From positions 28,676 to 92,675 of IMG/VR virus record IMGVR_UViG_3300019762_000005: 64,000 nucleotides of DNA; one strand, written 5' to 3'. A model generated the notes under the pieces. It was not told the DNA's origin. It did no database searches and saw nothing but the letters and a program-made list of their open reading frames with translations. Positions within the stretch are counted from its first letter, which is position 1. Every line of letters begins with the position of its first letter. The position numbers were made by a program, and so were the translations under genes. This DNA comes from a virus. Shown here one piece after another: positions 1 to 64,000 of this stretch.

Positions 1-2425
1 CTGGGAACTTTATTGTACTTAACATCCTAACGTCGCTACTCTTATTAATCTTCTCTAACATCCAAGATTTAAAGAATCTAAGACCAGTTTCATTTATAGG
101 ACCAGATGCATTTATACCTTTTGAAGTATTCGTTCCAGCTTTGTAGGTGTCTGTATTTCTAAGATGAGGAGGGGTTTCTGCTAGTAAGTATGTCTGCTTT
201 CTGTTTTCGAAGTAAGTGTATAACCCTGGTAAATTCTTCTCATACATTAACGTACCATTGTAATATAGACATAATTTTCTACACATCTCGTAGAAGTCAT
301 TAGGATCATCTGTACGACCTGTATATTCAGCAACTATTCTACGTGTGAATCTATTCATTACAAATACCGATGTTAGCGAGTCTGTTGATGATACTGCTTT
401 ATCAACTGTATCTCCTCCTAACAAGTAAGTTCCTGCTGGAACTTGTCCATCTACCTTTTGAGGCTTCTCTGAAATTTCTAATGCTCCAACTTTGTTTAGT
501 GATTTCTTTGACAGTGGATAATCTCTAATTGGTTCTAATTCTGTGTCATTTTTAAACTCTACTTCTCCAGCTTCATTGAACTCCAGCTTACCAACAAAAT
601 TAGCATCTAACTCTGTACTACTGTATTCTAATTCAGTAAGTGTGTCTTTAAGATCTGCTGCTGGAAAGAATCCTCCTTCAGACACTAAGAATATTTCTGA
701 CGGAATAAGAGGTCTGTTAATTATGAAGGAAAAGTACTTCTCTTTAGAAGATCTCTTCATTTCTTCCCTTCTGTCCTTCCAGTACTTCTCAGCCATAGTG
801 AAGTTGGTTAACTTGTTTGGACCTTCTTTGAATCTGTTTACTGCCATTGATGCAGGAACGAAGTATCCAATCTTCTTGGATCTATTCTCCCATTGGTCGT
901 GAAATGCTAAACAGTTGTAATCTTCTGGATTTTCAAATATCTTTTTAAGGTGAGTTACTGAGTTTCCTTTTACAAATCCTCCAGTACCAAACATATATAC
1001 AGTTCCGTATTGTCTACCATCATCAGATACAGTATCTTCCAGTCCTCCAAGAACTTCCTCGATATTATTCATAAATCCAACTTCCTCAAGCGCAACCAGC
1101 GATGGTCTTGAACCTGCAGCTGCTAATGGATCTTTCTCGAATGTCCTATGTATCAGCTTAGAAGCTGACTTTTTAGCCTCTACTGTTTGCTCTGCATTCT
1201 TGAACGAACCTTTGCTAGGAACATAAAGTGGAGACGGATAAAACTCTCCTCCAAACCATATTGATCCTGGTAGATTGTCTAATCCAATCGTAGCTTTACT
1301 TAGGAGCTCCATAGAATATTTGGCCTCTATAGCACCTACAAGAGTCTCTGATGCGAGTGGTGTTTTATTTCTTTTATTCTCCAAATAGAAGTCATAATCA
1401 ATAGCTCCGTCAAACATCCAGTTATGTCCAATCCATACTCCTGCATTGTATGATTTACCCGTATTGTGTTGAACTACATAGTCTGACTTTACAAACAAGT
1501 GATCCCCGTCAAGCTTGAATCCAAAAAACTCTCCTTTGCCTATGTACTCCATATCGAATGAAGATTCCTGCACATTGCTACGATTCGTTAACCCTTTTAT
1601 CTTTATACTCGACTTATAGAGCTTTATTGATTGCAACAAAGATTGATGTTTGAACACGATTTTGGTTCTGATATTTATGTGTTTTCCGTAGTTTGAAACC
1701 TGTAATTTATGGTTACTATTTGTTACAAATTCATCAAATCCTCCTGTTGTAGGTTTTATCTTATACAGGTCATCTATTCCAGAGTGAGTCCATTGTACAT
1801 TTCTAGGGCCTCCATCTGGACCCATGACTACATCTCCTTTTACAATATCTTGCACAAGCTTTATAGTTCCATCGTACATGACAACCTCAGTATCTTTACC
1901 AAAGCAATCTCTACTCTCCAGATCAATCACGTTCATTGCTGAATTCTTGTATTGAGGTTTACCCATGCTACCTTTAACATGAACCCTCCTTAAGTATTCT
2001 CTGGCTGTGACGTATTCCTTTCTTTGGCCGTTAGCTTTAAAAGCCTCTGGTACTCCTATCTTCAGCAACGCTTCGCTACCAAAATCCCGTACACCTTGCT
2101 CAAATCTAAAACAAGTCTCTTCTGTATCTCCTTCAAATCCAGAGAACCCTCTAGCTTCAGCAAGGTTCAAATGCTTATCCCATTCAAGATCACGAATGTA
2201 CGGCCTACCTAATATCTTTCCGATAGATTTTTCTGAAGACATTTTGATATGCCAAACGTTAGCAAAAGTATATAATGTTCCTGGCATCCACTTTCCGCCA
2301 ACCCACATTCCTTCTATACATTTACGCTTGACATCTCCCCAATAAGCCAACCTTTCGTACCGTTGAGATACAGGATTGTAACTAGGATGTTCCTTCGTTA
2401 TAAAGTTCTGAGTGTTATATAGCAT
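1..2425 (-). CDS. terL: Terminase large subunit TerL, partial, intein-containing
   Basis: Packaging motor ATPase/nuclease. The ATG is at 2425 and overlaps the upstream gene by 11 nt; the frame stays open to the window edge (808 codons seen). The N-terminal ATPase reads ...ESRD, then an intein at residues 174-321, then TGKSYNAGVW, so the P-loop (SRD-TGKS) is restored only by splicing. A Walker B-like segment (SLVALEEVG) and a TGG segment (MFGTGGF) follow. The RNase H-like nuclease begins with LLGGDTVDK and continues to FYEMCRKL and LMYEKN. The C-terminus is beyond the window. Motif order and the small genes upstream fit TerL of crAss-like phages. Confidence 0.85.
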   Translation of the reverse strand, partial: MLYNTQNFITKEHPSYNPVSQRYERLAYWGDVKRKCIEGMWVGGKWMPGTLYTFANVWHIKMSSEKSIGKILGRPYIRDLEWDKHLNLAEARGFSGFEGDTEETCFRFEQGVRDFGSEALLKIGVPEAFKANGQRKEYVTAREYLRRVHVKGSMGKPQYKNSAMNVIDLESRDCFGKDTEVVMYDGTIKLVQDIVKGDVVMGPDGGPRNVQWTHSGIDDLYKIKPTTGGFDEFVTNSNHKLQVSNYGKHINIRTKIVFKHQSLLQSIKLYKSSIKIKGLTNRSNVQESSFDMEYIGKGEFFGFKLDGDHLFVKSDYVVQHNTGKSYNAGVWIGHNWMFDGAIDYDFYLENKRNKTPLASETLVGAIEAKYSMELLSKATIGLDNLPGSIWFGGEFYPSPLYVPSKGSFKNAEQTVEAKKSASKLIHRTFEKDPLAAAGSRPSLVALEEVGFMNNIEEVLGGLEDTVSDDGRQYGTVYMFGTGGFVKGNSVTHLKKIFENPEDYNCLAFHDQWENRSKKIGYFVPASMAVNRFKEGPNKLTNFTMAEKYWKDRREEMKRSSKEKYFSFIINRPLIPSEIFLVSEGGFFPAADLKDTLTELEYSSTELDANFVGKLEFNEAGEVEFKNDTELEPIRDYPLSKKSLNKVGALEISEKPQKVDGQVPAGTYLLGGDTVDKAVSSTDSLTSVFVMNRFTRRIVAEYTGRTDDPNDFYEMCRKLCLYYNGTLMYEKNLPGLYTYFENRKQTYLLAETPPHLRNTDTYKAGTNTSKGINASGPINETGLRFFKSWMLEKINKSSDVRMLSTIKFP
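1463..1906 (-). other. Mini-intein in the TerL P-loop (148 aa)
   Basis: In-frame insertion beginning with Cys (block A, CFGKDTEVVMYDG), with a block B-like stretch FVTNSNHKL (conserved His) and ending in the block F/G stretch FFGFKLDGDHLF...VVQHN followed by Thr. Removing it joins SRD to TGKS. At 148 residues it is Hint-domain size; I see no homing endonuclease motif, so it is probably a splicing-only mini-intein. Confidence 0.85.
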
Positions 2426-2705
2426 TCTCTTCTTTGTATTTGTTCCAATCTTCTTCTCCCATTAAGTCTGGGAACTTGTTTCCTCCGCACTGCTTAGTAA
2501 CAAAGAACTTCCCGGGTGTGCTACATCCGCAATGTTGACACTTGAATTTGCAAGAGTCCTCACATACTTTCATTCTGTAAGCCACTTGCTCTTTCTTATA
2601 CTCTGGTAAATGCATAAACTCCGCAGCCTTAATAGGTGGGAGTTTACTTATTATCAACCTAGTGTTACCTTGGATGAATTCCGATATGTTTTTTAGTGTT
2701 ATCAT
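2415..2705 (-). CDS. Small Cys-rich zinc-ribbon-like protein
   Basis: 96 aa. The central half has clustered cysteines (CEDSCKFKCQHCGC, then CGG), which suggests one zinc knuckle or ribbon. It overlaps terL by 11 nt and touches the upstream gene, so it is translated with the packaging genes. A terminase accessory role is possible from position only; I do not recognise the family. Confidence 0.75.
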   Translation of the reverse strand: MITLKNISEFIQGNTRLIISKLPPIKAAEFMHLPEYKKEQVAYRMKVCEDSCKFKCQHCGCSTPGKFFVTKQCGGNKFPDLMGEEDWNKYKEENAI

Positions 2706-3283
2706 TAGAAGTCGTCGCTATCTGAGTCATAGACTACCTTTCCGTTATCTTTTGACAAACTAAGGTCTAAGTTCTTTTTAGTATCAGCGTACTCTTTAAA
2801 GTATTTAGCAGTACTGGCTAGTAATTTGTCTAGTGCTTCTACAGATTTGAAGTTGACTACATTTAGTCCTGTTTCAGGATCTTCTCTCCCTTCTAGTTCT
2901 TCTATATACCATTTCTTAAGAGAAGACTGTCTCATCCTCATTATCTCGTACCATTCGTTCATTTCAAACTCTAATGGATCAAGTGCAACCTCTTTGTATT
3001 TAGCTATCAAGCTTAAGGAAAACTCTGATTTCCAATCAAAGTTGACATCCTTTATTATGTCTTTTGCTAATTGAACTTGCTTCTCATCTTCGTTCAACAT
3101 ATACAATTTAGATGCTGGATTGTAGGCGTAATGTAGTGCCCACATAACCTTGCTTGAGTAAGCTTTCATTCTACTAGCCTTATCGTCTTTGTATAGCGTT
3201 TTGAACGGCTCAACGTATTTAAGTTCTGGGAACTCGTCCCAAAATCTCTTTGTATGGTCAAAATGATTTCTAAGGTTGCTCAT
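2705..3283 (-). CDS. Hypothetical protein upstream of terL
   Basis: 192 aa, rich in charged and aromatic residues and mostly helical in appearance, with an acidic C-terminal tail ending SDSDDF. It overlaps the upstream gene by 14 nt. The acidic, aromatic-ended tail recalls SSB-type docking tails, but there is no other sign of function. A small-terminase or adaptor role is conceivable from position only. Confidence 0.7.
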   Translation of the reverse strand: MSNLRNHFDHTKRFWDEFPELKYVEPFKTLYKDDKASRMKAYSSKVMWALHYAYNPASKLYMLNEDEKQVQLAKDIIKDVNFDWKSEFSLSLIAKYKEVALDPLEFEMNEWYEIMRMRQSSLKKWYIEELEGREDPETGLNVVNFKSVEALDKLLASTAKYFKEYADTKKNLDLSLSKDNGKVVYDSDSDDF

Positions 3284-3533
3284 CTAATTTCTTTCTTTTA
3301 TATTCTCTTCGTCTTTCTAACTTGTACTTATTCGGCATTATCTTAGCTATACCGCTGAGATGTAGAACACTCAGAGATTCTTCTATAGCTCCAAGATCAT
3401 CTTCTTTATACTTTTCAGACATCAACTTAGCAGCAGTACGTCCGTAATCTCTGTAAGCTTGAAGGGCCTTTCTTTCGTTAAGACCCTTCTCCCTTGCCAC
3501 TTCTCTAATTATATCTTCCTGCCACTTCTCCAT
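3270..3533 (-). CDS. Small basic hypothetical protein
   Basis: 87 aa. The N-terminal part looks like a small helical domain (EKWQEDIIREVAREKGLNERKALQAYRDYG) and the C-terminus is Lys/Arg-rich (KLERRREYKRKKLDEQ), so nucleic-acid contact is plausible. It begins immediately after the exonuclease gene's stop in the same leftward unit. Not recognised. Confidence 0.7.
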   Translation of the reverse strand: MEKWQEDIIREVAREKGLNERKALQAYRDYGRTAAKLMSEKYKEDDLGAIEESLSVLHLSGIAKIMPNKYKLERRREYKRKKLDEQP

Positions 3534-4205
3534 TTATAAACTCTTTATAAATTCATGTAGTTTTAAATTCCATTTAGCGTCGTCAAGAGCATTGTGTTCA
3601 TTACTTTGTTTAGGGTAGTTTTCTAATCTTTTACAATACTTTAAATGTTTGTTAAAACTCTCTTGTGTAATACACATTCCAGCATTTCTAACTTTACTAT
3701 CTAACTCTTGCTTTAAATCTATACAGTACATTGGGAATCCTTTTGGTAGGTCAATCATACGTCCAAATAACCAACAGAATACTACCCAATCGTAATCAGC
3801 ATAGTATGCGTAGAAATTTATGTCTTTCGGTATAATCTTCTCTGTGTTTTCCTTTGGGTAGCCTGTAACAGCGAATCCGTAAGTAAACTCTATAATTTCA
3901 TTTGCTATTTGAGTCTTTGATTTACCCTTCCAATCAATCAATCTTTTAAACCCTTTGTACGTAAAATCTTCTTTATGGTAAGTAGTTTCAGAATTTAATT
4001 CTTTCCATATATCTTTAAGTACATTTTCTCTTAACCACTCATTATTCCAAGCAGCTCTTACGTCAAACTCTTTACAAACATTGTAGTATTCTCTACCGTC
4101 TTCCGCTACAATACCTATTGAAATAAGCTCTATAGTGTCTGTAGCTTTACCTATAAAAGGTTTCTTTTTGTATTCGTGAAATTCTGTGTCTATATAATAA
4201 TTCAT
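3534..4205 (-). CDS. DEDDh 3'-5' exonuclease (Rv2179c-like fold)
   Basis: 223 aa. Motif I is YIDTEFHE (D6, E8) followed by IELISIGIVAEDGREYY, the stretch typical of Rv2179c-like 3'-5' exoribonucleases. Motif II probably lies in YYADYDWVVF, and motif III is EHNALDDA near the C-terminus (HxxxxD). The likely reaction is metal-dependent removal of 3' nucleotides from RNA or DNA. It may act in RNA turnover during infection or in nucleotide recycling; the substrate cannot be read from sequence. Confidence 0.8.
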   Translation of the reverse strand: MNYYIDTEFHEYKKKPFIGKATDTIELISIGIVAEDGREYYNVCKEFDVRAAWNNEWLRENVLKDIWKELNSETTYHKEDFTYKGFKRLIDWKGKSKTQIANEIIEFTYGFAVTGYPKENTEKIIPKDINFYAYYADYDWVVFCWLFGRMIDLPKGFPMYCIDLKQELDSKVRNAGMCITQESFNKHLKYCKRLENYPKQSNEHNALDDAKWNLKLHEFIKSL

Positions 4206-4225
4206 GCTGTCTTTATTGTATTTGT

Positions 4226-4402
4226 TTAAAACCCTGGTTTAGATTCTTCTTTACGATTCTCGTTGAGATCGTGAGTAGCATCCATTGTTCTCTTTATGAT
4301 TAATATTCCTAAGAAGTATATCTTAACTATCGTCTCTTCATTACAAATGTTGTCTTTTATTGACATCCATTTAATTTTTTGCTCTGTGACTCTTTTAATC
4401 AT
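4226..4402 (-). CDS. Short hypothetical protein (58 aa)
   Basis: Uninterrupted ATG-to-TAA frame of 58 codons filling the gap between the exonuclease gene and the Acb2-like gene, starting 2 nt after the latter ends. It is basic at the N-terminus (MIKRVTEQKIKW) with a hydrophobic middle (VKIYFLGILII) that could be one short membrane segment. Supported by tight spacing and the lack of another gene in the gap. Confidence 0.5.
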   Translation of the reverse strand: MIKRVTEQKIKWMSIKDNICNEETIVKIYFLGILIIKRTMDATHDLNENRKEESKPGF

Positions 4403-4404
4403 AA

Positions 4405-4626
4405 CTACTCAGTAAAGTTTGCTTTAACTGCAAAATGACAAGCTCCTTCTAATTCTGTTTGAGCTATAGATATTACTCTATGCTTTTCTCCAGAAGCTTC
4501 TTCAGTTCTCATGCCTTCAAGAAGGTCTATTACTTCAGCAACTTTGTTTTTGATTTCATCAACCGTGCTGTTCTTTGCTGGATTAAATTCAGCCTTTACT
4601 CTTTTTTGTCCTAGTGTTTGTCCCAT
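4405..4626 (-). CDS. acb2: Acb2-like anti-CBASS cyclic-nucleotide sponge
   Basis: 73 aa. The layout matches the small helical Acb2 family: EFNPAKNSTVDEIKNKVAEVID (residues 13-34), a short linker, then HRVISIAQTELEGACHFAVKA (49-69). Known Acb2 proteins (Pseudomonas phage PaMx33, T4 Vs.4) assemble into hexamers that bind cyclic di- and trinucleotides and so starve CBASS effectors. Assignment rests on the FNP...VDxIKxxxAExID and AxTxLExAxxxAVKA pattern recalled from the family. Its place in a tight leftward operon suits early expression. Confidence 0.72.
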   Translation of the reverse strand: MGQTLGQKRVKAEFNPAKNSTVDEIKNKVAEVIDLLEGMRTEEASGEKHRVISIAQTELEGACHFAVKANFTE

Positions 4627-4628
4627 GA

Positions 4629-5087
4629 TTACTTTTCTTTTTGATCTTCTGTTAATTCAGATACTATTCTAGTATCTTTTGATAATTCTGCTTCAGTAAT
4701 TACATCTCCTCTTCTGTAGATTAACCTATAAGGTCCGTTAACCTCTGTAAGAGATTTAAGGTTTTCTGCATTCTTTTCCGATTCATTGTCATATATGAAT
4801 ACTAATCCGTTAGCTTCACATTCCCATTTAGTGAAAGGAGATACAACCTCGTCGCTCTTCAATAAGAATATATCTCTAGCCGTCTTTCTATAAACTCTAA
4901 GATTATGACTAGACTCTCTCATAAGTCTTTGAAATATTCTGTTTGCTAAATGCTCGTGAGCTATATCGTTGTCGTGATGATCCGTAACTGTAACGCTACC
5001 ATTCTTGTATAATTCTTGGATGTGTGAATCTACCAATCTAGTAGTTCTACCTGTTCCTCTAAACTCGTCTTCTTTTAATTCTGCCAT
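4629..5087 (-). CDS. Hypothetical protein with GTGRTTR P-loop-like motif
   Basis: 152 aa. The N-terminus holds RGTGRTTRLVDSHI (residues 10-23), a motif seen in small phage proteins and possibly a nucleotide-binding loop, although the classical GK[ST] is missing. A mixed alpha/beta body follows. It is 2 nt from the Acb2-like gene, so probably co-expressed. Function unknown. Confidence 0.65.
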   Translation of the reverse strand: MAELKEDEFRGTGRTTRLVDSHIQELYKNGSVTVTDHHDNDIAHEHLANRIFQRLMRESSHNLRVYRKTARDIFLLKSDEVVSPFTKWECEANGLVFIYDNESEKNAENLKSLTEVNGPYRLIYRRGDVITEAELSKDTRIVSELTEDQKEK

Positions 5088-5096
5088 GATTATTTT

Positions 5097-5729
5097 TTAT
5101 GAAAATTTAATATCTATTTTTTTCTTCTTTATTACTTCAGCCTCAGACGAATCTGCTATTTCCTTACCTAGCGTAGATGAGCTAGGAACTTTAGGAAACT
5201 CGAATCCACCTATAGAATGAGCTGGTTTTGCTACTGATTCTATTTCTTGCTCTTCTTTAATCGGTAAAACTTCGTCTATGATTTCTTCCGGTACTGAAGG
5301 AGTAGGCTTTGGTATAGGTGTCGGAGTAGGATACACAGCCTTAGCTGGCTCTTCTTTCCTTGTTAGGATTAGTCCTAGTTCTATACCTTCTTCTGACGGT
5401 TCAATGATAAGCGTCTTGTTTAAGACTCCGCTCTCTGATAATATCTCCTTTCCAAAAAACTTCTTCGTTTTTAATCTTTTAAGTACTTGGGAGAAGGCAG
5501 TAGACTTCATTCCTAAGTCTCTATATATCTCCTGTCTAATTTCAGTCGATAGTATAAATTTAGCTCTTTTGTTTTCTTCAATCGAACTATACTCAATATT
5601 GTACTCTATGAGCTTAGCTAGTACTAACTGCTCTTGAGGACTTAGATTTAACGAGAAATTCAGGAAAGCCACCACTTGTCTGTAGACTTGGCCACCTACA
5701 AATGGTAATGCTAACTTGAATTCTTTCAT
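5097..5729 (-). CDS. Winged-helix-like protein with Pro/Thr linker
   Basis: 210 aa. The first 115 residues look like a helix-turn-helix or winged-helix domain (LSPQEQLVLAKLIEY...RQEIYRDLGMKSTAFSQVLKRLKTKKFF), a layout that suggests DNA binding. A Pro/Thr-rich linker (TPTPIPKPTPSVP) leads to an acidic, Ser-rich region and a basic end (KKKKIDIKFS). A regulator or terminase-associated DNA binder is a reasonable guess; I do not recognise the family. Confidence 0.65.
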   Translation of the reverse strand: MKEFKLALPFVGGQVYRQVVAFLNFSLNLSPQEQLVLAKLIEYNIEYSSIEENKRAKFILSTEIRQEIYRDLGMKSTAFSQVLKRLKTKKFFGKEILSESGVLNKTLIIEPSEEGIELGLILTRKEEPAKAVYPTPTPIPKPTPSVPEEIIDEVLPIKEEQEIESVAKPAHSIGGFEFPKVPSSSTLGKEIADSSEAEVIKKKKIDIKFS

Positions 5730-6101
5730 TTAGTTTTCTTGCTGTTTGATAAATATACCTTTAGCTTCTTTCTGCATCTCTTCATCAGTTCTCATCTGAA
5801 CCGCAGCCTGGTTAATCACAAGCATACCAGTACCCATAAGGTATTGGATCATCTTCTTATACATAACAACGTATTGTTTGAAGACTTGGATTTCCTTGCT
5901 AATAGTTATAGCGAACTCTTGTAACGCTATGGTCCTATTTACACCTGCTGATTTGGTTGTTAGAGTGATTGAAAACACACCATTCTTAGTGTTGTCCTTA
6001 ATATTGAATGATTGCCCCATAGAGACAAATTCTTTATTAATCTCGTTTACCATTGATTCAGTAAACTTCTTTAGGTAATTAAATTCTGCCGTATCTGTCA
6101 T
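5730..6101 (-). CDS. Hypothetical protein
   Basis: 123 aa, with a beta-rich middle (NGVFSITLTTKSAGVNRTIALQEFAITI) followed by a long helix with hydrophobic face (VFKQYVVMYKKMIQYLMGTGMLVINQAA). Directly followed by the winged-helix gene, with no gap. Not recognised. Confidence 0.65.
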   Translation of the reverse strand: MTDTAEFNYLKKFTESMVNEINKEFVSMGQSFNIKDNTKNGVFSITLTTKSAGVNRTIALQEFAITISKEIQVFKQYVVMYKKMIQYLMGTGMLVINQAAVQMRTDEEMQKEAKGIFIKQQEN

Positions 6102-6111
6102 TACGTGTTAT

Positions 6112-6396
6112 TTATTTAGTGAAACCTAACGCTACTAATTTATCCTCTGGAGAATTCTTAACAGCTACTTTTTCACTCAACTTCTCAATGAAGCTGTCAT
6201 GAGCCTCTTCAATAGGCATCTTAGTATCGTAATATTTAACACCTAATTCCTTTCCTAACTTGTCAGTAGCAATGAACTCGTTGAACACTTCTTGATCCTC
6301 AGACTCAGGATACTCACCTTTTTTGATTCTTTTAGGTGAAGAAAGTTCTACTGTAATGATTACTACTTCTCCGTTGATTGTGGTTGTTTTTACCAT
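6112..6396 (-). CDS. Hypothetical protein (94 aa)
   Basis: I place the start at the ATG at 6396 (MVKTTTINGEVVII...) because a terminator-like hairpin (6472-6498) and a promoter-like box lie just upstream; a longer in-frame reading from a TTG at 6564 would run through both. The protein is a small alpha/beta domain. It is first in the operon that leads to terL. Confidence 0.65.
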   Translation of the reverse strand: MVKTTTINGEVVIITVELSSPKRIKKGEYPESEDQEVFNEFIATDKLGKELGVKYYDTKMPIEEAHDSFIEKLSEKVAVKNSPEDKLVALGFTK

Positions 6397-6430
6397 TGTA
6401 ATGTTTTGTTCGTTTATATATATATGAACT

Positions 6431-6439
6431 GTAAAGATA
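6431..6439 (-). promoter_or_regulatory. Possible -7 box for the leftward packaging operon
   Basis: Read on the minus strand this is TATCTTTAC, one base away from the Bacteroidota TAnnTTTG box. It lies 35 nt upstream of the ATG at 6396 and just after a terminator-like hairpin. I see no matching TTG at the expected distance, so support is weak. Confidence 0.3.
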
Positions 6440-6471
6440 GGTAAAAATTTGTAATAGAAAAATCTAGGCAT

Positions 6472-6498
6472 AAAAAAGCCCCTACATAATTGCAGAGG
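6472..6498 (-). terminator. Rho-independent terminator-like hairpin, leftward
   Basis: On the minus strand CCTCTGC-aattat-GTAGGGG (7 bp with two G-T pairs) is followed by C and six T. It would end a transcript coming from the divergent control region before the packaging operon starts, separating the short upstream unit from gene 6112-6396. Confidence 0.6.
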
Positions 6499-6581
6499 TG
6501 TATTTTCTTCCATCAACTCATCACTAGATGGTATCTTATATTCTTTCGGCTTCCTTAGACTCAAAAGTTTTTAATAAGTAA

Positions 6582-6746
6582 TTAAAAATTTATCGCTTCG
6601 TCATCCTCATAAAGAAGATTGTTAATCTCCTTCATCGCATAGCGATGGTTACGGCTTCGCCTATCTACGCTGTTTTGTAGAGAATTGATGCCTAAGAAGT
6701 GAATGTTATACCTTTCTTCGTTACCGTTGTTTGCTTTCAGATTCAT
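6582..6746 (-). CDS. Possible small protein (54 aa) in the leader region
   Basis: ATG-to-TAA frame on the minus strand, 54 residues, Asn/Glu/Arg-rich (MNLKANNGNEERYNIHFLG...). It lies about 170 nt downstream of a good promoter and upstream of a terminator, so the region is probably transcribed. The same stretch contains a palindrome (CATCGC-TAT-GCGATG), so it may instead be part of a structured RNA. Confidence 0.35.
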   Translation of the reverse strand: MNLKANNGNEERYNIHFLGINSLQNSVDRRSRNHRYAMKEINNLLYEDDEAINF

Positions 6747-6924
6747 ATCGCTTCCGTCACGACTTAGATTCTGTAAGTTTTATGTTGTCTCTAAACAGCT
6801 ATGTATTTATTGACTTGTTATCACGATACTTACTAAAAGGATAGCTTGGAATTAAGAGGTCCCGTAACCAAGAATTTTCATTCCTCAACCGGCAAGCTCC
6901 ACTATTTGCTCAAACATCCAGATG

Positions 6925-6955
6925 CAAATATAAGGTTTTATTGCTTATGTGCCAA
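6925..6955 (-). promoter_or_regulatory. Bacteroidota-type promoter, leftward
   Basis: On the minus strand TTG (6953-6955) is followed by exactly 20 nt and then TATATTTG (6925-6932), matching the main Bacteroidota sigma factor consensus TTTG-N19-21-TAnnTTTG. The predicted start near 6918 gives a long structured leader before the possible 54-aa frame and the hairpin at 6472-6498. Confidence 0.65.
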
Positions 6956-7046
6956 GATATTAGGTGTGTTTTTTATATTTTTTTTTGGGACTTTTGTATA
7001 CGAATTGTATGGGTTTTTAATTTTTAGACCCCCCCCTATACTTTTT

Positions 7047-7107
7047 ATATGTTAGCTTCTATAGACTTTTAATTTTTTAGAACCCCATATGTTAGCTTCT
7101 AAAGACT
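7047..7107. repeat. Direct repeat pair, 21 nt, 40-nt period
   Basis: ATATGTTAGCTTCTATAGACT at 7047-7067 and ATATGTTAGCTTCTAAAGACT at 7087-7107 (one mismatch). Each copy is preceded by a related block (TTTTAATTTTTTAGA then a C run). Candidate binding sites for a regulator or replication initiator. Confidence 0.7.
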
Positions 7108-7189
7108 ATCCACCCAAACAACCCCTACTAAGTTTTAGCGGGAAAAGGTCCCGCCCCTTAAATTGCCAATCGGCCAAACAATTACTACT

Positions 7190-7444
7190 ATGGACATTAT
7201 TATCGACAAAATTACGAACTCAGAAAAGAACGAAGGATTATCACACTTATCTATGACTGCTAGTGTAAAGACTAAGTTTGGTCTTAACACTACAAAGATG
7301 TACATGTGGGTGATGGATACTGAACTTAGCGAGGGTGATACTATTACTGTATCTTCTAGCGACTTCACGTCTTATCAGAAAGAGATGACTGGTGATGATG
7401 GTGTTACTAGAGTATTGACATACCTGAAGCCTTCTGTATTCTAA
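7190..7444 (+). CDS. Small beta-rich hypothetical protein
   Basis: 84 aa. The ATG at 7190 is chosen because the A-rich leader AAACAATTACTACT typical of this genome lies just before it. The sequence alternates short strands (MDIIIDKIT, ASVKTKFGL, KMYMWVM, DTITVSS, TRVLTYL), suggesting a small beta fold. First rightward gene from the divergent region. Not recognised. Confidence 0.65.
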   Translation: MDIIIDKITNSEKNEGLSHLSMTASVKTKFGLNTTKMYMWVMDTELSEGDTITVSSSDFTSYQKEMTGDDGVTRVLTYLKPSVF

Positions 7445-8005
7445 TACCTTAATAGGGTGAGTGACCTGTAATGGTTGCTCATCTGTTACCGAGGTTGTAT
7501 GTGATATGCATGCTTATTGGTTTGATAACTACCGACTGTACCAGACTGGACCAGACTGTAACAACAAGGTCGTAGACTATACCTTATTATATAGACACCT
7601 GCAGAATTGGAACTTTAGCAAAATATCAATACGTACAACATTAGCACATTACGGTCCTTATTGGACCAATATTACTAGACTGTACTGTTATGTACTGACT
7701 GTTAACCAGTTAGGCCTTGATAGGACTACACTTCTTGGATGGGAAATGTTGAAAAGTGTTGGAAAGTGTTAGCAAGTGTGGATGTAATTTACTTATGCTC
7801 TCTCGTACCAATCCCATCATACCAACATACATCCATTTTAAAGAGCTTAATGTTATTGTCCTTAACAACCAGTCCAGAAGAATACAACAGTCCGTAAGGA
7901 TTACATTTTACTAGCATTATACATAAAATACTATGTGTGTGTTAGCAACCTATTACATAAACAAACAACTTTTTTACACAACAATCATTAAAAACTACTA
8001 CAATT
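7445..8005. other. 561-nt gap with little coding evidence
   Basis: The only long frame is a GTG-start reading (7461-7772) rich in Cys, Trp, Tyr and Thr and poor in Lys and Glu, unlike neighbouring proteins. The DNA holds a repeated ACCAGACTG (about 7538-7556), a GGTCC-TTATT-GGACC hairpin (about 7652-7666) and three 10-bp tandem units (7749-7778). A structured RNA, control region or origin is more likely than a gene. Confidence 0.5.
7749..7778. repeat. Three 10-bp tandem units
   Basis: TTGAAAAGTG, TTGGAAAGTG and TTAGCAAGTG in direct succession. The 10-bp period puts the shared AAGTG on one helix face, as in iteron-like protein-binding arrays. Confidence 0.6.
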
Positions 8006-8422
8006 ATGGGATTTCAAATACAAACTAGTGAAAAGAAAGCAATAGCTATTAACGATTTAGATATTGAAGCATGTGCTCTATGGGGACATGAAGTTGACAA
8101 GAAAGCATACGCTAAACCTCTTAGCAGAGATAAGTTCGAGAACTCTATGGATTATCATTTCCAATCCAATTGGTTTGATGCCATTGGAGGTATGATAGCT
8201 CATCCATCAAAATCACCTTACTATAGTGGGTGGAAAGAGATTAAGCATGGGTTTATTAAACTACATATGGCATCACATTACTTCAAGGGAGATACTTTAG
8301 AGTGTCAATCACCAGAGTATATTGCTGAAGCATACAAACATGTTGTTAAGTATGTAGAGCCATATTTATCATTAATAGATCATTGGGAGTCTAAAGGATA
8401 TATTCCAGTTAAAATAGATTAA
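8006..8422 (+). CDS. Hypothetical protein
   Basis: 138 aa starting after the leader CATTAAAAACTACTACAATT. The composition is globular, rich in His, Tyr and Trp (FQSNWFDAIGGMIAHPSKSPYYSGWKEIKHG). No family recognised. First of a string of short early genes sharing the same A-rich leader. Confidence 0.7.
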   Translation: MGFQIQTSEKKAIAINDLDIEACALWGHEVDKKAYAKPLSRDKFENSMDYHFQSNWFDAIGGMIAHPSKSPYYSGWKEIKHGFIKLHMASHYFKGDTLECQSPEYIAEAYKHVVKYVEPYLSLIDHWESKGYIPVKID

Positions 8423-8458
8423 AACAAAACTGTAACAAACATTAAAAACTACTATATC

Positions 8459-8770
8459 ATGAAGGAATTATTAGAACAATTGTTAGAGTCTTACAGAGAA
8501 AGACTTGAGTATGCAATCCTTAAAGAAGGAAAAGATAATCTTTATTACATTATAGGATTATGTAATAGTGTTAGACATGCTGCTTCAAATATAGAAGACT
8601 TCTATAAGCTTAAAGATTATCTTAGAAAGAATCTGCCTGATAAAGTACATAGACCTTGTGATGGAGGAAGAATTTGGGAAATAAGTGATGATAACTATTC
8701 TTTCCCATTAACTATCAAAGGTCACGATATGCGTGAAGCTTGGATGATAGAACATATTAACAAACATTAA
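8459..8770 (+). CDS. Hypothetical helical protein
   Basis: 103 aa; the N-terminal half is strongly helical (MKELLEQLLESYRERLEYAI). Its leader is the same ATTAAAAACTACTATATC type as the gene before it. A long hairpin follows the stop codon. Not recognised. Confidence 0.65.
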   Translation: MKELLEQLLESYRERLEYAILKEGKDNLYYIIGLCNSVRHAASNIEDFYKLKDYLRKNLPDKVHRPCDGGRIWEISDDNYSFPLTIKGHDMREAWMIEHINKH

Positions 8771-8776
8771 GATATT

Positions 8777-8837
8777 AATAGAGGACAATAAACGATAGGT
8801 TTTATTAGGGGTAGTCATTTCCTATCGGTCCTCTATT
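8777..8837 (+). other. Long intergenic hairpin
   Basis: AATAGAGGAC pairs with GTCCTCTATT (10 bp), and inside it CGATAGG pairs with CCTATCG, around a loop containing GGGGTAGTCATTT. There is no T tract, so it is not a standard terminator; it may protect a 3' end or be an RNA processing signal. Confidence 0.6.
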
Positions 8838-8868
8838 ATTCATTTATACCCATAAAAAACAACAACCC

Positions 8869-9036
8869 ATGAAAATAGCATTATCATTAATATTAGTAGG
8901 AGTAGTATTCGCAATATTATTCATAGCCTTTATGGCTACATTAGGAGCGATCAACAACCTTATGTTGAGTAACTCATTTATAGCAGTAATAATAACTGCG
9001 TCGGTATTATTATACTTCAATAGAGAAAGAAAATAA
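8869..9036 (+). CDS. Small membrane protein (55 aa)
   Basis: ATG-to-TAA frame that I translated by hand: two hydrophobic segments (ALSLILVGVVFAILFIAFMA and SFIAVIITASVLLYF) separated by a short polar turn, ending in RERK. The leader CATAAAAAACAACAACCC is the type used here. Probably an inner-membrane peptide; function unknown. Confidence 0.65.
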   Translation: MKIALSLILVGVVFAILFIAFMATLGAINNLMLSNSFIAVIITASVLLYFNRERK

Positions 9037-9058
9037 CAACCCTTAAAAATAGATTAAG

Positions 9059-9271
9059 ATGAGATATTCGCAACAAATAATAATTGAAGACTTGAAAAAG
9101 CTTATAGGAAAAAATGTACACTTCTCTAATTATGGAGGAAGAAACATAGATATTAAGCATGTATTTGCTGACATTGAATGTGATCAGACAATATATGTAG
9201 CTGATGATAATGTAGCTTTAGCTATTAACATCTCTGCATTAAAGTATAAAATAAGACAAGAGTCTAAATAA
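9059..9271 (+). CDS. Small hypothetical protein
   Basis: 70 aa. It contains a beta-type pattern (KNVHFSNYGGRNIDIKHVFADIE) and ends with a basic helix (ISALKYKIRQESK). It has the leader CCCTTAAAAATAGATTAAG. Not recognised. Confidence 0.6.
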   Translation: MRYSQQIIIEDLKKLIGKNVHFSNYGGRNIDIKHVFADIECDQTIYVADDNVALAINISALKYKIRQESK

Positions 9272-9293
9272 CAACCCTTAAAAACCTAGAGAC

Positions 9294-9536
9294 ATGAAAC
9301 ATTTACCATTTGTATTAATTGTAATATCAATATTATCAATATTAACAGCGTTAATCTTCAGTGAGACTGGAGTAGCTGTAACGTTAGGAGTAACAATATT
9401 ACCTATATCATTAAAGATATGGATAGAGCAAGGTCATTATAATGACAAGAAAGTAGTTAATCGCTACAAGTCAAGACATGCTTATGATAGAATTAATAAC
9501 CCAAGAGCTGTTAATCGCTATAAACAACAAAGATAG
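9294..9536 (+). CDS. Small membrane protein with basic tail
   Basis: 80 aa with two predicted membrane segments (FVLIVISILSILTALIF and AVTLGVTILPISLKIWI) followed by a basic, Arg/Tyr-rich tail in which VVNRYKSRHAY and AVNRYKQQR repeat the same short pattern. Likely in the inner membrane with the tail in the cytoplasm. Not recognised. Confidence 0.6.
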   Translation: MKHLPFVLIVISILSILTALIFSETGVAVTLGVTILPISLKIWIEQGHYNDKKVVNRYKSRHAYDRINNPRAVNRYKQQR

Positions 9537-9538
9537 TT

Positions 9539-9796
9539 ATGAATCCAATGTATGTATTTGAGTCACCTATATCTTCAGTGGAAGAGAGTAGCGAGACTAT
9601 CAGAAGAATAGCAGTATTCACAAAGAGACAAGGCTTTAAGTTTATCAAAAAGAATCAATCTCCTCTTGCTAAAAGTAAGCTTAATATCAGCGGAATGAAA
9701 CATGGTGAACATCTTATGTTTCAAGGAAGAATATTAATTAGAATCCGAGAGGATCAATGCGTAGGTGCTGAAATAAAAACAGTTAACCTAAAGTAA
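9539..9796 (+). CDS. Small hypothetical protein
   Basis: 85 aa, starting two bases after the previous stop, so probably translated together with it. Basic and Ser-rich (VFTKRQGFKFIKKNQSPLAKSKLN). No motif that I can name. Confidence 0.55.
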   Translation: MNPMYVFESPISSVEESSETIRRIAVFTKRQGFKFIKKNQSPLAKSKLNISGMKHGEHLMFQGRILIRIREDQCVGAEIKTVNLK

Positions 9797-9806
9797 ATAT
9801 TTAAGG

Positions 9807-9861
9807 AGCGCATAATGCGCTATAATCAGAAGTGGTGTTGTAGTAGTCATCACTTCTGATT
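9807..9861 (+). other. Two adjacent intergenic hairpins
   Basis: AGCGCA-TAA-TGCGCT (9807-9821) is followed by an 11-bp hairpin, AATCAGAAGTG/CACTTCTGATT (9824-9861), with GTTGTAGTAGTCAT in its loop. There is no clear T tract. The loop shares GTAGTCAT with the hairpin at 8777-8837. Confidence 0.6.
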
Positions 9862-9898
9862 TAAAAACAAACTACTAATAAAACCAATCCCTATTATT

Positions 9899-10300
9899 AT
9901 GGCAAAGCCAAGAACATTAAAATCGTTAGAAGAATTAGCAACAGTATTCGCAGTAATGAATAAAGAAATTGCTGAGAAGCAAAGTTCTCATGTATTATAC
10001 ATTGAGATGTTAAGAAGACAGTTAGTTAGCACTCATGAGTTTCATATGCTAATCGACTCTATTAATTCCGAAAAGAAAGAACCAAAGAAAGAAATTAAAG
10101 TTCCTTCTAAAGAAGAAGTTGAAGGTATATTAGCTGAAATGGCACTTGAAATATTACCAATAGATGTTGACAAGACGGTTGAAACTATTAGAGATCATAT
10201 TTCAAAAGGAATAAGCTTTGATGATATTAGAGCTAAAATGAAACATGAGATGCAAAAAGCATCAATATTAGGTATGATTAAATCATCAATAGAAAATTAA
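9899..10300 (+). CDS. Helical hypothetical protein
   Basis: 133 aa, mostly helical. The first 60 residues form one helical region (LEELATVFAVMNKEIAEKQSSHVLYIEMLRRQL), followed by a Lys/Glu linker (KKEPKKEIKVPSKEEVE) and a second helical region. Looks like a small scaffolding or regulatory protein; not recognised. Confidence 0.65.
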   Translation: MAKPRTLKSLEELATVFAVMNKEIAEKQSSHVLYIEMLRRQLVSTHEFHMLIDSINSEKKEPKKEIKVPSKEEVEGILAEMALEILPIDVDKTVETIRDHISKGISFDDIRAKMKHEMQKASILGMIKSSIEN

Positions 10301-10328
10301 GATTAAAAGATCACAAATAAGAAATGAG

Positions 10329-10361
10329 TAGTAGTACAGAGGAGAGAACGCTGTACTACTA
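10329..10361 (+). other. Intergenic hairpin
   Basis: TAGTAGTACAG pairs with CTGTACTACTA (11 bp) around AGGAGAGAACG. Third in a row of strong hairpins after short genes in this stretch, again without a proper T tract. Confidence 0.6.
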
Positions 10362-10477
10362 TTTATACTACACACTCAGGTAATAGCGAGCTGTTCAAAT
10401 GAAATGTAAAGAAGTCTCAACCAAATCAAAACCAAAAATTAAAACCAGGGTTATAAAACCCACAACAAGAAAAGATT

Positions 10478-10996
10478 ATGAAAAACACAAACACAAGTCC
10501 GAAAGCATTATTTGTTAAAGCTGTTACTTCAGTAGATGAAGAAAACGAACAATTAGTAGATAAGAATGGTAGAGAGTATAAAAGAATTACTGTCTCAAAA
10601 GTAGATTATTCTTTGGTCTTTAATCCTATTACAGGTAAAGACGAAGTTGCCGTTGGTAAAACTAAAGAATCAGGATTCAAAGCCTATAAAAAGAACTATT
10701 TAGATCGTGAAGATTTTGGATGGACTCTTGAACCAGGTAAAATGATCCTTGGTGATTTAATAACTAAGAATACTACTCCTTATGAAATTGATGGTAGAAT
10801 TGTTAATACAGCTACAGCTTTAGTAGTTGCTAACACTAACGAACCTGAAAACTTTAAAAGAGCTACTGCAGCTGCATTTAAAGATTTAGCATCACAAGGT
10901 AAGGATCAACCAGTGAGATTCACGGTTATCGAAGACGTTGTTGAGGAAGCTGCAAGTGCTGTAGTATCTGCAATTCCTGAAGGAATGGAGGGGTAA
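10478..10996 (+). CDS. Hypothetical protein, possibly abundant
   Basis: 172 aa. Beta-rich start (KALFVKAVTSVDEENEQLVDKNGREYKRITVSKVDYSLVF) and an acidic, Ala/Val-rich end (VIEDVVEEAASAVVSAIPEGMEG). Well-formed leader and a strong terminator directly after it suggest a single-gene, strongly expressed unit. An OB-like nucleic-acid binder is possible, but no diagnostic motif is present. Confidence 0.65.
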   Translation: MKNTNTSPKALFVKAVTSVDEENEQLVDKNGREYKRITVSKVDYSLVFNPITGKDEVAVGKTKESGFKAYKKNYLDREDFGWTLEPGKMILGDLITKNTTPYEIDGRIVNTATALVVANTNEPENFKRATAAAFKDLASQGKDQPVRFTVIEDVVEEAASAVVSAIPEGMEG

Positions 10997-11020
10997 TTAC
11001 CTTCATTAAATGTTGAATAA

Positions 11021-11054
11021 AAAGACCTATAGCATAAGTTATAGGTCTTTTTTT
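11021..11054 (+). terminator. Rho-independent terminator
   Basis: AAAGACCTATA / TATAGGTCTTT (11 bp, loop GCATAAGT) followed by a run of T. It lies after gene 10478-10996 and immediately before a tRNA-like gene. Confidence 0.9.
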
Positions 11055-11056
11055 AT

Positions 11057-11167
11057 AGTCAAGTGGCGGAGTTGGTTTCAACGCTCCACTAAATAAAGTG
11101 GCAACTGAGTAGTTTAATTATAGCTAATTAAATAAAAGGTACGCAGGTTCGAATCCTGCCTTGACTA
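11057..11167 (+). tRNA. tRNA-like gene, class II-type D arm, abnormal centre (111 nt)
   Basis: Good ends: acceptor AGTCAAG/CTTGACT (7 bp, next base A), T arm GCAGG-TTCGAAT-CCTGC, and a Leu/Ser-type D arm (TG-GCG-GAGTTGGTTTCAA-CGC). The expected anticodon arm CCACT/AGTGG closes on only six bases (AAATAA) with no U33, and 40 nt then separate it from the T arm, including a perfect TTTAATTA-TAGC-TAATTAAA hairpin. No amino acid can be assigned. Either an insertion-bearing or spliced tRNA, or a tRNA mimic. Confidence 0.55.
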
Positions 11168-11382
11168 CAAGTTAAATAGATAATTCCGAAGAAGGAATAT
11201 ATGTAGCTGACTAATAATACTAATCGTTGTGCAATCTTACTATAAAACCTGCATAGGTAAACGTGAGTGGTAAATAGCAGAAGTGCTAACAACGTGATAT
11301 AAGGGTAGACTCTATGTGTAAGTTCGAATGCGAAGCACTAGAGCTACCCTTTATTTATTTATTTATTAAAAAACAAAACCCA
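11168..11382 (+). ncRNA. Structured non-coding region after the tRNA-like gene
   Basis: No frame. CGTTGT (11225-11230) pairs with ACAACG (11289-11294) and encloses small hairpins (ACCT-GCAT-AGGT, AGCA-GAAG-TGCT). Further on AGGGTAG/CTACCCT plus CTCTA/TAGAG (11302-11350) forms a long hairpin with TTCGAA in the loop, followed by a TTTA-rich tail. It could be a processed RNA with a terminator-like end. Confidence 0.45.
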
Positions 11383-11586
11383 ATGAAAAAAGCAATTATT
11401 ATAATAACAACAATCATAGCAACTAGTTGTGCTAATGTTGACAATTCAGAAGACAAGATTATACACGATCAAGGAAGAATAAAATTTATAGACTTTAAGA
11501 GTGAAGGCGCTATAGACTTACATATAATCGAAATAGACGGACAGGAGTATCTTGTTAGCTATAGAGGAGGAATTATAAAACTATAA
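11383..11586 (+). CDS. Small lipoprotein
   Basis: 67 aa from the ATG at 11383. It has a basic N-terminus, hydrophobic stretch and lipobox (MKKAIIIITTIIATSC), so Cys16 should be lipidated. The mature part is about 52 residues and beta-rich. A surface or periplasmic role, such as superinfection exclusion, is possible but unproven. Confidence 0.7.
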   Translation: MKKAIIIITTIIATSCANVDNSEDKIIHDQGRIKFIDFKSEGAIDLHIIEIDGQEYLVSYRGGIIKL

Positions 11587-11600
11587 TAAAACAAACCCTC

Positions 11601-11939
11601 ATGAAGTATAATTTTACAGTAAGAGTACATGCCGACGAAGATAGAAGTAGCGGAGGTTTAAGTGACATTAGATACATTGATATATCTGGAATAGTCTTAA
11701 TATCTAAGCCAGAGAAATTCGGAGGAGTATGTTTTCATAAAGGAAATCAGAAAAAACACAAGTACACTATGAATTTGTCAAAGAATTTTGCATATGTGGC
11801 AGGGTCTATTAACTATCCAATACTGTGGATAAATAAAGGATTCATTGATATAGTTGTTAAAAACTTCCCAAGAAAACCAGAGTTGAATCTTAATGAATAC
11901 CAATTAAAGTACAGAAAAATAGAAATTATCAACCAATAA
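11601..11939 (+). CDS. Hypothetical beta-rich protein
   Basis: 112 aa with alternating strands (YNFTVRVHADED, IRYIDISGIVLIS, HKYTMNLSKNFAYVAG). It starts after ATAAAACAAACCCTC. Not recognised. Confidence 0.65.
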   Translation: MKYNFTVRVHADEDRSSGGLSDIRYIDISGIVLISKPEKFGGVCFHKGNQKKHKYTMNLSKNFAYVAGSINYPILWINKGFIDIVVKNFPRKPELNLNEYQLKYRKIEIINQ

Positions 11940-11950
11940 AAACTACACCC

Positions 11951-12379
11951 ATGAATATACATAAAGATTTAGAGAAGATTACTATGATTGCAATGCATTA
12001 TGCTAAAGAGCATAAATGCAACTACTATATCATAATGACGAATCCTGATGAAAATGGAGAGTTTCAAGACTCTAGCACTTATGAATATGTTGCTGCAAGC
12101 TATTTTGAAAAAGAGAGAACTTGCAAGGTTATATCTACTACTGAAGAACTATGGAGCAGAGAAGAGATAGAGCCAGGCAGTCCTTTTAAACAGATCGACC
12201 ATGAAGCTTTCATAAATGAAGTAAATAGTAGTTATAAAATCAGGAACTATTCATCTCCAACAGAAGAAAGTAGGTACAGAAGACCACAACAATACAGGAG
12301 AGAGTCTCCAAAGATTCAGAGGAACAGTAAGTGTCCATGTGAGTCAGGAAAGAAATACAAGCATTGTTGCTTGAAATAA
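11951..12379 (+). CDS. SEC-C motif protein
   Basis: 142 aa. The C-terminal residues NSKCPCESGKKYKHCCLK are a classical SEC-C zinc-binding motif (CxCxSGxKxKxCC), as found at the end of SecA and in many small proteins. The N-terminal 110 residues are a globular alpha/beta domain with an Arg/Tyr-rich linker. SEC-C proteins bind zinc and often contact nucleic acid or the ribosome; the partner here is unknown. Confidence 0.8.
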   Translation: MNIHKDLEKITMIAMHYAKEHKCNYYIIMTNPDENGEFQDSSTYEYVAASYFEKERTCKVISTTEELWSREEIEPGSPFKQIDHEAFINEVNSSYKIRNYSSPTEESRYRRPQQYRRESPKIQRNSKCPCESGKKYKHCCLK

Positions 12380-12388
12380 CTAGATATT

Positions 12389-12856
12389 ATGACAGATCAA
12401 TTAGTAAGCAAGAAAGTAGCAATACTAGCTAGAAAGAAAGCGTTCAACAAGCCTTGCAGGTGGGTTCACTATATGCAAGAAGAGCAAGAAGTGCCAAGTA
12501 AAATAGATTCAGAAGAGATATTTAACTCTGATATAGAAAAAAAGATAGTTGCTACTCCTACTCAGACATCACTATCGACTTGGATTAGAAAGATGAGAGG
12601 TGTTCATATTGAAATTGGAAGAAGTGCATCTGGATACTATTGGGATATGTGTATGTCAGATTCAGGAACTAATCTAGGTGGTAGCGGAATTACTGGTCCA
12701 AATGATAGTGGTCAATGGGATGAATATGAAGATGCTTTAGAAGACGCATTAGAACTTCAATTATCAATGGACTTACCAGAAAACTTCAACTCAATAAAAC
12801 ATTGGAGTAATTATGCTCATTTTGCACAAAAGAAAAGAAAAAAGAATAACAAGTAA
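12389..12856 (+). CDS. Conserved phage protein, function unknown
   Basis: 155 aa. It has the layout of a family common in Bacteroidota phages: an N-terminal stretch (SKKVAILARKKAFNKPCRWVHYM), then a TQTSLSTWIRKMRGVHIEI motif near the middle and an acidic helix (YEDALEDALELQL). The end is basic. Family function is not known to me. Confidence 0.7.
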   Translation: MTDQLVSKKVAILARKKAFNKPCRWVHYMQEEQEVPSKIDSEEIFNSDIEKKIVATPTQTSLSTWIRKMRGVHIEIGRSASGYYWDMCMSDSGTNLGGSGITGPNDSGQWDEYEDALEDALELQLSMDLPENFNSIKHWSNYAHFAQKKRKKNNK

Positions 12857-12879
12857 AACATTTAAAAATCAACAACAAC

Positions 12880-13719
12880 ATGGCTATAAAGAAGAAAAAA
12901 CCAATGAAAATAGTAGGACAAGAAGCTTTAATAAAAGAAGTAGGAAATGTCTTCAAGGTATTTAAAGCTTCAGAAGGAGAGTTAAGACCACATTTTATAC
13001 TTACTGGACCAAGTGGTTCAGGTAAGACAGTAACAATTCAAAGTATGTGTGATGAGCACGAGTTGAATTATGTAGAAATTAACGCTGCTCAGTTAACAAA
13101 AGAAGGAACGAGTGGTAATTCATTATCAAAAGCTTTAGGTCCTTTAGGTCAAAGCCAAGGAAAGATGACAGTATGTTTTGTCGATGAATTCGATAAGCTT
13201 TTTATATCTGGAAATAGTAATGATAGTTCAGCACATGAATCATCAACTGGAGTTCAGAATGAATTTCTAAAAGTATTAGAATCAGATACTACGCAAGTAT
13301 TTGGTGATTATGGAAAATTCATTAGCATTCCTATCAAGAATGTATTATTCATTTTTGCTGGAGCGTTTAATGGAGAAGAGCATATCACAGTTGATAGACT
13401 TCGAGAGATAGGAATTAAGACAGAGTTTTTAGGTAGAGTTGGATTAGTGTATAATACTCAAAAGCTTTCATTGGAGGCTTTGTATACAATAGTTGAAAAC
13501 TCTCCTTTACTTGCTAAATATCTTTTGATATATAAAGACGTAAAACGAGAAGATGTAGAATCAACTATTAAAGACTATATTAAAAATAATTTCGAGTTGA
13601 ACACTTTAGGTGCTAGACTAATATCTACGCTTATTCATCAATACTTCATTAAAGGAGGTAAAATTGGTGAAGACGAGGTTAAAGAATTAACTTTTCAAAA
13701 GACTTTAACTCTTGACTAG
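12880..13719 (+). CDS. AAA+ ATPase, ClpX-like
   Basis: 279 aa. Walker A GPSGSGKT (43-50), Walker B VCFVDEFDKL (98-107), a sensor-like stretch FIFAGAFNGEE, and EFLGRVGLVYNTQKLS with the arginine-finger region, all in ClpX/HslU order. It lacks a zinc-binding N domain, so it may act as a phage unfoldase or remodeller, perhaps with the host ClpP or on phage complexes. AAA ATPases are a regular component of crAss-like genomes. The structured RNA region begins right after it. Confidence 0.85.
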   Translation: MAIKKKKPMKIVGQEALIKEVGNVFKVFKASEGELRPHFILTGPSGSGKTVTIQSMCDEHELNYVEINAAQLTKEGTSGNSLSKALGPLGQSQGKMTVCFVDEFDKLFISGNSNDSSAHESSTGVQNEFLKVLESDTTQVFGDYGKFISIPIKNVLFIFAGAFNGEEHITVDRLREIGIKTEFLGRVGLVYNTQKLSLEALYTIVENSPLLAKYLLIYKDVKREDVESTIKDYIKNNFELNTLGARLISTLIHQYFIKGGKIGEDEVKELTFQKTLTLD

Positions 13720-13724
13720 AGATT

Positions 13725-13795
13725 AAAACATACAGTTGTAGGATTAAAACCAGCGACTACTAACAATGAAAATTGCAGCTAGGTCTGTATGTTTT
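13725..13795 (+). ncRNA. Structured RNA element A (71 nt)
   Basis: Closed by an 11-bp perfect helix, AAAACATACAG/CTGTATGTTTT. Inside are GTAG/CTAC and a CAAT-GAAA-ATTG hairpin capped by a GNRA tetraloop. tRNA-sized, but no T-loop is seen. The cap and long closing helix argue for a folded RNA rather than a spacer. Confidence 0.5.
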
Positions 13796-13883
13796 ATAAT
13801 TATAAATCACTAAAAGGAAAGCTTTATTAGACCATCAAGACTACATCAAATTCTTAGAAGCTGAATTAGAAATGTAAAACATT

Positions 13884-14048
13884 AACTACAGAATGAACAG
13901 AGTGCCTGTGCAGAAATGCAATTTAACATAGTCAGGTTCGATCAGAGGAATGACTCGGGAATAGGTTCAAGAAAGGTGATAAACAGGATATTTAGTTATC
14001 AGGCCTATTATTGATTAGCGTTAGGACTATCATAGTCATTCTGTAGTT
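13884..14048 (+). ncRNA. Structured RNA element B (165 nt)
   Basis: Closed by a 13-bp perfect helix, AACTACAGAATGA/TCATTCTGTAGTT. Internal helices include TGCA-GAAA-TGCA (GNRA tetraloop), AGTCA/TGACT enclosing GGTTCGATC, AATAGG/CCTATT enclosing TGATAA/TTATCA, and GACTA-TCA-TAGTC. A multi-branched fold with no reading frame. It matches no RNA family that I can name. Confidence 0.55.
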
Positions 14049-14199
14049 ATTAGTAAAGTGAGAGCCAAACACTTAAAAAGCGAGGTTCGTATATGACCTG
14101 TAAACAAAGATATAATAGTAATGCTAGAAATCGCTATGAAAATTAGTGAGCTGCTCGGAAAAGAAGCGGTCAGTAGTATTATGATAAACAAACTGTAAA
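14049..14199 (+). other. Non-coding stretch between structured RNAs
   Basis: No gene. It holds small hairpins (AAGTG-agagccaaa-CACTT, CTGCT/AGCGG, AGGT/ACCT around TTCG) and may be part of one larger RNA together with element B and the tRNA-like genes that follow. Confidence 0.4.
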
Positions 14200-14273
14200 G
14201 TGTCGTTAGTAGAGTGGCCTAGCACGTCTTGTGTAAAAACGAGGAAACATTGGTTCGAATCCAATACGGCATT
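14200..14273 (+). tRNA. tRNA-like gene, degenerate D and anticodon arms (74 nt)
   Basis: Acceptor GTGTCGT/ACGGCAT (7 bp with G-T pairs), T arm ATTGG-TTCGAAT-CCAAT, and a D loop that fits consensus (AGTGGCCTA). The D stem has only two pairs, and the anticodon stem CTTGT/ACGAG leaves a six-base loop (GTAAAA). Size is that of a class I tRNA. The anticodon cannot be assigned; it may be a decayed tRNA or one of the unusual set in this phage. Confidence 0.5.
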
Positions 14274-14288
14274 CAATTATTATTAAAA

Positions 14289-14371
14289 GGGGAGGTAAAG
14301 GCAACAATATAGGTTTAGTAGATTTCTATTAGATAGGGGTCTAAATGCAGGTTCGAGTCCTGTCCTTTCCA
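14289..14371 (+). tRNA. tRNA-like gene, abnormal centre (83 nt)
   Basis: Acceptor GGGGAGG/CCTTTCC followed by A, and T arm GCAGG-TTCGAGT-CCTGT, are sound. The 51 nt between them are about 10 more than a class I tRNA needs and lack a recognisable GG-type D loop; a long weak hairpin TAGATTTC/GGGGTCTA occupies the anticodon position. No amino acid assigned. Confidence 0.5.
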
Positions 14372-14409
14372 CTTATTACAAAAAAACACATTTAAAAAAA
14401 AACAATCCT

Positions 14410-14613
14410 ATGAAAGGACTAAGACAAAAGTTTGAAAAAGATGAAATAGTAGGTCTTGATAAAGATTTAGCAACTAGTAGTGAAGTCAAAGTGGTTTCAC
14501 AATCATCAGGAAGGTTATATACAACTGTTACAGCAAGCGACTATAGATGGTCTGTTATGACGTATAGGTTAAGTAAATTGAATCCTGAGAAAGAAGAAGA
14601 TATTAAAACCTAG
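14410..14613 (+). CDS. Small hypothetical protein
   Basis: 67 aa, charged, with a beta-rich middle (SEVKVVSQSSGRLYTTVTASDYRWSVMTYRLSKL). It begins after TTTAAAAAAAAACAATCCT. The next gene starts 4 nt after its stop. Not recognised. Confidence 0.6.
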   Translation: MKGLRQKFEKDEIVGLDKDLATSSEVKVVSQSSGRLYTTVTASDYRWSVMTYRLSKLNPEKEEDIKT

Positions 14614-14617
14614 CGAA

Positions 14618-15217
14618 ATGATAGTAGATATTAAAGATGAAAATAGTTCTGAGGAAAGAAGTGCAGAAATAAACGATCTTTTACCAAAAGTTCCGTTAAC
14701 AACTTCAATTCATAAAAAGATTGAAAAGCTCCTATGTCCTTTGATGGTGAAAGCTATAAAAGCTGAACTTGAGATATACAGAGCCTATCCTAAAAGAATG
14801 AATGAAGATCCAAAAGTGGCTACTAAAACATTTGACACTAGGAATCCTTCAACATGTTTTGTTGGTAAAGGATTTAAAATGAATTCTTCCTTGGTAGATA
14901 AGGAGTTAGCAATATATAGGAGCAAAATAGGAACTATAGAACACAAAGAATGGGGTAACTGTACCTTGTTAGAAATATGGGGAGGCGACCATTTTGCTGA
15001 ACATCCTAAGATGGTTAAAGCTGCATTTTCTTATGGAGTTGGACTTCGTGATACTATGCCTACAATAAAGATTTACGTTAATCCTCTTGTATATACTGAA
15101 AAATCAGGAAAGACTAAGTACACTCAGGAGGAAATCGAAGAAAGAGAAGCGTTTGACCTAATGGTCGCTAAAGCTCAGTTATTTGGAGTAAAAGAACCTA
15201 AAAAACGAAGAAGGTAA
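14618..15217 (+). CDS. Conserved phage hypothetical protein
   Basis: 199 aa. Two parts: a helical N-terminal half (IHKKIEKLLCPLMVKAIKAELEIYRAYPKRM) and a C-terminal alpha/beta half with WGNCTLLEIWGGDHF and a basic end (KEPKKRRR). It shares the TAATG overlap with the interrupted gene that follows. I do not know a function. Confidence 0.65.
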   Translation: MIVDIKDENSSEERSAEINDLLPKVPLTTSIHKKIEKLLCPLMVKAIKAELEIYRAYPKRMNEDPKVATKTFDTRNPSTCFVGKGFKMNSSLVDKELAIYRSKIGTIEHKEWGNCTLLEIWGGDHFAEHPKMVKAAFSYGVGLRDTMPTIKIYVNPLVYTEKSGKTKYTQEEIEEREAFDLMVAKAQLFGVKEPKKRRR

Positions 15218-15429
15218 TGTATAAAACTGAACCACATATTCTAATTCATAAAGAAACGAAAGAGTTTGTGTACTACGATGAAGATGGAGTAAGCTAAACT
15301 TCTAAAGACGGAAAGAAAGCTAAAATATTTATGGGATTAAAAAGTGCTAACTCCTATAAGAATGTAATGTTGAGTGACGATTACAAAGCATATAAAGTAT
15401 CAAAGATAATCGTTAAAGAAAATTTATAA
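15217..15429 (+). pseudogene. Small gene interrupted by an in-frame TAA
   Basis: Frame of 70 codons starting in a TAATG overlap. Codon 27 (15295-15297) is TAA; on both sides the reading looks like normal protein (MYKTEPHILIHKETKEFVYY ... DGKKAKIFMGLKSANSYKNV) and ends in a proper TAA at 15427-15429. Other genes here use TAA as a true stop, so this is most simply a nonsense mutation or sequencing error; readthrough is less likely. Confidence 0.55.
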
Positions 15430-15436
15430 ATTAGAT

Positions 15437-16132
15437 ATGAAAAAAATTGAAAGCAAATTGAAAGAATTTCTTACTTCTGTTTCTAGTGGAAATGGATATG
15501 GACATGGATATGGAGATGGAAATGGAAATGGACGTGGACATGGATATGGAAATGGACGTGGAGATGGAAATGGAGATGGAAGTGGAGATGGATATGGAGA
15601 TGGAAGTGGAGATGGATATGGAAATGGAGATGGGAGCGGAGATGGGAGCGGAGATGGATATGGACATGGATATGGAATCATAAGTTTTTGTGGAGATCCT
15701 GTAGTTTATATTGACTCCACAAAAACTGTGGTAAGTCACATTAAAGGAAAAATACTTCAAGGATATATATTAGATGAAAGTTTAAGATTAACTCCTTGTT
15801 TCGTTGTTAAAGAAAAAGATGTATTTGCTCATGGAGAGTCTTTAAAAAAGGCTTATAAATCTTTAAAAGAGAAGATCTTATTAAAAAACCCCATTGAAGA
15901 TAGAATCCAAGCTTTTGTTGACGTATTCGAAAAAGGAATAAAATACAAAGCTGAAGAGTTTTACAACTGGCACTTTATTTTAACAGGTAGTTGTCAGATA
16001 GGGAGAGATATTTTTTTAAAAGAAAACGACATATCATTATCTAGTAAGATGACAGTGAAGGAATTTATTGAAAAAACAGAAGATAAATATCAGGGAGATA
16101 TTATAAAACAATTAAAATTAAAATATAAATAA
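15437..16132 (+). CDS. Protein with Gly-X repeat region and conserved C-terminal domain
   Basis: 231 aa. Residues about 17-80 are an almost pure GX repeat (X = Y, D, N, H, R, S), encoded by a hexanucleotide array. The following domain (about 85-231) is a normal globular sequence with HGESLKKAYKSLKEKI and FYNWHFILTGSCQIGRDIF, a pattern I have seen in Bacteroides proteins of unknown role. The flexible repeat sits before the domain rather than as a tail. Function unknown. Confidence 0.7.
   Translation: MKKIESKLKEFLTSVSSGNGYGHGYGDGNGNGRGHGYGNGRGDGNGDGSGDGYGDGSGDGYGNGDGSGDGSGDGYGHGYGIISFCGDPVVYIDSTKTVVSHIKGKILQGYILDESLRLTPCFVVKEKDVFAHGESLKKAYKSLKEKILLKNPIEDRIQAFVDVFEKGIKYKAEEFYNWHFILTGSCQIGRDIFLKENDISLSSKMTVKEFIEKTEDKYQGDIIKQLKLKYK
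15488..15676. repeat. Hexanucleotide tandem array (about 31 units)
   Basis: Imperfect 6-bp units of the GGANAT / GGANNT kind. The period keeps frame, so each unit adds two residues; gain or loss of units would change the length of the GX region without breaking the gene. Antisense frames give Pro/Ser-rich readings that are artefacts. Confidence 0.9.
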
Positions 16133-16134
16133 TT

Positions 16135-16425
16135 ATGATAGGCAAAAAAGTTATCACAAGAAATGATGGAGCTGGAGTGTTTTTTGGAGAATTAGTCTCA
16201 GCTAAAAAGGACAAAGTAATACTTAAAAATGTTAAAAAGCTATATTATTGGTCAGGAGCGGCAGCAATTGAACAATTAGCTGTAGAAGGAGTAAAGTCGC
16301 CAGAAAAATGTAAATTTACAGTAGTTGTAGAGGAAATGGAAATAGGTCAAACATTGCAAATAATTCCATGTACAAAAGAAGCTATAAAAAATATTGAAGC
16401 CGTTCCTACTTGGAGAATTGATTAA
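16135..16425 (+). CDS. DUF6948-like phage protein
   Basis: 96 aa. The order VITRNDGAGVFFGELVSAKKDKVILKNVKKLYYWSGAAAIEQLAVEGVKSPEKCKF matches a small phage family (DUF6948) with the characteristic YWSGAA...QLAxEGV segment. It is a beta-rich single domain; the family role is not known. It starts 2 nt after the previous stop. Confidence 0.72.
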   Translation: MIGKKVITRNDGAGVFFGELVSAKKDKVILKNVKKLYYWSGAAAIEQLAVEGVKSPEKCKFTVVVEEMEIGQTLQIIPCTKEAIKNIEAVPTWRID

Positions 16426-16445
16426 AGTATCAAAAATAAATTACC

Positions 16446-16766
16446 ATGCTCGAAATAGGAAACAAAGTAATATGTGTAGATGCAAGCATCCAGAATCACA
16501 TGATAGAAGAGCTATCTAAAGACGTTCCTAATTGGGTGAAGCAAGACGAAATATATACCGTCAGAGGCTTTAACAACAACAAAGGAATAGTAGTAGGTGT
16601 CCTTTTAGAGGAAATAAGTAATCCAATAAAATTCTTTAAACTAACAGGTGAATATCAAGAACCTGCTTTTGCTACTTGGAGATTTAGAAAACAAGAAGAA
16701 GCATATATTGATTCGCTAGAAATTGAAGAAGAAAGTATTAGAGAGTTTGAGGTTTTAGAAAACTAA
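16446..16766 (+). CDS. Conserved small phage protein (ATWRFR motif)
   Basis: 106 aa. The pattern VICVDAS...IYTVRGF...GVLLEEISNP...EPAFATWRFRKQ is that of a widespread small phage protein with SH3-like appearance. The C-terminal tail is acidic. Function not known. Confidence 0.68.
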   Translation: MLEIGNKVICVDASIQNHMIEELSKDVPNWVKQDEIYTVRGFNNNKGIVVGVLLEEISNPIKFFKLTGEYQEPAFATWRFRKQEEAYIDSLEIEEESIREFEVLEN

Positions 16767-16800
16767 CCCCTCCGCCTCCACAAGAAAAAAAAAGAAAGCG

Positions 16801-17148
16801 ATGTTAAAAATTAAATGGAAAAAATCAAAAGGAGGAAGAGCTTTTGAGCACATATTAGAAGGGTGGGTTGGAAATCTACACTCTTTCAATATAGAAGGTC
16901 GTTTATGTGTAACTGACCTAAGAGGGATTAGAAAAACCCCTTGGCAAGCACCAAAACACTACATCATAGATGAGGTAGATAACAAAAGAGAGTTTGCTAA
17001 AAACATGGCTTATGAAATTTTAAACAACATAAATCCAGAAGTTTACAAAGCTAACTTAGAAAAGCAAAGAATTGATAACGAGAGAACTCAAAAAGTCATG
17101 AAAGAGGCACAAGACTTTTTAGATAAGATTCAAAAAAAACAACAATAA
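16801..17148 (+). CDS. Hypothetical protein
   Basis: 115 aa. N-terminal beta-rich part (LKIKWKKSKGGRAFEHILEGWVGNLHSFNIEGRLCVTDL) and a long C-terminal helix (YKANLEKQRIDNERTQKVMKEAQDFLDKIQKK), probably coiled. Not recognised. Confidence 0.65.
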   Translation: MLKIKWKKSKGGRAFEHILEGWVGNLHSFNIEGRLCVTDLRGIRKTPWQAPKHYIIDEVDNKREFAKNMAYEILNNINPEVYKANLEKQRIDNERTQKVMKEAQDFLDKIQKKQQ

Positions 17149-17150
17149 CT

Positions 17151-17360
17151 ATGAAAATATTTGAAGTTAAAGAATTTACAGATGGAGGTCCTAACGATAA
17201 AGGAGTCTTAATTGGCTACGAAAAAGGAGAGTCAAGTGAACAGTTAAAAAAGAAAAATGGAATAACTCATGGTTTCATATCTTTTCATGAAATATCTCAA
17301 GAGGAATATAACCGAAGAAAAGAAGGAGCTCGTAGACATTTTGAGTCGTTCACCTTTTAA
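17151..17360 (+). CDS. Small hypothetical protein
   Basis: 69 aa, beginning 2 nt after the previous stop. Charged alpha/beta sequence (MKIFEVKEFTDGGPNDKGVLIGYEKGESS) with a basic end. Not recognised. Confidence 0.6.
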   Translation: MKIFEVKEFTDGGPNDKGVLIGYEKGESSEQLKKKNGITHGFISFHEISQEEYNRRKEGARRHFESFTF

Positions 17361-17386
17361 TTATTAACAATATTAAAAACTATATT

Positions 17387-17569
17387 ATGACAATAGGAGA
17401 AATCAACTTACTATTAATATTATCAATCTGTATTGTAATAGGGTTATTTACTAGCGATTTTCTATGGTTTTTACAACCTCTAAGAAGCTGGGAAGGAAGA
17501 ATACTAATATTAATGCTAATAATATTAACAACAGCTCTATCGTACTTAATATGGTGGATGAATCATTAA
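17387..17569 (+). CDS. Small membrane protein (60 aa)
   Basis: Two hydrophobic segments (INLLLILSICIVIGLFTSDFL and ILILMLIILTTALSYLIWW) joined by a polar turn with RSWEGR. The leader ATTAAAAACTATATT supports the ATG. Likely an inner-membrane hairpin; holin-like size, but no further sign of that role. Confidence 0.6.
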   Translation: MTIGEINLLLILSICIVIGLFTSDFLWFLQPLRSWEGRILILMLIILTTALSYLIWWMNH

Positions 17570-17578
17570 AATATTAAC

Positions 17579-17672
17579 ATTTATAAATTATCCTCCTTAT
17601 GTATTTGAAAGAGTACGCATTATAAAAACTAGGCTGTAGAGGTAACGCGCAGTATAGGGGAAGTTTATAAAT
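17579..17672 (+). other. Non-coding element closed by a 9-bp repeat
   Basis: ATTTATAAA (17579-17587) pairs with TTTATAAAT (17664-17672) around about 76 nt that holds CTG/CAG and GTA/TAC pairings. No gene. Possibly a leader RNA for the 592-aa gene that starts at 17688. Confidence 0.35.
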
Positions 17673-17687
17673 AAAACAAAAAGACTC

Positions 17688-19466
17688 ATGAAAGACGAAG
17701 AATTATTAAGAAAAGCAAATTGGCTGTATCCAAAAGGCACAGTATTTAACTCTTTAGGAGGGGTGAAAAACATTACAGTTGATGAGTTGAACTTAAAAAA
17801 ATCAAACACAAGAACCATAGAATGTAAAGAGGGATACCTTTATAATAAAGTAGACGATAAATGGGCTGAGATAGTTTCAAGACCAAATCAATACTTCCGA
17901 GTGTCAGATGTAGGAGAATACTACCCTTCAAGATCAGAAGGAAAAAAATATCCAGGATACATACCTGAAAAATCAATGACTACAGGTCTTTATAAAGTCA
18001 TAGGAAGAGAGTTTTCAGAAAATATAGGAGAACTTTTAGTACTTTCAAATAAAAGTGGAGTGTTTTTTTACAAAGGAACTTCAAGACATCTTGAAGAAAT
18101 TTCTAAAGAAGAGTATGGAGGTACACCTGCAAATAGGTATAAAGGAGATTTAAAAGGATTCCCTACTGAAGTAGTAGAGAAAATGCTAGAATTTCAAGTA
18201 GCTCAAGGTAATAAAAGAGATGTAACTGTGTTTGAAAATGATAAACGGGGGGTAAAAGACGATGGTGGTTTTGATTGGCGTAGTGACAACATTGTAGGTA
18301 TTCCAGATTTTTTCAGTAGAGTTATAGGTGAAAGAGATTTTAGCTTGTTCTTTAAAGTATTTCCTAATCCAGAGACTTTCTCAGGAAAGATAAAGGGATG
18401 GCCTAAAGAAATTGTACATGCTATGATCTCTAACCAAGTAAAACAAGGTAACAAGCCAGATAAATCTATATTCGAAGAAATTCCATCAAGAAATCTTTAT
18501 AATAGAGGATTTGACTGGGATAAATCTACAGAAGGTTCACTTTTATGGGAAAAAGTTTTAGCAAATGGAAATCATAAAGCTTTCTTTGATAAAGATATTG
18601 AAGAAAGTAAGCCTGATGTAGATCTAAAAAACTTAGAAGAAGTAAAGAAAGCTATATTATCTGGAGAATTGTGGATAGATAATAATTCTAAAAAACTTAA
18701 ACCTGAGGATCTAAAAAGTTTAATTTCAGAAGATACCAGAAGTAGGTGTAGTTACAAATATTACTATAAAAATTCTTTGAATGATAATATAGGGTTTTCA
18801 AATTCAGATAAGAAGAAATCGTTAATACCAACTATAGAAGCTAAAGATCTTCAAAAAATGTTGAATGTACGTGAAGAGTTTAAAAAAGGAGAGTATATAG
18901 TCCTAATAGAAGATAATGGAAGTTCAGCTTTTAAAGGAAATCACTGTTATAAACAAGCTTGCAATAGAGGTCATATTTACGTAGAAATATCTTCTAGTCA
19001 AATTAAAAACGGTCAATGGGCTATTTATAAATTCAAAGACAAAGACAAAACTTGGAGGTATGCTACGATGTTAGAAATAGCAGAGTACAACGAAAGAGGC
19101 AAGCCTTATGACGTTAGTGAAGTGAAGCCTTTAGAATTTAAAACTGTGCCAAGATCAGCACACGCTTCTAAAGGAGGTAGACCTTCTAGCTTTGGACAAA
19201 TTGTATTGTATGGAACTGGAGGTGAAGTGAATGGAAAAGGTTTCTTTGAAAAACAATTTATAACAGGTGTTGATCCAATAATTGAAGATTGCTCCGACTT
19301 TTTAACAGAGTATCCTTTTACTACTGAAGAGTCGTTCAAGAAGAAGAATTGGTCAAGACAATTAGTATCAGATCATTTTTCACCAATAAAAGAAAAACAA
19401 GAGGCAGAGGTAAGCCTTCGATTACCTAGTGAAATAAATATTTACAAACATTTAAAAAACCATTAA
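17688..19466 (+). CDS. Large modular protein with internal repeats (592 aa)
   Basis: Begins with an LYPKGTVF unit. Residues about 155-300 hold two copies of a unit of the form KGxPxEiVxxMlxxQVxQGNKxDxxxFE...GFDW...FF (DLKGFPTEVVEKMLEFQ and KIKGWPKEIVHAMISNQ). Near residues 400-480 is a module GEYIVLIEDN...WRYATMLEIAEYNERGKPYDV that reappears in the 593-aa protein at 23267. The function is unknown. It is followed 1 nt later by a coiled-coil gene, an arrangement that is repeated downstream. Confidence 0.7.
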   Translation: MKDEELLRKANWLYPKGTVFNSLGGVKNITVDELNLKKSNTRTIECKEGYLYNKVDDKWAEIVSRPNQYFRVSDVGEYYPSRSEGKKYPGYIPEKSMTTGLYKVIGREFSENIGELLVLSNKSGVFFYKGTSRHLEEISKEEYGGTPANRYKGDLKGFPTEVVEKMLEFQVAQGNKRDVTVFENDKRGVKDDGGFDWRSDNIVGIPDFFSRVIGERDFSLFFKVFPNPETFSGKIKGWPKEIVHAMISNQVKQGNKPDKSIFEEIPSRNLYNRGFDWDKSTEGSLLWEKVLANGNHKAFFDKDIEESKPDVDLKNLEEVKKAILSGELWIDNNSKKLKPEDLKSLISEDTRSRCSYKYYYKNSLNDNIGFSNSDKKKSLIPTIEAKDLQKMLNVREEFKKGEYIVLIEDNGSSAFKGNHCYKQACNRGHIYVEISSSQIKNGQWAIYKFKDKDKTWRYATMLEIAEYNERGKPYDVSEVKPLEFKTVPRSAHASKGGRPSSFGQIVLYGTGGEVNGKGFFEKQFITGVDPIIEDCSDFLTEYPFTTEESFKKKNWSRQLVSDHFSPIKEKQEAEVSLRLPSEINIYKHLKNH

Positions 19467-19467
19467 A

Positions 19468-19863
19468 ATGGCAGGAAAAAAATTAATGACAAGGTACAAA
19501 GATGAATTGAAGAAATCTTCAGAAGACATCTTAATTGAAACTTTAGAGCATCGTGTAGAAGACTTCAGAGATAATACTGATGAAACTATCGACAAGCTAA
19601 AAAGAGAGAAGGAAGTAGAATTTCCTAAATTAATTAAAAGAGCCAAAGCTAAGGTAAGCAAAGCAAAAGAAGATCTTAAGAAGGTTAAAACTTTTGGACC
19701 TATGAGTCATAAAAACTTTGACTCATACATAAGTGCGGTCATCTCTGCTGAAAAAGAAGTTTCGGTAGTAGAATCAGCATTGAACGTTCTTGAAGGTCAA
19801 TTGAGCTCTACAGAAGCTCAATTAGCTTTTTATGAAGATATTAAAGAGTCAATTTCTGACTAA
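19468..19863 (+). CDS. Coiled-coil protein
   Basis: 131 aa, almost wholly helical with heptad-like spacing (LETLEHRVEDFRDNTDETIDKLKREKEVEF; VSVVESALNVLEGQLSSTEAQLAFYEDI). It starts right after the 592-aa gene. Its layout resembles the coiled-coil gene at 25051 after the related 593-aa gene, which suggests a duplicated two-gene module. Confidence 0.68.
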   Translation: MAGKKLMTRYKDELKKSSEDILIETLEHRVEDFRDNTDETIDKLKREKEVEFPKLIKRAKAKVSKAKEDLKKVKTFGPMSHKNFDSYISAVISAEKEVSVVESALNVLEGQLSSTEAQLAFYEDIKESISD

Positions 19864-20275
19864 TTGATAAAGGAACTGAAACCCTTTCAGCCTTAATATT
19901 GAAATTACATAGTAATATGTAGAACACCTCCGATGTAATCCGTATGCGGAGCAAAGGTGTTGGGAGTCGGGAGCAAGGCTTAAAGGTCGTGATCCATCTA
20001 TTCGTCGCGAAAACAAGTATTTAGTTACTGAGACAATAGGTGGATGCTAAGAAAAGGAACACCTCTGTAACGAAGACTAATTGAATCGCTATTATTAGTG
20101 AGAATATTACTTAGTAAGAACAAGTGTAGGTTTTTAATGTGCTGAAAATAGACAGGAATAATAGTCACCTGCGTAGCTATATTGTTACTACCGTCGTTTA
20201 ATCGTCGTGAGTTTTAAACATATCAAACATTTGCGTGCACATTTTTAATTTTACAATTCAACAAAACAATATATT
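19864..20275 (+). ncRNA. Structured non-coding region (412 nt)
   Basis: No frame. Strong helices in order: CTGAAA-CCC-TTTCAG; AGCCTT/AAGGCT enclosing AACACCT/AGGTGTT with CTCCG/CGGAG inside; an 11-bp helix ATCCATCTATT/AATAGGTGGAT; CTAAT/ATTAG; GTTTAA/TTAAAC. The pairing density is well above that of spacers here and suggests one large folded RNA or several. I see no tmRNA tag frame and no tRNA-type 3' end. Confidence 0.5.
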
Positions 20276-20470
20276 ATGTATCACATCAAGAGAGATGGAG
20301 CTTTATTCTGTCAAACAAAAAGAAACAAATCTTTTATTAAAGCTAGGTATAACACAATCTCCTATAAAGATGCTCACAAGTTAAGACTTATGAATGGATG
20401 CTGTGGCGTATGCAAGAAAGTGTATTTTGAGAAAGTCTCAAAAGAATTAATAGTTGTAGAAACAGAATAA
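20276..20470 (+). CDS. Small Cys-containing protein
   Basis: 64 aa. Basic N-terminal half and a CCGVCKKVYFEKV motif that could be half of a zinc site (two neighbouring Cys plus one three residues on). Preceded by ATTCAACAAAACAATATATT. Not recognised. Confidence 0.6.
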   Translation: MYHIKRDGALFCQTKRNKSFIKARYNTISYKDAHKLRLMNGCCGVCKKVYFEKVSKELIVVETE

Positions 20471-20484
20471 TTTCTATATATTTG
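20454..20484 (+). promoter_or_regulatory. Bacteroidota-type promoter, rightward
   Basis: TTG (20454-20456), 20-nt spacer, TATATTTG (20477-20484). The spacing is the same as in the leftward promoter at 6925-6955. The predicted start is only a few bases before the ATG at 20494, so the mRNA would have almost no leader. Confidence 0.62.
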
Positions 20485-20493
20485 AAAACAATT

Positions 20494-20742
20494 ATGACAA
20501 CAACAATAATCATATCTAAAATACTATTTGTCGTATCCTTATGGGTTATAGCTGTTGTGGCAGATTACTTAAACAACTTAGACAATAGAGGTCTGAAACT
20601 AAAGAGGTCGCAGAACATACTCTATATATTCAAACAGCCGACACTAAGGTCTTGGATATATAAGATAGATCTGGGGTTTACACCTTGGATCGTTTACCAT
20701 GATGGGTTAACATACGACCAGTGCATTACTCTGAAGAGCTGA
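20494..20742 (+). CDS. Small membrane-anchored protein
   Basis: 82 aa from the ATG at 20494 (a TTG 12 nt earlier belongs to the promoter box). One N-terminal hydrophobic segment (IIISKILFVVSLWVIAVVADYL) and then a basic globular part. Expressed from its own promoter and closed by a strong terminator about 70 nt later. Not recognised. Confidence 0.6.
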   Translation: MTTTIIISKILFVVSLWVIAVVADYLNNLDNRGLKLKRSQNILYIFKQPTLRSWIYKIDLGFTPWIVYHDGLTYDQCITLKS

Positions 20743-20811
20743 GTGCTGTTGTAAAAAAGTATAAAAAAAAACGGGTAGGACTAAATCGCCCATGAAATAA
20801 TATTGAAAACT

Positions 20812-20852
20812 AAAAAAAACCTCTTTGTATGATACGCAAAGAGGTTTTTTTT
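20812..20852 (+). terminator. Strong, probably bidirectional terminator
   Basis: A8-CCTCTTTG-loop-CAAAGAGG-T8: an 8-bp GC-containing stem flanked by A and T tracts, so it can work in both directions. It ends the single-gene unit 20494-20742. Confidence 0.92.
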
Positions 20853-20870
20853 ATGCTTAAAAACAAGATT

Positions 20871-21272
20871 ATGAAAAGAAATAAAAAAGTAGTAATAGTT
20901 TGTGGTCCAGGAATATTATCTCACATTAGAGAAGTAAATGCAGCTGCTAAAGTGAAAGCTCTATCGTCTAGCGATTTAAGAACGATAGATAGTAAACCAA
21001 GATTTGTAACTTCTTTAGCAGGTGCAAAACAACTAGAGGCGTGCCTTGAGAAAGAATTCAATAATACCCTTAGAATGCCTGCTGAACTACTAATAAAAGC
21101 TAATCCAGGAGCAATAGGTCCTAATGTAAAATTGCTAGAACATTATGATAAAGCTAATTACTTTAGAGGAAAAGTTAGCAAGGTTAACTGTAAGAAAGAA
21201 GAAGCATCATTTGCTAAAGCAAGAAAGAAACGTAAAAAAACAAAAAAATGTCGAAAAAGGAAGAAAAAATAG
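20871..21272 (+). CDS. Hypothetical protein with very basic tail
   Basis: 133 aa from the ATG at 20871; an earlier in-frame ATG falls inside the terminator. The N-terminal part is alpha/beta (KKVVIVCGPGILSHIREVNAAAKV) and the last 20 residues are nearly all Lys/Arg (KARKKRKKTKKCRKRKKK), suggesting RNA or DNA binding. Overlaps the next gene by 25 nt. Confidence 0.65.
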   Translation: MKRNKKVVIVCGPGILSHIREVNAAAKVKALSSSDLRTIDSKPRFVTSLAGAKQLEACLEKEFNNTLRMPAELLIKANPGAIGPNVKLLEHYDKANYFRGKVSKVNCKKEEASFAKARKKRKKTKKCRKRKKK

Positions 21273-21532
21273 AAATGCCAAAAAAGCATACAGATCTAGT
21301 TGGTACTAAGAGGATATTTTCTGGAGGTCTTTTTTCTAGCAATAGAGATGAGCCAGAAGCAGAATACGACATCTTAAAATGGAGATGGGGCAGTGCTAGT
21401 ATATGTGACATGAAGACTATGAAGCTTAAGCATCCAACTATAGAATACCTCATCAAGAAGGAAGGAATGAAGCGTAGCAGATGGACCAGAGGTTTTCCTG
21501 TTATAGAGATAGAACTTATAGACGAACATTAA
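21248..21532 (+). CDS. Hypothetical protein
   Basis: 94 aa, starting inside the basic tail of the previous gene in another frame. Charged, with Trp-containing segments (ILKWRWGSASICDMKTMKLKHP and RSRWTRGFPVIEIELI). Not recognised. Confidence 0.6.
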   Translation: MSKKEEKIEMPKKHTDLVGTKRIFSGGLFSSNRDEPEAEYDILKWRWGSASICDMKTMKLKHPTIEYLIKKEGMKRSRWTRGFPVIEIELIDEH

Positions 21533-21544
21533 AATACTTTGATT

Positions 21545-21802
21545 ATGTCAGAAAAAACAATACCAGTATCAGTAAAAAGAGAACTGAAAACTTTAGGAGT
21601 TATGTATGGTGAATCTTTTTCTGCTATAATGGAAAAGAAATGCACCTATATATACATAGAAGAGGATTTATCTAATCTGTCAAAATACGAGATTGATTTA
21701 ATGTTTAACATTTACCCAGCTCTATTAGACTACAGTTATATATCTAAAAAAATACAAAATGAGATCCAAGAAGCATTGGATTTTGTAAAAGACACATTAT
21801 AA
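21545..21802 (+). CDS. Hypothetical protein
   Basis: 85 aa from the ATG at 21545. Starts MSEKTIPVSVKRELKTLGV and is helical, with a Tyr-rich middle. It ends 4 nt before the long tRNA-like gene. Not recognised. Confidence 0.6.
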   Translation: MSEKTIPVSVKRELKTLGVMYGESFSAIMEKKCTYIYIEEDLSNLSKYEIDLMFNIYPALLDYSYISKKIQNEIQEALDFVKDTL

Positions 21803-21806
21803 TCAA

Positions 21807-22028
21807 GAGGGAATGACGGAATGGTAGACGTATAGCTTATCGGGCTAGAATGGAAAGGAGACGTGCTTAGGGTGCACAAGTCAGGTAAATACGAGTTACC
21901 TAAGACTTTCCAATAAGATTGATGAAAATATTAACGATTATCCGTACTAAGCTACCTGTTTACAGGATAGATAGCGTGCTGACTAACATCAATTATAATT
22001 CGTGCAGGTTCGATTCCTGCTTCCCTTA
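21807..22028 (+). tRNA. tRNA-Leu-like gene with large insertion (222 nt)
   Basis: Acceptor GAGGGAA/TTCCCTT followed by A, T arm GCAGG-TTCGATT-CCTGC, and a D arm TG-ACG-GAATGGTAG-ACG-T close to the Leu consensus. Between the D arm and T arm lie about 170 nt instead of about 40. They hold nested helices: TAGC/GCTA, TAGCTTA/TAAGCTA, TGGAA/TTCCA around GTGC/GCAC and AAGTC-AGGTAA/TTACCT-AA-GACTT, CCTGT-TT-ACAGG, and ATTGATG/CATCAAT. Group I signature motifs are missing. The insertion may be an unknown intron in the anticodon arm or an enlarged variable region. Confidence 0.55.
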
Positions 22029-22047
22029 CTAAAACAACAACAACGAC

Positions 22048-22296
22048 ATGAAATTAGAGATTCATCCAGACGGAGAGTGGAATACAGAAAGATATGAATA
22101 CAAAGGTAGAACTATAGAAATCAAATCTAGGGATGACCACGGAATAAAGGCTCATTGTTACCACCAAGGTAAGGTAGTGTTTACCCAAAGATTTGTATTT
22201 ATTAGACCAGCAAGACTTCTTAAGAGAATGGAAAGAAGAATTGACATGTGGATTAGTGGAGAATGGACTCCAAAGAAGTTACTAAAACAGAGATAA
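22048..22296 (+). CDS. Small basic protein
   Basis: 82 aa. Beta-rich N-terminal half (WNTERYEYKGRTIEIKSRDDHGIKAHCYHQGKVVFTQRFVF) and basic helical C-terminal half (RPARLLKRMERRIDMW). The layout could suit nucleic-acid binding; not recognised. Confidence 0.6.
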   Translation: MKLEIHPDGEWNTERYEYKGRTIEIKSRDDHGIKAHCYHQGKVVFTQRFVFIRPARLLKRMERRIDMWISGEWTPKKLLKQR

Positions 22297-22297
22297 T

Positions 22298-22528
22298 ATG
22301 TGGAATGTAAAAAAAATAGAAGATTTGAACTTTGTTTTAATATCTAGTCACAATCAATGGTGTCATTTTAGAGGTCATGGATTTGATGTTCATGTAAATT
22401 TAAACACTAAAAACGGAAGTGGCAATTACTTCAATTTCCATTCCTACAAATCAAATTTTAAAGGAAATTTTAAAGCTATAATAGAAACAGAAGAAGAATT
22501 CAAATCTTTGTTAAAAATGATACAATAA
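22298..22528 (+). CDS. Small hypothetical protein
   Basis: 76 aa, starting 1 nt after the previous stop and sharing its last base with the next start. His/Phe/Asn-rich (HNQWCHFRGHGFDVHVNLN). Not recognised. Confidence 0.58.
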   Translation: MWNVKKIEDLNFVLISSHNQWCHFRGHGFDVHVNLNTKNGSGNYFNFHSYKSNFKGNFKAIIETEEEFKSLLKMIQ

Positions 22529-22746
22529 TGAAATTCATATCAACATCAGAAAGCTTTCCAAAAAACAACAATGTAAAAAACGTGTTAGTCAAAACAATAA
22601 CAGGTAGATACCTTGTTACTAGGTATTCGACGTATAATAGGTTTTTTAAATTTGATCAATACGACGAACCAGAATTTTGGCAATCAGGAGGTAAAACTTT
22701 TAAAAAAGCAAGCATCGTATCTTGGTGCTATATAACAGAAGATTGA
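22528..22746 (+). CDS. Small hypothetical protein
   Basis: 72 aa in a TAATG-type overlap with the previous gene. Beta-rich, ending in a Trp-containing strand (KASIVSWCYITED). This resembles small phage proteins with a WxY ending, but I cannot assign a function. Confidence 0.58.
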   Translation: MKFISTSESFPKNNNVKNVLVKTITGRYLVTRYSTYNRFFKFDQYDEPEFWQSGGKTFKKASIVSWCYITED

Positions 22747-22767
22747 CATTTTAAAAACAACAACAAC

Positions 22768-23259
22768 ATGAAAACATTAAAAATATTATTAGTACTAGCA
22801 ATTGGATTAATGATTCAATCTTGCTCAAAAGAAAAGAAACTTGAAAGACAAGTTGAAAAGAAAGGATGCCTTGGAGGCGGAGTAGTAGGCTACGTAGTAG
22901 ACGAATGTACATTAACAATACCTAATATCATATCTGTAAATGGAGATGGAGTTAACGAAATGTTTTCGATAACGGTTCACAACCTAAGTGAAGATGATAC
23001 TATTATAGAGAGATTAATAATCACTCATAATGGAGGTGCGTTGATGGATAACAATACTAGAGTTTGGCAACCGATAAGAAGCATCGTGGATGAAGGTTTT
23101 TACACCTACAGATACAGAGGGTCTATTAACGGAGAGACGTTTGATTTACAAGGAGATTTCACACTTGTAAAATACCAAAGAGCCATTAAGAAATGTGAAC
23201 AGTGTATAACCGTATACGGAAACAGTATCGCTAATGATCCTGGATTAAGTTGTAAATAA
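22768..23259 (+). CDS. Lipoprotein with CHU_C-like segment
   Basis: 163 aa. Signal MKTLKILLVLAIGLMIQSC gives a lipobox with Cys19. The mature part includes LTIPNIISVNGDGVNEMFSI, close to the TPNGDGxND start of the gliding-motility/type IX CHU_C domain found in Bacteroidota. Probably anchored in the host envelope, perhaps altering the cell surface during infection. Several later Cys residues could form disulphides. This is a strong host-lineage marker. Confidence 0.75.
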   Translation: MKTLKILLVLAIGLMIQSCSKEKKLERQVEKKGCLGGGVVGYVVDECTLTIPNIISVNGDGVNEMFSITVHNLSEDDTIIERLIITHNGGALMDNNTRVWQPIRSIVDEGFYTYRYRGSINGETFDLQGDFTLVKYQRAIKKCEQCITVYGNSIANDPGLSCK

Positions 23260-23266
23260 CAATGTT

Positions 23267-25048
23267 ATGAAAATAGAAGATTTAAAACCTGGTCAATTTA
23301 TCGCTATAGAAAGCTGCCCAGGAGGAGTTTACATGAGTCCAGATGGGAAAATATCAGGAAACAGCATTAAAGCTTTGTATGAAGACTTATATTTCACTTG
23401 TTCTCTTGAAGTAGATGAAGAAGAAGGAGACGAACCTCTAGGAGAAATAACAGTCCTTAATAACGATTCTTTAGAAGCTATACAATTGAAAGCTTGCATT
23501 GAAAAAGACAAATATGTTAGCCTAGAAGATGCTGCATTAGATTACGCTAGAAAACATTATCCTGTTGGAACTAAATTCAGTCCAGCTCACACCGACGATA
23601 CTTACGATAAGGAAAATCAATGCATAATCACAAGTGATGGTCAATTCCACTTAGAATACGGGGTTATTTGCAACTCTATTAATGGAGATTGTTGGACTAG
23701 CTTAGAAAATCCTAAGTATGGAAATACAACAAAGAATAGAAATGTATTCTATAAAGGAATATGGGCTAAAAAAGAACCAGCTAATGAAGAGAGAGCTCAG
23801 TCTATACGCAAACATCCGATAATTAAGAAAGGAATGTATATTGTTATTCTTGATGATGCTAAAGGGCTTATCCCAGGAAGACACGTTTATAGGCAAAAAA
23901 AAGACAACAGTAGAGTTTGTCCAGAATTAGACATTATAGAAGGTAATAATAATGAAAGAATAAGTGTTAAACCTTGGAGATACGCTACTGAAGAAGAAAT
24001 AAAACATTACGATGCTATAGGTAAACCTTATGATGTTACAATGCCTAGAGCTGTAGTGGATTCAGTTTTAGGTAAGTTTACTGTTGGAAAATGGTATTCA
24101 AATCCAAAGAACAGGCACATGGATTACGGAAGAGTTTCAAAAGCTGAAGTAAAGGGCTCTTCCCACAGATACAACACGATTCATTTTGACTCAATTGTAA
24201 AAGATGGAGTTCAGTCAGATTATAAAGGTACTCAAAGTAACCTTAATTTCGATAGAGAAATGAGAGAGATAGATTTTGATGATATTCCTATTAAGTCTAA
24301 TAATGGACAAGAAGAGCTTATAGTTGGAAAATGGTATTATTACAATAAGTATTACATAAAATTCTTAAAAGTAGAAAGAGGGCTAGTAATATCAAGTGAG
24401 TCGATAGACGATAAAGGCTATCACATATTTAAAGAAGAGCCTTATGGTCCTCTTGAGATGAATAAGGGACAGTATGAATCTGCAAACATGAGAGGTGTAG
24501 AAATATTACTACCATCTGGACATCCTGAAAAGAAAACTATAACTCTTAGAGAGCTTAAAGATGGGGAAACGTACTTCTTCGATTACGTAACCGGTAAGTA
24601 CATAAATAAGATAACCGACAAGAGTCGTCATCTATGCACTTCAATAGAAGTTTGCGGAGATGAAGAAATTCCAAAGCTTAATACTGGATCTATGTACGGA
24701 ACAGCACATATTAGAGTTGCAACAAAGGAGGAAAAGCATTGGATGAATCTTTGTATCAAAAAAAATAAAGGTATATCTTTGTCTGAAGCAAGGTTAGAAG
24801 ATAAAAAGGATTTAGAGTTAGCTCTTGAAAAAGAAGAAGGTAAAAAGGAATATGAATTTCCTGGAAGAATAGAATTAAGAATAAGCAACAATAGCAACAC
24901 AACGGTAAAAACAAAGAAAAGATCAGTACCGATTAGCGTATCTAAAAGCTTAGAGTTAAAAATAGAGGTACGTACACCTAAAAAAAGTACAGAATTATTA
25001 ACTAATAAAAGAACCACCTCGTTAAAAATAAGAGGTAAAAACAATTGA
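23267..25048 (+). CDS. Large modular protein related to the 592-aa protein (593 aa)
   Basis: Contains a KHYPVGTKFSPA unit (compare LYPKGTVF in the 17688 gene) and GMYIVILDDA...PWRYATEEEIKHYDAIGKPYDV, matching the same module there. Two VGKWY units (TVGKWYSNP, IVGKWYYYN) form a further internal repeat. The last 70 residues are basic and Ser/Thr-rich. It forms a paralogous pair with 17688-19466. Function unknown. Confidence 0.7.
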   Translation: MKIEDLKPGQFIAIESCPGGVYMSPDGKISGNSIKALYEDLYFTCSLEVDEEEGDEPLGEITVLNNDSLEAIQLKACIEKDKYVSLEDAALDYARKHYPVGTKFSPAHTDDTYDKENQCIITSDGQFHLEYGVICNSINGDCWTSLENPKYGNTTKNRNVFYKGIWAKKEPANEERAQSIRKHPIIKKGMYIVILDDAKGLIPGRHVYRQKKDNSRVCPELDIIEGNNNERISVKPWRYATEEEIKHYDAIGKPYDVTMPRAVVDSVLGKFTVGKWYSNPKNRHMDYGRVSKAEVKGSSHRYNTIHFDSIVKDGVQSDYKGTQSNLNFDREMREIDFDDIPIKSNNGQEELIVGKWYYYNKYYIKFLKVERGLVISSESIDDKGYHIFKEEPYGPLEMNKGQYESANMRGVEILLPSGHPEKKTITLRELKDGETYFFDYVTGKYINKITDKSRHLCTSIEVCGDEEIPKLNTGSMYGTAHIRVATKEEKHWMNLCIKKNKGISLSEARLEDKKDLELALEKEEGKKEYEFPGRIELRISNNSNTTVKTKKRSVPISVSKSLELKIEVRTPKKSTELLTNKRTTSLKIRGKNN

Positions 25049-25050
25049 TT

Positions 25051-25491
25051 ATGTCAGAAAATGGAAATGCAGCAGTAGGATCAGAAAACACTAACCCAAC
25101 TTTAGGAGCTTACGCTAGAGAAGTATTAGCTGGACTTAACAAGAGTGATGCTGAAAAAGCTGCTGAAAGAGTAAACGTTTTAGTGGAGAACTACATCATT
25201 GAGACTGAAATGCAAATTTCAACTTTAAAAACTGGTAAACTTCCTCACTTAAACAATGAGATTAGAAGAGCTAAAGAAAGCATTAAAAATGCCAAAAAAG
25301 CTGAAGAAAAAGCTATGTTGGATATTTTAGGGTCTTCAAGTTACGAAGATTTCATTGGAAGAGTGAATGAAAAGTCTTTAGCTATTGATGAAGCTAAGGA
25401 AAGAATAGAAGCGTTAGAAGCTAAGAAAGTTACTCACGAGGCTGAAATTGCTAAGTATGAGTCTATATTAGAAAAATTCAAAGCTGCTTAA
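25051..25491 (+). CDS. Coiled-coil protein
   Basis: 146 aa from the ATG at 25051 (an in-frame TTG 6 nt earlier is less likely). Helical with long Ala/Glu/Lys heptads (EIRRAKESIKNAKKAEEKAML; IEALEAKKVTHEAEIAKYESIL). It follows the 593-aa gene as gene 19468 follows the 592-aa gene, and a terminator comes after it. Confidence 0.68.
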   Translation: MSENGNAAVGSENTNPTLGAYAREVLAGLNKSDAEKAAERVNVLVENYIIETEMQISTLKTGKLPHLNNEIRRAKESIKNAKKAEEKAMLDILGSSSYEDFIGRVNEKSLAIDEAKERIEALEAKKVTHEAEIAKYESILEKFKAA

Positions 25492-25520
25492 TTGGGCTTG
25501 GAGTGTTAGTATAAAATGTA

Positions 25521-25553
25521 AATGGGAGCTGTATATCAGTTCCCATTTTTTTT
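25521..25553 (+). terminator. Rho-independent terminator
   Basis: AATGGGAGCTG / CAGTTCCCATT (one G-T pair), loop TATAT, then a run of eight T. It ends the unit that includes the 593-aa and coiled-coil genes. Confidence 0.9.
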
Positions 25554-25587
25554 ACCAATTCTGACACCCAAAAAAAAAGATAATATC

Positions 25588-26088
25588 ATGAGAACAATAG
25601 AAATGTATTGCGATGGAGGAGCGAGACCTACCAATCCTGGAACAGCTGCTAACGCTTTTTGTGTTATAGAAAATGAAGAGTTGTTGGATAGTGATTCTGA
25701 ATTTCACGAACACGCCACTAATAACCAAATGGAACTTAAAGCTCCTATAAATGGGTTGAGGTTGATTGCTTCTATTTTTAAGCAGGAGCCTAAAGAGTCT
25801 ATGCCTAAAAAGGTACTTATACATGTTGATTCTCAATATGTAAACAAAGGGATAAGCGAATGGATATTTGGATGGATAAAGAAAGGTTGGAAAACGGCCT
25901 CAAGAAAACCAGTCAAGAATAAAGACTTATGGATTGATCTACTTAAAGCCTCTGAAAAAGTTCAGAAGATAGGGATAGAAGTAGAGTTTAAATGGGTAAA
26001 GGCCCACAATGGAAATAAATTTAACGAAATGGTAGACTCAATGTGTACTGAATGCATAACTGTAAATACAAAAAAAAATGAGCAATAA
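25588..26088 (+). CDS. rnhA: Ribonuclease HI
   Basis: 166 aa from the ATG at 25588; an earlier in-frame start lies within the terminator. Active-site set in order: CDGGARPTNPG (D9), NQMELKA (E49), HVDSQYV (D81), WVKAHNGNKFNEMVD (H140, D150). It cleaves the RNA strand of RNA-DNA hybrids, for example R-loops and primers made during phage replication. The length fits the family. Confidence 0.9.
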   Translation: MRTIEMYCDGGARPTNPGTAANAFCVIENEELLDSDSEFHEHATNNQMELKAPINGLRLIASIFKQEPKESMPKKVLIHVDSQYVNKGISEWIFGWIKKGWKTASRKPVKNKDLWIDLLKASEKVQKIGIEVEFKWVKAHNGNKFNEMVDSMCTECITVNTKKNEQ

Positions 26089-26701
26089 AGAAATTTTGTC
26101 AGAAGAAGAAAGATTATTAACAATGTTATTAAACATCTTTCATAACAAAACCCCTTTCAAAAACTTATCAAAAAAAGTAGAGGAAGAAGGAATGAATAAG
26201 TACTATTCTGTAGTTCTAAACAAGACTAATCTTTTAACTAAAGATTCAGATGGTTATATTTCTTGGTCTAATGAAGTTATACCTAATGTCGAGACAGCAA
26301 AAAAACTTCTTAAGATGAAGAAGAAATATGCTTTAGAGCTTAGAGAAAACGAAAAAATAGCTAGAAAGAAAAGACGAGAAAAAGCTAAAAAGAGAGGTGT
26401 TTCTGCAGGTGCAAAAAAGGTTATTCAGAAAGCTAAAAAAGCTAAACAAGCAGGACAAGCTAAACCAACTCCTAAGCTTGAAAAGCCTGGGTTAACTCCT
26501 GAAACAAGAAAAGCTATAGCGGACTTAAAAGAGAAAATGAATGCTAATCATGAAGCTCCTTCTGCTCCTATAGAAGAGGAAGTAGAAGCTAAAAACGAAG
26601 TTGCATTTACTCATCCTCCAGTAGAGCCAGTTGAAGAAACTGTAATCCTTCCTCAAAAAAAGTCTCGATGGAAGAGATTCTTGGCTTGGATGAATCGGTA
26701 G
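26078..26701 (+). CDS. Basic, Ala/Lys-rich hypothetical protein
   Basis: 207 aa, overlapping the RNase H gene by 11 nt. A helical start, a long KR/KA-rich middle (residues about 85-130) that looks like a DNA- or RNA-coating region, an acidic Pro/Glu stretch, and a basic amphipathic end (QKKSRWKRFLAWMNR). Histone-like or scaffolding roles are possible. Not recognised. Confidence 0.62.
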   Translation: MSNKEILSEEERLLTMLLNIFHNKTPFKNLSKKVEEEGMNKYYSVVLNKTNLLTKDSDGYISWSNEVIPNVETAKKLLKMKKKYALELRENEKIARKKRREKAKKRGVSAGAKKVIQKAKKAKQAGQAKPTPKLEKPGLTPETRKAIADLKEKMNANHEAPSAPIEEEVEAKNEVAFTHPPVEPVEETVILPQKKSRWKRFLAWMNR

Positions 26702-26726
26702 CTCTGCTATATTAATATTTTTACTG

Positions 26727-27089
26727 TTGACTATGAGCTCTTTTACAGCTCGTAGTCAAACAGTTGATTCTGTTTACAGTTATCTAGTAGAGATAGGTGT
26801 AAAACACCCTGAGATAGTACTAAGACAATCAATTCAAGAGACTGGATGGTACAAGTGCAAGAATTGCTCTTTAAGTAGAAATAACATATTTGGGTTCTGG
26901 TATAAAAAGAAATACATAGAGTACTTAGATTGGAAAGATTGCTGTAGGTATTATTTGCGTTGGCAGAATAGACACTACAAAGGAGGAGATTATTACGTAT
27001 TCTTAAAAGAAAGAGGATACGCATCTGACCCTAATTACGAATCGCTTGTAAAAGCACTAAAACCATTTAAAAATGATGAAAAGAATTAG
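26727..27089 (+). CDS. Glucosaminidase-type peptidoglycan hydrolase
   Basis: About 118-126 aa. HPEIVLRQSIQETGWYKCKNCSLSRNNIFGFW is the FlgJ/LytD-type N-acetylglucosaminidase core with a catalytic Glu (QET), followed by a YYLRWQNRHY...FLKERGYASDPNY end. It cuts cell-wall glycan. The ATG at 26733 and the TTG at 26727 both start within what reads as a signal peptide in the same frame (ILIFLLLTMSSFTARSQ, from 26709), so the true start may be a non-AUG codon between 26694 and 26709. Likely a lysis or entry enzyme. Confidence 0.78.
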   Translation: MTMSSFTARSQTVDSVYSYLVEIGVKHPEIVLRQSIQETGWYKCKNCSLSRNNIFGFWYKKKYIEYLDWKDCCRYYLRWQNRHYKGGDYYVFLKERGYASDPNYESLVKALKPFKNDEKN

Positions 27090-27342
27090 GAGGTATTTTA
27101 GACCTCCAGTATCAGGATATTACCAAGACTTTACGTTTTGGGACTATATGAGTCAGTATTTGTTTCTGTACGTATTAATAGCGATAGGAATATCACTAAT
27201 GCATATATTCGATATGGCTCACAAGTTAGGATTAACGTACTTTTTGTTAATCTGGGGATTTTTGTGGTTTTGTGGCGGAATATATACATGGAATCACGAC
27301 TTTAAGAAACGTCAAGAAAAGGACAAATGGAAGAAGTTTTAG
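27073..27342 (+). CDS. Small membrane protein
   Basis: 89 aa overlapping the hydrolase gene by 17 nt. Basic start, then two hydrophobic segments (YLFLYVLIAIGISLMHIF and YFLLIWGFLWFCGGIYTW) and a basic end. Next to a glucosaminidase gene, so a holin- or spanin-like role is worth considering, though only position supports it. Confidence 0.62.
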   Translation: MMKRIRRYFRPPVSGYYQDFTFWDYMSQYLFLYVLIAIGISLMHIFDMAHKLGLTYFLLIWGFLWFCGGIYTWNHDFKKRQEKDKWKKF

Positions 27343-27731
27343 CAGTTTTTTTAATCGTAAAAGCAATATCTGTATTCCTGTTGATGTATTCAGCAGGATA
27401 CAGTAAAGCTTGCATGGATATAGTTCAACACAAATACAGTAGAAGTATATTTAGCTTAAGAAATAATCCTGGTTATTACAATCCAAAAGAATCCTGGAAA
27501 AGAAAACACGAGAAGAAAAGTTGGTTGTATAAAACCGTACTTGTATGGACTACTGATTTTTGGCACAAAAAAGGAATGCATTACTCAGTGTCTCTTTCTC
27601 TTGGTTTTTTTCTGATAGGAACAGGATTCAATGAAAATCCTATAGCAACTTTGATCGTGTTTTTAGCATGTCAATATTACTATAGGGTTGTTTTTGAATA
27701 TAATTACTCAATAAAACTAATGATAAAATGA
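27327..27731 (+). CDS. Membrane protein
   Basis: 134 aa overlapping the previous gene by 16 nt. Hydrophobic segments at the start (VLAVFLIVKAISVFLLMYSAG) and near the end (VSLSLGFFLIGTGF; ATLIVFLACQYYY). Part of a tight group with the hydrolase and the two-segment protein, so a lysis cassette is possible. Confidence 0.6.
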   Translation: MEEVLAVFLIVKAISVFLLMYSAGYSKACMDIVQHKYSRSIFSLRNNPGYYNPKESWKRKHEKKSWLYKTVLVWTTDFWHKKGMHYSVSLSLGFFLIGTGFNENPIATLIVFLACQYYYRVVFEYNYSIKLMIK

Positions 27732-28129
27732 GCAAAAAAAAAACGAAAGAAGACGAAGAAAGAACGTATAATTACGTAAAACTAGCAATTGCTACTCAGG
27801 TTATAATAGAGATGCAAGCCGAATTAAGAAACACAAACGTCTTCAATGGTAAGGCTAAGAATGCAGCTCTAGTAATTAGAAAACAAGCTAGTCATGATAT
27901 AGAGAAGGATATTATAGGTATATACGAAAGAGATAGCGATACTGCTAATAGCTTAATATCTGGAATAGAAACTGTAGCATCTCAACTAGCTACTCTTGAC
28001 GTAAAAAGAATAGCTAATATGTCTCTTATTATTAAGAGAATAGAAGATCAAAATTGTATGCTTATAGATAGAGGTTATTATGAAGAGCTCGAAAAGATAA
28101 AAGAAAAATACAATAAACTTAAGAAGTGA
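27728..28129 (+). CDS. Helical hypothetical protein
   Basis: 133 aa, overlapping the previous gene by 4 nt (ATGA). Helical and charged throughout. It ends in TGATG shared with the next gene. Not recognised. Confidence 0.62.
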   Translation: MSKKKTKEDEERTYNYVKLAIATQVIIEMQAELRNTNVFNGKAKNAALVIRKQASHDIEKDIIGIYERDSDTANSLISGIETVASQLATLDVKRIANMSLIIKRIEDQNCMLIDRGYYEELEKIKEKYNKLKK

Positions 28130-28545
28130 TGGGACTAGAAGAGATAATAGGGTCTAACGAGATACTAGAAGAGTCTTCAATGTTTACTTGCTGGTTAAAT
28201 GAAGAGGAAGAGTACTGCATGCATGTAAGAGGGTTGACTATTACCGACTTTTCTACTGACGAAAAAGGAGTGTTTTCTGGAGATATTGTTGAGCTTTTTG
28301 GCAAGACAGAAGTAATTCTCAATACAAATACTACTCAAAGCTTAAAATCATTAATGGATGAAGTTTGTGCCTCTATTCGCAATATTACTATTAAAGACGG
28401 AGGGACGGAAGGTATGTCTCTTGTATTAGATGCAGATAATAGGTTAACTCAGTTTGAAAATTATCAAATCTACAGATTTAGAACAATAAAATCTATTCAA
28501 ATTGTAGGTGACAATCAATTAGTGTTAACATCTTACAAATTATAA
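28129..28545 (+). CDS. Hypothetical protein upstream of DNA polymerase
   Basis: 138 aa from the ATG at 28129 inside TGATG (translational coupling). Beta-rich (MHVRGLTITDFSTDEKGVFSGDIVELFGKTEVIL). It lies 1 nt before the polymerase gene. A replication accessory role is inferred from position only. Confidence 0.62.
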   Translation: MGLEEIIGSNEILEESSMFTCWLNEEEEYCMHVRGLTITDFSTDEKGVFSGDIVELFGKTEVILNTNTTQSLKSLMDEVCASIRNITIKDGGTEGMSLVLDADNRLTQFENYQIYRFRTIKSIQIVGDNQLVLTSYKL

Positions 28546-28546
28546 T

Positions 28547-30367
28547 ATGACAAAGAAAAGAAGTAAATTTTTATACAGCTTGGAGTCTTTTAATGATTTA
28601 TTTTGCGTTGTTTTTTTAAATACAGAGACAAAGGTCCACTTGTTTTATCAGATTAGTGAAAAGAATAATATGGTTGAAAAACTACAGAAATTTCTGATTA
28701 GCGGTATTCAATTGATAGGATACAATAGCATTGGTCATGATTATCAGTTGTTGCACGAAATAGTACTAGCTGATAACAATATAGGGCCCGGTTATATTCG
28801 TAAGATTTCAAAAGAAATATTGAAAGGAGAAAGAGCTATAAGCAATTCCAGTATATTTCCTCAATTAGATCTTTACAGGATAAACGGATATAACTCTAAA
28901 AAAATACCATTAAGTTGGTTGCAATTTTCTTACGGTAGAAAAGTAATAAGATCTATCCCTGTTCATAAAGATTATCTTTTAAAGAATGTCGACCATCCTT
29001 CTATAATTGATAGCTGTAGAGAGAATGTAGATTTCTTGAATGAGATTTACGAGAATTCAAAGCCAGCTATTAGAAAAAGAATGGCTTTATCTAAAGAGCT
29101 TGGAAACAAGGTAATGAATATGTCAAACAGTAAAATTGGAGAGTTACTGATAAGGACTGAATTTGAAAAAATATCAGCAAAGACAATTAAAAAAGGAATG
29201 AAAACCAGTTCGGTAGAATCTATAAAACTTTCTGAAGTAATACCTGATGATATTGAATATAATCATGTAGAGCTAAAAAAGTTTGTATCTAGGTTGTCTA
29301 AACTTGAAATACATCCAAAAGATAGTCTTACTACGGATATTGACCTAGACGGACTTGTTATCACATTTTCAAAAGGAGGCTTGCACACCAACGATGTCTC
29401 AGGAGTTATAGAGAATACTAAAGGAGCACTTGAAGAGCATGATGTAATATCAATGCACTCTAGCACCATTGTTAACGAATCTATAGCTCCTAGACATTTA
29501 GGTAGGCCTTGGATTAAAGCTGTTGGAAAAGTTAAAGACATGCGAATGGAGACTATAAGAAAAGACCCTTTAAAGAAAGAGGTGTTTTTCAAAGAAGCCT
29601 TAAACGCAGGTTCTTACGGAAAGTTGAATTATGCTCCATCTTGGCAGTACGACCCTTTAGCCTCCTATAAAACAACGATAATTGGGGAACTTAGGATGTT
29701 GGAATTGATCGACAAGCTAATAGCTATGGATGTTGAAGTGATTAGTGTAAATAATGACGGTCTAGTATTACATTATTCGGATTGGGATGAAAACCTAGTA
29801 GCTGATGTTATAGGTGCTTGGGAGTCAAAGAATGGATACTCTACAAAGAAAACTACTTTAAAAAAAATAGTTTATAACGGTATAAATAACTATATTGGAT
29901 TCCTTACTGATGGACATCTACTTAAAGGTCAATTTGCTATTAACAAGAGCAAAGCTAAAGACAATTCTAGGAAGATAATTCCAATAGCACTGTTTGAGTA
30001 TTTTGTGAATGGTAAATCCATAAAAGAAACAATAACCAACCATAAGAATATATTAGATTTTTGTGTTGGTTTGAAAGCTAAAGGTAAGGTGTACTGGATG
30101 TCTGACGAAGAAAATCCCATGAAAATAGAAAGAGAAGTTATAAGGTATTTCGTCTCTAACGATTCTGTGAAAATATTTGAAGAAGACATTAGAGGTAACA
30201 AGATTCCTTTAGAAAAAGGATTAAACATTACTATGTTTATGGAGGTTATAGAAGATGTTGATTATAATGTCAATTACAATTATTACATAAACGAATGCTC
30301 GAAGATTATTAGATCAGTAGAAGCAAGAAGAGACGATAAGAATTATAAACAAGAAAAACTATTTTAA
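28547..30367 (+). CDS. polB: Family B DNA polymerase
   Basis: 606 aa, compact for the family. Exonuclease motifs are partly visible: LIGYNSIGHDYQLLH (57-70) and CRENVDFLNEIY (158-168). Polymerase motifs: A, DVISMHSSTI (299-308); B, KEALNAGSYGKLN (349-361); C, SVNNDGLVL (400-408), where the classical DTD is NND as in related phage polymerases. KGGLHTNDVSG (276-286) precedes motif A. It is the replicative polymerase of the module. No ExoI motif (DxE) is clear, so proofreading may be weak. Confidence 0.85.
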   Translation: MTKKRSKFLYSLESFNDLFCVVFLNTETKVHLFYQISEKNNMVEKLQKFLISGIQLIGYNSIGHDYQLLHEIVLADNNIGPGYIRKISKEILKGERAISNSSIFPQLDLYRINGYNSKKIPLSWLQFSYGRKVIRSIPVHKDYLLKNVDHPSIIDSCRENVDFLNEIYENSKPAIRKRMALSKELGNKVMNMSNSKIGELLIRTEFEKISAKTIKKGMKTSSVESIKLSEVIPDDIEYNHVELKKFVSRLSKLEIHPKDSLTTDIDLDGLVITFSKGGLHTNDVSGVIENTKGALEEHDVISMHSSTIVNESIAPRHLGRPWIKAVGKVKDMRMETIRKDPLKKEVFFKEALNAGSYGKLNYAPSWQYDPLASYKTTIIGELRMLELIDKLIAMDVEVISVNNDGLVLHYSDWDENLVADVIGAWESKNGYSTKKTTLKKIVYNGINNYIGFLTDGHLLKGQFAINKSKAKDNSRKIIPIALFEYFVNGKSIKETITNHKNILDFCVGLKAKGKVYWMSDEENPMKIEREVIRYFVSNDSVKIFEEDIRGNKIPLEKGLNITMFMEVIEDVDYNVNYNYYINECSKIIRSVEARRDDKNYKQEKLF

Positions 30368-30368
30368 C

Positions 30369-31166
30369 ATGGATTGCACAAGGTTGAAAGATTATGATTT
30401 AATAATACTTAATACAAGCGCAGGTAAGGATTCTCTAGTAATGATGTGGGACATCTTAAGAAGAGCAAAAAAGGAAAACTACCCAATTGAAAGAATAGTG
30501 TGCTCACATCAAGACTTAGGTAGGTTCGAATGGCCAGGAACAAAAGTTCTTGTTGAGACTCAAGCTAGTATATTTGGATTAAAGACTTATTATTCTAAAA
30601 GAAGAAACAAGGACGGATACGAAGAAAACCTGCTTGAATATGTTTTAAGAAGAAGGAAGTGGCCATCTAATAAACAAAGATGGTGTACTAGCGACTTTAA
30701 AAGAGGTCCTGGAGCAAGAGTAGTGACTAAATTAACTAAAGATTTAGGCAAATGCAAAGTTTTATATGTGTTCGGATTTAGAAGCCAGGAAAGCCCTGCA
30801 AGAGCTAAAAAAAATGTTATAGAAATAAACAAAAATCTATCAACAAAAAACAGGACGGTACATACTTTTAATCCTATTCTAGGGATGGACATAAAGAAAG
30901 TTTGGAGAATAATAAAATTATTCAAACTTCCTTACCATTATGCTTATGACTTAGGAATGCCTAGACTTTCTTGTATATTTTGTATATTTTCTCCGTTTGA
31001 CGCTTTAGTTATAGCTGGTATCGAAAATATGGAATTACTGGAAGAATATATTTCTGTTGAAGAAGAAATAAATCATACTTTTAGAGATAAGTTTTCGTTA
31101 AAAGAGGTTAGAAAAAGCATAGAAGAAGGGTATAGACCTAAAGGAATTCCAGACTGGGTTATGTAA
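30369..31166 (+). CDS. PAPS reductase-like PP-loop ATP pyrophosphatase
   Basis: 265 aa. PP-loop variant NTSAGKDSLV (S17-S22, instead of SGGKDS), then RWCTSDFKRGP, FGFRSQESPARA and a C-terminal Cys pair CIFCIF, in the order of the CysH/DndC-like superfamily. Such proteins activate substrates with ATP in sulphur or nucleoside chemistry. Immediately 3' of polB, which suggests DNA or nucleotide modification rather than sulphate assimilation; no partner such as DndD is in the window. Confidence 0.8.
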   Translation: MDCTRLKDYDLIILNTSAGKDSLVMMWDILRRAKKENYPIERIVCSHQDLGRFEWPGTKVLVETQASIFGLKTYYSKRRNKDGYEENLLEYVLRRRKWPSNKQRWCTSDFKRGPGARVVTKLTKDLGKCKVLYVFGFRSQESPARAKKNVIEINKNLSTKNRTVHTFNPILGMDIKKVWRIIKLFKLPYHYAYDLGMPRLSCIFCIFSPFDALVIAGIENMELLEEYISVEEEINHTFRDKFSLKEVRKSIEEGYRPKGIPDWVM

Positions 31167-31184
31167 GTACAAAAAAAAATTAAC

Positions 31185-31607
31185 ATGGAGAAATATCAAA
31201 AAAAATGTGATTGCTGTGGAAAACCCTTCAATGCTGGCTTTTTAGATGCTGGTAGTGAATGGTGTTCTATGAAGTGCTTAATAAAAGAGAACCAGAAAGA
31301 CATTCCATCATATTCAAAGTCAGATTGGGAAAAGGATTGTGAAATTTCTCCAGATGTATGTTACTATACTGAATGGGAGGAAATAGATGAGGACGAATGG
31401 TACAATAAAGACGGAGTATTATTCAGAACAGATACTGAGCAGCTTTTATACGAAAGGTTAAACGCTTGTCATTCAGCTATAGACTCATTCTCTGACTTCC
31501 AAAAAGAGCTAGGTATTGATAATCAAGAGTCTGAGTCTTACCTCGCTCTAATAGGAGAATTAGCAGAAAACGAATCATTATTAAAAAAGATAGAAGATGG
31601 CAAGTAG
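31185..31607 (+). CDS. Zinc-finger-like acidic protein
   Basis: 140 aa. N-terminal CDCCGKPFNAGF...EWCSMKC fits a treble-clef or FCS-type finger; the rest is acidic and Trp-rich (WEKDCEISPDVCYYTEWEEIDEDEW). Could bridge proteins to nucleic acid. Not recognised at family level. Confidence 0.65.
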   Translation: MEKYQKKCDCCGKPFNAGFLDAGSEWCSMKCLIKENQKDIPSYSKSDWEKDCEISPDVCYYTEWEEIDEDEWYNKDGVLFRTDTEQLLYERLNACHSAIDSFSDFQKELGIDNQESESYLALIGELAENESLLKKIEDGK

Positions 31608-31857
31608 ATTACAGAAACTGTCAAGAGACAGATCTCATTTTAAGTGGAGAATATCAGGAATGGTTATACCTGTAAAAGGATTGACTGATTTTGAACGTGA
31701 AATTGTTGAAGAGATTAATGTTAAGATAAAGCTATTAAAGGATAACTTTGTTGAACAATCAAGAGTACTTGGATTAGACGCAAAACATAGATGTTCTTGC
31801 GGTAAAGTCGTTGAAAACAAAGGAGACTCTTGTAAAATACACACTTGGGATGAGTAA
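31597..31857 (+). CDS. Small hypothetical protein with C-terminal Cys motif
   Basis: 86 aa overlapping the previous gene by 11 nt. Basic N-terminal part and CSCGKVVENKGDSCKIH at the end, probably one zinc site. Not recognised. Confidence 0.6.
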   Translation: MASRLQKLSRDRSHFKWRISGMVIPVKGLTDFEREIVEEINVKIKLLKDNFVEQSRVLGLDAKHRCSCGKVVENKGDSCKIHTWDE

Positions 31858-32056
31858 AATGACAAGAAAAACAAGAGATTTCGCAGAGTGCGAGACTCAC
31901 GGTGTTACCAATTTTGAAGAAAATTCGTTCAAGAACTGTGACGAAAATTGCGAGATCTACAAGATAGGAACTATCACGGAAACTAGAGTAGCGACAACTA
32001 CTCCTAAAAAGAGACAAGCATGGACTCTAACAGAACTGAAAGACAAAAAGGATTAG
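31850..32056 (+). CDS. Small Cys/His-containing protein
   Basis: 68 aa from the ATG at 31850 (ATGAGTAAAATG; a second Met at 31859 is possible). It overlaps both neighbours in different frames. CETHGVTNFEENSFKNCDENCEIY suggests a small metal site. Overlap on both sides lowers confidence. Confidence 0.5.
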   Translation: MSKMTRKTRDFAECETHGVTNFEENSFKNCDENCEIYKIGTITETRVATTTPKKRQAWTLTELKDKKD

Positions 32057-33198
32057 TCCTTGATTGGTTTTCTGCAAAAATGAAAGGTGTAGTATTAGCT
32101 GCTACTGGATTTGGAAAATCAAGAGTTGGACTACTAGCTATAAAAAGAGCTATAAAAGTCAAGGAATTAAAATCTTGCTTAATAATAGTTCCTTCAATAG
32201 GATTAAAAATACAATGGGAAAAGCTAGTTGCGGAAGCAGGTATTAACATTGTAGATGTAATGGTGATAAATACTGCAGCTAATAGAGCTGAAAATCTAAA
32301 GTATGAACTAGTGATATATGATGAATTTCATAGAGCTGGTTCAGAGTTTTTTATAAAGGCTTTAGAAATTAAAAAAAAATATATCCTTGGTCTTACTGCT
32401 ACGCTAGAAAGGCCTGATAACACTCACTTGGAGTTGGTAAAAATAGCTCCTGTAATTGGAGAAGTTAAACTTGATGAGTGTTTAATAAAAGGATGGGTAA
32501 GTAATTATAGGATACTAAATTTAATAGTTCCATTTACTAAAAAAGAAAGAGCAGCTCATGAAACAGCTGTTGGAACTTACGAGTACTACAATAAGCTTTG
32601 TACTGGAAATGGTAGATACGCTTTTGAAAATGCTAGAAGTTGGATTAAAGGTAGTGAGCCTACGTTAAAAAGGCAAGCTGCTAAATATTACAACGCTTTG
32701 AGAACAAAGAATGATTTAGCGAAGTACAACGTGAACAAGATAGCTGTTATAGAAGACATTGTGAATAATAATTTTAGAGATAGAAAAGGATTCATATTCA
32801 GTACTTCTATAGAATTCGCTACCGACTTGCAAGGTCTGATAGATAAGAAATCTATAATGTATCATAGTAAACTGAAGAAGAAAGAAAAGGAAAAGGCTGT
32901 AAAAATGTTTATTTCTGGGAAGAAAACAGTATGCAATGCTGTTCAATCTATGAATGAAGGTCTTGATTTTCCAGACGCTTCTTTAGCTATTATACTAGAC
33001 TCGGATAGTTCGGTAAGAAAAGCTAGACAGCAATTAGGAAGAATAATTAGAGCTACTGAAGATCCTGATAAGGTAGCAACGTTAATCAATGTTTGTTCGG
33101 AAGATTCCGTAGAAAATGGGTGGGCGGATAAGAAATTTCAGGGATTAAAAACAAAAACTGTCACTATTGACAAGTTAAAACTAATACTTAATGAGTAA
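32020..33198 (+). CDS. SF2 DEAD/DEAH-type helicase
   Basis: 392 aa. Motif I AATGFGKSR (28-36), Ia VPSIGLKIQW, II YDEFHRAG (DEFH 101-104), III LGLTATLERPD (124-133), then a second RecA-like domain with motif V-type TVCNAVQSMNEGLDFPDA and VI RQQLGRIIRA. Compact UvsW/RecG-like layout; probably unwinds or branch-migrates phage DNA. SF2 helicases belong to the conserved crAss-like replication set. Confidence 0.88.
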   Translation: MDSNRTERQKGLVLDWFSAKMKGVVLAATGFGKSRVGLLAIKRAIKVKELKSCLIIVPSIGLKIQWEKLVAEAGINIVDVMVINTAANRAENLKYELVIYDEFHRAGSEFFIKALEIKKKYILGLTATLERPDNTHLELVKIAPVIGEVKLDECLIKGWVSNYRILNLIVPFTKKERAAHETAVGTYEYYNKLCTGNGRYAFENARSWIKGSEPTLKRQAAKYYNALRTKNDLAKYNVNKIAVIEDIVNNNFRDRKGFIFSTSIEFATDLQGLIDKKSIMYHSKLKKKEKEKAVKMFISGKKTVCNAVQSMNEGLDFPDASLAIILDSDSSVRKARQQLGRIIRATEDPDKVATLINVCSEDSVENGWADKKFQGLKTKTVTIDKLKLILNE

Positions 33199-33748
33199 GA
33201 TTGAAGTAGACCTTGTTAAATGTCAACTAAACAATATTACTCCTAGCGATTATGTTTTGATACACCTCATGTATCACAGGGATTACAAAAGGATAGAAGG
33301 AATTTTCACTAGAAAAGGAGCTTCTGAGATCAAAAATGGACTAATAGGAAGCAAGTATATACTTAGCGGAAGAGAAGTTCCATTCAAAGAGACAATCCTT
33401 AGTTTGAAGAATGTTAAGTCCTTATTGAATATCAAAGATGATACATTCGATTTTTGGAAATGGTATAGTATATATCCTCATAAAGTTGGATCGAGAATCC
33501 TTAGAGCTACTACACATGGCTCTAAAGCTGCAACGGACCACGAAAAGAAGTATAGACGAGTCGTTAAATCAATCGAGCATCACGATGAAATTTGCAAAAG
33601 GACTGAAAACTATGTAGAATCGCAAAGGATAGCTGAAAAGTTACCATATTTGCCGGCAATACTAACGGTTCTTAATGGTAGATTATGGGAGCAATGGGAC
33701 GATATTGAAAAAGAGGAAGACGCAGCATGGAATCAGACGCTTATATAA
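33191..33748 (+). CDS. Helicase loader / replication organiser-like protein
   Basis: 185 aa. The C-terminal part has FDFWKWYSIYPHKVGSRILRA and ends LPAILTVLNGRLWEQWDD, the two signatures (WxxYPxKVG...; P..TxLNGxxWExW) of the C-terminal domain of phage replication proteins and DnaT/DnaD-type loaders. It overlaps the DnaB gene by 22 nt. Inferred job: load DnaB on phage DNA. Confidence 0.6.
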   Translation: MSKIEVDLVKCQLNNITPSDYVLIHLMYHRDYKRIEGIFTRKGASEIKNGLIGSKYILSGREVPFKETILSLKNVKSLLNIKDDTFDFWKWYSIYPHKVGSRILRATTHGSKAATDHEKKYRRVVKSIEHHDEICKRTENYVESQRIAEKLPYLPAILTVLNGRLWEQWDDIEKEEDAAWNQTLI

Positions 33749-35547
33749 AGAAGATATTACAAAACATCGAGAGAGGGAAGCAAGGTCTTAATGTTGGGTT
33801 GCCAATGGGTCTTAAAAGATTGGGCTCAGTGATAAGCAATATTCAGCCAAAAACGTACACTATTATATCTGGTGGAACTGGTTGTTACGACAGTAATACT
33901 GAGTACTTCAATGGAAAGCAATGGAAGTTCTTTAGTGACTATAAAAAAGGAGAGAAAGTCTTAATGTATAACGGTGACGGAACTGCAGAGTTAGTAATTC
34001 CTTCTGAATACATAAAGAAAAAAGCTTCTTACTTCTATAACTTCAAGAGCAAATACGGAATAGACCAGATGATTTCTGGAGAGCATACCGTGATTACTCT
34101 TTCAAAGCAGGGAAGTATAGTTAAAACTAGAGCTGATAAGTTTGTTGAAGATCATAACAAGACATCAAGAGGGTCTAAAAAAGCATTTATAACTACGTTT
34201 AGGTACAAGCCTGAAAAAGAGATAGATGTTAGTAAAGATTTGATAAGGAATTATATAGGCGCAAGAACTAAAGTTTTTCCTGATGAATGGTACAATATGT
34301 CTAGTTCTAGTTTGAAAGTTTTTCATGACGAGCTTAAATACTGGGATGGTAGTATACCTAAGAATAGTAGCAAGCTGTACTCGTACTCTTCTAATAACAA
34401 GAAGAATATCGACTTCGTTCAGTTTGTCTGTTCCTCTTTAGGGTATAGAGCTAGTGTACACGTAGATGAAAGGTATGAGAATAAGAACTATACTATTTAT
34501 CAATCCAATAGAACGAAGCCTATGATGGTTAATTCTTTAGGAGTTGACAAGATAGATAAAGTCTATAACCACGATGGAATGAAATACTGTTTTACTGTTC
34601 CTTCAGGAATGTTAGTAACAAGAAGAAATGATTGTATAACTATATCTGGGAATACAGGAAAGACAGCTTTCGTTGATACAGCCTACGTTTCAAACCCTTA
34701 CAGACATATATTGACAGGTAATAACATTTACGATTTGGAGGTTATTTATTTTTCGTTAGAGATAGATCCAGAACAGAAAATAACAAAGCTTATAGCTAAT
34801 AAGTTATGGGCTGATTATGGATTAAAAACTACCGTAGGAGAGATACTTTCAAAAGGAGATAAAAGAATACCGCTAGAGGTCGATAGAGCTATAGGTGAAA
34901 CTACTGATTATTTTGTCAAAATGGGAGACAAGATTAAGTATAGGAGTGCAGCTAGTCCAGATTATATCTATAGAGAGTTAATGAACTACGCTAAGAAAAG
35001 AGGTAAAATTACATTGAACGATAAGGGAATAGTTATTAACTATCAACCTCATAATCCAATGTTAGTAACCTTAGTTATTGTAGATCATATAGGTCTTATA
35101 AAGCCAAACTCTAAAGATAGAAACCTTAAAGAAGCTATAGATAGAGCTTCTAAAACGTTGATATACTTTAGGAATATATTTGGATTTGCTCCAGTTGTTG
35201 TTTCTCAGTTCAATAGAGCCATAGAGGGGCACGACAGGATGAAAGGCGATAACGAACCTAAGCTTAGTGATTTGAAAGAGTCTGGAGGCCCTAGTGAAGA
35301 TGCTAATCTTGTTATAGGATTGTACTACCCATATAGGTACATGAAGCAAACTCATCTTGGATATGACATGAAGATTATGAGGAACAATTATCGTTCAGCT
35401 CATATTTTGAAAAACAGAGATGGTCCTGATGGAGGTGTGATAGGATTAGCTTTTAACGGAGGTAACGGATTCTTTAGGGAAATGCCTACCTTAGAACAGC
35501 TAAAAACTACCGTGTCTTACGATAGAGTATTGGCTGCAGTTAGATAG
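33727..35547 (+). CDS. dnaB: Replicative DnaB-like helicase with intein
   Basis: 606 aa before splicing, 349 aa after. The extein runs ...YTIISGGTG | TGKTAFVD..., so the Walker A is split at GGTG/TGKT. Helicase motifs follow: H1a FSLEI, Walker B LVIVDHIG, H3 VVVSQFNR, H4 LSDLKESGGPSEDANLVIGLYYP. The N-terminal DnaG-binding domain of full-length DnaB is missing, as in many phage helicases. It must self-splice to be active. Confidence 0.88.
   Translation: MESDAYIKKILQNIERGKQGLNVGLPMGLKRLGSVISNIQPKTYTIISGGTGCYDSNTEYFNGKQWKFFSDYKKGEKVLMYNGDGTAELVIPSEYIKKKASYFYNFKSKYGIDQMISGEHTVITLSKQGSIVKTRADKFVEDHNKTSRGSKKAFITTFRYKPEKEIDVSKDLIRNYIGARTKVFPDEWYNMSSSSLKVFHDELKYWDGSIPKNSSKLYSYSSNNKKNIDFVQFVCSSLGYRASVHVDERYENKNYTIYQSNRTKPMMVNSLGVDKIDKVYNHDGMKYCFTVPSGMLVTRRNDCITISGNTGKTAFVDTAYVSNPYRHILTGNNIYDLEVIYFSLEIDPEQKITKLIANKLWADYGLKTTVGEILSKGDKRIPLEVDRAIGETTDYFVKMGDKIKYRSAASPDYIYRELMNYAKKRGKITLNDKGIVINYQPHNPMLVTLVIVDHIGLIKPNSKDRNLKEAIDRASKTLIYFRNIFGFAPVVVSQFNRAIEGHDRMKGDNEPKLSDLKESGGPSEDANLVIGLYYPYRYMKQTHLGYDMKIMRNNYRSAHILKNRDGPDGGVIGLAFNGGNGFFREMPTLEQLKTTVSYDRVLAAVR
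33883..34653 (+). other. Intein in the DnaB Walker A (257 aa)
   Basis: Starts Cys (CYDSNTEYFNGKQWKFFSDY), has a block B-like MISGEHTVITL and a C-terminal block F/G stretch YCFTVPSGMLVTRRNDCITISGN, followed by Thr. The middle (FHDELKYWDGS...IDFVQFVCSSLGYRASV) looks like one half of a LAGLIDADG endonuclease. At 257 residues the endonuclease is probably partial. Confidence 0.85.
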
Positions 35548-35554
35548 TGAAAAC

Positions 35555-36537
35555 ATAAAACAAATAATTATCGCAAAATTAGTATTTATTGTTGGTGATA
35601 CCGGGAGTGGTAAATCGACTGCAATTAGGAATTTAGATCCTAAAACAACGTTGCTTATGAATAGCGACCAAAAGGACCTGCCGTTTAGACAGTTCTCTAA
35701 GAAGTATAACAAAGAAGCTAGAAATTACAAGAAAACTTCTGACTTAAAAGTCATAAAAAGATTGTTATTAAAGCTTAATGATGAATCTAATAAGCATGTT
35801 GAGGTAGCTATAGTCGATACGTTTACTCGTATAATGACTGACTATGTTATGAACAACAAGTTTAGATCTTCTAACGGATTTGAGAAATGGGGCAACCTAT
35901 CTGGAGACATGTATGACTTTATCAACATGATAAATGAAGTATTAAGAGACGATTTAATTATCTATCTGTTTTGTCATCCAGAAACAATAATTAGTGACGA
36001 AGGAAAATCGTACAAAAGAATAGCTTGTCAGGGTTGATAGAAAATGTTTGCCCATACTCCTCTAATTGCGGGAATATCCTTAGAGCTTTCAACTACCAAC
36101 CAACCACAGCAATGTAGGTTGGGGTCATAACTAACTATTATGAATATGGTAAAAACGTTGAAAGATTGGACAATCCGCAGCGAAGCCTCCTACATCCGTA
36201 GGTTAAACGTTCACAGACTATTCCGTAAGGAAGTAGGGCTATTTATAGTTCGAAACGGGGAGCATTTTACAAAAGTAAGATGAAGATATAGTCGGGTTTA
36301 TAGTGAAAGCTATAATGTAATACGAAACAATTAGAAAAGTTTGCACTAGAGAGCTTTAGTTCGATTGTGTTTTTCACTGAAGTAAAGGCGTTACCTTCAA
36401 AGCCTACTCAGTTCTTTTTTAGAACAGTAAATAAAGGTAAAGACTCTTGCAAGACTCCTATAGATATGTTCGAGGATGACTTAATAGAGAATGATTTAGT
36501 AATTGTAACAAAAAAAATAAAAGAATATTATGACTGA
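35555..36537 (+). CDS. Sak4-like RecA-fold ATPase, split by a group I intron
   Basis: Exon 1 ends at 36034 and exon 2 is 36325-36537; the joined product is about 230 aa. Walker A FIVGDTGSGKST, Walker B-type VEVAIVDTF, LIIYLFCHPE, and after the splice GKQLEKFALESFSSIVFFTEV, which restores the GK(x)LE...FSxIVF stretch of Sak4/AAA_24 proteins. These ATPases help single-strand annealing or recombination with SSB. The frame has no ATG, GTG or TTG upstream of the P-loop; ATA at 35555 or ATT at 35567 are the best candidates, so the start shown is tentative. It overlaps the next gene by 8 nt. Confidence 0.78.
36035..36324 (+). ncRNA. Group I intron (290 nt, no internal ORF)
   Basis: Conserved core segments are present in order: P-like AATTGCGGGAA (36064-36074), Q-like CAATCCGCAGC (36171-36181), R GTTCACAGACTA (36209-36220) and S AAGATATAGTC (36283-36293); GACTA and TAGTC form P7. 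Exon GGGU pairs with guide GCCC (P1 with the U-G pair at the splice site), and exon 2 AAAC pairs with GTTT next to it (P10). The last intron base is G. Splicing joins ...ACQG to KQLEK... in frame. Confidence 0.9.
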
Positions 36538-37165
36538 TTTAAGTTTCGGTATACCAAAAAAAGCAGTAGTAATTTCATGGGATTTTAACCCTGAAATAGC
36601 AGCAATCAAAATCTCTAAAAAAGCTGAGAAAGGAAAAGCTACAAAGATAAGTCTTAACGCTAAAGGAGCTGCAATGCTTACTGGAGAAGGAGAAGATGCT
36701 TCTTTAGAGCAAATAGCTTTGAGCTTTGACGAAGAGAATAAAATCATGAGAGTGGCAAATATTAAGGTGGAGTCTTCTGTTAAGTTGACAAAATCCAATC
36801 CTCGTTCTTTCTCAAATTCAAGAACATACTTATATATTTGTGAGTTTTTAGGTTTGGACGGAGAAGAAGATGCTATTTTCGAATTAGTAGCTGAAGAGAG
36901 AGAATTCCCTTGTGTAGTATTAAGACCTATTGGAGCACCTATAGATTCTGCAGGTGAATCAGCTACGGAAGAAAATGATACTAAAGAAACTGCTCCTGAA
37001 GAGAGTCCAGAAAACTTACAGCCAGTTGATGCTGCTGAAGAAACTGAAGAAACAGAAGAAACATCTCCTGAAGCAGATAGTCCTAGTGAAGAAGAGGATG
37101 GTGGAGTAGATTCGTCTGATGTAGACAGCTCTGTTACTCAAGAAGACGAGGATGATTGGGACTAA
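36530..37165 (+). CDS. SSB-like protein with acidic DDWD tail
   Basis: 211 aa. An N-terminal folded domain (about 1-135, beta-rich) and a long acidic, disordered tail (EETEETEETSPEADSPSEEEDGG) ending QEDEDDWD. The folded domain plus acidic, aromatic-containing tip is the layout of SSB proteins. It overlaps the Sak4-like gene, the usual SSB partner. OB fold not proven from sequence alone. Confidence 0.62.
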   Translation: MTDLSFGIPKKAVVISWDFNPEIAAIKISKKAEKGKATKISLNAKGAAMLTGEGEDASLEQIALSFDEENKIMRVANIKVESSVKLTKSNPRSFSNSRTYLYICEFLGLDGEEDAIFELVAEEREFPCVVLRPIGAPIDSAGESATEENDTKETAPEESPENLQPVDAAEETEETEETSPEADSPSEEEDGGVDSSDVDSSVTQEDEDDWD

Positions 37166-37250
37166 TATTCAGTAAGAAATTACTATATTAGCAATCCAAA
37201 AAAAAAGTGAAAAATTATTATTATTAACAAAAAAATAAACAAAAAAAAGT

Positions 37251-37874
37251 ATGAGTGTAGGAATTGATTTGAATGACGACGAGTTTAATGAAGGAGAATC
37301 TAAAGGAGCTATCAATGGTGGTAAAGCTGGATTAGTAGAAAACTTGTCATTTGTAAAAGTTACAAAAAAAGGAAAAGACGATCACGAAAAAGCTCCTGAT
37401 TATAAAGTTTTCTTTAAAGATGAAAATGGAGTCGAACTTGACATGCCTTTCTACTATTTAGATCCTTCGTTAGAATGGTTTCCTAAAGCCAAGAAAACTC
37501 AAGGGGCTGCAATGAAGTCGTTAATTACGACTATGATAGACCCTGAATACAACGAATGGGCTTTTGCTAGTTATAAAGCTATGTTGGACACCTGTATGAA
37601 AATGCTTAAAGATGCTGATACTGAGCCTCTTTATAGAATTGCTACGAACTACGGTACTAGCATGAGTCATAAAGCATTTATTCAGTTTAGAACGTGGACT
37701 CCATTTATTGAGTCTATGGAAGTTCCGATGGCTGAATCAAAAAAAGGATTACGTCCATCTAGTATTGAGATGTTGACTGGGTTAGAAGCTGACGAAGACG
37801 GTTCTGGTAACAGTCATTCTTCTACTCAACCTCCAGCTGGAGCTGCAGCAGCAGAAGAAGACGATTGGGATTAA
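37251..37874 (+). CDS. Second SSB-like protein with DDWD tail
   Basis: 207 aa. N-terminal beta-rich region and a middle with W and F residues (DPSLEWFPKAKK, FIQFRTWTPFIESMEVP), followed by an Ala/Ser-rich linker and the end AEEDDWD, the same tip as the previous protein. A strong terminator follows, so it may be highly expressed. Together the pair looks like the single-strand coating system. Confidence 0.62.
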   Translation: MSVGIDLNDDEFNEGESKGAINGGKAGLVENLSFVKVTKKGKDDHEKAPDYKVFFKDENGVELDMPFYYLDPSLEWFPKAKKTQGAAMKSLITTMIDPEYNEWAFASYKAMLDTCMKMLKDADTEPLYRIATNYGTSMSHKAFIQFRTWTPFIESMEVPMAESKKGLRPSSIEMLTGLEADEDGSGNSHSSTQPPAGAAAAEEDDWD

Positions 37875-37893
37875 TTTTTTTATAAATGTAACT

Positions 37894-37933
37894 AAGGGGA
37901 TAGACAGTTAATTCTATCTATCCCCTTTTTTTT
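37894..37933 (+). terminator. Rho-independent terminator
   Basis: AAGGGGATAGA / TCTATCCCCTT (11 bp) followed by eight T. It ends the helicase-Sak4-SSB unit before the primase gene. Confidence 0.92.
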
Positions 37934-37944
37934 AATAGTAACAA

Positions 37945-38961
37945 ATGGTAGACCTTAATGAATTACAATACGAAACTAATTATGAAGAGCTGAGAGACTT
38001 AATATTTTCGAAATATTCAGATGAAGAAATATTTAGATATTACGTTGGAGATTTCAAAATAGGTAAAACATTTATAAGTCCATTTAGATCAGAGAGAATA
38101 CCATCCTTTGCTATTTTTATAGGAAAGAATCATGGAGACTTAATGTACAATGAGATGCTCTTAAAAGACAAGGGTGATTGCTTCAGGCTAGTGGAAAGAC
38201 TTTTCAACCTGTCAGCTATAGATGCTCTTTTAAAAATATGCTTAGATTTAAACATACAAAACACAGGAGTTTCAGATGTAGACAGAGTGAGGATAAAAGC
38301 GATAAAAAAGAACAGAGTAGTAGAACCCTTAAACATAGGAGTCAAATACAGAGAATGGAATAGAGAAGATAAGATTTTTTGGTCCAGTTTTGGAATATCA
38401 AAAAAGACACTACTAAGGTACAATGTTAGGCCTATATCTCATGTGTTTTTTAATGGCTTTATGGTAAAATGCGATCCTTTAGCTTATGCTTTTAAGGAGA
38501 TGAAAAAAGGAAATATAACCTTTAAAATCTATCAACCTCATTCAGAAACTAATAAATGGTCTAATAATCATGGTAATTCTGTAATACAAGGATGGGATCA
38601 ACTGCCTGAGACTGGAGAAATACTAATAATAACATCTTCATTAAAAGATTCAATGTCGATTATTGATAATAACAAAATACCAAGCATAGCTCCTCAAGGA
38701 GAAAATCACACGTTCTCTAAAGAGATAATCAAGGAATTAAAAGCAAGGTTCAAGAGAATATATATTTTCTACGATAATGATTACACCAAAAAGGTTAATT
38801 GGGGTCAAGAATACGCTATGGAGACATGTTTAGAGCATAACTTGTTAAATATATGTATTCCAGAAAAGTGTAAAACCAAGGATTATTCCGATATGATTGA
38901 GAGGCATAAAAAACAAAAAACAGTAAGATGGCTAGATTCAGTATTGAAAAACGTAGCTTAG
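37945..38961 (+). CDS. dnaG: DnaG-like primase
   Basis: 338 aa. N-terminal part FISPFRSERIPSFAIF...KGDCFRLVERLFNLS is the phage-type DnaG N-terminal core. The TOPRIM region has LIITSSLKDSMSI (in place of the usual ExGxxD), PSIAPQGEN and RIYIFYDNDY (DxD). No obvious zinc-binding domain. Makes RNA primers with the DnaB-like helicase encoded just upstream. The start is 12 nt after the terminator T tract. Confidence 0.8.
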   Translation: MVDLNELQYETNYEELRDLIFSKYSDEEIFRYYVGDFKIGKTFISPFRSERIPSFAIFIGKNHGDLMYNEMLLKDKGDCFRLVERLFNLSAIDALLKICLDLNIQNTGVSDVDRVRIKAIKKNRVVEPLNIGVKYREWNREDKIFWSSFGISKKTLLRYNVRPISHVFFNGFMVKCDPLAYAFKEMKKGNITFKIYQPHSETNKWSNNHGNSVIQGWDQLPETGEILIITSSLKDSMSIIDNNKIPSIAPQGENHTFSKEIIKELKARFKRIYIFYDNDYTKKVNWGQEYAMETCLEHNLLNICIPEKCKTKDYSDMIERHKKQKTVRWLDSVLKNVA

Positions 38962-39206
38962 AACTACCTATAGAACTATGGGGAAAATTTAGCAAAGAGG
39001 ATAAATTAGCTTTTATTCCAACAAAAATTAAAAATCACTACGCTGTAGTGAAGTCAAGATTAGGGCTTTCAAGTAAAGATGGAATCCGATATAGAGGAAT
39101 TAACCAAAAAGAATCTAATGTATTTGGTGACATTAGAAATGCAAACATTACATTTGCATTTAACTATAAAAAAACACCAGTAATAAAACTAAACATTATA
39201 GAATAA
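38928..39206 (+). CDS. Small hypothetical protein
   Basis: 92 aa, overlapping the primase gene by 34 nt and ending in the TAATG that starts the Ub-like gene. Basic alpha/beta sequence (KRSLELPIELWGKFSKEDKLAFIPTKIK). Not recognised. The coupling links it to the Ub-like gene. Confidence 0.6.
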   Translation: MARFSIEKRSLELPIELWGKFSKEDKLAFIPTKIKNHYAVVKSRLGLSSKDGIRYRGINQKESNVFGDIRNANITFAFNYKKTPVIKLNIIE

Positions 39207-39715
39207 TGAGATCAATAATAACTTACAGCACTAGAGGTGCTAAACTTGAAACAATAGAAAGTGATGCTACTAGATTAGGAGCTCTTAAAGAAGATATGGA
39301 TGAAGCTGGAATAGATTATTCAGGGTTAAAACTTATGGTTTCTGAGACCGAAGTTACTCTTGAATCTGACGAAGCTGTTCTTCCAGAAGGAGAATTCACA
39401 TTGATGATGCTTCCAGATGAGGTTAAGAGTGGAAACTCTAAAGACTGGTCAAAAATGTCCTACATTGAATGTTTTAATGAGGTGAAATTAAGAAAACTTA
39501 TAAGTGAAGACGGTCTTGACGTTAACTTAGATTTTCAAGATTTAGTTTCAATTCTTAACAAGTCAGACTTAGAAGGTTCTGATTACGGAGTAGAAAAGAA
39601 AGAAAGCCTTGAAGAAAGAATGGATAGATTAGAGAAAAAAGTATCAGAACTAAGCTCAGGTCCAGATACGTCTACCTATGCTAAAAGAGCAGCGGAGTTA
39701 GGAAGAAAAAGATAA
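39206..39715 (+). CDS. Ubiquitin-like (Prok_Ub / PRTRC-C-like) protein
   Basis: 169 aa. Residues 1-75 fit a beta-grasp pattern: strand SIITYSTRG, helix DATRLGALKEDMDEAG, strands LKLMVSETEVTL and EGEFTLMMLP, ending DEVKSG, a position equivalent to the C-terminal Gly of ThiS/MoaD-type modifiers. A helical extension (about 77-169) follows, ending KRAAELGRKR. Identification leans on the three genes next to it (E2-, JAB- and E1-like). Trimming after KSG by the JAB enzyme could create the conjugated form; this is inference. Confidence 0.62.
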   Translation: MRSIITYSTRGAKLETIESDATRLGALKEDMDEAGIDYSGLKLMVSETEVTLESDEAVLPEGEFTLMMLPDEVKSGNSKDWSKMSYIECFNEVKLRKLISEDGLDVNLDFQDLVSILNKSDLEGSDYGVEKKESLEERMDRLEKKVSELSSGPDTSTYAKRAAELGRKR

Positions 39716-39741
39716 GGCTGTTAATCAGTATTTTTTAACAC

Positions 39742-39770
39742 AAAGGGAGGCGTTGCTTCCCTTTTTTTTT
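39742..39770 (+). terminator. Terminator inside the Ub-like cassette
   Basis: AAAGGGA / TCCCTTT (7 bp, extended by a GC-GTT-GC inner stem) followed by nine T (39762-39770). It lies between the Ub-like gene and the E2-like gene, whose ATG is only 10 nt further on. It should make the modifier more abundant than its enzymes. Confidence 0.85.
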
Positions 39771-39779
39771 GCAAAAAAA

Positions 39780-40760
39780 ATGACAAATAAAGAACAATGC
39801 GAAGAGGTATTACAGAGAATGTTTAAAGATTCTTGGGAGATAAAGAACGAAGAAATAGTAATAAGAATAAAAGACTTAACGATAAGAAATTCAAAACAAA
39901 AATCTCATGTTATAGATGATATATTTGTCAAGATTAAGGTGAATGAAAGTATGAAGTTTAAAACAGCTGGATTAGAAGGTTTTAGGTCAATATTCAAAAT
40001 AAAAGACTTCTCATCTAGTTATGCTCACTCTCATTTACCAGGAAGTTGCGTTAGAAATTCAATGGATTTTAAGAGCTTCTGCTTAGGAACAGGACCTATA
40101 AACACGATAATAATGAAGCTTGTAGCTAAGTTTGATATCACTAGTTTCACTTTTTTTCTTCATCAACTTAAAGTTTATCTAGGCTGGGAAAGTTTAGAAG
40201 GGAGACCTTATAAACTTATGTCTGGAATCAAGCTAAAGCTTGACCACTCATCTTCTCGAAGTATATCGGTATTAGACTTTCTTCTTGATGACGTAATTCT
40301 AATGTCAAAGTCAATGAGGTTTAATATATTGTTGTCAGAAAATGAAGTCAAAATACTTAGAGACAGTACCTTTTACGAGAATGTAAAGAACTATATAGTT
40401 TCAAACGAAATACCTAATTGCATGTTTTTGTTTAAAGATGGAAAATACAGTAATGACGATGTTCTAGTAGGCGATGGATTAGGTTACGACACTATAGATA
40501 ATGATTTTATAAAGATTAGAAACAAGGACAAATTTATTTTTAGAGATGAAGAAATAAGGATCTCTTTTTCGGACTACAAGCTTGGAGAAAATAATAAAAA
40601 ACTAGGTGTCGAAGATAGAGAAGAAAAAATCGTTCATCATAAAGTTCTTGATAAGATAGAAGAACATTTAAACACATTATTAATTAATTATTATGAAAAA
40701 AACAATAAAAGAATTGCCGAGAAAACCAGAGATTATCGTTTCAAAAAAGTTATTGTATAA
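39780..40760 (+). CDS. E2-like (Prok-E2 / PRTRC-B-like) conjugating enzyme
   Basis: 326 aa from the ATG at 39780; an in-frame start 27 nt earlier falls in the terminator. The region SSSYAHSHLPGSCVRNSMDFKSFCLGTGPI (78-107) resembles the HxH...(F)CLG active-site stretch of bacterial E2 families, with C101 as the likely thioester Cys and H83/H85 before it. The C-terminal half is not recognised. It overlaps the JAB gene by 68 nt in another frame. Confidence 0.58.
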   Translation: MTNKEQCEEVLQRMFKDSWEIKNEEIVIRIKDLTIRNSKQKSHVIDDIFVKIKVNESMKFKTAGLEGFRSIFKIKDFSSSYAHSHLPGSCVRNSMDFKSFCLGTGPINTIIMKLVAKFDITSFTFFLHQLKVYLGWESLEGRPYKLMSGIKLKLDHSSSRSISVLDFLLDDVILMSKSMRFNILLSENEVKILRDSTFYENVKNYIVSNEIPNCMFLFKDGKYSNDDVLVGDGLGYDTIDNDFIKIRNKDKFIFRDEEIRISFSDYKLGENNKKLGVEDREEKIVHHKVLDKIEEHLNTLLINYYEKNNKRIAEKTRDYRFKKVIV

Positions 40761-41811
40761 GATACATAGGCTTTGTCAAAAAAATGTTAGGATAGAATGG
40801 TCTGGAATAATGTTTCATAAAGAACTGGAAGGTGACATGTCAGACCCTTCTGGATTTAAGTTAGAAATAGTAGACATGTTACTAATGGATGTAGGTACTC
40901 ACTCGTTTACGTCTTACAAATTTGATGCAGATTTCGTAAGGTTTATGAAAAAGAATCCTGAGTATATGAAAATGAAGCTTTCTCAAATTCATTCCCATAA
41001 CGATATGCCTGTATTTTTCTCCTCTACAGATGTAGACGAGTTAAAAATAAATTCTCCTAATCACTTATACTATTTATCATTGATAGTTAACAATGCTGGA
41101 GATATGGAAGCTAAGATAGCTGTTTCAAGAAAGACTAAAAGTGTTCAAACAACAGTCATAGATTACAAGAAATGGGAAGAAGGAAAGTGGAAAGATAGTC
41201 AAAGAACCGAAGTTAAAGAGTTTGAGTCTAAAGAGATGGAAACATTCGATTGCAACATAAAAGTTGAATATGATCCTGAATTCGAAGAAAGAATGGAATA
41301 TATAGAGAAAGTTTCAAAAAAGCGTGCTGAGGAAAAATTAAAACTTGAACGTGAACTTAGATTTAAAGATAGTAGAAGTATAGAAAGACTACCATCGTTA
41401 TCTACAAACAGTTCTCTTCACGGGAAAAACAAGCAAATGATGGCTAATTTTGACAACGACGATTGGGATGTTGAAGAAGAAGAAGAAAACAAAATTATTC
41501 ATGTTCAAGAAATTTGGGCTAGAGTTTCATTTGGCAAGAACTTCAAGACTGATTTTATAAATGTAGACACAATTAAAGATACATTGAAGGTGTTAAACGA
41601 AGGTATTCCTGTCGATAAAAACAAGTTTGTAACAAGTCTTGAAAAAGACATTGTTGATGCTATTGGAGTTATGAAACTTAAAGGATCTATAGGTGAATAT
41701 ATAGACATGCTTAGAGACGAATTAGTAGAATATGAAGGAGACTTCAAATTTGCTAAAAGATTAGTAGAGCATTTAGATAACAATGTAATACCTAAATACT
41801 TTACTACATAA
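40693..41811 (+). CDS. JAB/JAMM metallopeptidase with C-terminal extension
   Basis: 372 aa. A complete JAMM site: E35 in IEWSG, then HSHNDMPVFFSSTD (H100, H102, S110, D113), exactly HxH-x7-SxxD. JAB enzymes remove or process ubiquitin-like tags by zinc hydrolysis. After about residue 150 come a helical region, an acidic stretch NFDNDDWDVEEEEE (253-265, containing the DDWD seen at the ends of both SSB-like proteins) and a second domain. Linked to E2- and E1-like genes on either side. Confidence 0.85.
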   Translation: MKKTIKELPRKPEIIVSKKLLYKIHRLCQKNVRIEWSGIMFHKELEGDMSDPSGFKLEIVDMLLMDVGTHSFTSYKFDADFVRFMKKNPEYMKMKLSQIHSHNDMPVFFSSTDVDELKINSPNHLYYLSLIVNNAGDMEAKIAVSRKTKSVQTTVIDYKKWEEGKWKDSQRTEVKEFESKEMETFDCNIKVEYDPEFEERMEYIEKVSKKRAEEKLKLERELRFKDSRSIERLPSLSTNSSLHGKNKQMMANFDNDDWDVEEEEENKIIHVQEIWARVSFGKNFKTDFINVDTIKDTLKVLNEGIPVDKNKFVTSLEKDIVDAIGVMKLKGSIGEYIDMLRDELVEYEGDFKFAKRLVEHLDNNVIPKYFTT

Positions 41812-41813
41812 TT

Positions 41814-42560
41814 ATGAGCACTATAAAGAAAATAGATTTAGCAGAAGCACATGAATCTGTTTCGAGATTTAAGGGTGCTGAATGGATGGTAGAACCGTTA
41901 GATATTTTGTTACTAGGTGCTGGAGGTATAGGTAGTTGGACTGGATTTTTCTTGTCAAGAATAGGCCATAATCTATCTGTATTTGATGACGATACTTATG
42001 AAGTAGGAAATATGTCAGGACAGTTCGTAGCTAATTGCGGAGTAGGTGTTCAAAAAAGTGAAGCTTTAGTCGATTTGATGTATGGGTTTAGCGGTGAGGC
42101 CCAGACTTTTAATCATTCTAATTACGGAAGGTATGAAGAGAACAGTATGACATCTCCTATTACCATAGCTTGTTTTGACAATATGGCTTCAAGAAGACTT
42201 GCATTTGACAAGTGGTTTAACTATTTGAGAGAAAATCCCGACAAAAGAAAGGATGCTATATTCATAGATGGAAGACTACTTGCTGAGCTTTTTCAGATAT
42301 TTACTATCCAGGGTAGCGACATCAAACAGATAAAAAAGTATTACAAGTATTTGTTTAGTGATGATGTAGTAGAGCCAGAAGATTGTTCATTGAAGCAAAC
42401 AAGCCACGTAGCTGCAATGATAGGTGCTGAGATAACATCTACATTTAATAATTGGATTGCTAACAAGGTTACTGGCATAAATTTTAGGAAAGTCCCTTTC
42501 TATCAGGAAAGATTTACACCTACAATAATGCAGAAACTTAAGTCTGAAAAAGAAATGTAA
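41814..42560 (+). CDS. E1/ThiF-like activating enzyme
   Basis: 248 aa. Rossmann nucleotide loop ILLLGAGGIGSW (31-42), acidic end of the second strand VFDDDTYEVGNMSGQ (57-70), TIACFDNMASRRLAF (117-131), and a candidate thioester Cys in EDCSLKQTSHVAAMIGA (C191). It should adenylate the C-terminus of the Ub-like protein and pass it to the E2-like protein. No CxxC zinc pair. It starts 2 nt after the JAB gene. Confidence 0.8.
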   Translation: MSTIKKIDLAEAHESVSRFKGAEWMVEPLDILLLGAGGIGSWTGFFLSRIGHNLSVFDDDTYEVGNMSGQFVANCGVGVQKSEALVDLMYGFSGEAQTFNHSNYGRYEENSMTSPITIACFDNMASRRLAFDKWFNYLRENPDKRKDAIFIDGRLLAELFQIFTIQGSDIKQIKKYYKYLFSDDVVEPEDCSLKQTSHVAAMIGAEITSTFNNWIANKVTGINFRKVPFYQERFTPTIMQKLKSEKEM

Positions 42561-42561
42561 T

Positions 42562-43164
42562 ATGTATTATAAAAACTACAATCGAAACGAGCAAAAGCCT
42601 TCATTTAGGTTTTTAGCTAACGAAAATACATGGGTAGATCCTAGCTACAGTAATGTTAAGTTAAGACTTTACCAAAGTGTGCTATTTAATTCAAGTGTAA
42701 ACAGAAACAGCATGAAGTCAATGTTGATGAATTTTAGTAGCAGTAATACTCAAAATTGGGAAGTTCGTATTAATGGTGGTCAATGCGTTTTTCTGTGCGG
42801 AGGAGGATTCCTTTATGACTACACTGCTGGTAAGTTTCTAGCAATTATGACTATAGATAGAGATTACCAAGACTTACCTATACTAAATAGTAGGTTAGTG
42901 GATAGATTTTCGTTTATGACTGTTAGGTTTTCAAGAGAATTTTACGAAGGTAAAAACAATGTATATCAGAAACTATTCAGGTCTTTCAAGTTCAATGCAG
43001 CTCCTAGATTAAAGAAAGAAGGAGTTTCGTTTGAAGTTGTAGAAGATTATAGAGATATGATGTCTGGAGTGAGAAAGATTATAGACTTAAGCGATCATAA
43101 AACGATAGAAGATATTAACCAATACAAAGAGAGAGTAGCTAATGAATTTAAACATAGGGAGTAA
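42562..43164 (+). CDS. Hypothetical protein linked to the Ub-like cassette
   Basis: 200 aa, starting 1 nt after the E1-like gene and overlapping the next by 23 nt. Beta-rich, with VRINGGQCVFLCGGGFLYDYTAGKFLAIM in the middle and a C-terminal helical part. I cannot name a family. Its position suggests it could be a target or adaptor of the cassette. Confidence 0.6.
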   Translation: MYYKNYNRNEQKPSFRFLANENTWVDPSYSNVKLRLYQSVLFNSSVNRNSMKSMLMNFSSSNTQNWEVRINGGQCVFLCGGGFLYDYTAGKFLAIMTIDRDYQDLPILNSRLVDRFSFMTVRFSREFYEGKNNVYQKLFRSFKFNAAPRLKKEGVSFEVVEDYRDMMSGVRKIIDLSDHKTIEDINQYKERVANEFKHRE

Positions 43165-43744
43165 AGTACACAAAAGTGGGGATAAGATCGTAGTAGAAGT
43201 GCTTAGATTTCCCACTCATATATGTGTAAAAGAGAAAAAGAGAACACCAGCTAAGCATGTAAAAGTTAATGGACAACAGATTTATTCTGGCCTTCATTAT
43301 CAAACTAGAGCCGTGTTAGTTACCAAACTGAGAGAAGCCTTGATGAAAGAGTTCGTTAAACATTTCGAACCTTTCACTGAGGAACTTGAAAATATGATTC
43401 CGTTGGAAATTTCAATGGAATGGCATGTGCCGCCAAACTGGGAGACAGTTAGATTTTCTTCAGTTAAAGAAGTCCTTTTATGGAAGCCTATAAAAGAAGG
43501 AAAGAAATATAAAGGATTGTTTGATGCAGATAATCAGTGGTTCTGGATAAAGACCTTCACTGACTGCATATCAAAGGATATGGGATTGATACCTGAAGAT
43601 AATGTCCCAATAGTTCCTATAAACGGAAGAATCAAACATGTCCCAGTAAAGCACATGGATGATAGAAAACTTGTATTTATTGTAGAGAAAATACAAGACG
43701 TAGAGCATATTAACCTTTTAAAAAAATATTACGAATATGAGTAA
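43142..43744 (+). CDS. RusA-like Holliday junction resolvase
   Basis: 200 aa. The segment GLFDADNQWFWIKTFTDCISKDMGLIPEDNVPIV has the RusA pattern D-x-D-N...K...D...(I)xDDxxV, though with two extra residues before the Lys and an E-D instead of D-D. A basic N-terminal half would bind DNA. The likely reaction is cutting branched DNA before packaging. Confidence 0.58.
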   Translation: MNLNIGSKVHKSGDKIVVEVLRFPTHICVKEKKRTPAKHVKVNGQQIYSGLHYQTRAVLVTKLREALMKEFVKHFEPFTEELENMIPLEISMEWHVPPNWETVRFSSVKEVLLWKPIKEGKKYKGLFDADNQWFWIKTFTDCISKDMGLIPEDNVPIVPINGRIKHVPVKHMDDRKLVFIVEKIQDVEHINLLKKYYEYE

Positions 43745-44705
43745 TTACAGAGAGATGCCGGGCATGAACCAATCTCTTTTGAAGAAGATATTAATCAGCC
43801 CTTCTTCCTACCTTAAAACAAAGGAGGAAATGTATATAGATACTGATGAGGATCATTACAGACTAGGTCATTTGTTTGACTTTATAATGACTGAAGATAT
43901 GTCAACTTTTAAAGAGCATTATGTCGTGGACGAGGGAGACTTCAAGACTAGTGAAACAATATTTGGAATATTGAACCAAGCTGCCTCAGAGATGGACTAT
44001 AGCGATGATAATCTTATAGCTATAGCCAAAAACTTTGAATACGGAAAAAACTGGAAGAACGAAACTATCTTGGATAAGATAAAGACAGAGGGATGGGAGC
44101 AGTATGTTGATTTTAGAATTAACGCTGTAGGAAAGAAGATGGTGTCGCTTACTGAGTATAATAACTGCGTAATGTCTAAACTTAAGCTTACGAGAAACAA
44201 GTACACGAAAAAGTATTTCTCTACAAATTCATTTATAGAGATTCAAAAGAAGGTTGTTATAACTAACGTTGTTTCTGGAGTCAGCATGAAGTACGAACTA
44301 GATAAAGTTGTTATTAATCATAAAGCTAAGAAAATTCAGCCGATTGATTACAAAACTATGTCAGGAAGCACTTCTTCTTTTATGTATAATTTCTGGAAGC
44401 TTAGATATGACTTTCAAGGAGCTATGTATTGGGACGCATGTTTAGATCATTATGAAGATTTAATGTCTAAAGGATATACTGTACTTCCGTTCAGATTTAT
44501 AGTAGTCGAACCTGCAGGAGTTAGCGAACCTATGATTTATCAAATGAGTGAAGAGACTCATTTAGCAGCAATGAGAGGTACTGAAATACCTCCAAAAACA
44601 GTCGAAGGTGTTCAACAAGCTATCGAAAGATTAACGTGGCACATGACTAATGATGAGTGGGATTATCCTATGGAGTATTACGAAAAAGGATGCATTATAA
44701 TATGA
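43737..44705 (+). CDS. PD-(D/E)XK nuclease, exonuclease VIII-like
   Basis: 322 aa. Nuclease core: YELDKVVINHKAKKIQPIDYKTMSG with E187/D189 and D204-x-K206, followed by the conserved YDFQGAMYWDA helix (QxxxY motif). An N-terminal MNQSLLKKILISPSSYL helix and the GHLFD stretch complete the RecB-type/PDDEXK phage family layout. Likely 5'-3' resection or DNA repair in step with the Sak4-like protein. Confidence 0.82.
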   Translation: MSNYREMPGMNQSLLKKILISPSSYLKTKEEMYIDTDEDHYRLGHLFDFIMTEDMSTFKEHYVVDEGDFKTSETIFGILNQAASEMDYSDDNLIAIAKNFEYGKNWKNETILDKIKTEGWEQYVDFRINAVGKKMVSLTEYNNCVMSKLKLTRNKYTKKYFSTNSFIEIQKKVVITNVVSGVSMKYELDKVVINHKAKKIQPIDYKTMSGSTSSFMYNFWKLRYDFQGAMYWDACLDHYEDLMSKGYTVLPFRFIVVEPAGVSEPMIYQMSEETHLAAMRGTEIPPKTVEGVQQAIERLTWHMTNDEWDYPMEYYEKGCIII

Positions 44706-45301
44706 TGAATTTCAATGATACAACTATATTTTTGTTCCCTTTACTAGGTATTCCTAAATTAATATTTAGTAAAGGACATGAAACAAGATATATAAACAGT
44801 TTTCTTAGAGATGACTGTTTAGCGAAGTATGGTCATTATCATTTATTTATTACTCATAAGAATTTCCAAGACACGCAATTTAAAGCGTTTGAAGATTCTT
44901 TGACTTCCCTTGATAATTATGTAGATGAATATGATATTTGCAATAACGAAGTTGGTGTTAAGATTTTCAAGATACCAGAAGAACATATAGACGATTACCA
45001 TGCCTTTATTGAAGGTAGGTATTCTGATTTTTCTAAAGAAGCACAGGAGAAAGTGCTAACCAATAATTTCTCAATAATAAGTTCAGCGCATATAGATTAC
45101 CTTAAGCAGGTGTTTAATAAGTGCGAGATTTTAAGAGACTTTCAAGAAAAGAAAGTAGGTCAAAGCATTTTCAACCAAGATGTGAGATCAGTGTATAACA
45201 AAGAAAAAAACGTACTAACCAAGAATATGAAAAAGATTCTTTCATCGAGAAAGAAATTAGAAGCAAAACTTGGTGAAAACGAAGAAATAGAACTATACTA
45301 A
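44702..45301 (+). CDS. Hypothetical protein between nuclease and UNG-like genes
   Basis: 199 aa from the ATG at 44702 (ATGA overlap with the nuclease stop); it ends in the TAATG that starts the UNG-like gene. Helical, with a basic end (MKKILSSRKKLEAKLGE). No family recognised. Coupled on both sides, so probably a repair or recombination partner. Confidence 0.65.
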   Translation: MMNFNDTTIFLFPLLGIPKLIFSKGHETRYINSFLRDDCLAKYGHYHLFITHKNFQDTQFKAFEDSLTSLDNYVDEYDICNNEVGVKIFKIPEEHIDDYHAFIEGRYSDFSKEAQEKVLTNNFSIISSAHIDYLKQVFNKCEILRDFQEKKVGQSIFNQDVRSVYNKEKNVLTKNMKKILSSRKKLEAKLGENEEIELY

Positions 45302-46020
45302 TGAAGGAAAAAAAACTAGTACTCGACAAAATGTATTGGTACGGTCAGTTAGCTGATTGGACACCAAGACTAAAACCTATAATAAAAACTCCATATATGG
45401 TTAAACTTATAAACTTCCTCCTACAAGAATACGAGAAGGAAGAAGTTCATCCGACGTTTAATAAAATATTTAGAGCGTTTGACCTTAGTAGTTTTGAAAA
45501 GCTTAGAGTCGTAATACTAGGATTAGAACCTTCAACACTCACTGCTGCAGGTGGCCCTATTGCTAATGGGGTTGCTTACAGTAATGATATAGATTCACCT
45601 AATCCGTTTGGTGGTCCAATAGATAAGATTTCTGTTTGTGTAGAGCAGAAACTATATAAAGGTTTAAATTTAGATTTTAACCCTAATCTTAAAGGTTGGA
45701 TGAACCAAGGCGTATTACTATTAAACGTTTGCCCTACTGCCGTAAAAGGAAAACCAATGAGCCATGAAAGACCTTGGAAGAAATTCATATCGTATGTATT
45801 TGAATTGATAAACAAGGAACATGATGGTATTATATTTTGCTTATGGGGTAAGGAATTGGAGCATTACAGAGATTTAATAGATGAAAAGAAGCACATAGTC
45901 CTAGTTAACGAAACTAGCCCTAGAGATGCTGTAAAAAGAGGAGATAACTGGCAGTGTGACCACTTCGGTCAAATTAACAAAATACTGCTTAATAACAAAC
46001 AACCAAAAATAAAGTGGTAA
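45301..46020 (+). CDS. Uracil-DNA glycosylase-like protein, altered active site
   Basis: 239 aa. The UNG frame is clear: VVILGLEPSTLTAAGGPIANGVAYS (70-94) lies where GQDPYHG...GLAFS should be, LLLNVCPTA (139-147) keeps the Asn of LLLNxxLT, and WG at 182-183 and NETSPRDA (203-210) match the last two motifs. However the catalytic Asp is Glu (E76), YH is ST, and the His of HPSP is lost. It may be a weak or different glycosylase, or a processivity factor like vaccinia D4. UNG genes are a usual crAss-like element. Confidence 0.8.
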   Translation: MKEKKLVLDKMYWYGQLADWTPRLKPIIKTPYMVKLINFLLQEYEKEEVHPTFNKIFRAFDLSSFEKLRVVILGLEPSTLTAAGGPIANGVAYSNDIDSPNPFGGPIDKISVCVEQKLYKGLNLDFNPNLKGWMNQGVLLLNVCPTAVKGKPMSHERPWKKFISYVFELINKEHDGIIFCLWGKELEHYRDLIDEKKHIVLVNETSPRDAVKRGDNWQCDHFGQINKILLNNKQPKIKW

Positions 46021-46265
46021 TGAGTATAGAAAAAGAAGAGAACTTAAAAGAATGGGTAGACAACGAAGTTCGAAAAAGAGATGGTATAGTTACTGATATG
46101 GAATCTGTAAAAAAACTAATAAAAACGGCTGTACTTCATGGAGAAAGTAGCTGTTTATTGAAGTTTCAAGACAGTGACACTCTTTCCTTAATAGAAGGAA
46201 AGCTTACTAGGCAAGGATTTGAAGTCTCTGAAATTACTGATCTTTCTTTTAATATTTATTGGTAA
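46020..46265 (+). CDS. Small hypothetical protein
   Basis: 81 aa from the ATG at 46020 in a TAATG overlap with the UNG-like gene. Charged alpha/beta domain ending LSFNIYW. Not recognised. Confidence 0.6.
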   Translation: MSIEKEENLKEWVDNEVRKRDGIVTDMESVKKLIKTAVLHGESSCLLKFQDSDTLSLIEGKLTRQGFEVSEITDLSFNIYW

Positions 46266-46277
46266 AAAAAAATAGAA

Positions 46278-46910
46278 ATGGAAGAGGTTAGAAAAACAAC
46301 AAAAGAAACGATTAAGCTTGAAGGGCCGTCTAAAGATAATCCTGATGATTATAAACATAAAGAGTTTATAGCTGCGTCTAAGAGTGCTGAAGAAAACAGA
46401 ACCAGATCAGCTTCAGAACTAATGGTTAAAGATTGGAGATTTGCGTTTGACAGAAAAGTCAATGGAGGTTTACAAAGACCGTCTAATAAAGATATAATGT
46501 TTGCAATCAATATGATCCAGGAAGAGTTCAAAGAGCTTACTGATGAAATATTTGGAGAAGACAGAGAGATCAAAGAAGAAAACATCGTTGATTTTCCGTT
46601 AGACAGAATTGCTGACCATTTAGGTGATACAAGCTGGGTTACTCAGGGCATGATGTATTTGTTTGGATTGAATCCTACGAAAGTAGCTGAAGAAATCTAC
46701 AATAGCAACATGTCAAAAATGTGCTCAACACTAGAAGAAGCAGAACTTACTGTTACTTGTTACGCTGATGGAACACATCCAAATAAACCCGGGAAGGAAA
46801 TAGAAGCTCATTATCAGGTTTTTGATGATATGTACTTTGTTCATAGAACATCGGATGGTAAAATCCTTAAGTCTATAAACTTTATAGAGCCTGATTTTTC
46901 AGGAATGTAA
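46278..46910 (+). CDS. MazG-like nucleoside triphosphate pyrophosphohydrolase
   Basis: 210 aa. All-alpha NTP-PPase signature: INMIQEEFKELTDEIFG (E82, E83, E86) and PLDRIADHLGDTSWVTQGMMYLFGL (D109, D113, D117), plus a following helix with PTKVAEEIYNSNMSKMC as in MazG/phosphoribosyl-ATP hydrolases. It removes pyrophosphate from NTPs or dNTPs; phage versions may lower ppGpp or clean up nucleotide pools. The C-terminal 60 residues form a small beta domain ending EPDFSGM. Confidence 0.8.
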   Translation: MEEVRKTTKETIKLEGPSKDNPDDYKHKEFIAASKSAEENRTRSASELMVKDWRFAFDRKVNGGLQRPSNKDIMFAINMIQEEFKELTDEIFGEDREIKEENIVDFPLDRIADHLGDTSWVTQGMMYLFGLNPTKVAEEIYNSNMSKMCSTLEEAELTVTCYADGTHPNKPGKEIEAHYQVFDDMYFVHRTSDGKILKSINFIEPDFSGM

Positions 46911-46975
46911 GGTTAAATATACTCAGAAGTAAGTATTGTAGGAGAATGATAATAGTTTTAATTTAGCAAAAAAAA

Positions 46976-47245
46976 ATGTACAAATACGAAGAAACAAAAC
47001 CTCTTTTATTTAAAGAGGAAAATCAAGAAAAGTTTTTACAATTTATAGACGAGGTTAAAAAGTTAATTGAAAAAAACAATTACTTTACATCTAATGAGCT
47101 ACAAACAAAAAATCCATTTTCTGACGGACACTTAAGGTTAGCAGCTTATGACAGACTAGTAGAGCTTAAAGAAATTGAAGAGCTTGAACTGGTAAGAGGA
47201 AGAGTTAATTACAATAACAGAATTTTTAGAAAAAAACAACAATAA
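46976..47245 (+). CDS. Small hypothetical protein
   Basis: 89 aa, helical at the start (EENQEKFLQFIDEVKKLIEKNNYFT) and basic at the end; the end shares a TAATG with the next start. May be a small winged-helix-like domain (FTSNELQTKN...LAAYDRLVELKEIEELELV), but the signal is weak. Confidence 0.62.
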   Translation: MYKYEETKPLLFKEENQEKFLQFIDEVKKLIEKNNYFTSNELQTKNPFSDGHLRLAAYDRLVELKEIEELELVRGRVNYNNRIFRKKQQ

Positions 47246-47559
47246 TGAATATAATAAAAGCAGTAAAAAAACCTATTGAATTGGAATTCATGAAGGTTGT
47301 TAGAGATGAGAAGTCTATTAAAGATCTATTAGATTTTGGAAAAACAGAAACCGACAGTAAAATAACTAAAGGAGCGGGAGGTGTCTATGTGGCAACGAAT
47401 GAAGGTAGTCTATTTACTCCTTATGGATCTTTAATCGCTAGAGGGTTTTCCGTTAAATTAGGTTATCATTTCTGGCCAGTTGATGAAGGTTATTTTCAAG
47501 AAAATTACAAGGTTTTAAAGTCTGTAAACTTTAAAAAGCCCAACTTCAGAGAGATGTAG
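47245..47559 (+). CDS. Conserved small phage protein
   Basis: 104 aa. AVKKPIELEFMKV... at the start and HFWPVDEGYFQENYKVL near the end follow the common phage layout KKPVxVEA...P...xxFxxxYxxL. The last residues KKPNFREM resemble the EPDFSGM end of the MazG-like protein nearby. Role unknown. Last plus-strand gene before the convergent terminator. Confidence 0.68.
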   Translation: MNIIKAVKKPIELEFMKVVRDEKSIKDLLDFGKTETDSKITKGAGGVYVATNEGSLFTPYGSLIARGFSVKLGYHFWPVDEGYFQENYKVLKSVNFKKPNFREM

Positions 47560-47572
47560 GTGTAATAACTGA

Positions 47573-47612
47573 AAAACGGAACTAACCTTTTAATAGGCGT
47601 TCCGTTTTTTTT
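47573..47612. terminator. Terminator in the convergent gap
   Basis: AAAACGGAAC / GTTCCGTTTT (10 bp) with nine T after it. It stops the rightward replication transcripts; the A tract on the other side could also serve leftward transcripts of the vRNAP operon. Confidence 0.9.
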
Positions 47613-47632
47613 TAGACATTCGCAAGCGAGGT

Positions 47633-50600
47633 TTAATCTCTTACATAATTGTTTGTGAATTGTTGCTTTCCTTTTAAGTAAGAAGAAGTACCAGGTAACA
47701 GCTTCATTGTCTTCATTAAAAGTCTTGAATCGTCTTTGTTTGGGCCTGTTTTCAAAGTATCTTTTCCTTCCATAAAGTAACCTATCGCATCAATCCATCC
47801 ACCTACATCATCTACTATCACTGTGGCAGGGATTATACTCTTTTGGATTTTCTGAACTTCTGTAGGGTTTACATAAAGCAAGATGTCAGTCTGCAGTCTA
47901 CCCATTTGATTCATTAAGAAGTTTAAAACATAAGGATCTTTCTCTTCATCATCAGAAGAGAATGCTGATAGAACCGCTGCAAACCCGTATAGACTCATAA
48001 GAATCATGACTTCTGTAAGGTTTGCTCTCATATTAGCAGCGTCAACTTCGCTCATTCTTTCGTCAAATTGTGTGCTCTGCAGCGTAGCTTTTCTAATCAA
48101 CTGTTTCATGGTAAACAGAGAGTTGTCTATACTATTGAAGGCTGAACCATAACTTCTCCATCTACCCTTAACTTGCATGTTAAGTATGTCATCTCTTTTT
48201 TCAGATTCAAACCTAGAAGCTACACCTTCAAACATCCATGTTCTAAATTGACTAACTAGTCTTCCTAGAGCTGCATTCTTGAGAACTACTGGAGATTCAG
48301 AATCGTAGTTACCATGTGTCTTCTTGACAGCTTGGTCTACCTGAATTTTAAAGTCAACCATGAAGTCTTGGTTAAGAGCTTTACTTCCTACCATGTATCC
48401 TTCTGGAATATTACCACTTTCATCAAGTATATCCCATAGACTACTAGTTTCACCATCTTTGGTAACGTTAGTGTTTAGCATCATTCCTATCATTACAGGA
48501 GCAGATACTAAGAATTCAGAACGTTTCTGTAGCTCGTAGGGAGCTAGAGATGATAGTTTTTTAGAGAACAGTCCTTCATTGCTCCTTTTGTATAGCTCTT
48601 CAGAAGCATCCTTAAGAATATCCAGCTTCTCCATCCATTTAGAAATCTTTAGACCTCCCTTGTTTTTGAATCCAGAAGCTTTAAGCGTACTACCTAACGT
48701 TAATGATCTCGCTTTGTAGAATTGCTTTAAAGAGAATAACCTTCCGTCAGAAGCTAGTAATAGGTTTGCTATGTCTCCAAACGCTATATTTGCAAATGCG
48801 GAAGGTATATTCCAACCCATAGATTTAAGTTGCACATACTTCAATGCAGCGTCAGCAACTTTATTACCTGTTATCACACCACCTAATATCTCCAGTTGTT
48901 TATCTATATTTGCTTTGCTGCTTTCATATTCAGCAGAATCTATAGTTTTATTATCAAGAGCTATCTGGAGGTTTACTAACGCATTCTCAAGACCTTTTTT
49001 CTTTTTCTTCTCTGCAAGAGTATAAACTTTCTTTTTAGATTTACCCTCTACCTTTTTGGTAGAAATACCATAGGAATTGTCAATATGGTTTTCAAGTACT
49101 TTTTCATAATTGTCTAATTTCTTGTTACTTATTAATGGACTTCCATCTTCATCTGTCATTACCGTTCCCATAGCATTAGTTTCAACCCTATCTCTTTCAA
49201 GCATTAAGTGTGAAGCTAATCGAAGAGTATCTTCGTGTTTTGATTTATGTTTGTACGCTATAGATTGAGCTGCTAACATTTTCAAGATTTTCCCAATATC
49301 GTGAGACTTTTCAGCAGATGCTTCTCCCATAGATTGAGACCTTAGTTCCACATATTCAGATCTTGTAGGTGCTCTACCGTTCTTAGCTTTAAAGTTTATC
49401 ACTTTGACTTTAGTGCTTTCGTTTATAGCTTTCCTGTCACTAGCGATGTTTACATTTACTCCTTTTACTATGTTTCCAAATTCATCTTTTTGACCATAAG
49501 TAGTTTCTGATAAATCAGTCATTCTTATACTGTTCTTCATAGAATCAAGTCCATGAGCAAACATTCCTGATACAGGAGAGTCTTGCATTTTGTCAAAAAT
49601 ATCTTTTCTTATCGAGATAAGAGAGTTTGCGTATATACCTTCTCTTTTATGCTCAGGTATCATAGCTAGTAAGCTTTCTTGAGTGTCTAAATATTTTTCA
49701 TAGAATTTTAATAATGTCGGATCAGACTCTATAATCTTGTATTGGTCGTCATACCATTCTGTACTTTCTCCAGTAGACTTATTGGTTTTTCTAGGAACTG
49801 TTTGAACGTATGTATTTTTAGGATTGATAAGTTTTCCGCTAGAATCCTTTATACTCTTACCGTCTTCTATCATTCTAGCAGCGTAGTATGGAGAATTCTC
49901 TTTGTTCCATCTATCTAGTTCGCTTTCTGATAGTTCATCTTTTACAGCTTCGTATTGTCTTTTGAAGACTTCTACATCTTCCTGTGCCTTTTTGAAAAAC
50001 AAGTCATACCCTTTGCTTCCTAATTGGGCCTTTATCTCTTGAATTAAAGACTCTCTAGCTCCTTCTGAAAAAGAGTGAGGATAGTGATAAGAATCTCCTT
50101 CAGATGTAGGGAAAAGAACCCTAGGGTCAAAAGTGATAGTGTTATTCTTTTTAAAGTTGTAATACTCATCCCAACCAGCTTTGTATCCTTTCTCTTTTTT
50201 GCTTTTCTTTTTAGCGTTATTCAGTAGTTCGAACTGCTTGTCGTAAAACGATTGTGATGCTCGTCCAACCAAGTTTCCAGTCTCTCTACCTGCAGAATCT
50301 CTTTGCATGAAAATACTGTAGAGATCCTTATTCTTTTTATGCTTCTCTAAAGAAGGTAACGCTTCCTTAAGAAGTGTATCAATCTCTTTTACAACATCGT
50401 CAATTTCAAACTTAGAATTTAAAGAAGCTCTTTTGGTTATTTTATACACTGCATTCAACAAAGGATCTCCTTGTCTACTTATGTCAAGAACATTTGTAGA
50501 TAAGTTGTTAAGATCTGATACCTCTTTAAGAACTTCACTTTCAGAGTAATCAGTCTCTAAAACCTCATTAACTTTTTTTGTCATGTTCTTTCTTATAATA

Positions 50601-51421
50601 TCAGAAAGATTAGCAGACATAGCTTCTGCTCTTACCTTGAAGTCTGAAAATCCAGGGATTTTTTCTCCAGCTTTGTTCTCATATCCGTACTTCAGCTTGT
50701 CAGACTCTAGTTCTTCTTTACTAAAAAAGATATTTGTATTCTTACTGAAGTCACCTGCTCTTTTCCATAACTCAATATAAGATCTTGCTTCAGCTATCTC
50801 AGAATCAGTCATATCTTCACTAATCAAACTCTCAGCCCTATCTAGGTGCTCGTTCGCAAAAGATCTTAAATCTTCAAGCTTTGTTGCTTTACCTGCCTTG
50901 TTCAGTTCTTCATGAACTCCTTCCAGCATTTCCTCTAAACGAGCTTTTGTCGCATTCAGTTTTTTTAACTTTTCGACAGATTTCTCAACTCTTATCGTGT
51001 TGTTTATGTTAAGAAGCTTTCTGTCAATGTCATTATATCTATTCTTTAATAGGTTCGACAATTCAGCGTACTTTACAACCCCTTCTCCTTCTTTCTTGTT
51101 AGGAAGATAGTTAGTAGTAAAAGAGTCTTTCTTTCCTGCAGATTCAATCTTTATTGAATGATACATCTTACCTCTATTAGGTCCAAACCCAGGAACTTTT
51201 ATTGCTTTAAAAACGATATTCGGATGCTTCTCGTGTAAAGCATCAATTTTCTTTTTTATAGCAGAAAGGGAACGAATACTAGAGCGAACATATCGTCCGC
51301 CCTCTTCTCGTAGCCCCATCTTTATTTCTAGCCTTCCGTAAGGCTGAGACAATGCTCCATATAATATTTTCAGCTCTGAAGCTGTGTATTCTTTTCCTTC
51401 AAATGTATATTTACATGCCAT
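47633..51421 (-). CDS. Large virion-associated protein candidate (1262 aa)
   Basis: It starts 1 nt after the 3618-aa gene ends, so both come from one transcript. Long helical and charged regions (about 150-560), a Gly/hydrophobic stretch (LKSMGWNIPSAFANIAFGDIANLLL) and a hydrophobic segment near the end (LTEVMILMSLYGFAAVLSAF). No catalytic motif seen. In crAss-like phages, large proteins beside the virion RNA polymerase are packaged cargo; that role is inferred here. Confidence 0.6.
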   Translation of the reverse strand: MACKYTFEGKEYTASELKILYGALSQPYGRLEIKMGLREEGGRYVRSSIRSLSAIKKKIDALHEKHPNIVFKAIKVPGFGPNRGKMYHSIKIESAGKKDSFTTNYLPNKKEGEGVVKYAELSNLLKNRYNDIDRKLLNINNTIRVEKSVEKLKKLNATKARLEEMLEGVHEELNKAGKATKLEDLRSFANEHLDRAESLISEDMTDSEIAEARSYIELWKRAGDFSKNTNIFFSKEELESDKLKYGYENKAGEKIPGFSDFKVRAEAMSANLSDIIRKNMTKKVNEVLETDYSESEVLKEVSDLNNLSTNVLDISRQGDPLLNAVYKITKRASLNSKFEIDDVVKEIDTLLKEALPSLEKHKKNKDLYSIFMQRDSAGRETGNLVGRASQSFYDKQFELLNNAKKKSKKEKGYKAGWDEYYNFKKNNTITFDPRVLFPTSEGDSYHYPHSFSEGARESLIQEIKAQLGSKGYDLFFKKAQEDVEVFKRQYEAVKDELSESELDRWNKENSPYYAARMIEDGKSIKDSSGKLINPKNTYVQTVPRKTNKSTGESTEWYDDQYKIIESDPTLLKFYEKYLDTQESLLAMIPEHKREGIYANSLISIRKDIFDKMQDSPVSGMFAHGLDSMKNSIRMTDLSETTYGQKDEFGNIVKGVNVNIASDRKAINESTKVKVINFKAKNGRAPTRSEYVELRSQSMGEASAEKSHDIGKILKMLAAQSIAYKHKSKHEDTLRLASHLMLERDRVETNAMGTVMTDEDGSPLISNKKLDNYEKVLENHIDNSYGISTKKVEGKSKKKVYTLAEKKKKKGLENALVNLQIALDNKTIDSAEYESSKANIDKQLEILGGVITGNKVADAALKYVQLKSMGWNIPSAFANIAFGDIANLLLASDGRLFSLKQFYKARSLTLGSTLKASGFKNKGGLKISKWMEKLDILKDASEELYKRSNEGLFSKKLSSLAPYELQKRSEFLVSAPVMIGMMLNTNVTKDGETSSLWDILDESGNIPEGYMVGSKALNQDFMVDFKIQVDQAVKKTHGNYDSESPVVLKNAALGRLVSQFRTWMFEGVASRFESEKRDDILNMQVKGRWRSYGSAFNSIDNSLFTMKQLIRKATLQSTQFDERMSEVDAANMRANLTEVMILMSLYGFAAVLSAFSSDDEEKDPYVLNFLMNQMGRLQTDILLYVNPTEVQKIQKSIIPATVIVDDVGGWIDAIGYFMEGKDTLKTGPNKDDSRLLMKTMKLLPGTSSYLKGKQQFTNNYVRD

Positions 51422-51422
51422 A

Positions 51423-54400
51423 TTACTTACAGTCTTTTTTTTCTAATTTGTTTTTAAAGTCGTCAAAACTTAACGGTCTTTCATTATCTGAGAACACATC
51501 TTGAGGAGCACTCTCTCCAATACTATCTGGATCTACAAATGTACCAAAAGGATTTGACTTTTTAACCTTTGATAGAACTTTAGGGTTAACACCAGTAGTA
51601 TTTACCTGACCAAGACCTGCTCCTATAGGTTTTCTGGTTAGGGCGGTATTGTCGTTTACCAGACTTATAACCTCTTTTAAAACTATAGGGTTTAAGTCTA
51701 CTCCCTTTTTTACTCCTAAAGCTACTAGTATCGACTTAAACACTTCTGTTAATTTATCAAAGAATGTTTTCTTGTCGTTCCATATTTCAGTCTTCATGAA
51801 AGATTGAAACTTACTATCAGTCATTGATATAGCTACAAACTCCTCTATGTTTAAAGCTGCTCTTTGCCATGTATCGTTATACATTAAATCGTTAAGCTCT
51901 GACTCTGAATATCTACTTTCCATTTTCTTGACAAACAAAGAGTGTAGAGCTTTAATATTATTGTAAGCTTTTCCTTTCTTCTCTTTTATCACAGCTACAG
52001 TTACAGCATGTAAAGCTTCATGTAGTAGAGTTTTGCTTAAATCTCCAGTAGTAGGGTTTATAGCAATCTCTATCTTTCCTGTATTAGTAGACCTTCTTGT
52101 AGCTCCTTGAGCCTCCAAATCTGACTCTATAGAGAAAGATATATCTTCAGGAAGAGATTTTGTTACCACATCAACCAAGTCTTTATATTCGGGGTTAACA
52201 TCTACTTGCTCCAGTAATCTCGTTATCTTCTCTTTTCCAGAAATATCTAATCCGTCTATCTCGTAGAATTTGTCAGAGTTGTCAACGACACTGTCTTTTT
52301 TCGGCACAGCTATTTCATTAACTCCATTTATAGTGTTTTCGTTATTCTTTTCAATAACACTGAGAAGATTAACTTCCGACATATCATATTCGCTAATATC
52401 GGTTGTACCGAGGGTAGGTATTTTTTCCCATGTAGATCCATTGAACTTGAATAGTAAATCTCCAGCCTGTTGTTCAACTCTAATATATGTAGGTGTCAAG
52501 TCTAACTCAGAGTTGTATGTTAACTCGTAAGCCTTGTTAATTGGAACACCTCCGAAATCTAAAGACTTAGAGTCTACAGTTTCAATCTCGAAAGAGTTGT
52601 TCTGAAAATACTGAGTCATAAATCCATTAGTTATTCTATATCCAGCTGTGTCTCTAAAATCTATATCTCTCAACATTTCTGAGAATCCTAACTGATTGAA
52701 TACTTCTACAGGTATATATTTAACGAATTCTTTAGCTTGCTGAATGCCTCCGTTCATCATAGAGTACACCATTAAGTCACCTATAAGTTCATTAGAAGTT
52801 CTGTCGATTGAAGGATAATTTTTGTTTCCAGCAAACATATCAATGACAGACATATAGATAGACTCTTCATCGAAATCTTCTCCTTTAGCAGCATCAAACG
52901 TTACTAATGATGGCTGTCCATTGAAGTTTATCTCTGTATTAAGACGACCTATGAACGGATGTTTATCCATTCCTGGTTGTTTCTTTAACTTGTCAATAAC
53001 AGATGCTAAAGATTGTTTAGTTATAACACCTTTATCATCTTTTCTATCCATTAATAATTCGTCTCTTTTTTGAGGAAGATAAGCATCAAACGTATGTTCA
53101 AAAGAATCTGTGTACAAGTATGACTTAAGGCCATTAAATATCTTTTTGAATATCTTCTCAGTAATAGCTTTCTTTCCTGTTATCTCTTTGTATTCAGATA
53201 TAGCTTCTCTAACTACTGGAGAATCATAAGGAAACAATTTAGAGAATATTTCATTACCAAGTGCAGCTCCTCTAACAGAAGCGAATCCGTTAATAGTTGT
53301 AGGTCTAATCCAATAGGGGCCAACACGTTGATAACCTGATTCTTGAGGATTATCATCTTCCATGTCTTTTGGTAAAACATAGTCACCTATAAGGTTGTCT
53401 GCTCCTCCTATTGATTTGTGTCCGTATAAATCTATAACTCCATCAACCTTCTTGTTAAGAGCAAACATAGATTTACCAACCCCACTACTATCAGAGTTTA
53501 TTGCTAACTGAATCTCAGTGATAGTATCACCTAGCTCATCAAGCTTTATAAACTTCGCCAATATAGCTTTCTGAGTAGATTTGTAGTCAGCTATAGCTTC
53601 ACCTTTCTCGACATACTCTAATAGATTGCTTGTAGACCTATCAGCTAATGCTGGATCAACTTCTCCATCTATTTCATCAAGCATATTTCTCATTATGTCT
53701 TCTTTCGTTAATCTTTCAGAAGCAAGAGCAGAGTCATTAACTGTAAGTCTGTTTGCTAATTCGAATATAACATCTTGAGATATTACAGCTGATATTGTAC
53801 TTTCATCAAACCCTAATAGAGCTAATGCTTTAATAGTTCCAAAAGTATATCCATTAATATTCAACTTGTCAAGAATTTGCTCTTTCTCATTATCCACGGC
53901 TGCAGATTGATAAGCAGCAATGACATCTGATATGTATTTCTTTCCATCAAGAGTTTTTGCATTGGATATGACTCCAGTAGATTTCTGAAGTCCAAACCTC
54001 ATCTCAAATGGATTCTTTTTAGTCCCTCTAACAAACAGCCCTTTGTTTTGTGCAGTCGCATGGAATACAGAATCTAAAGACAAAGCTCCAACCCCTGCCT
54101 TACCTGCAGATGCGTTTACATATTTCTGTCTTTGGTAGGTGGCAGACGTGGGATTGAATAACTTACTACCTTCTAGTCTAGCACTCCTTTGATTAGCGAT
54201 TGTGTTAGCAAGTCCTTCAGCTCCATCTAAATCTCCAAAATCAATAGGCTTAGCCATTAATGATTGCATTTCAGTATCAGGATTAGACATTACCGCATTA
54301 TGAATATCTAGGATGCTGTTTTGAGTTTGCTTTTCTTTGAACTCGCTTTTAAGTTTTCTCCAGTTTTCTGGAATAGCGTCTTCACCAAACATAGCTTCAA

Positions 54401-57400
54401 GCAATTTCGTTGAAGCAGGATCATCATCTACATGGTTGTCGTATATCATTCTAATGTTCTCATCAGTAAGTTTTCTCACATCTAAGAACGTACCGTCAGT
54501 ATCTTGGAATATATTGTACTGGTAAGTATAAAGCTTATCAACATCAAAATCTGATCCCATCTGAATAGTTAAATCCCTAGAAGCGATCAATAAATCTCCC
54601 ATCTCTTTCGGTAGAAATCCAACAATCTCCATCATCATCATAGAGTTATGACCCTGGGTAGGAATACGAAATCCAAACAACTGCAATAGTTCTTTAGGAA
54701 TCTTCGTTTCGTCAAGCATAAGCTTTCCATCTACTTCAGTAGCGTAATCCTGTACATTGATAACCTTTCCATTTCTATCCTTCATTATAGTCGGAACAAG
54801 CACTTGAGAAGGTCTAAATGTAGAAGATGTAAACTTGTGAGGTAATAGCTCGTTATTAAAAGAACTAGTCCATACGATCTTGTTCTTGTACTCAGAAAGA
54901 GCACCTGCAGATTCTTCGAATGATTTCACATTTCTAAAACCTTCTTCCGAACCTAATACATAAGATTTACCATGATGTTTCTTCTTTATAATCTTGTTAT
55001 TAACTATCGAAGTTAGTAGAGATTCTACTTTCTCTGTACTAGTTAGGGCCCACAAAGGGACTTTAAAGTCACCGTCAACGATTTCTAATGCCAACTGGTC
55101 ATTAAGAGGATAGTCTCTCTCAATAGCCTCTTGAATAAGCATTTCCCCAAGCTTCTGTCGGTTAAGATCCTTTCCGTTCCATTCTAAATCTTCTATCAAC
55201 TGATTGTAAGAGTCTTCGTATATCTCTTCGTACAAAGAATTGTAGACAGCTTCAAGCTTTTCTCCAGTATATTTTTTACCGTTATAACTGAATCCACCTA
55301 TACCTTTGATATTAGAGAACAAAAGCTTTCTTTCTTGAGTACCAACATTAATCTTGTCTTTATCCTCTTTATAAGGTACATCTTGCTGAATTCTCCATCC
55401 ATCATAAGAAAGGTCTATAGCGTTATCGAAAGATATGTCATTCTTAAGAGTTCCATCTTTTTCGTAAGCTTCTACAGAGTTAGAAGGAGCACCTACTTTT
55501 GTAGCTGTATAGAAAACAACTTTGTCAACACCTTGCTCTTCCATCTTTTTTCTCATCTTGTCAATCTCTAATCCTCCTGTTAATTGAGGAAGTAATGGAA
55601 ATGCAGAAGACTTGATATAGATACGTCTATCCAAGTCGTTATGTTTTTCAAACTTGTTGGAAACATGAACCGGTTTTAACGGCTGAAATACCACGTCTAG
55701 CTCTCTACTATCTAAAGACTCGTTCTTTTCAAGCTTCTTAGTAAGTTGTTGAAGCTTCTTTTCAGAAATCTTTCCAATTCCTTTCAACACTTTCAAATGT
55801 TCTTTCCATGATACAAACTCTTGAGCATCTGCACCTTCAATATCGAAGTACGGACTAGACTTTGGATACTTAGCTTTGATTTGTCCTTTGATGCCTTTAG
55901 ATCCATTCTTGTACGATTCTATCTCTGCATCAGTTATTTCTTCACCATCAAGAGTCTTTGTATAGAACTTGATATTGTTGGATACTGATTCTGGATCTTT
56001 TATGAATGCAACTTTATAAGTTCCTTTCAAGTCTGATTCATAACCAGGAGCTAAATCACCAGCAAGACGTTTACCCATATTGATAAATGTATCCATAGAT
56101 TGCTGTACTGAATCATCAGACTTACTCTTGTAAAACAATGCAGGATCTCCAGTATAGTTTTTGAATACGCTTGCATTATGAAGCATATAGTTAATAGCGT
56201 AATCAGCAGCTATATTCTTAAGACCATGCTTTTTGAACTTCTTCTTATATTGAGAATCAACAAACGTTAAAACACCTTTGTCATTTACAATACCTAGATT
56301 TCTCCAGTCTTCTATTTGTTCAGATATTACGTTGTTGAGGAAATCTTTAAGATACGCAATTATAGGCTCTGGATTATTAGGAGTTATAACTAGCTTTCCG
56401 TCAAGCATTATACTCGGGTCATTGTTAAGCTCTGGGAATATCAAGAACTTATTAGCTCCATCTTTGTATCCCTTTACGTCCACACTCTTACCATTCTCCT
56501 TTATGTTTTCAAAAGATCTGATTCTGTTCAATTCTGGAAGTGCCATTTGCTCATATACAGTTCTAACAGAACTATCTGAGATACTTCCGTTTTCATCGAC
56601 ACCTATATCTTGAGCAAGTGTTTCTAGTAGTAGCATTGTTGACTTATCGGACATAGTAGGGTAGAACATCTTAACTCTTCTGTTCCCTTCTTTGTCAGAA
56701 GCTCCCCTGTTTGCGAACAACCCTAGCTTCACAACTTCATGTTCCATAGGAGAGTTCTCGGTAAGTTTACCAGAACCTTTCGCTTTACTCTTTAGTTTCT
56801 TAAGTGTTTCAAGAGATAAATATGACACCTCATAGAACTTGTACATCTTACTGTTTTTATCTATAACAATCTCTCCATTGTCGGCTATCATAGGTTCTCC
56901 AGCATCATCCAGTAAGGCCATTCTCATAAGGTCGTTATGAGTACCATTGAATGATAAAGAGTTTAGTTGTGTTAGCTTTGTGTTGGTAAACACTTTCTCT
57001 CCATTGAACGTAGACTCATTCAGTCTTTTTAAATCTTGTATCCTATTGTTTGCATACTTGTTATTACTGAATGACCAGATAGTTTTCTCTCCTGCCTTGT
57101 GAGATGCGCTATACTTGTTGGTTATGAACTTGCTATTGACCTTCGCTAAATGTTTAATCTCTGTTTCCTTGAATGGAAGAGACAAAGTATCCAGAGGTTT
57201 CTTCTTTTTTGACAAAGCTGACAATGTGTTAACCATCATAGCTAATGGAGAAGCTTTAGGAAGCGTCATTAGCTGCTTGTATGTAAGTACTATTCCTGCC
57301 TTATTCTTGTATTTACCAGTAAGCATCTTGTCTATAACATCTTCACTAAGGTCAAGACCTATAGAGCTTAATAAATCGGTGAAAACTTCCTGACTAGGAG

Positions 57401-60400
57401 GTGCTGTTTTGTAACTTTTGAATCTAGCTTCTACACTTTGAAATGCTTCTTTATCAACAATATGATCTCCTTCGTCATTAGACTTTATGTACGGCATTGA
57501 AAACAAGTTACCTTTCCATTCTTTCAATAGAATATCTTCCACCTTCCCTGAGTTAGAATCTGCTGGAGACAATGTGTACTTTCCTCCATCTACTTTCCAG
57601 AATACCATATTCATCTTAACGTGATGTTTAGTCATCGCTACAGTAAACTCAGTTTTAACCTGGTCGTCAGCAGTCTTAAGCTTGTCTACAAAGTTTTTCA
57701 TCCAAGGCTTAGCAGCGTGTATTTCTGTATCAGAAAGAACATCTACATAGTCATTGAAGTCTGGTTTCCTCCCTGCCAACAAACTCATAACCTCGTTAGA
57801 CACTTCATCAAACTCCATAAAGTTTTCTATACCAATAAGATTATGAGTATTAGAAGCTGGAATACCTGCCATAAACATCTTGAGTCTTTCACTCATTGTG
57901 TCCTTTGTATTCAGCAAGAATGTAGTAGAACCGTCTTCAAAACTTTTCTTCTCTAATATTCCAGCACTTTCTCCAAAGTCTAAATCTTGACCTGTTTCTC
58001 CTTCTATAATCTTGATATTTGAATACTTAGAAAGCCTACGCTTAGTAAGTGTAGCTACATTTTCAAAGTTGTTTACAAATAGTGATATTAAAGCTTTCTT
58101 TTTTCCTGTAGCTTCATCTCTTAACCTCTCAAGATTATCTTTTTCTTGCCTAAAGAAAGTTACAGTATCCTCTTTAGAAAGCTTATTATCGTTCTCTAAA
58201 ATCTTAATGAACATTTTAGCAGATATACCTCTAATAGTAGAGTGTTGTAATCCAAAAGGAATCTTAGGATGAATGAATAGGTGCTCAACAGAACTTCTTA
58301 ATGCTACTTTGTTGTCTTGAGTAAAAGGAAGTTCAAAGACATCAAAGTCAGAAAAGTCTATATCTTCATCATCTTCGAAAGTTTCTTGACCGAAATCAAA
58401 CTCCAAAGCATCATAGTTAATGTTTCCTTTAGAGTCAACAGCTTTTACATCTGATTTAGGAGCAGCTTCTTTTTTAGCAGCTACTTCTTTGTTGGCAAAT
58501 GAATCGTCAAATTCTATTGAAGGTTGTATTGTGTAGATGTATTCAGGGTTCTCTTCAGTACCAATATTAAAAGACAATAATCCTGTAGATGTATTCTCTT
58601 TGATTAAGTCGTTGTACGAGTTAGCTAGTACGTCTACTTCTCCATTTACCAATCCTTCTACAGCCTTAGAACTGTTAATACTTGTTTGGTTTACATTGAA
58701 GAAAGACTCTTCCAAATGAGTCTTTAATCTGTTCATTATAGCAGGTCTAGCCTCTTCTGGAGTATTAGCAGAAAGAGAGAAAGTTTTCATTCCTCCACCT
58801 GCACCAAAGTCGATACTATTTCCAGTAACTGTCATTAGCCTGTAAATAGAATTCACATCTTCATGCTTTAGGTAATCCTCTAAACTGTCATACGTGTCAG
58901 GGACGTTAAACAAGTAAGCAAATTGCTTTAAGTATTTTCTAAGACCTTCAACATTTCTAACGTCAGTTTCGCTATTGTTTACTAAGTGCTCTGATAAGTC
59001 ATTATGTTCTTGAGAAGAGAAAGCTTCAACTGCTGATATAATACTATGTACCATATCGCCACTCATCTTTTCGTTAGATATAGGAGTAGCGATTGACTCT
59101 CCGTTAGAAGTAGGCAACAATGTGTACGCTACACCTTCTAACAAACTATCAACATCATTAATCAAGCTACCTTTGAAAGGGGTTTTCAATCCTTTCATTT
59201 CTCCATTCACAGTTATGAATATCTTAAGATTTGGGTCTGGAAAAGCATCAGATACTTTCTGGTATCCATCTTTGTTAGAGATTAGAGACCCTGGCTTTTT
59301 ATCACTAACAGTAGTGCTAATAGATCCTTTGTCAATAATCTCTTTCCTTATACTTCTAATATTTTTTAAGTTCTCTTCTATAGATCCTTTGATATTTTCT
59401 TCCTTCATCCAATCTGCAGAATGTAGATATGCAATATTTCTTCCTTCAGAATCTTTAATAACTATAGGAATGTAGTCTGCGATCTCAGATTCAGACAGGT
59501 TGCTTTTCAAAGCACCCCAAGTAGTCTTCTCTTTTTCAGTACTGTTAGGTACGTAAACTTCTGTTTCAGCGTTATCATCAACAGCTATAGTTATAGGAGT
59601 CCCAATGTCAAAAGAATCGCTAAGTAGCAACTTACTGTTTCCTTCTAATAGCGAATTGTCTAAATCTTCCCTGCTAACTTTACCTTCGTCATTAACCATT
59701 TGAGAAAATGCTCTCGATAAGTACGCTAATTTGTTGTATCCGTCTGTGGTTCTACTATAGTCGAATTCATCGTTAGTATCGCTTGAAGCTTCTGCATTAG
59801 CTTTTTTAACGTCTGCAACTGCTTTTTCAGAAGCTTCATCAACATCCTTTGCTTTGTCCTCGTTGAACACGTCGTTTAGAGTTGATTCTGTTTCGGAAGT
59901 TTTTTGAGCAGCAAACTCTCTAGCATCTAAAGCTTTCTGAATAGCCTGAGACTTCAGTGCTATCTTATCAGCCATATCTGGAGTTAACATATCTAAGTCA
60001 TCAGCATACTTTCTAATCTTGTCAAGTTCACCCTGGGTAGCAGAACCATCCACAAACTTCTCCAAGTCAGCAGTAGTTGTTGTTGATTGTTGTGGAGCTT
60101 CTTTAGCTACAGAACTCTGGTCCTCTTGATGTTGGTAGAACTTTTTAGCAAGGTCTTTCAATTCTTTATCGCTTAACGATTGATTGCCTTCAATAGTTTC
60201 TTTAGCATCTTTAAGATCGGTCTTTTCCTTCGCTTTCTCTTCTTTTCTTTCAGCTTTGTCAGCTTCTTTAGCCTTTTCTCTTTTAGCGTCTTCAATATTC
60301 TTTTCAGCTTCTTCTTGAGCTTCAGCAGCTTCTATACTTTTTTGTGCCTGATATTCTGGAGTAATTATCTCGTTGAAAATATCGTCTAATTTCTTAACAT

Positions 60401-62279
60401 CGTTATCTATGTTAATTAAATTGCTTTCTAAGTTCTTTATCTCGCTATACTCTTCAAGTTTTTTAACTTCCTTAAGAAATTCATTATACTTGCTAGTTTG
60501 CTCAGTAGTTTTTCCAGGGTTCAAGTCTAATGTAGAAGAGTCGTATGAAAGCCTATCTTGTCCAGCTACAGACTCCAATGAACTAATACCATGTCTTTTA
60601 CCAACTCTTTCTAATTGTTCGTTAAAAGCTAGAGTTTTACTATCAATAGCACTCTTGATATTGTCGTACTGAATTAAAGAGTTCTCTCTATAACCCCTGT
60701 TAAGGAATACTTGCCTCTGGTTTACGTAATCCTTTGAACGATTATAAACATTTTCTAATCTTTCTATAGTTGCTATAGCTTTGTCAGCTCGCTCTTTATA
60801 GTCGTCACTCATGTCTTTTTGCTGAGGACCGTTTTTTAACCCTTTGTAAAGTTCTATAAGTTTCCCTGTGGTACCATTTTCGAACGCTCTATGAGCTTGA
60901 GAAACAAGAGATGCTTCATTCAGTTTTTCAACCTTATCGTAATCTTTAGCTTTTTGAGCTTCTAGTATTTGGTTATTAAGAACTATCTGGTCAGCAAGGT
61001 CATTGAATACATCTGTAGCCGTTTTGACATCTCCACTCTTAGCTATATTATCATATTGAGAAAGTATTGCTTGTTGTCTTTCATAAGCATTGTTAGCGGC
61101 TGTTCTCTCAGAAACTCTACCGTCTTCAGTATCGGTTTTCTTTATAGCTCCTTTTAAGTTTGTTCCACCAGTTTGAGAAGCTCCACCAATAGCACCCCAA
61201 AATGCTGCGGCCCAAGCTTGGTCCTGACCTAAGTACTCGATAACTTCAGCCATTCCAACCTCTTTACCCTTACCTATAGCAGTACCAGCCTCAGCACCTA
61301 TATGATTGACTAACTCTTCTATTGCTTCCTGTCCAGATTCAAGTCCAAGTTCTCCAATAGTTCTACCTATGGTTTGTTTGCTTAGAATGTTACGGGTAAG
61401 TTGATTGCCTTTTAACAGCTTTCCTGCAGACGTGATATTCAATAAGAAGTTTACTTTGTTGATCTTAGAGGTCATTGCTGCTGCATCTCCAGCCAACTTC
61501 TTAGCATCTTCGTAGCTTTTTCCAAGACTAATATTGTCCTCTAACGTTTGGTGGTAAACACTGTTAGTCTCCATTAACGTTTCAATATGATTTAACGCAT
61601 AAGCATTTGCTGAAGCTCCAGCAAAGTCTTGTATTCTTTTGAAAGAGTTTCCTCTCTCTATACCTGCTAAAGCATTACCATAAAGTTTACTCTTGTTAAG
61701 ATTCCTAACAGCTTTTAACCCAGAGCCAATAGCTTTACCTACTCCACCTAAGACCATACCTTCAACGATAAATTCTGCAGCAGACTTAACTGTGTCAGAA
61801 CCTCCTTCAATCCACCAAGCAGGGTCTCCCATATCGAATGCTTCATTAGGATTTTCTTTATAGATAGGTGTAGCTTCACGTAATGATTCTTGAGCTTCGT
61901 TTGTGAAATCAGTAAGCCAGTTAGACGTGTCGCTAGAATCAAAGTATGAAGGTATATCAAAAGCAGATGCTAATCCACCTATAACACCAGGAACTACATT
62001 CCCTAATCTCGCAACACCGTTGCCTAATTGCTCCCAGTTAGATTGTGATTGAGCTCTTTGCTTTTCTAAATTATCGCCATAAGGGTCTATGTTTTCACCA
62101 AGGTAATTAGTGAATTCATCAATATTTCTATCTGTTGTTGAGAATCCTTTAGAACTTTGATTAGCCTCCCAACTTTGTTGACCAAGGCTTTCTAAATCAT
62201 CATATAGAGGGTCGGGGGCTGACCCTCCACTTGATAAATTTTCATCATACTCGTCTGCGTTAAATCTTTTCTTTGCCAT
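51423..62279 (-). CDS. Giant virion RNA polymerase-like protein with HEXXH domain (3618 aa)
   Basis: The segment LTIQMGSDFDVDKLYTYQYN holds DFDVD (D2577, D2579, D2581), the metal-binding DxDxD of single-chain crAss-like RNA polymerases such as phi14:2 gp66 (related to RNAi polymerases). N-terminal 380 residues: Gly/Ala-rich hydrophobic stretches (VVPGVIGGLASAF; FIVEGMVLGGVGKAIGSGL), possibly for membrane passage. A highly charged coiled coil lies at about 640-705. Near the end TLLHEALHAVT (HEALH at 3420-3424), then NIEEFVAISM, reads as a zinc metallopeptidase. Much longer than the phi14:2 protein. Likely packaged and injected to transcribe early genes. The polymerase call rests mainly on one motif, size and context. 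Confidence 0.78.
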   Translation of the reverse strand: MAKKRFNADEYDENLSSGGSAPDPLYDDLESLGQQSWEANQSSKGFSTTDRNIDEFTNYLGENIDPYGDNLEKQRAQSQSNWEQLGNGVARLGNVVPGVIGGLASAFDIPSYFDSSDTSNWLTDFTNEAQESLREATPIYKENPNEAFDMGDPAWWIEGGSDTVKSAAEFIVEGMVLGGVGKAIGSGLKAVRNLNKSKLYGNALAGIERGNSFKRIQDFAGASANAYALNHIETLMETNSVYHQTLEDNISLGKSYEDAKKLAGDAAAMTSKINKVNFLLNITSAGKLLKGNQLTRNILSKQTIGRTIGELGLESGQEAIEELVNHIGAEAGTAIGKGKEVGMAEVIEYLGQDQAWAAAFWGAIGGASQTGGTNLKGAIKKTDTEDGRVSERTAANNAYERQQAILSQYDNIAKSGDVKTATDVFNDLADQIVLNNQILEAQKAKDYDKVEKLNEASLVSQAHRAFENGTTGKLIELYKGLKNGPQQKDMSDDYKERADKAIATIERLENVYNRSKDYVNQRQVFLNRGYRENSLIQYDNIKSAIDSKTLAFNEQLERVGKRHGISSLESVAGQDRLSYDSSTLDLNPGKTTEQTSKYNEFLKEVKKLEEYSEIKNLESNLINIDNDVKKLDDIFNEIITPEYQAQKSIEAAEAQEEAEKNIEDAKREKAKEADKAERKEEKAKEKTDLKDAKETIEGNQSLSDKELKDLAKKFYQHQEDQSSVAKEAPQQSTTTTADLEKFVDGSATQGELDKIRKYADDLDMLTPDMADKIALKSQAIQKALDAREFAAQKTSETESTLNDVFNEDKAKDVDEASEKAVADVKKANAEASSDTNDEFDYSRTTDGYNKLAYLSRAFSQMVNDEGKVSREDLDNSLLEGNSKLLLSDSFDIGTPITIAVDDNAETEVYVPNSTEKEKTTWGALKSNLSESEIADYIPIVIKDSEGRNIAYLHSADWMKEENIKGSIEENLKNIRSIRKEIIDKGSISTTVSDKKPGSLISNKDGYQKVSDAFPDPNLKIFITVNGEMKGLKTPFKGSLINDVDSLLEGVAYTLLPTSNGESIATPISNEKMSGDMVHSIISAVEAFSSQEHNDLSEHLVNNSETDVRNVEGLRKYLKQFAYLFNVPDTYDSLEDYLKHEDVNSIYRLMTVTGNSIDFGAGGGMKTFSLSANTPEEARPAIMNRLKTHLEESFFNVNQTSINSSKAVEGLVNGEVDVLANSYNDLIKENTSTGLLSFNIGTEENPEYIYTIQPSIEFDDSFANKEVAAKKEAAPKSDVKAVDSKGNINYDALEFDFGQETFEDDEDIDFSDFDVFELPFTQDNKVALRSSVEHLFIHPKIPFGLQHSTIRGISAKMFIKILENDNKLSKEDTVTFFRQEKDNLERLRDEATGKKKALISLFVNNFENVATLTKRRLSKYSNIKIIEGETGQDLDFGESAGILEKKSFEDGSTTFLLNTKDTMSERLKMFMAGIPASNTHNLIGIENFMEFDEVSNEVMSLLAGRKPDFNDYVDVLSDTEIHAAKPWMKNFVDKLKTADDQVKTEFTVAMTKHHVKMNMVFWKVDGGKYTLSPADSNSGKVEDILLKEWKGNLFSMPYIKSNDEGDHIVDKEAFQSVEARFKSYKTAPPSQEVFTDLLSSIGLDLSEDVIDKMLTGKYKNKAGIVLTYKQLMTLPKASPLAMMVNTLSALSKKKKPLDTLSLPFKETEIKHLAKVNSKFITNKYSASHKAGEKTIWSFSNNKYANNRIQDLKRLNESTFNGEKVFTNTKLTQLNSLSFNGTHNDLMRMALLDDAGEPMIADNGEIVIDKNSKMYKFYEVSYLSLETLKKLKSKAKGSGKLTENSPMEHEVVKLGLFANRGASDKEGNRRVKMFYPTMSDKSTMLLLETLAQDIGVDENGSISDSSVRTVYEQMALPELNRIRSFENIKENGKSVDVKGYKDGANKFLIFPELNNDPSIMLDGKLVITPNNPEPIIAYLKDFLNNVISEQIEDWRNLGIVNDKGVLTFVDSQYKKKFKKHGLKNIAADYAINYMLHNASVFKNYTGDPALFYKSKSDDSVQQSMDTFINMGKRLAGDLAPGYESDLKGTYKVAFIKDPESVSNNIKFYTKTLDGEEITDAEIESYKNGSKGIKGQIKAKYPKSSPYFDIEGADAQEFVSWKEHLKVLKGIGKISEKKLQQLTKKLEKNESLDSRELDVVFQPLKPVHVSNKFEKHNDLDRRIYIKSSAFPLLPQLTGGLEIDKMRKKMEEQGVDKVVFYTATKVGAPSNSVEAYEKDGTLKNDISFDNAIDLSYDGWRIQQDVPYKEDKDKINVGTQERKLLFSNIKGIGGFSYNGKKYTGEKLEAVYNSLYEEIYEDSYNQLIEDLEWNGKDLNRQKLGEMLIQEAIERDYPLNDQLALEIVDGDFKVPLWALTSTEKVESLLTSIVNNKIIKKKHHGKSYVLGSEEGFRNVKSFEESAGALSEYKNKIVWTSSFNNELLPHKFTSSTFRPSQVLVPTIMKDRNGKVINVQDYATEVDGKLMLDETKIPKELLQLFGFRIPTQGHNSMMMMEIVGFLPKEMGDLLIASRDLTIQMGSDFDVDKLYTYQYNIFQDTDGTFLDVRKLTDENIRMIYDNHVDDDPASTKLLEAMFGEDAIPENWRKLKSEFKEKQTQNSILDIHNAVMSNPDTEMQSLMAKPIDFGDLDGAEGLANTIANQRSARLEGSKLFNPTSATYQRQKYVNASAGKAGVGALSLDSVFHATAQNKGLFVRGTKKNPFEMRFGLQKSTGVISNAKTLDGKKYISDVIAAYQSAAVDNEKEQILDKLNINGYTFGTIKALALLGFDESTISAVISQDVIFELANRLTVNDSALASERLTKEDIMRNMLDEIDGEVDPALADRSTSNLLEYVEKGEAIADYKSTQKAILAKFIKLDELGDTITEIQLAINSDSSGVGKSMFALNKKVDGVIDLYGHKSIGGADNLIGDYVLPKDMEDDNPQESGYQRVGPYWIRPTTINGFASVRGAALGNEIFSKLFPYDSPVVREAISEYKEITGKKAITEKIFKKIFNGLKSYLYTDSFEHTFDAYLPQKRDELLMDRKDDKGVITKQSLASVIDKLKKQPGMDKHPFIGRLNTEINFNGQPSLVTFDAAKGEDFDEESIYMSVIDMFAGNKNYPSIDRTSNELIGDLMVYSMMNGGIQQAKEFVKYIPVEVFNQLGFSEMLRDIDFRDTAGYRITNGFMTQYFQNNSFEIETVDSKSLDFGGVPINKAYELTYNSELDLTPTYIRVEQQAGDLLFKFNGSTWEKIPTLGTTDISEYDMSEVNLLSVIEKNNENTINGVNEIAVPKKDSVVDNSDKFYEIDGLDISGKEKITRLLEQVDVNPEYKDLVDVVTKSLPEDISFSIESDLEAQGATRRSTNTGKIEIAINPTTGDLSKTLLHEALHAVTVAVIKEKKGKAYNNIKALHSLFVKKMESRYSESELNDLMYNDTWQRAALNIEEFVAISMTDSKFQSFMKTEIWNDKKTFFDKLTEVFKSILVALGVKKGVDLNPIVLKEVISLVNDNTALTRKPIGAGLGQVNTTGVNPKVLSKVKKSNPFGTFVDPDSIGESAPQDVFSDNERPLSFDDFKNKLEKKDCK

Positions 62280-62298
62280 ATTTGGATATTGTAGACTC

Positions 62299-62306
62299 CA
62301 AATATA
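62299..62306 (-). promoter_or_regulatory. -7 box upstream of the giant RNA polymerase gene
   Basis: TATATTTG on the minus strand, ending 19 nt before the start-codon A at 62279. I find no TTG at 20 nt upstream, so it may be weak or need an activator. It overlaps the end of the M15 peptidase gene region. Confidence 0.42.
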
Positions 62307-62314
62307 TGAAAATT

Positions 62315-62614
62315 TTAACCAAACTCTACATGGTAGTGCAATGGATTTCCATGCTTAATAACCTTCTTCACTCCAGGGAACTTAGATGGGTCTGCTTTGA
62401 AGTCCTTGTAGAACCTAGCTCCATCTGCATTATCTCTAAGATCAATAGCGTCTCCAGTAAGATGCTTTGACTGTTTAACGCTGGACTCAAGAGAATCGTT
62501 CAATTCTTCAGTACGCATACCGCTGGTAAGAACTGACCCTGGATATGAAGACTTTATATTTTGAATAGCAGATACGTTAGCTTTTCTCGTTGTAGGCTGA
62601 CTAACACTACCCAT
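62315..62614 (-). CDS. M15-type zinc peptidase domain (endolysin-like)
   Basis: 99 aa from the ATG at 62614. TSGMRTEELND...SKHLTGDAIDLR (H51, D58) and a C-terminal HYHVEF (H93/H95) are the metal ligands of the peptidase M15/VanY-like group, which cuts peptidoglycan cross-links. The same frame is open for about 25 codons upstream of the ATG and reads as protein (KRTAGKVDSPAEGLENISSI), so the domain may instead be made as a -1 frameshift tail of the preceding large protein. Confidence 0.75.
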   Translation of the reverse strand: MGSVSQPTTRKANVSAIQNIKSSYPGSVLTSGMRTEELNDSLESSVKQSKHLTGDAIDLRDNADGARFYKDFKADPSKFPGVKKVIKHGNPLHYHVEFG

Positions 62615-62664
62615 ATCATCTCCAAAAATACTACTGATGTTCTCTAGCCCCTCAGCAGGGCTAT

Positions 62665-64000
62665 CTACTTTCCCGGCTGTCCTTTTACTGGTCCTAGTTT
62701 TTCAGGAGTTACAGTAAGGAACTGCATAGCAGTATTCTTGTTAGGGAAACTAAACCCAGGGGTTTTAGTCAATCCGCTAAGCTTTGTAGTCATCTCTAAA
62801 AATCTTTCGAAGTCTCCTTCTTTAGGATTTCTAGCAATAGCTTCAAGCTCTTTTACAGCTTCAGGAATAGTCTGATCTTCAGTCAACGGACCATCCAACA
62901 TATTGTTTTGTAGGTGGTGATATATCATATTGAACAAAGGTGCTATTTTTTGACTATCACTTTTGTTGCTGTTTGAGAACGCTTTCTTATAGTAGTCAGC
63001 CATTCCTTGTAGATTCACTAGACTAGTTTCTTTTCCTTCTTCAAGTCCAGCTTTAACCTTTATACCTACAGTTCTATTATCAAGATGTTCTTGGTAAACA
63101 TTCACTTCTTTAGGATTAGCACCATCTCCAAACACACCAGGTCTTATTACTGAACCTGTAGCTTTAATGTCGTTTATAACATTGTTATCCTTGGTAAAAT
63201 CTGTCTTGATGTTTTTCCATTTGAAGTCTCTTCTTTGATCTTCAACTCTTCCTACAGAACCAGCAAGGCCAATTCTTTTTGATTGAGGAGTCTTGGCACT
63301 TTCAGTATAGAACTGCTCAAACTCTCCTTGAAGCTTGGAAGGAACATCAACGATATAACTAGTAGAGTTACCATCTTTATCTTCGACTCTCATCTCCATT
63401 TGAGGAGCTCTACTGTCGTAATCAATAATCTTATTGATAGATACATTTTTAGCAGTAGAGAATTGCTCTAACAAGTCTTCATCGACATCCATATACTCAG
63501 AATCTCCACCACTAACTTTGTAGACTCTGCTTCCTAGATTTTCTCTAACTTTTGTACCACTGTAATGAGATCCAATTATTGTCTTAGAGATATTATCCCA
63601 AACACCTTTTCCTCTAGCTTCTGGAGTAATAGCGAATCCTTGAGTTATTAAGTCTCTTTGTAGTTGCTGATCTAAACTCTTGTTATACATCTTCTCATAA
63701 ACCTGAGATGCTTCCATCTTCGTAGCGATGTCTTCTCCTAATCCACCTACTTCTCTATCTGCTATAGTTGAAAATTCATAAAGAACTTCAGACTGAACTT
63801 CTCTTAAAGCTTGAATCTCTTCAGGAGATAAACTCTTACTAGCATTGTTTATGAAGTTTCTGTAATTGTTCGCAGCTAGAGCATCAGTATCTTTAGTAGC
63901 TATACCGAATACAGATTTCTGAAGTTTAGCTCCGTGAATATTTGTAGTCTCATAATCAAGATTACCTACTATATTGTCTATAGTTGCTCCATCTAATCCT
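62665..64000 (-). CDS. Large virion-protein candidate, partial
   Basis: The frame enters from the right edge and ends at TAG 62665; the first ATG inside the window (63717) is not the true start, because the frame is open from 63999 down. Charged alpha/beta sequence without recognisable catalytic motif; ends PEKLGPVKGQPGK. It lies directly before an M15 peptidase and the vRNAP gene, so a packaged or tail-associated protein is likely. Confidence 0.65.
   Translation of the reverse strand, partial: GLDGATIDNIVGNLDYETTNIHGAKLQKSVFGIATKDTDALAANNYRNFINNASKSLSPEEIQALREVQSEVLYEFSTIADREVGGLGEDIATKMEASQVYEKMYNKSLDQQLQRDLITQGFAITPEARGKGVWDNISKTIIGSHYSGTKVRENLGSRVYKVSGGDSEYMDVDEDLLEQFSTAKNVSINKIIDYDSRAPQMEMRVEDKDGNSTSYIVDVPSKLQGEFEQFYTESAKTPQSKRIGLAGSVGRVEDQRRDFKWKNIKTDFTKDNNVINDIKATGSVIRPGVFGDGANPKEVNVYQEHLDNRTVGIKVKAGLEEGKETSLVNLQGMADYYKKAFSNSNKSDSQKIAPLFNMIYHHLQNNMLDGPLTEDQTIPEAVKELEAIARNPKEGDFERFLEMTTKLSGLTKTPGFSFPNKNTAMQFLTVTPEKLGPVKGQPGK

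Follow-up and report, generated by a model that had tools for sequence, protein, structure and literature searches.

A predicted ubiquitin-like conjugation cassette in the replication gene cluster of crAss-like phages

A 64,000-nucleotide stretch of viral DNA (positions 28,676 to 92,675 of the crAss-like contig IMGVR_UViG_3300019762_000005; hereafter, the window) carries four ORFs lying head to tail at 39206-42560, which appear to encode a ubiquitin-like (Ub) precursor, an E2-like protein (X), a JAMM peptidase (JAB) and a short E1. This raises the question of whether a phage lineage encodes, and retains, a ubiquitin-like conjugation system of its own. Public records label these genes "thiamine biosynthesis", "metalloprotease" or "hypothetical" and nothing else. 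The four consecutive genes claimed in the initial annotation were all present as described, with adjoining genes overlapping or abutting one another (Table 1). Their reported location in a replication module was also borne out, in that the cassette is flanked by a primase gene (37945) on one side and by genes for a RecE-like nuclease (43737) and a UDG (45301) on the other. We consider it about 80% probable that crAss-like phages encode and retain, in this cassette, a ubiquitin-like conjugation system that is complete and reversible.

Table 1. Positions in the window of the cassette genes, their key residues and the adjoining Y gene.
Feature	Position	Strand	Remark
Ub-like precursor, 169 aa	39206..39715	+	beta-grasp residues 1-76, then 93-residue tail
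K74-S75-G76, predicted C-terminus of the mature modifier and point of JAB cleavage	39425..39433	+	Gly universal among relatives
E2-like protein X (crAss001 gp78 family)	39780..40760	+	TTG start at 39753 also possible
H83-S84-H85, candidate counterpart of E2 HPN motif	40026..40034	+	nearly invariant in relatives
Cys101, predicted thioester cysteine of E2-like X	40080..40082	+	invariant in relatives
JAB/JAMM peptidase, 372 aa	40693..41811	+	JAMM domain ~residues 13-170, then long C-terminal region
E35 of JAMM site	40795..40797	+	kept in 91/91
HSH-x7-SxxD zinc/catalytic motif, H100 to D113	40990..41031	+	full site present
E1-like adenylating enzyme, 248 aa	41814..42560	+	Pfam ThiF above cut-off, E 4e-8
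GAGGIGS nucleotide-binding loop of E1	41916..41936	+	sequence
Cys191, candidate E1 thioester cysteine	42384..42386	+	in 95/96 relatives
Y gene	42562..43164	+	directly 3' of E1; window's Y assigned by position alone

The product of 39206 had been put forward as a ubiquitin-like modifier with a KSG end and an extension of some 90 residues that would have to be cleaved off. In the AF2 model of residues 1-80 (pLDDT 86.7), the order of elements was beta-beta-alpha-beta-beta-beta, i.e., ubiquitin topology, with the Gly at position 76. By Foldseek, the best PDB matches of this model were mostly ubiquitins (prob 1.00, E ~1e-3, TM ~0.5-0.7). Sequence searches of Pfam and the PDB with the family profile gave nothing useful, the matches being traced to the coiled tail. 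Gly76 was kept in all relatives, usually within KSG, and was followed by between 1 and 217 residues, in none by 0. Because the tail is never absent, the protein is most simply read as a precursor needing the trimming that the JAB would perform. The window protein has a single 76-residue Ub fold, and in most relatives the tail lacks a second one. The modelled fold and the C-terminal Gly support the assignment of the 39206 product as a ubiquitin-like modifier, for which attachment to proteins is predicted.

The E2 assignment of the second product, X, fared less well. Amongst aligned relatives, both Cys101 and Glu137 were found in 91/91, with a nearly invariant HSH, rather than HPN, approximately 16 residues upstream of the Cys. 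The AF2 model of residues 1-150 (pLDDT mostly >90) comprised a helix, strands, the Cys loop and two helices, as in E2s, and its three best PDB matches were all E2 chains, albeit weak ones (prob 0.25-0.44, E 0.17-0.35, TM 0.2-0.4). The Pfam E2 families gave zero matches to X, a sequence search of Pfam and the PDB with the X family profile yielded nothing useful, and the proteins retrieved in a BFVD search were all from phages and included several members of the X family but no named E2. The invariant Cys and the model make it likely, but not proven, that X is an E2, since the match to E2s is not by itself significant (E=0.17).

For the JAB, the proposed HxH-x7-SxxD site and its Glu were all present, as E35, H100-S-H102, seven residues and S110-xx-D113, and were kept in essentially all of the ~91-94 aligned relatives. 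The Prok-JAB profile scored 14.6 bits on this protein against a cut-off of 25, and the family profile weakly matched CSN5 and JAMM1. The complete set of site residues supports its identification as a JAMM peptidase that is predicted to be active. The fourth product had been assigned to ThiF/E1 on account of its GAGGIGS loop and a candidate Cys, and both the loop and the Pfam ThiF match place it, on sequence grounds, in the E1 (ThiF/MoeB/UBA) superfamily. Its profile matched UBA5, MccB, ThiF, Uba1 and Cap2. Cys191 aligned with the Cys of PRTRC ThiF; a Cys at this position also occurs in sulfur-transfer ThiF proteins.

A scan of viral contigs with the E1 alignment identified 183 viral relatives, as compared with two MAG contigs among bacterial genomes; the same scan with the window E1 as a single sequence found zero, and a plasmid search with E1 gave two matches, both non-significant. 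Genes identical in kind and order were present in crAss001, as gp79-78-77-76, and in further members of the Steigviridae; Fpv phages of Flavobacterium and dozens of viral contigs from the environment carried them as well. At 96 E1 loci, Ub was present in 88, E2 in 90 and JAB in 92, the missing members being mostly attributable to cut contigs. The order Ub-E2-JAB-E1 was common to these loci, with exceptions falling mostly at contig ends or inserts, and the E2/JAB gene overlap was kept in 76/79. Distance matrices of the four proteins were correlated at r 0.82-0.88. As the four-gene order is fixed in nearly every uncut relative, a chance association can be ruled out. The neighbouring genes are conserved in related phages; their absence there had been named in the initial annotation as grounds for refutation. 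The cassette most likely belongs to the phage core. Our literature search found no report of it in crAss phages.

Directly after E1 lies Y, whose counterparts in relatives are fast-evolving proteins; Pfam and PHROG searches with the window's Y gave zero matches. A scheme in which Y was the true E2 and X corresponded to PRTRC F was dropped, given that Y is very variable and has no conserved Cys, and that X combines an invariant Cys with an E2-like model. Separately, the linker of the window's JAB contains an acidic DDWD motif that also ends two adjoining replication-cluster proteins, where it resembles the acidic tips of single-strand-binding proteins. None of the results hinted at a DNA-toxin or protein-toxin role for the cassette.

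The initial annotation had likened the cassette to PRTRC/Prok-E2 systems, a view that gained partial support from two proteins and none from the rest. In the PRTRC example pMOL28, the order is E-C-F-B-A-ThiF, so that Ub (C), E2 (B), JAB (A) and E1 (ThiF) follow one another as in the phages. By hhalign, the phage E1 is related to PRTRC ThiF at 98% and the JAB to PRTRC_A at 77%, whereas the PRTRC_ThiF profile scored 32.8 bits on the phage E1 against a cut-off of 144.75. The phage Ub and E2, however, had no detectable link to Prok_Ub and Prok-E2_D, which the plasmid proteins, used as a control, did match, and no PRTRC E, F or ParB-type partner was matched among the proteins from 37945 to 45301. 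The phage JAB also lacks the preceding DUF2016 domain (Iyer 2006, PMC1779556), and the phage His motif precedes the E2 Cys, whereas in PRTRC it follows. Judged by sequence, the phage cassette is not a PRTRC member, only its E1 and JAB being detectably related.

Other systems share parts of this arrangement. Bil (BilABCD) has, by its described composition, one each of Ub-like protein, E2, JAB and E1, with precursor trimming ascribed to the JAB (PMC11354881), but BilA has two Ub-like domains against one in the phage Ub, and Bil is a bacterial defence locus rather than part of a phage replication cluster. CBASS Cap2/Cap3 and 6A-type E1-E2 fusions possess a related E1 adenylation domain; the phage E1 and E2, in contrast, are separate genes with a dedicated Ub-like protein beside them and lack an accompanying nucleotide cyclase. 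Lambda-type tail assembly proteins I and K likewise pair a phage Ub-like protein bearing a conserved Gly with a JAB (Iyer 2006, PMC1779556), but have no E1 or E2 and sit among tail genes. ThiS/QbsE-type carriers with ThiF and JAB combine a Ub-like protein, an E1-like enzyme and JAB trimming, but have no E2-like protein.

From the above we infer the following chemistry and sequence of steps. Cleavage of the precursor by the JAB, C-terminal to Gly76, would expose KSG as the end of the modifier; E1 would then adenylate the Gly and load the modifier, probably via Cys191; X would take it on Cys101 and, with no E3 recognisable, hand it on to target proteins; and the JAB would strip it from them again. 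In phage PhiXhv-16, we found an E1, an E2-like motif HPH...CLG, whose HPH is paired with the HSH of X by hhalign, and a Ub-like protein with SGG as its very last residues, and we looked for a JAB in this record but found none, as would be expected if the JAB's duties include trimming. Because the cassette always lies inside the replication gene cluster, our best guess is that the targets are proteins of the phage replication complex; host proteins are also possible. More tentatively, and with rather less than even odds, the Steigviridae Crassvirales may have made a Ub-like modification cycle of their own a core part of genome replication, with the cassette perhaps docking on the replication complex, a possibility suggested by the DDWD motif in the JAB linker of this phage.

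Three other readings were weighed against conjugation. The cassette could instead deliver sulfur, with a ThiS/QbsE-type Ub, trimmed by the JAB, being thiocarboxylated by E1 and passing sulfur to a nucleotide or cofactor. Public records do name the E1 a thiamine biosynthesis protein, and the combination of Ub-like protein, JAB, ThiF-like enzyme and C-terminal trimming is known from bacterial carriers (Iyer 2006, PMC1779556). Against this, an E2-like protein, its Cys invariant, always accompanies these genes, and carriers do not need one; neither a cysteine desulfurase nor a rhodanese nor a biosynthetic partner was seen in the cassette; the window E1 shows no CxxC zinc motif; and most of the top PDB matches to the Ub model are ubiquitins. 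We regard sulfur delivery as improbable. We would give similarly poor odds to X being some other Cys enzyme or a scaffold, with E1 alone passing the modifier on, or with the modifier having only one recipient, for instance Y. The weak structural match and the failure of any sequence profile to link X to known E2 families favour such a role, but the Cys, the upstream His motif and the order of model elements all fit an E2, as does a gene position between Ub and JAB, which X shares with the E2 of PRTRC and, by its listed composition, of Bil.

The Bil, BUB and CBASS phage-defence systems of bacteria have the same enzyme set. The phage might use its cassette to modify host immune proteins, or the JAB to clear host Ub-like marks off virions, a reading that is unlikely, if less so than the two preceding ones. 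It draws on this shared use of the enzymes in defence (for the composition of Bil, see PMC11354881) and on weak matches of the PADLOC E1-E2 models to E1. Anti-defence genes are usually patchy, however, whereas this set is complete, near-universal in the lineage and placed among core replication genes.

These assignments give names to a five-gene block previously annotated as "hypothetical", "thiamine biosynthesis" or "metalloprotease". Ubiquitin-like conjugation in bacteria has so far been known mainly from plasmid systems of unknown role and from anti-phage defence. Here, it is a phage lineage itself that conserves the complete Ub-like set, and the Crassvirales of the Steigviridae lineage rank among the commonest human gut viruses. 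As the carriers include crAss001 and DAC15, phages that grow in laboratory Bacteroides, the role of a viral Ub-like system would be open to direct testing.

The source of the window, a 92.7 kb IMG/VR viral record, is a crAss-like phage, as judged from the replication genes encoded in the window (a family A-type polymerase match, helicases, Sak4 and primase), its RecE-like nuclease, UDG homologue and 3618-aa match to a virion structural family, and the nearest annotated cassette relatives, which belong to the Crassvirales family Steigviridae and the Flavobacterium Fpv phages. An apparent intein (CYDSNTEYF... to ...ITISGNTGKTA) lies inside the ATP-binding loop of the replicative helicase. The four consecutive ORFs of the ubiquitin-like cassette, i.e., Ub (the ubiquitin-like precursor), X (E2-like), JAB and E1, were present exactly as claimed in the initial annotation. 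E1 matched ThiF above the cut-off and PHROG 15670; JAB scored under the cut-off for Prok-JAB and matched PHROGs 16107 and 21448; Ub matched PHROG 15560 but no Pfam family, and X matched PHROG 15310. All five PHROGs are labelled 'unknown function'.

Positions of the cassette and associated features (window coordinates, or positions within a relative's locus where an L-number is given)
Feature	Position	Strand	Remark
Replicative helicase gene	33727-35547		apparent intein
DDWD	37151-37162		extreme C-terminus of 36530 product
DDWD	37860-37871		extreme C-terminus of 37251 product
Cassette	39206-42560	+	four genes
Ub	from 39206	+	
X	39780-40760	+	
JAB	from 40693	+	
DDWD	41458-41469		JAB linker
E1	from 41814	+	
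Fifth gene	42562-43164		
3618-aa protein	51423-62279	-	typical for crAss-like phages; matches a phage virion structural family
Group I introns	L037:3549-3808; L055:4145-4357; L087:4723-5176; L045:2222-2453		Rfam
Tandem X copies	L016:2946-4999		
Tandem Ub copies	L036:1506-2492		
Jumbo phage cassette	L012:3712-7588		
L7/L12-like Ub tail	L005:3335-4261; L047:2325-3260		Kolpuevirus type

The same four genes and a fifth were found after the primase or in its neighbourhood in crAss001, cr85, cr106, cr111, cr112, cr126, cr128, DAC15, Kolpuevirus, bajarodcaudo virus, Dulem virus 41 and Fpv3, the last with a somewhat different gene order; UDG adjoins the cassette in most of them. An E1-alignment scan of viral contigs yielded 183 relatives, of which 80 were kept. 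By profile searches of 96 loci, Ub was detected in 88, X in 90 and JAB in 92, and wherever all four genes were present they ran Ub-X-JAB-E1 on one strand. Absences mostly coincided with contig ends, the clear exception being a jumbo phage locus (L012). An overlap between the X and JAB genes, with a median of 56 bases, was kept in 76 of 79 loci. Pairwise distances computed for each of the four proteins correlated at 0.82-0.88, as for co-inherited genes. Because the E1-alignment search of 84,980 bacterial and archaeal genomes returned only two short MAG contigs, the family is, at the sensitivity of that search, essentially viral. Group I introns were seen at, or within gaps of, a cassette gene in four loci: the JAB gene in three and the X gene in one. 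In further relatives unidentified inserts split the JAB gene close to its active site; L016 carries tandem X copies and L036 tandem Ub copies.

Directly past E1, all loci encode a protein of about 110-410 aa (mostly 190-350), which forms one profile family in 51 loci and several small families elsewhere, many of them carrying a Y-[VI]-P-L-type motif. The window's fifth gene, with no detectable similarity to the relatives' fifth proteins, was assigned by position only.

An AF2 model of Ub (residues 1-80, 55 relatives in the alignment) has strands 2-8 and 13-19, helix 24-34 and strands 41-45, 50-52 and 64-70. Ubiquitin has the same element order and spacing and a Gly at 76, all of which the model reproduces; Foldseek against the PDB repeatedly returned ubiquitin chains (probability 1.00, E about 1e-3). 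At the predicted C-terminus, Gly is present in every relative, usually as KSG, otherwise as RSG, ASG, SSG, KAG, AAG, KGG and similar. Past this Gly the tail ranges from 1 residue (KSG-K, KSG-R, AAG-Y) to 217, and no cassette relative ends exactly at Gly, a sequence pattern that points to a precursor needing tail removal. The tail itself is free to vary. In cr106, an HNH gene breaks the Ub gene two residues past KSG, leaving the modifier intact. In Kolpuevirus-type phages the tail contains what appears to be the C-terminal domain of ribosomal L7/L12 (Pfam E 3e-10, one alignment member).

JAMM residues were complete in practically all JAB relatives, and profile searches gave weak matches to CSN5 and archaeal JAMM1. 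E1 matched UBA5, MccB, ThiF, Uba1, Cap2 and others; its Cys191, aligned with the Cys of PRTRC ThiF, is kept in 95 of 96 sequences, and the window E1 contains no CxxC pair.

X is likely an E2-like enzyme (probability about 0.85). Cys101, Gly103 and Glu137 do not vary among 91 relatives, and H83-S-H85 is almost invariant. The model of residues 1-150, very confident (mostly above 90), runs helix 3-14, strands 19-21, 25-36, 42-54 and 66-72, the Cys loop, and helices 106-116 and 120-134; UBC enzymes have their elements in this order. In a search of 350,542 PDB chains, the top three hits were E2s (UBE2H, Leishmania E2), but at E 0.17-0.35 and low TM-scores. In hhalign, the HPH/CLG of a Xanthomonas phage PhiXhv-16 protein (RIHPHMAVPSSQESHGSLCLGSF) adjoining an E1 was placed on the HSH/CLG of X, at a low probability (12.7%).

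PRTRC plasmid operons were taken as a direct test of membership of the PRTRC type, which had been proposed earlier and failed here. The layout is common to both, and the hhalign matches of E1 to PRTRC ThiF (98%) and of JAB to PRTRC_A (77%) indicate common ancestry in these two parts; Ub gave no signal to PRTRC_C, nor X to PRTRC_B, and the PRTRC partner genes are absent from the phage cassette. Bil operons combine these four functions too, and their precursor is said to be trimmed by the JAB (PMC11354881), but BilA has two Ub-like domains. Phage Ub-like/JAB pairs were known to Iyer 2006 in tail genes only (PMC1779556). Ubiquitin, ThiF and JAB terms were absent from the literature examined on crAss001, crAss-like genomes and crassvirus structure; an earlier description elsewhere is possible, the subscription literature lying mostly outside the search. 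Xanthomonas/Erwinia jumbo phages (PhiXhv-12/15/16, Ep032) carry another cassette, comprising a Ub-like protein ending SGG, an E1 and an 892-aa protein with an E2-like HPH...CLG motif and Cys-rich ends; no JAB was found in the jumbo phage record of L012.

The cassette probably works as a cycle in which JAB would trim the precursor, E1 would activate the modifier, X would carry it, and the modifier would be attached to a target and removed again by JAB. A lead to the targets may lie in acidic motifs. DDWD occurs three times in window ORFs of at least 60 aa and nowhere else in them, two copies ending the products of the two genes 5' of primase. Other lineages have DDLPF-like tips on the fifth protein or on primase, UDG or JAB (23 over all loci vs about 6 in shuffles), and such a tip is present in only 7 of 99 JAB ORFs. 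Single-strand-binding proteins have similar acidic tips, and those seen here may lend small support to replication-protein targets. The cassette keeps a constant place among the replication genes, which makes replication proteins the favoured candidates for targets of the modifier.
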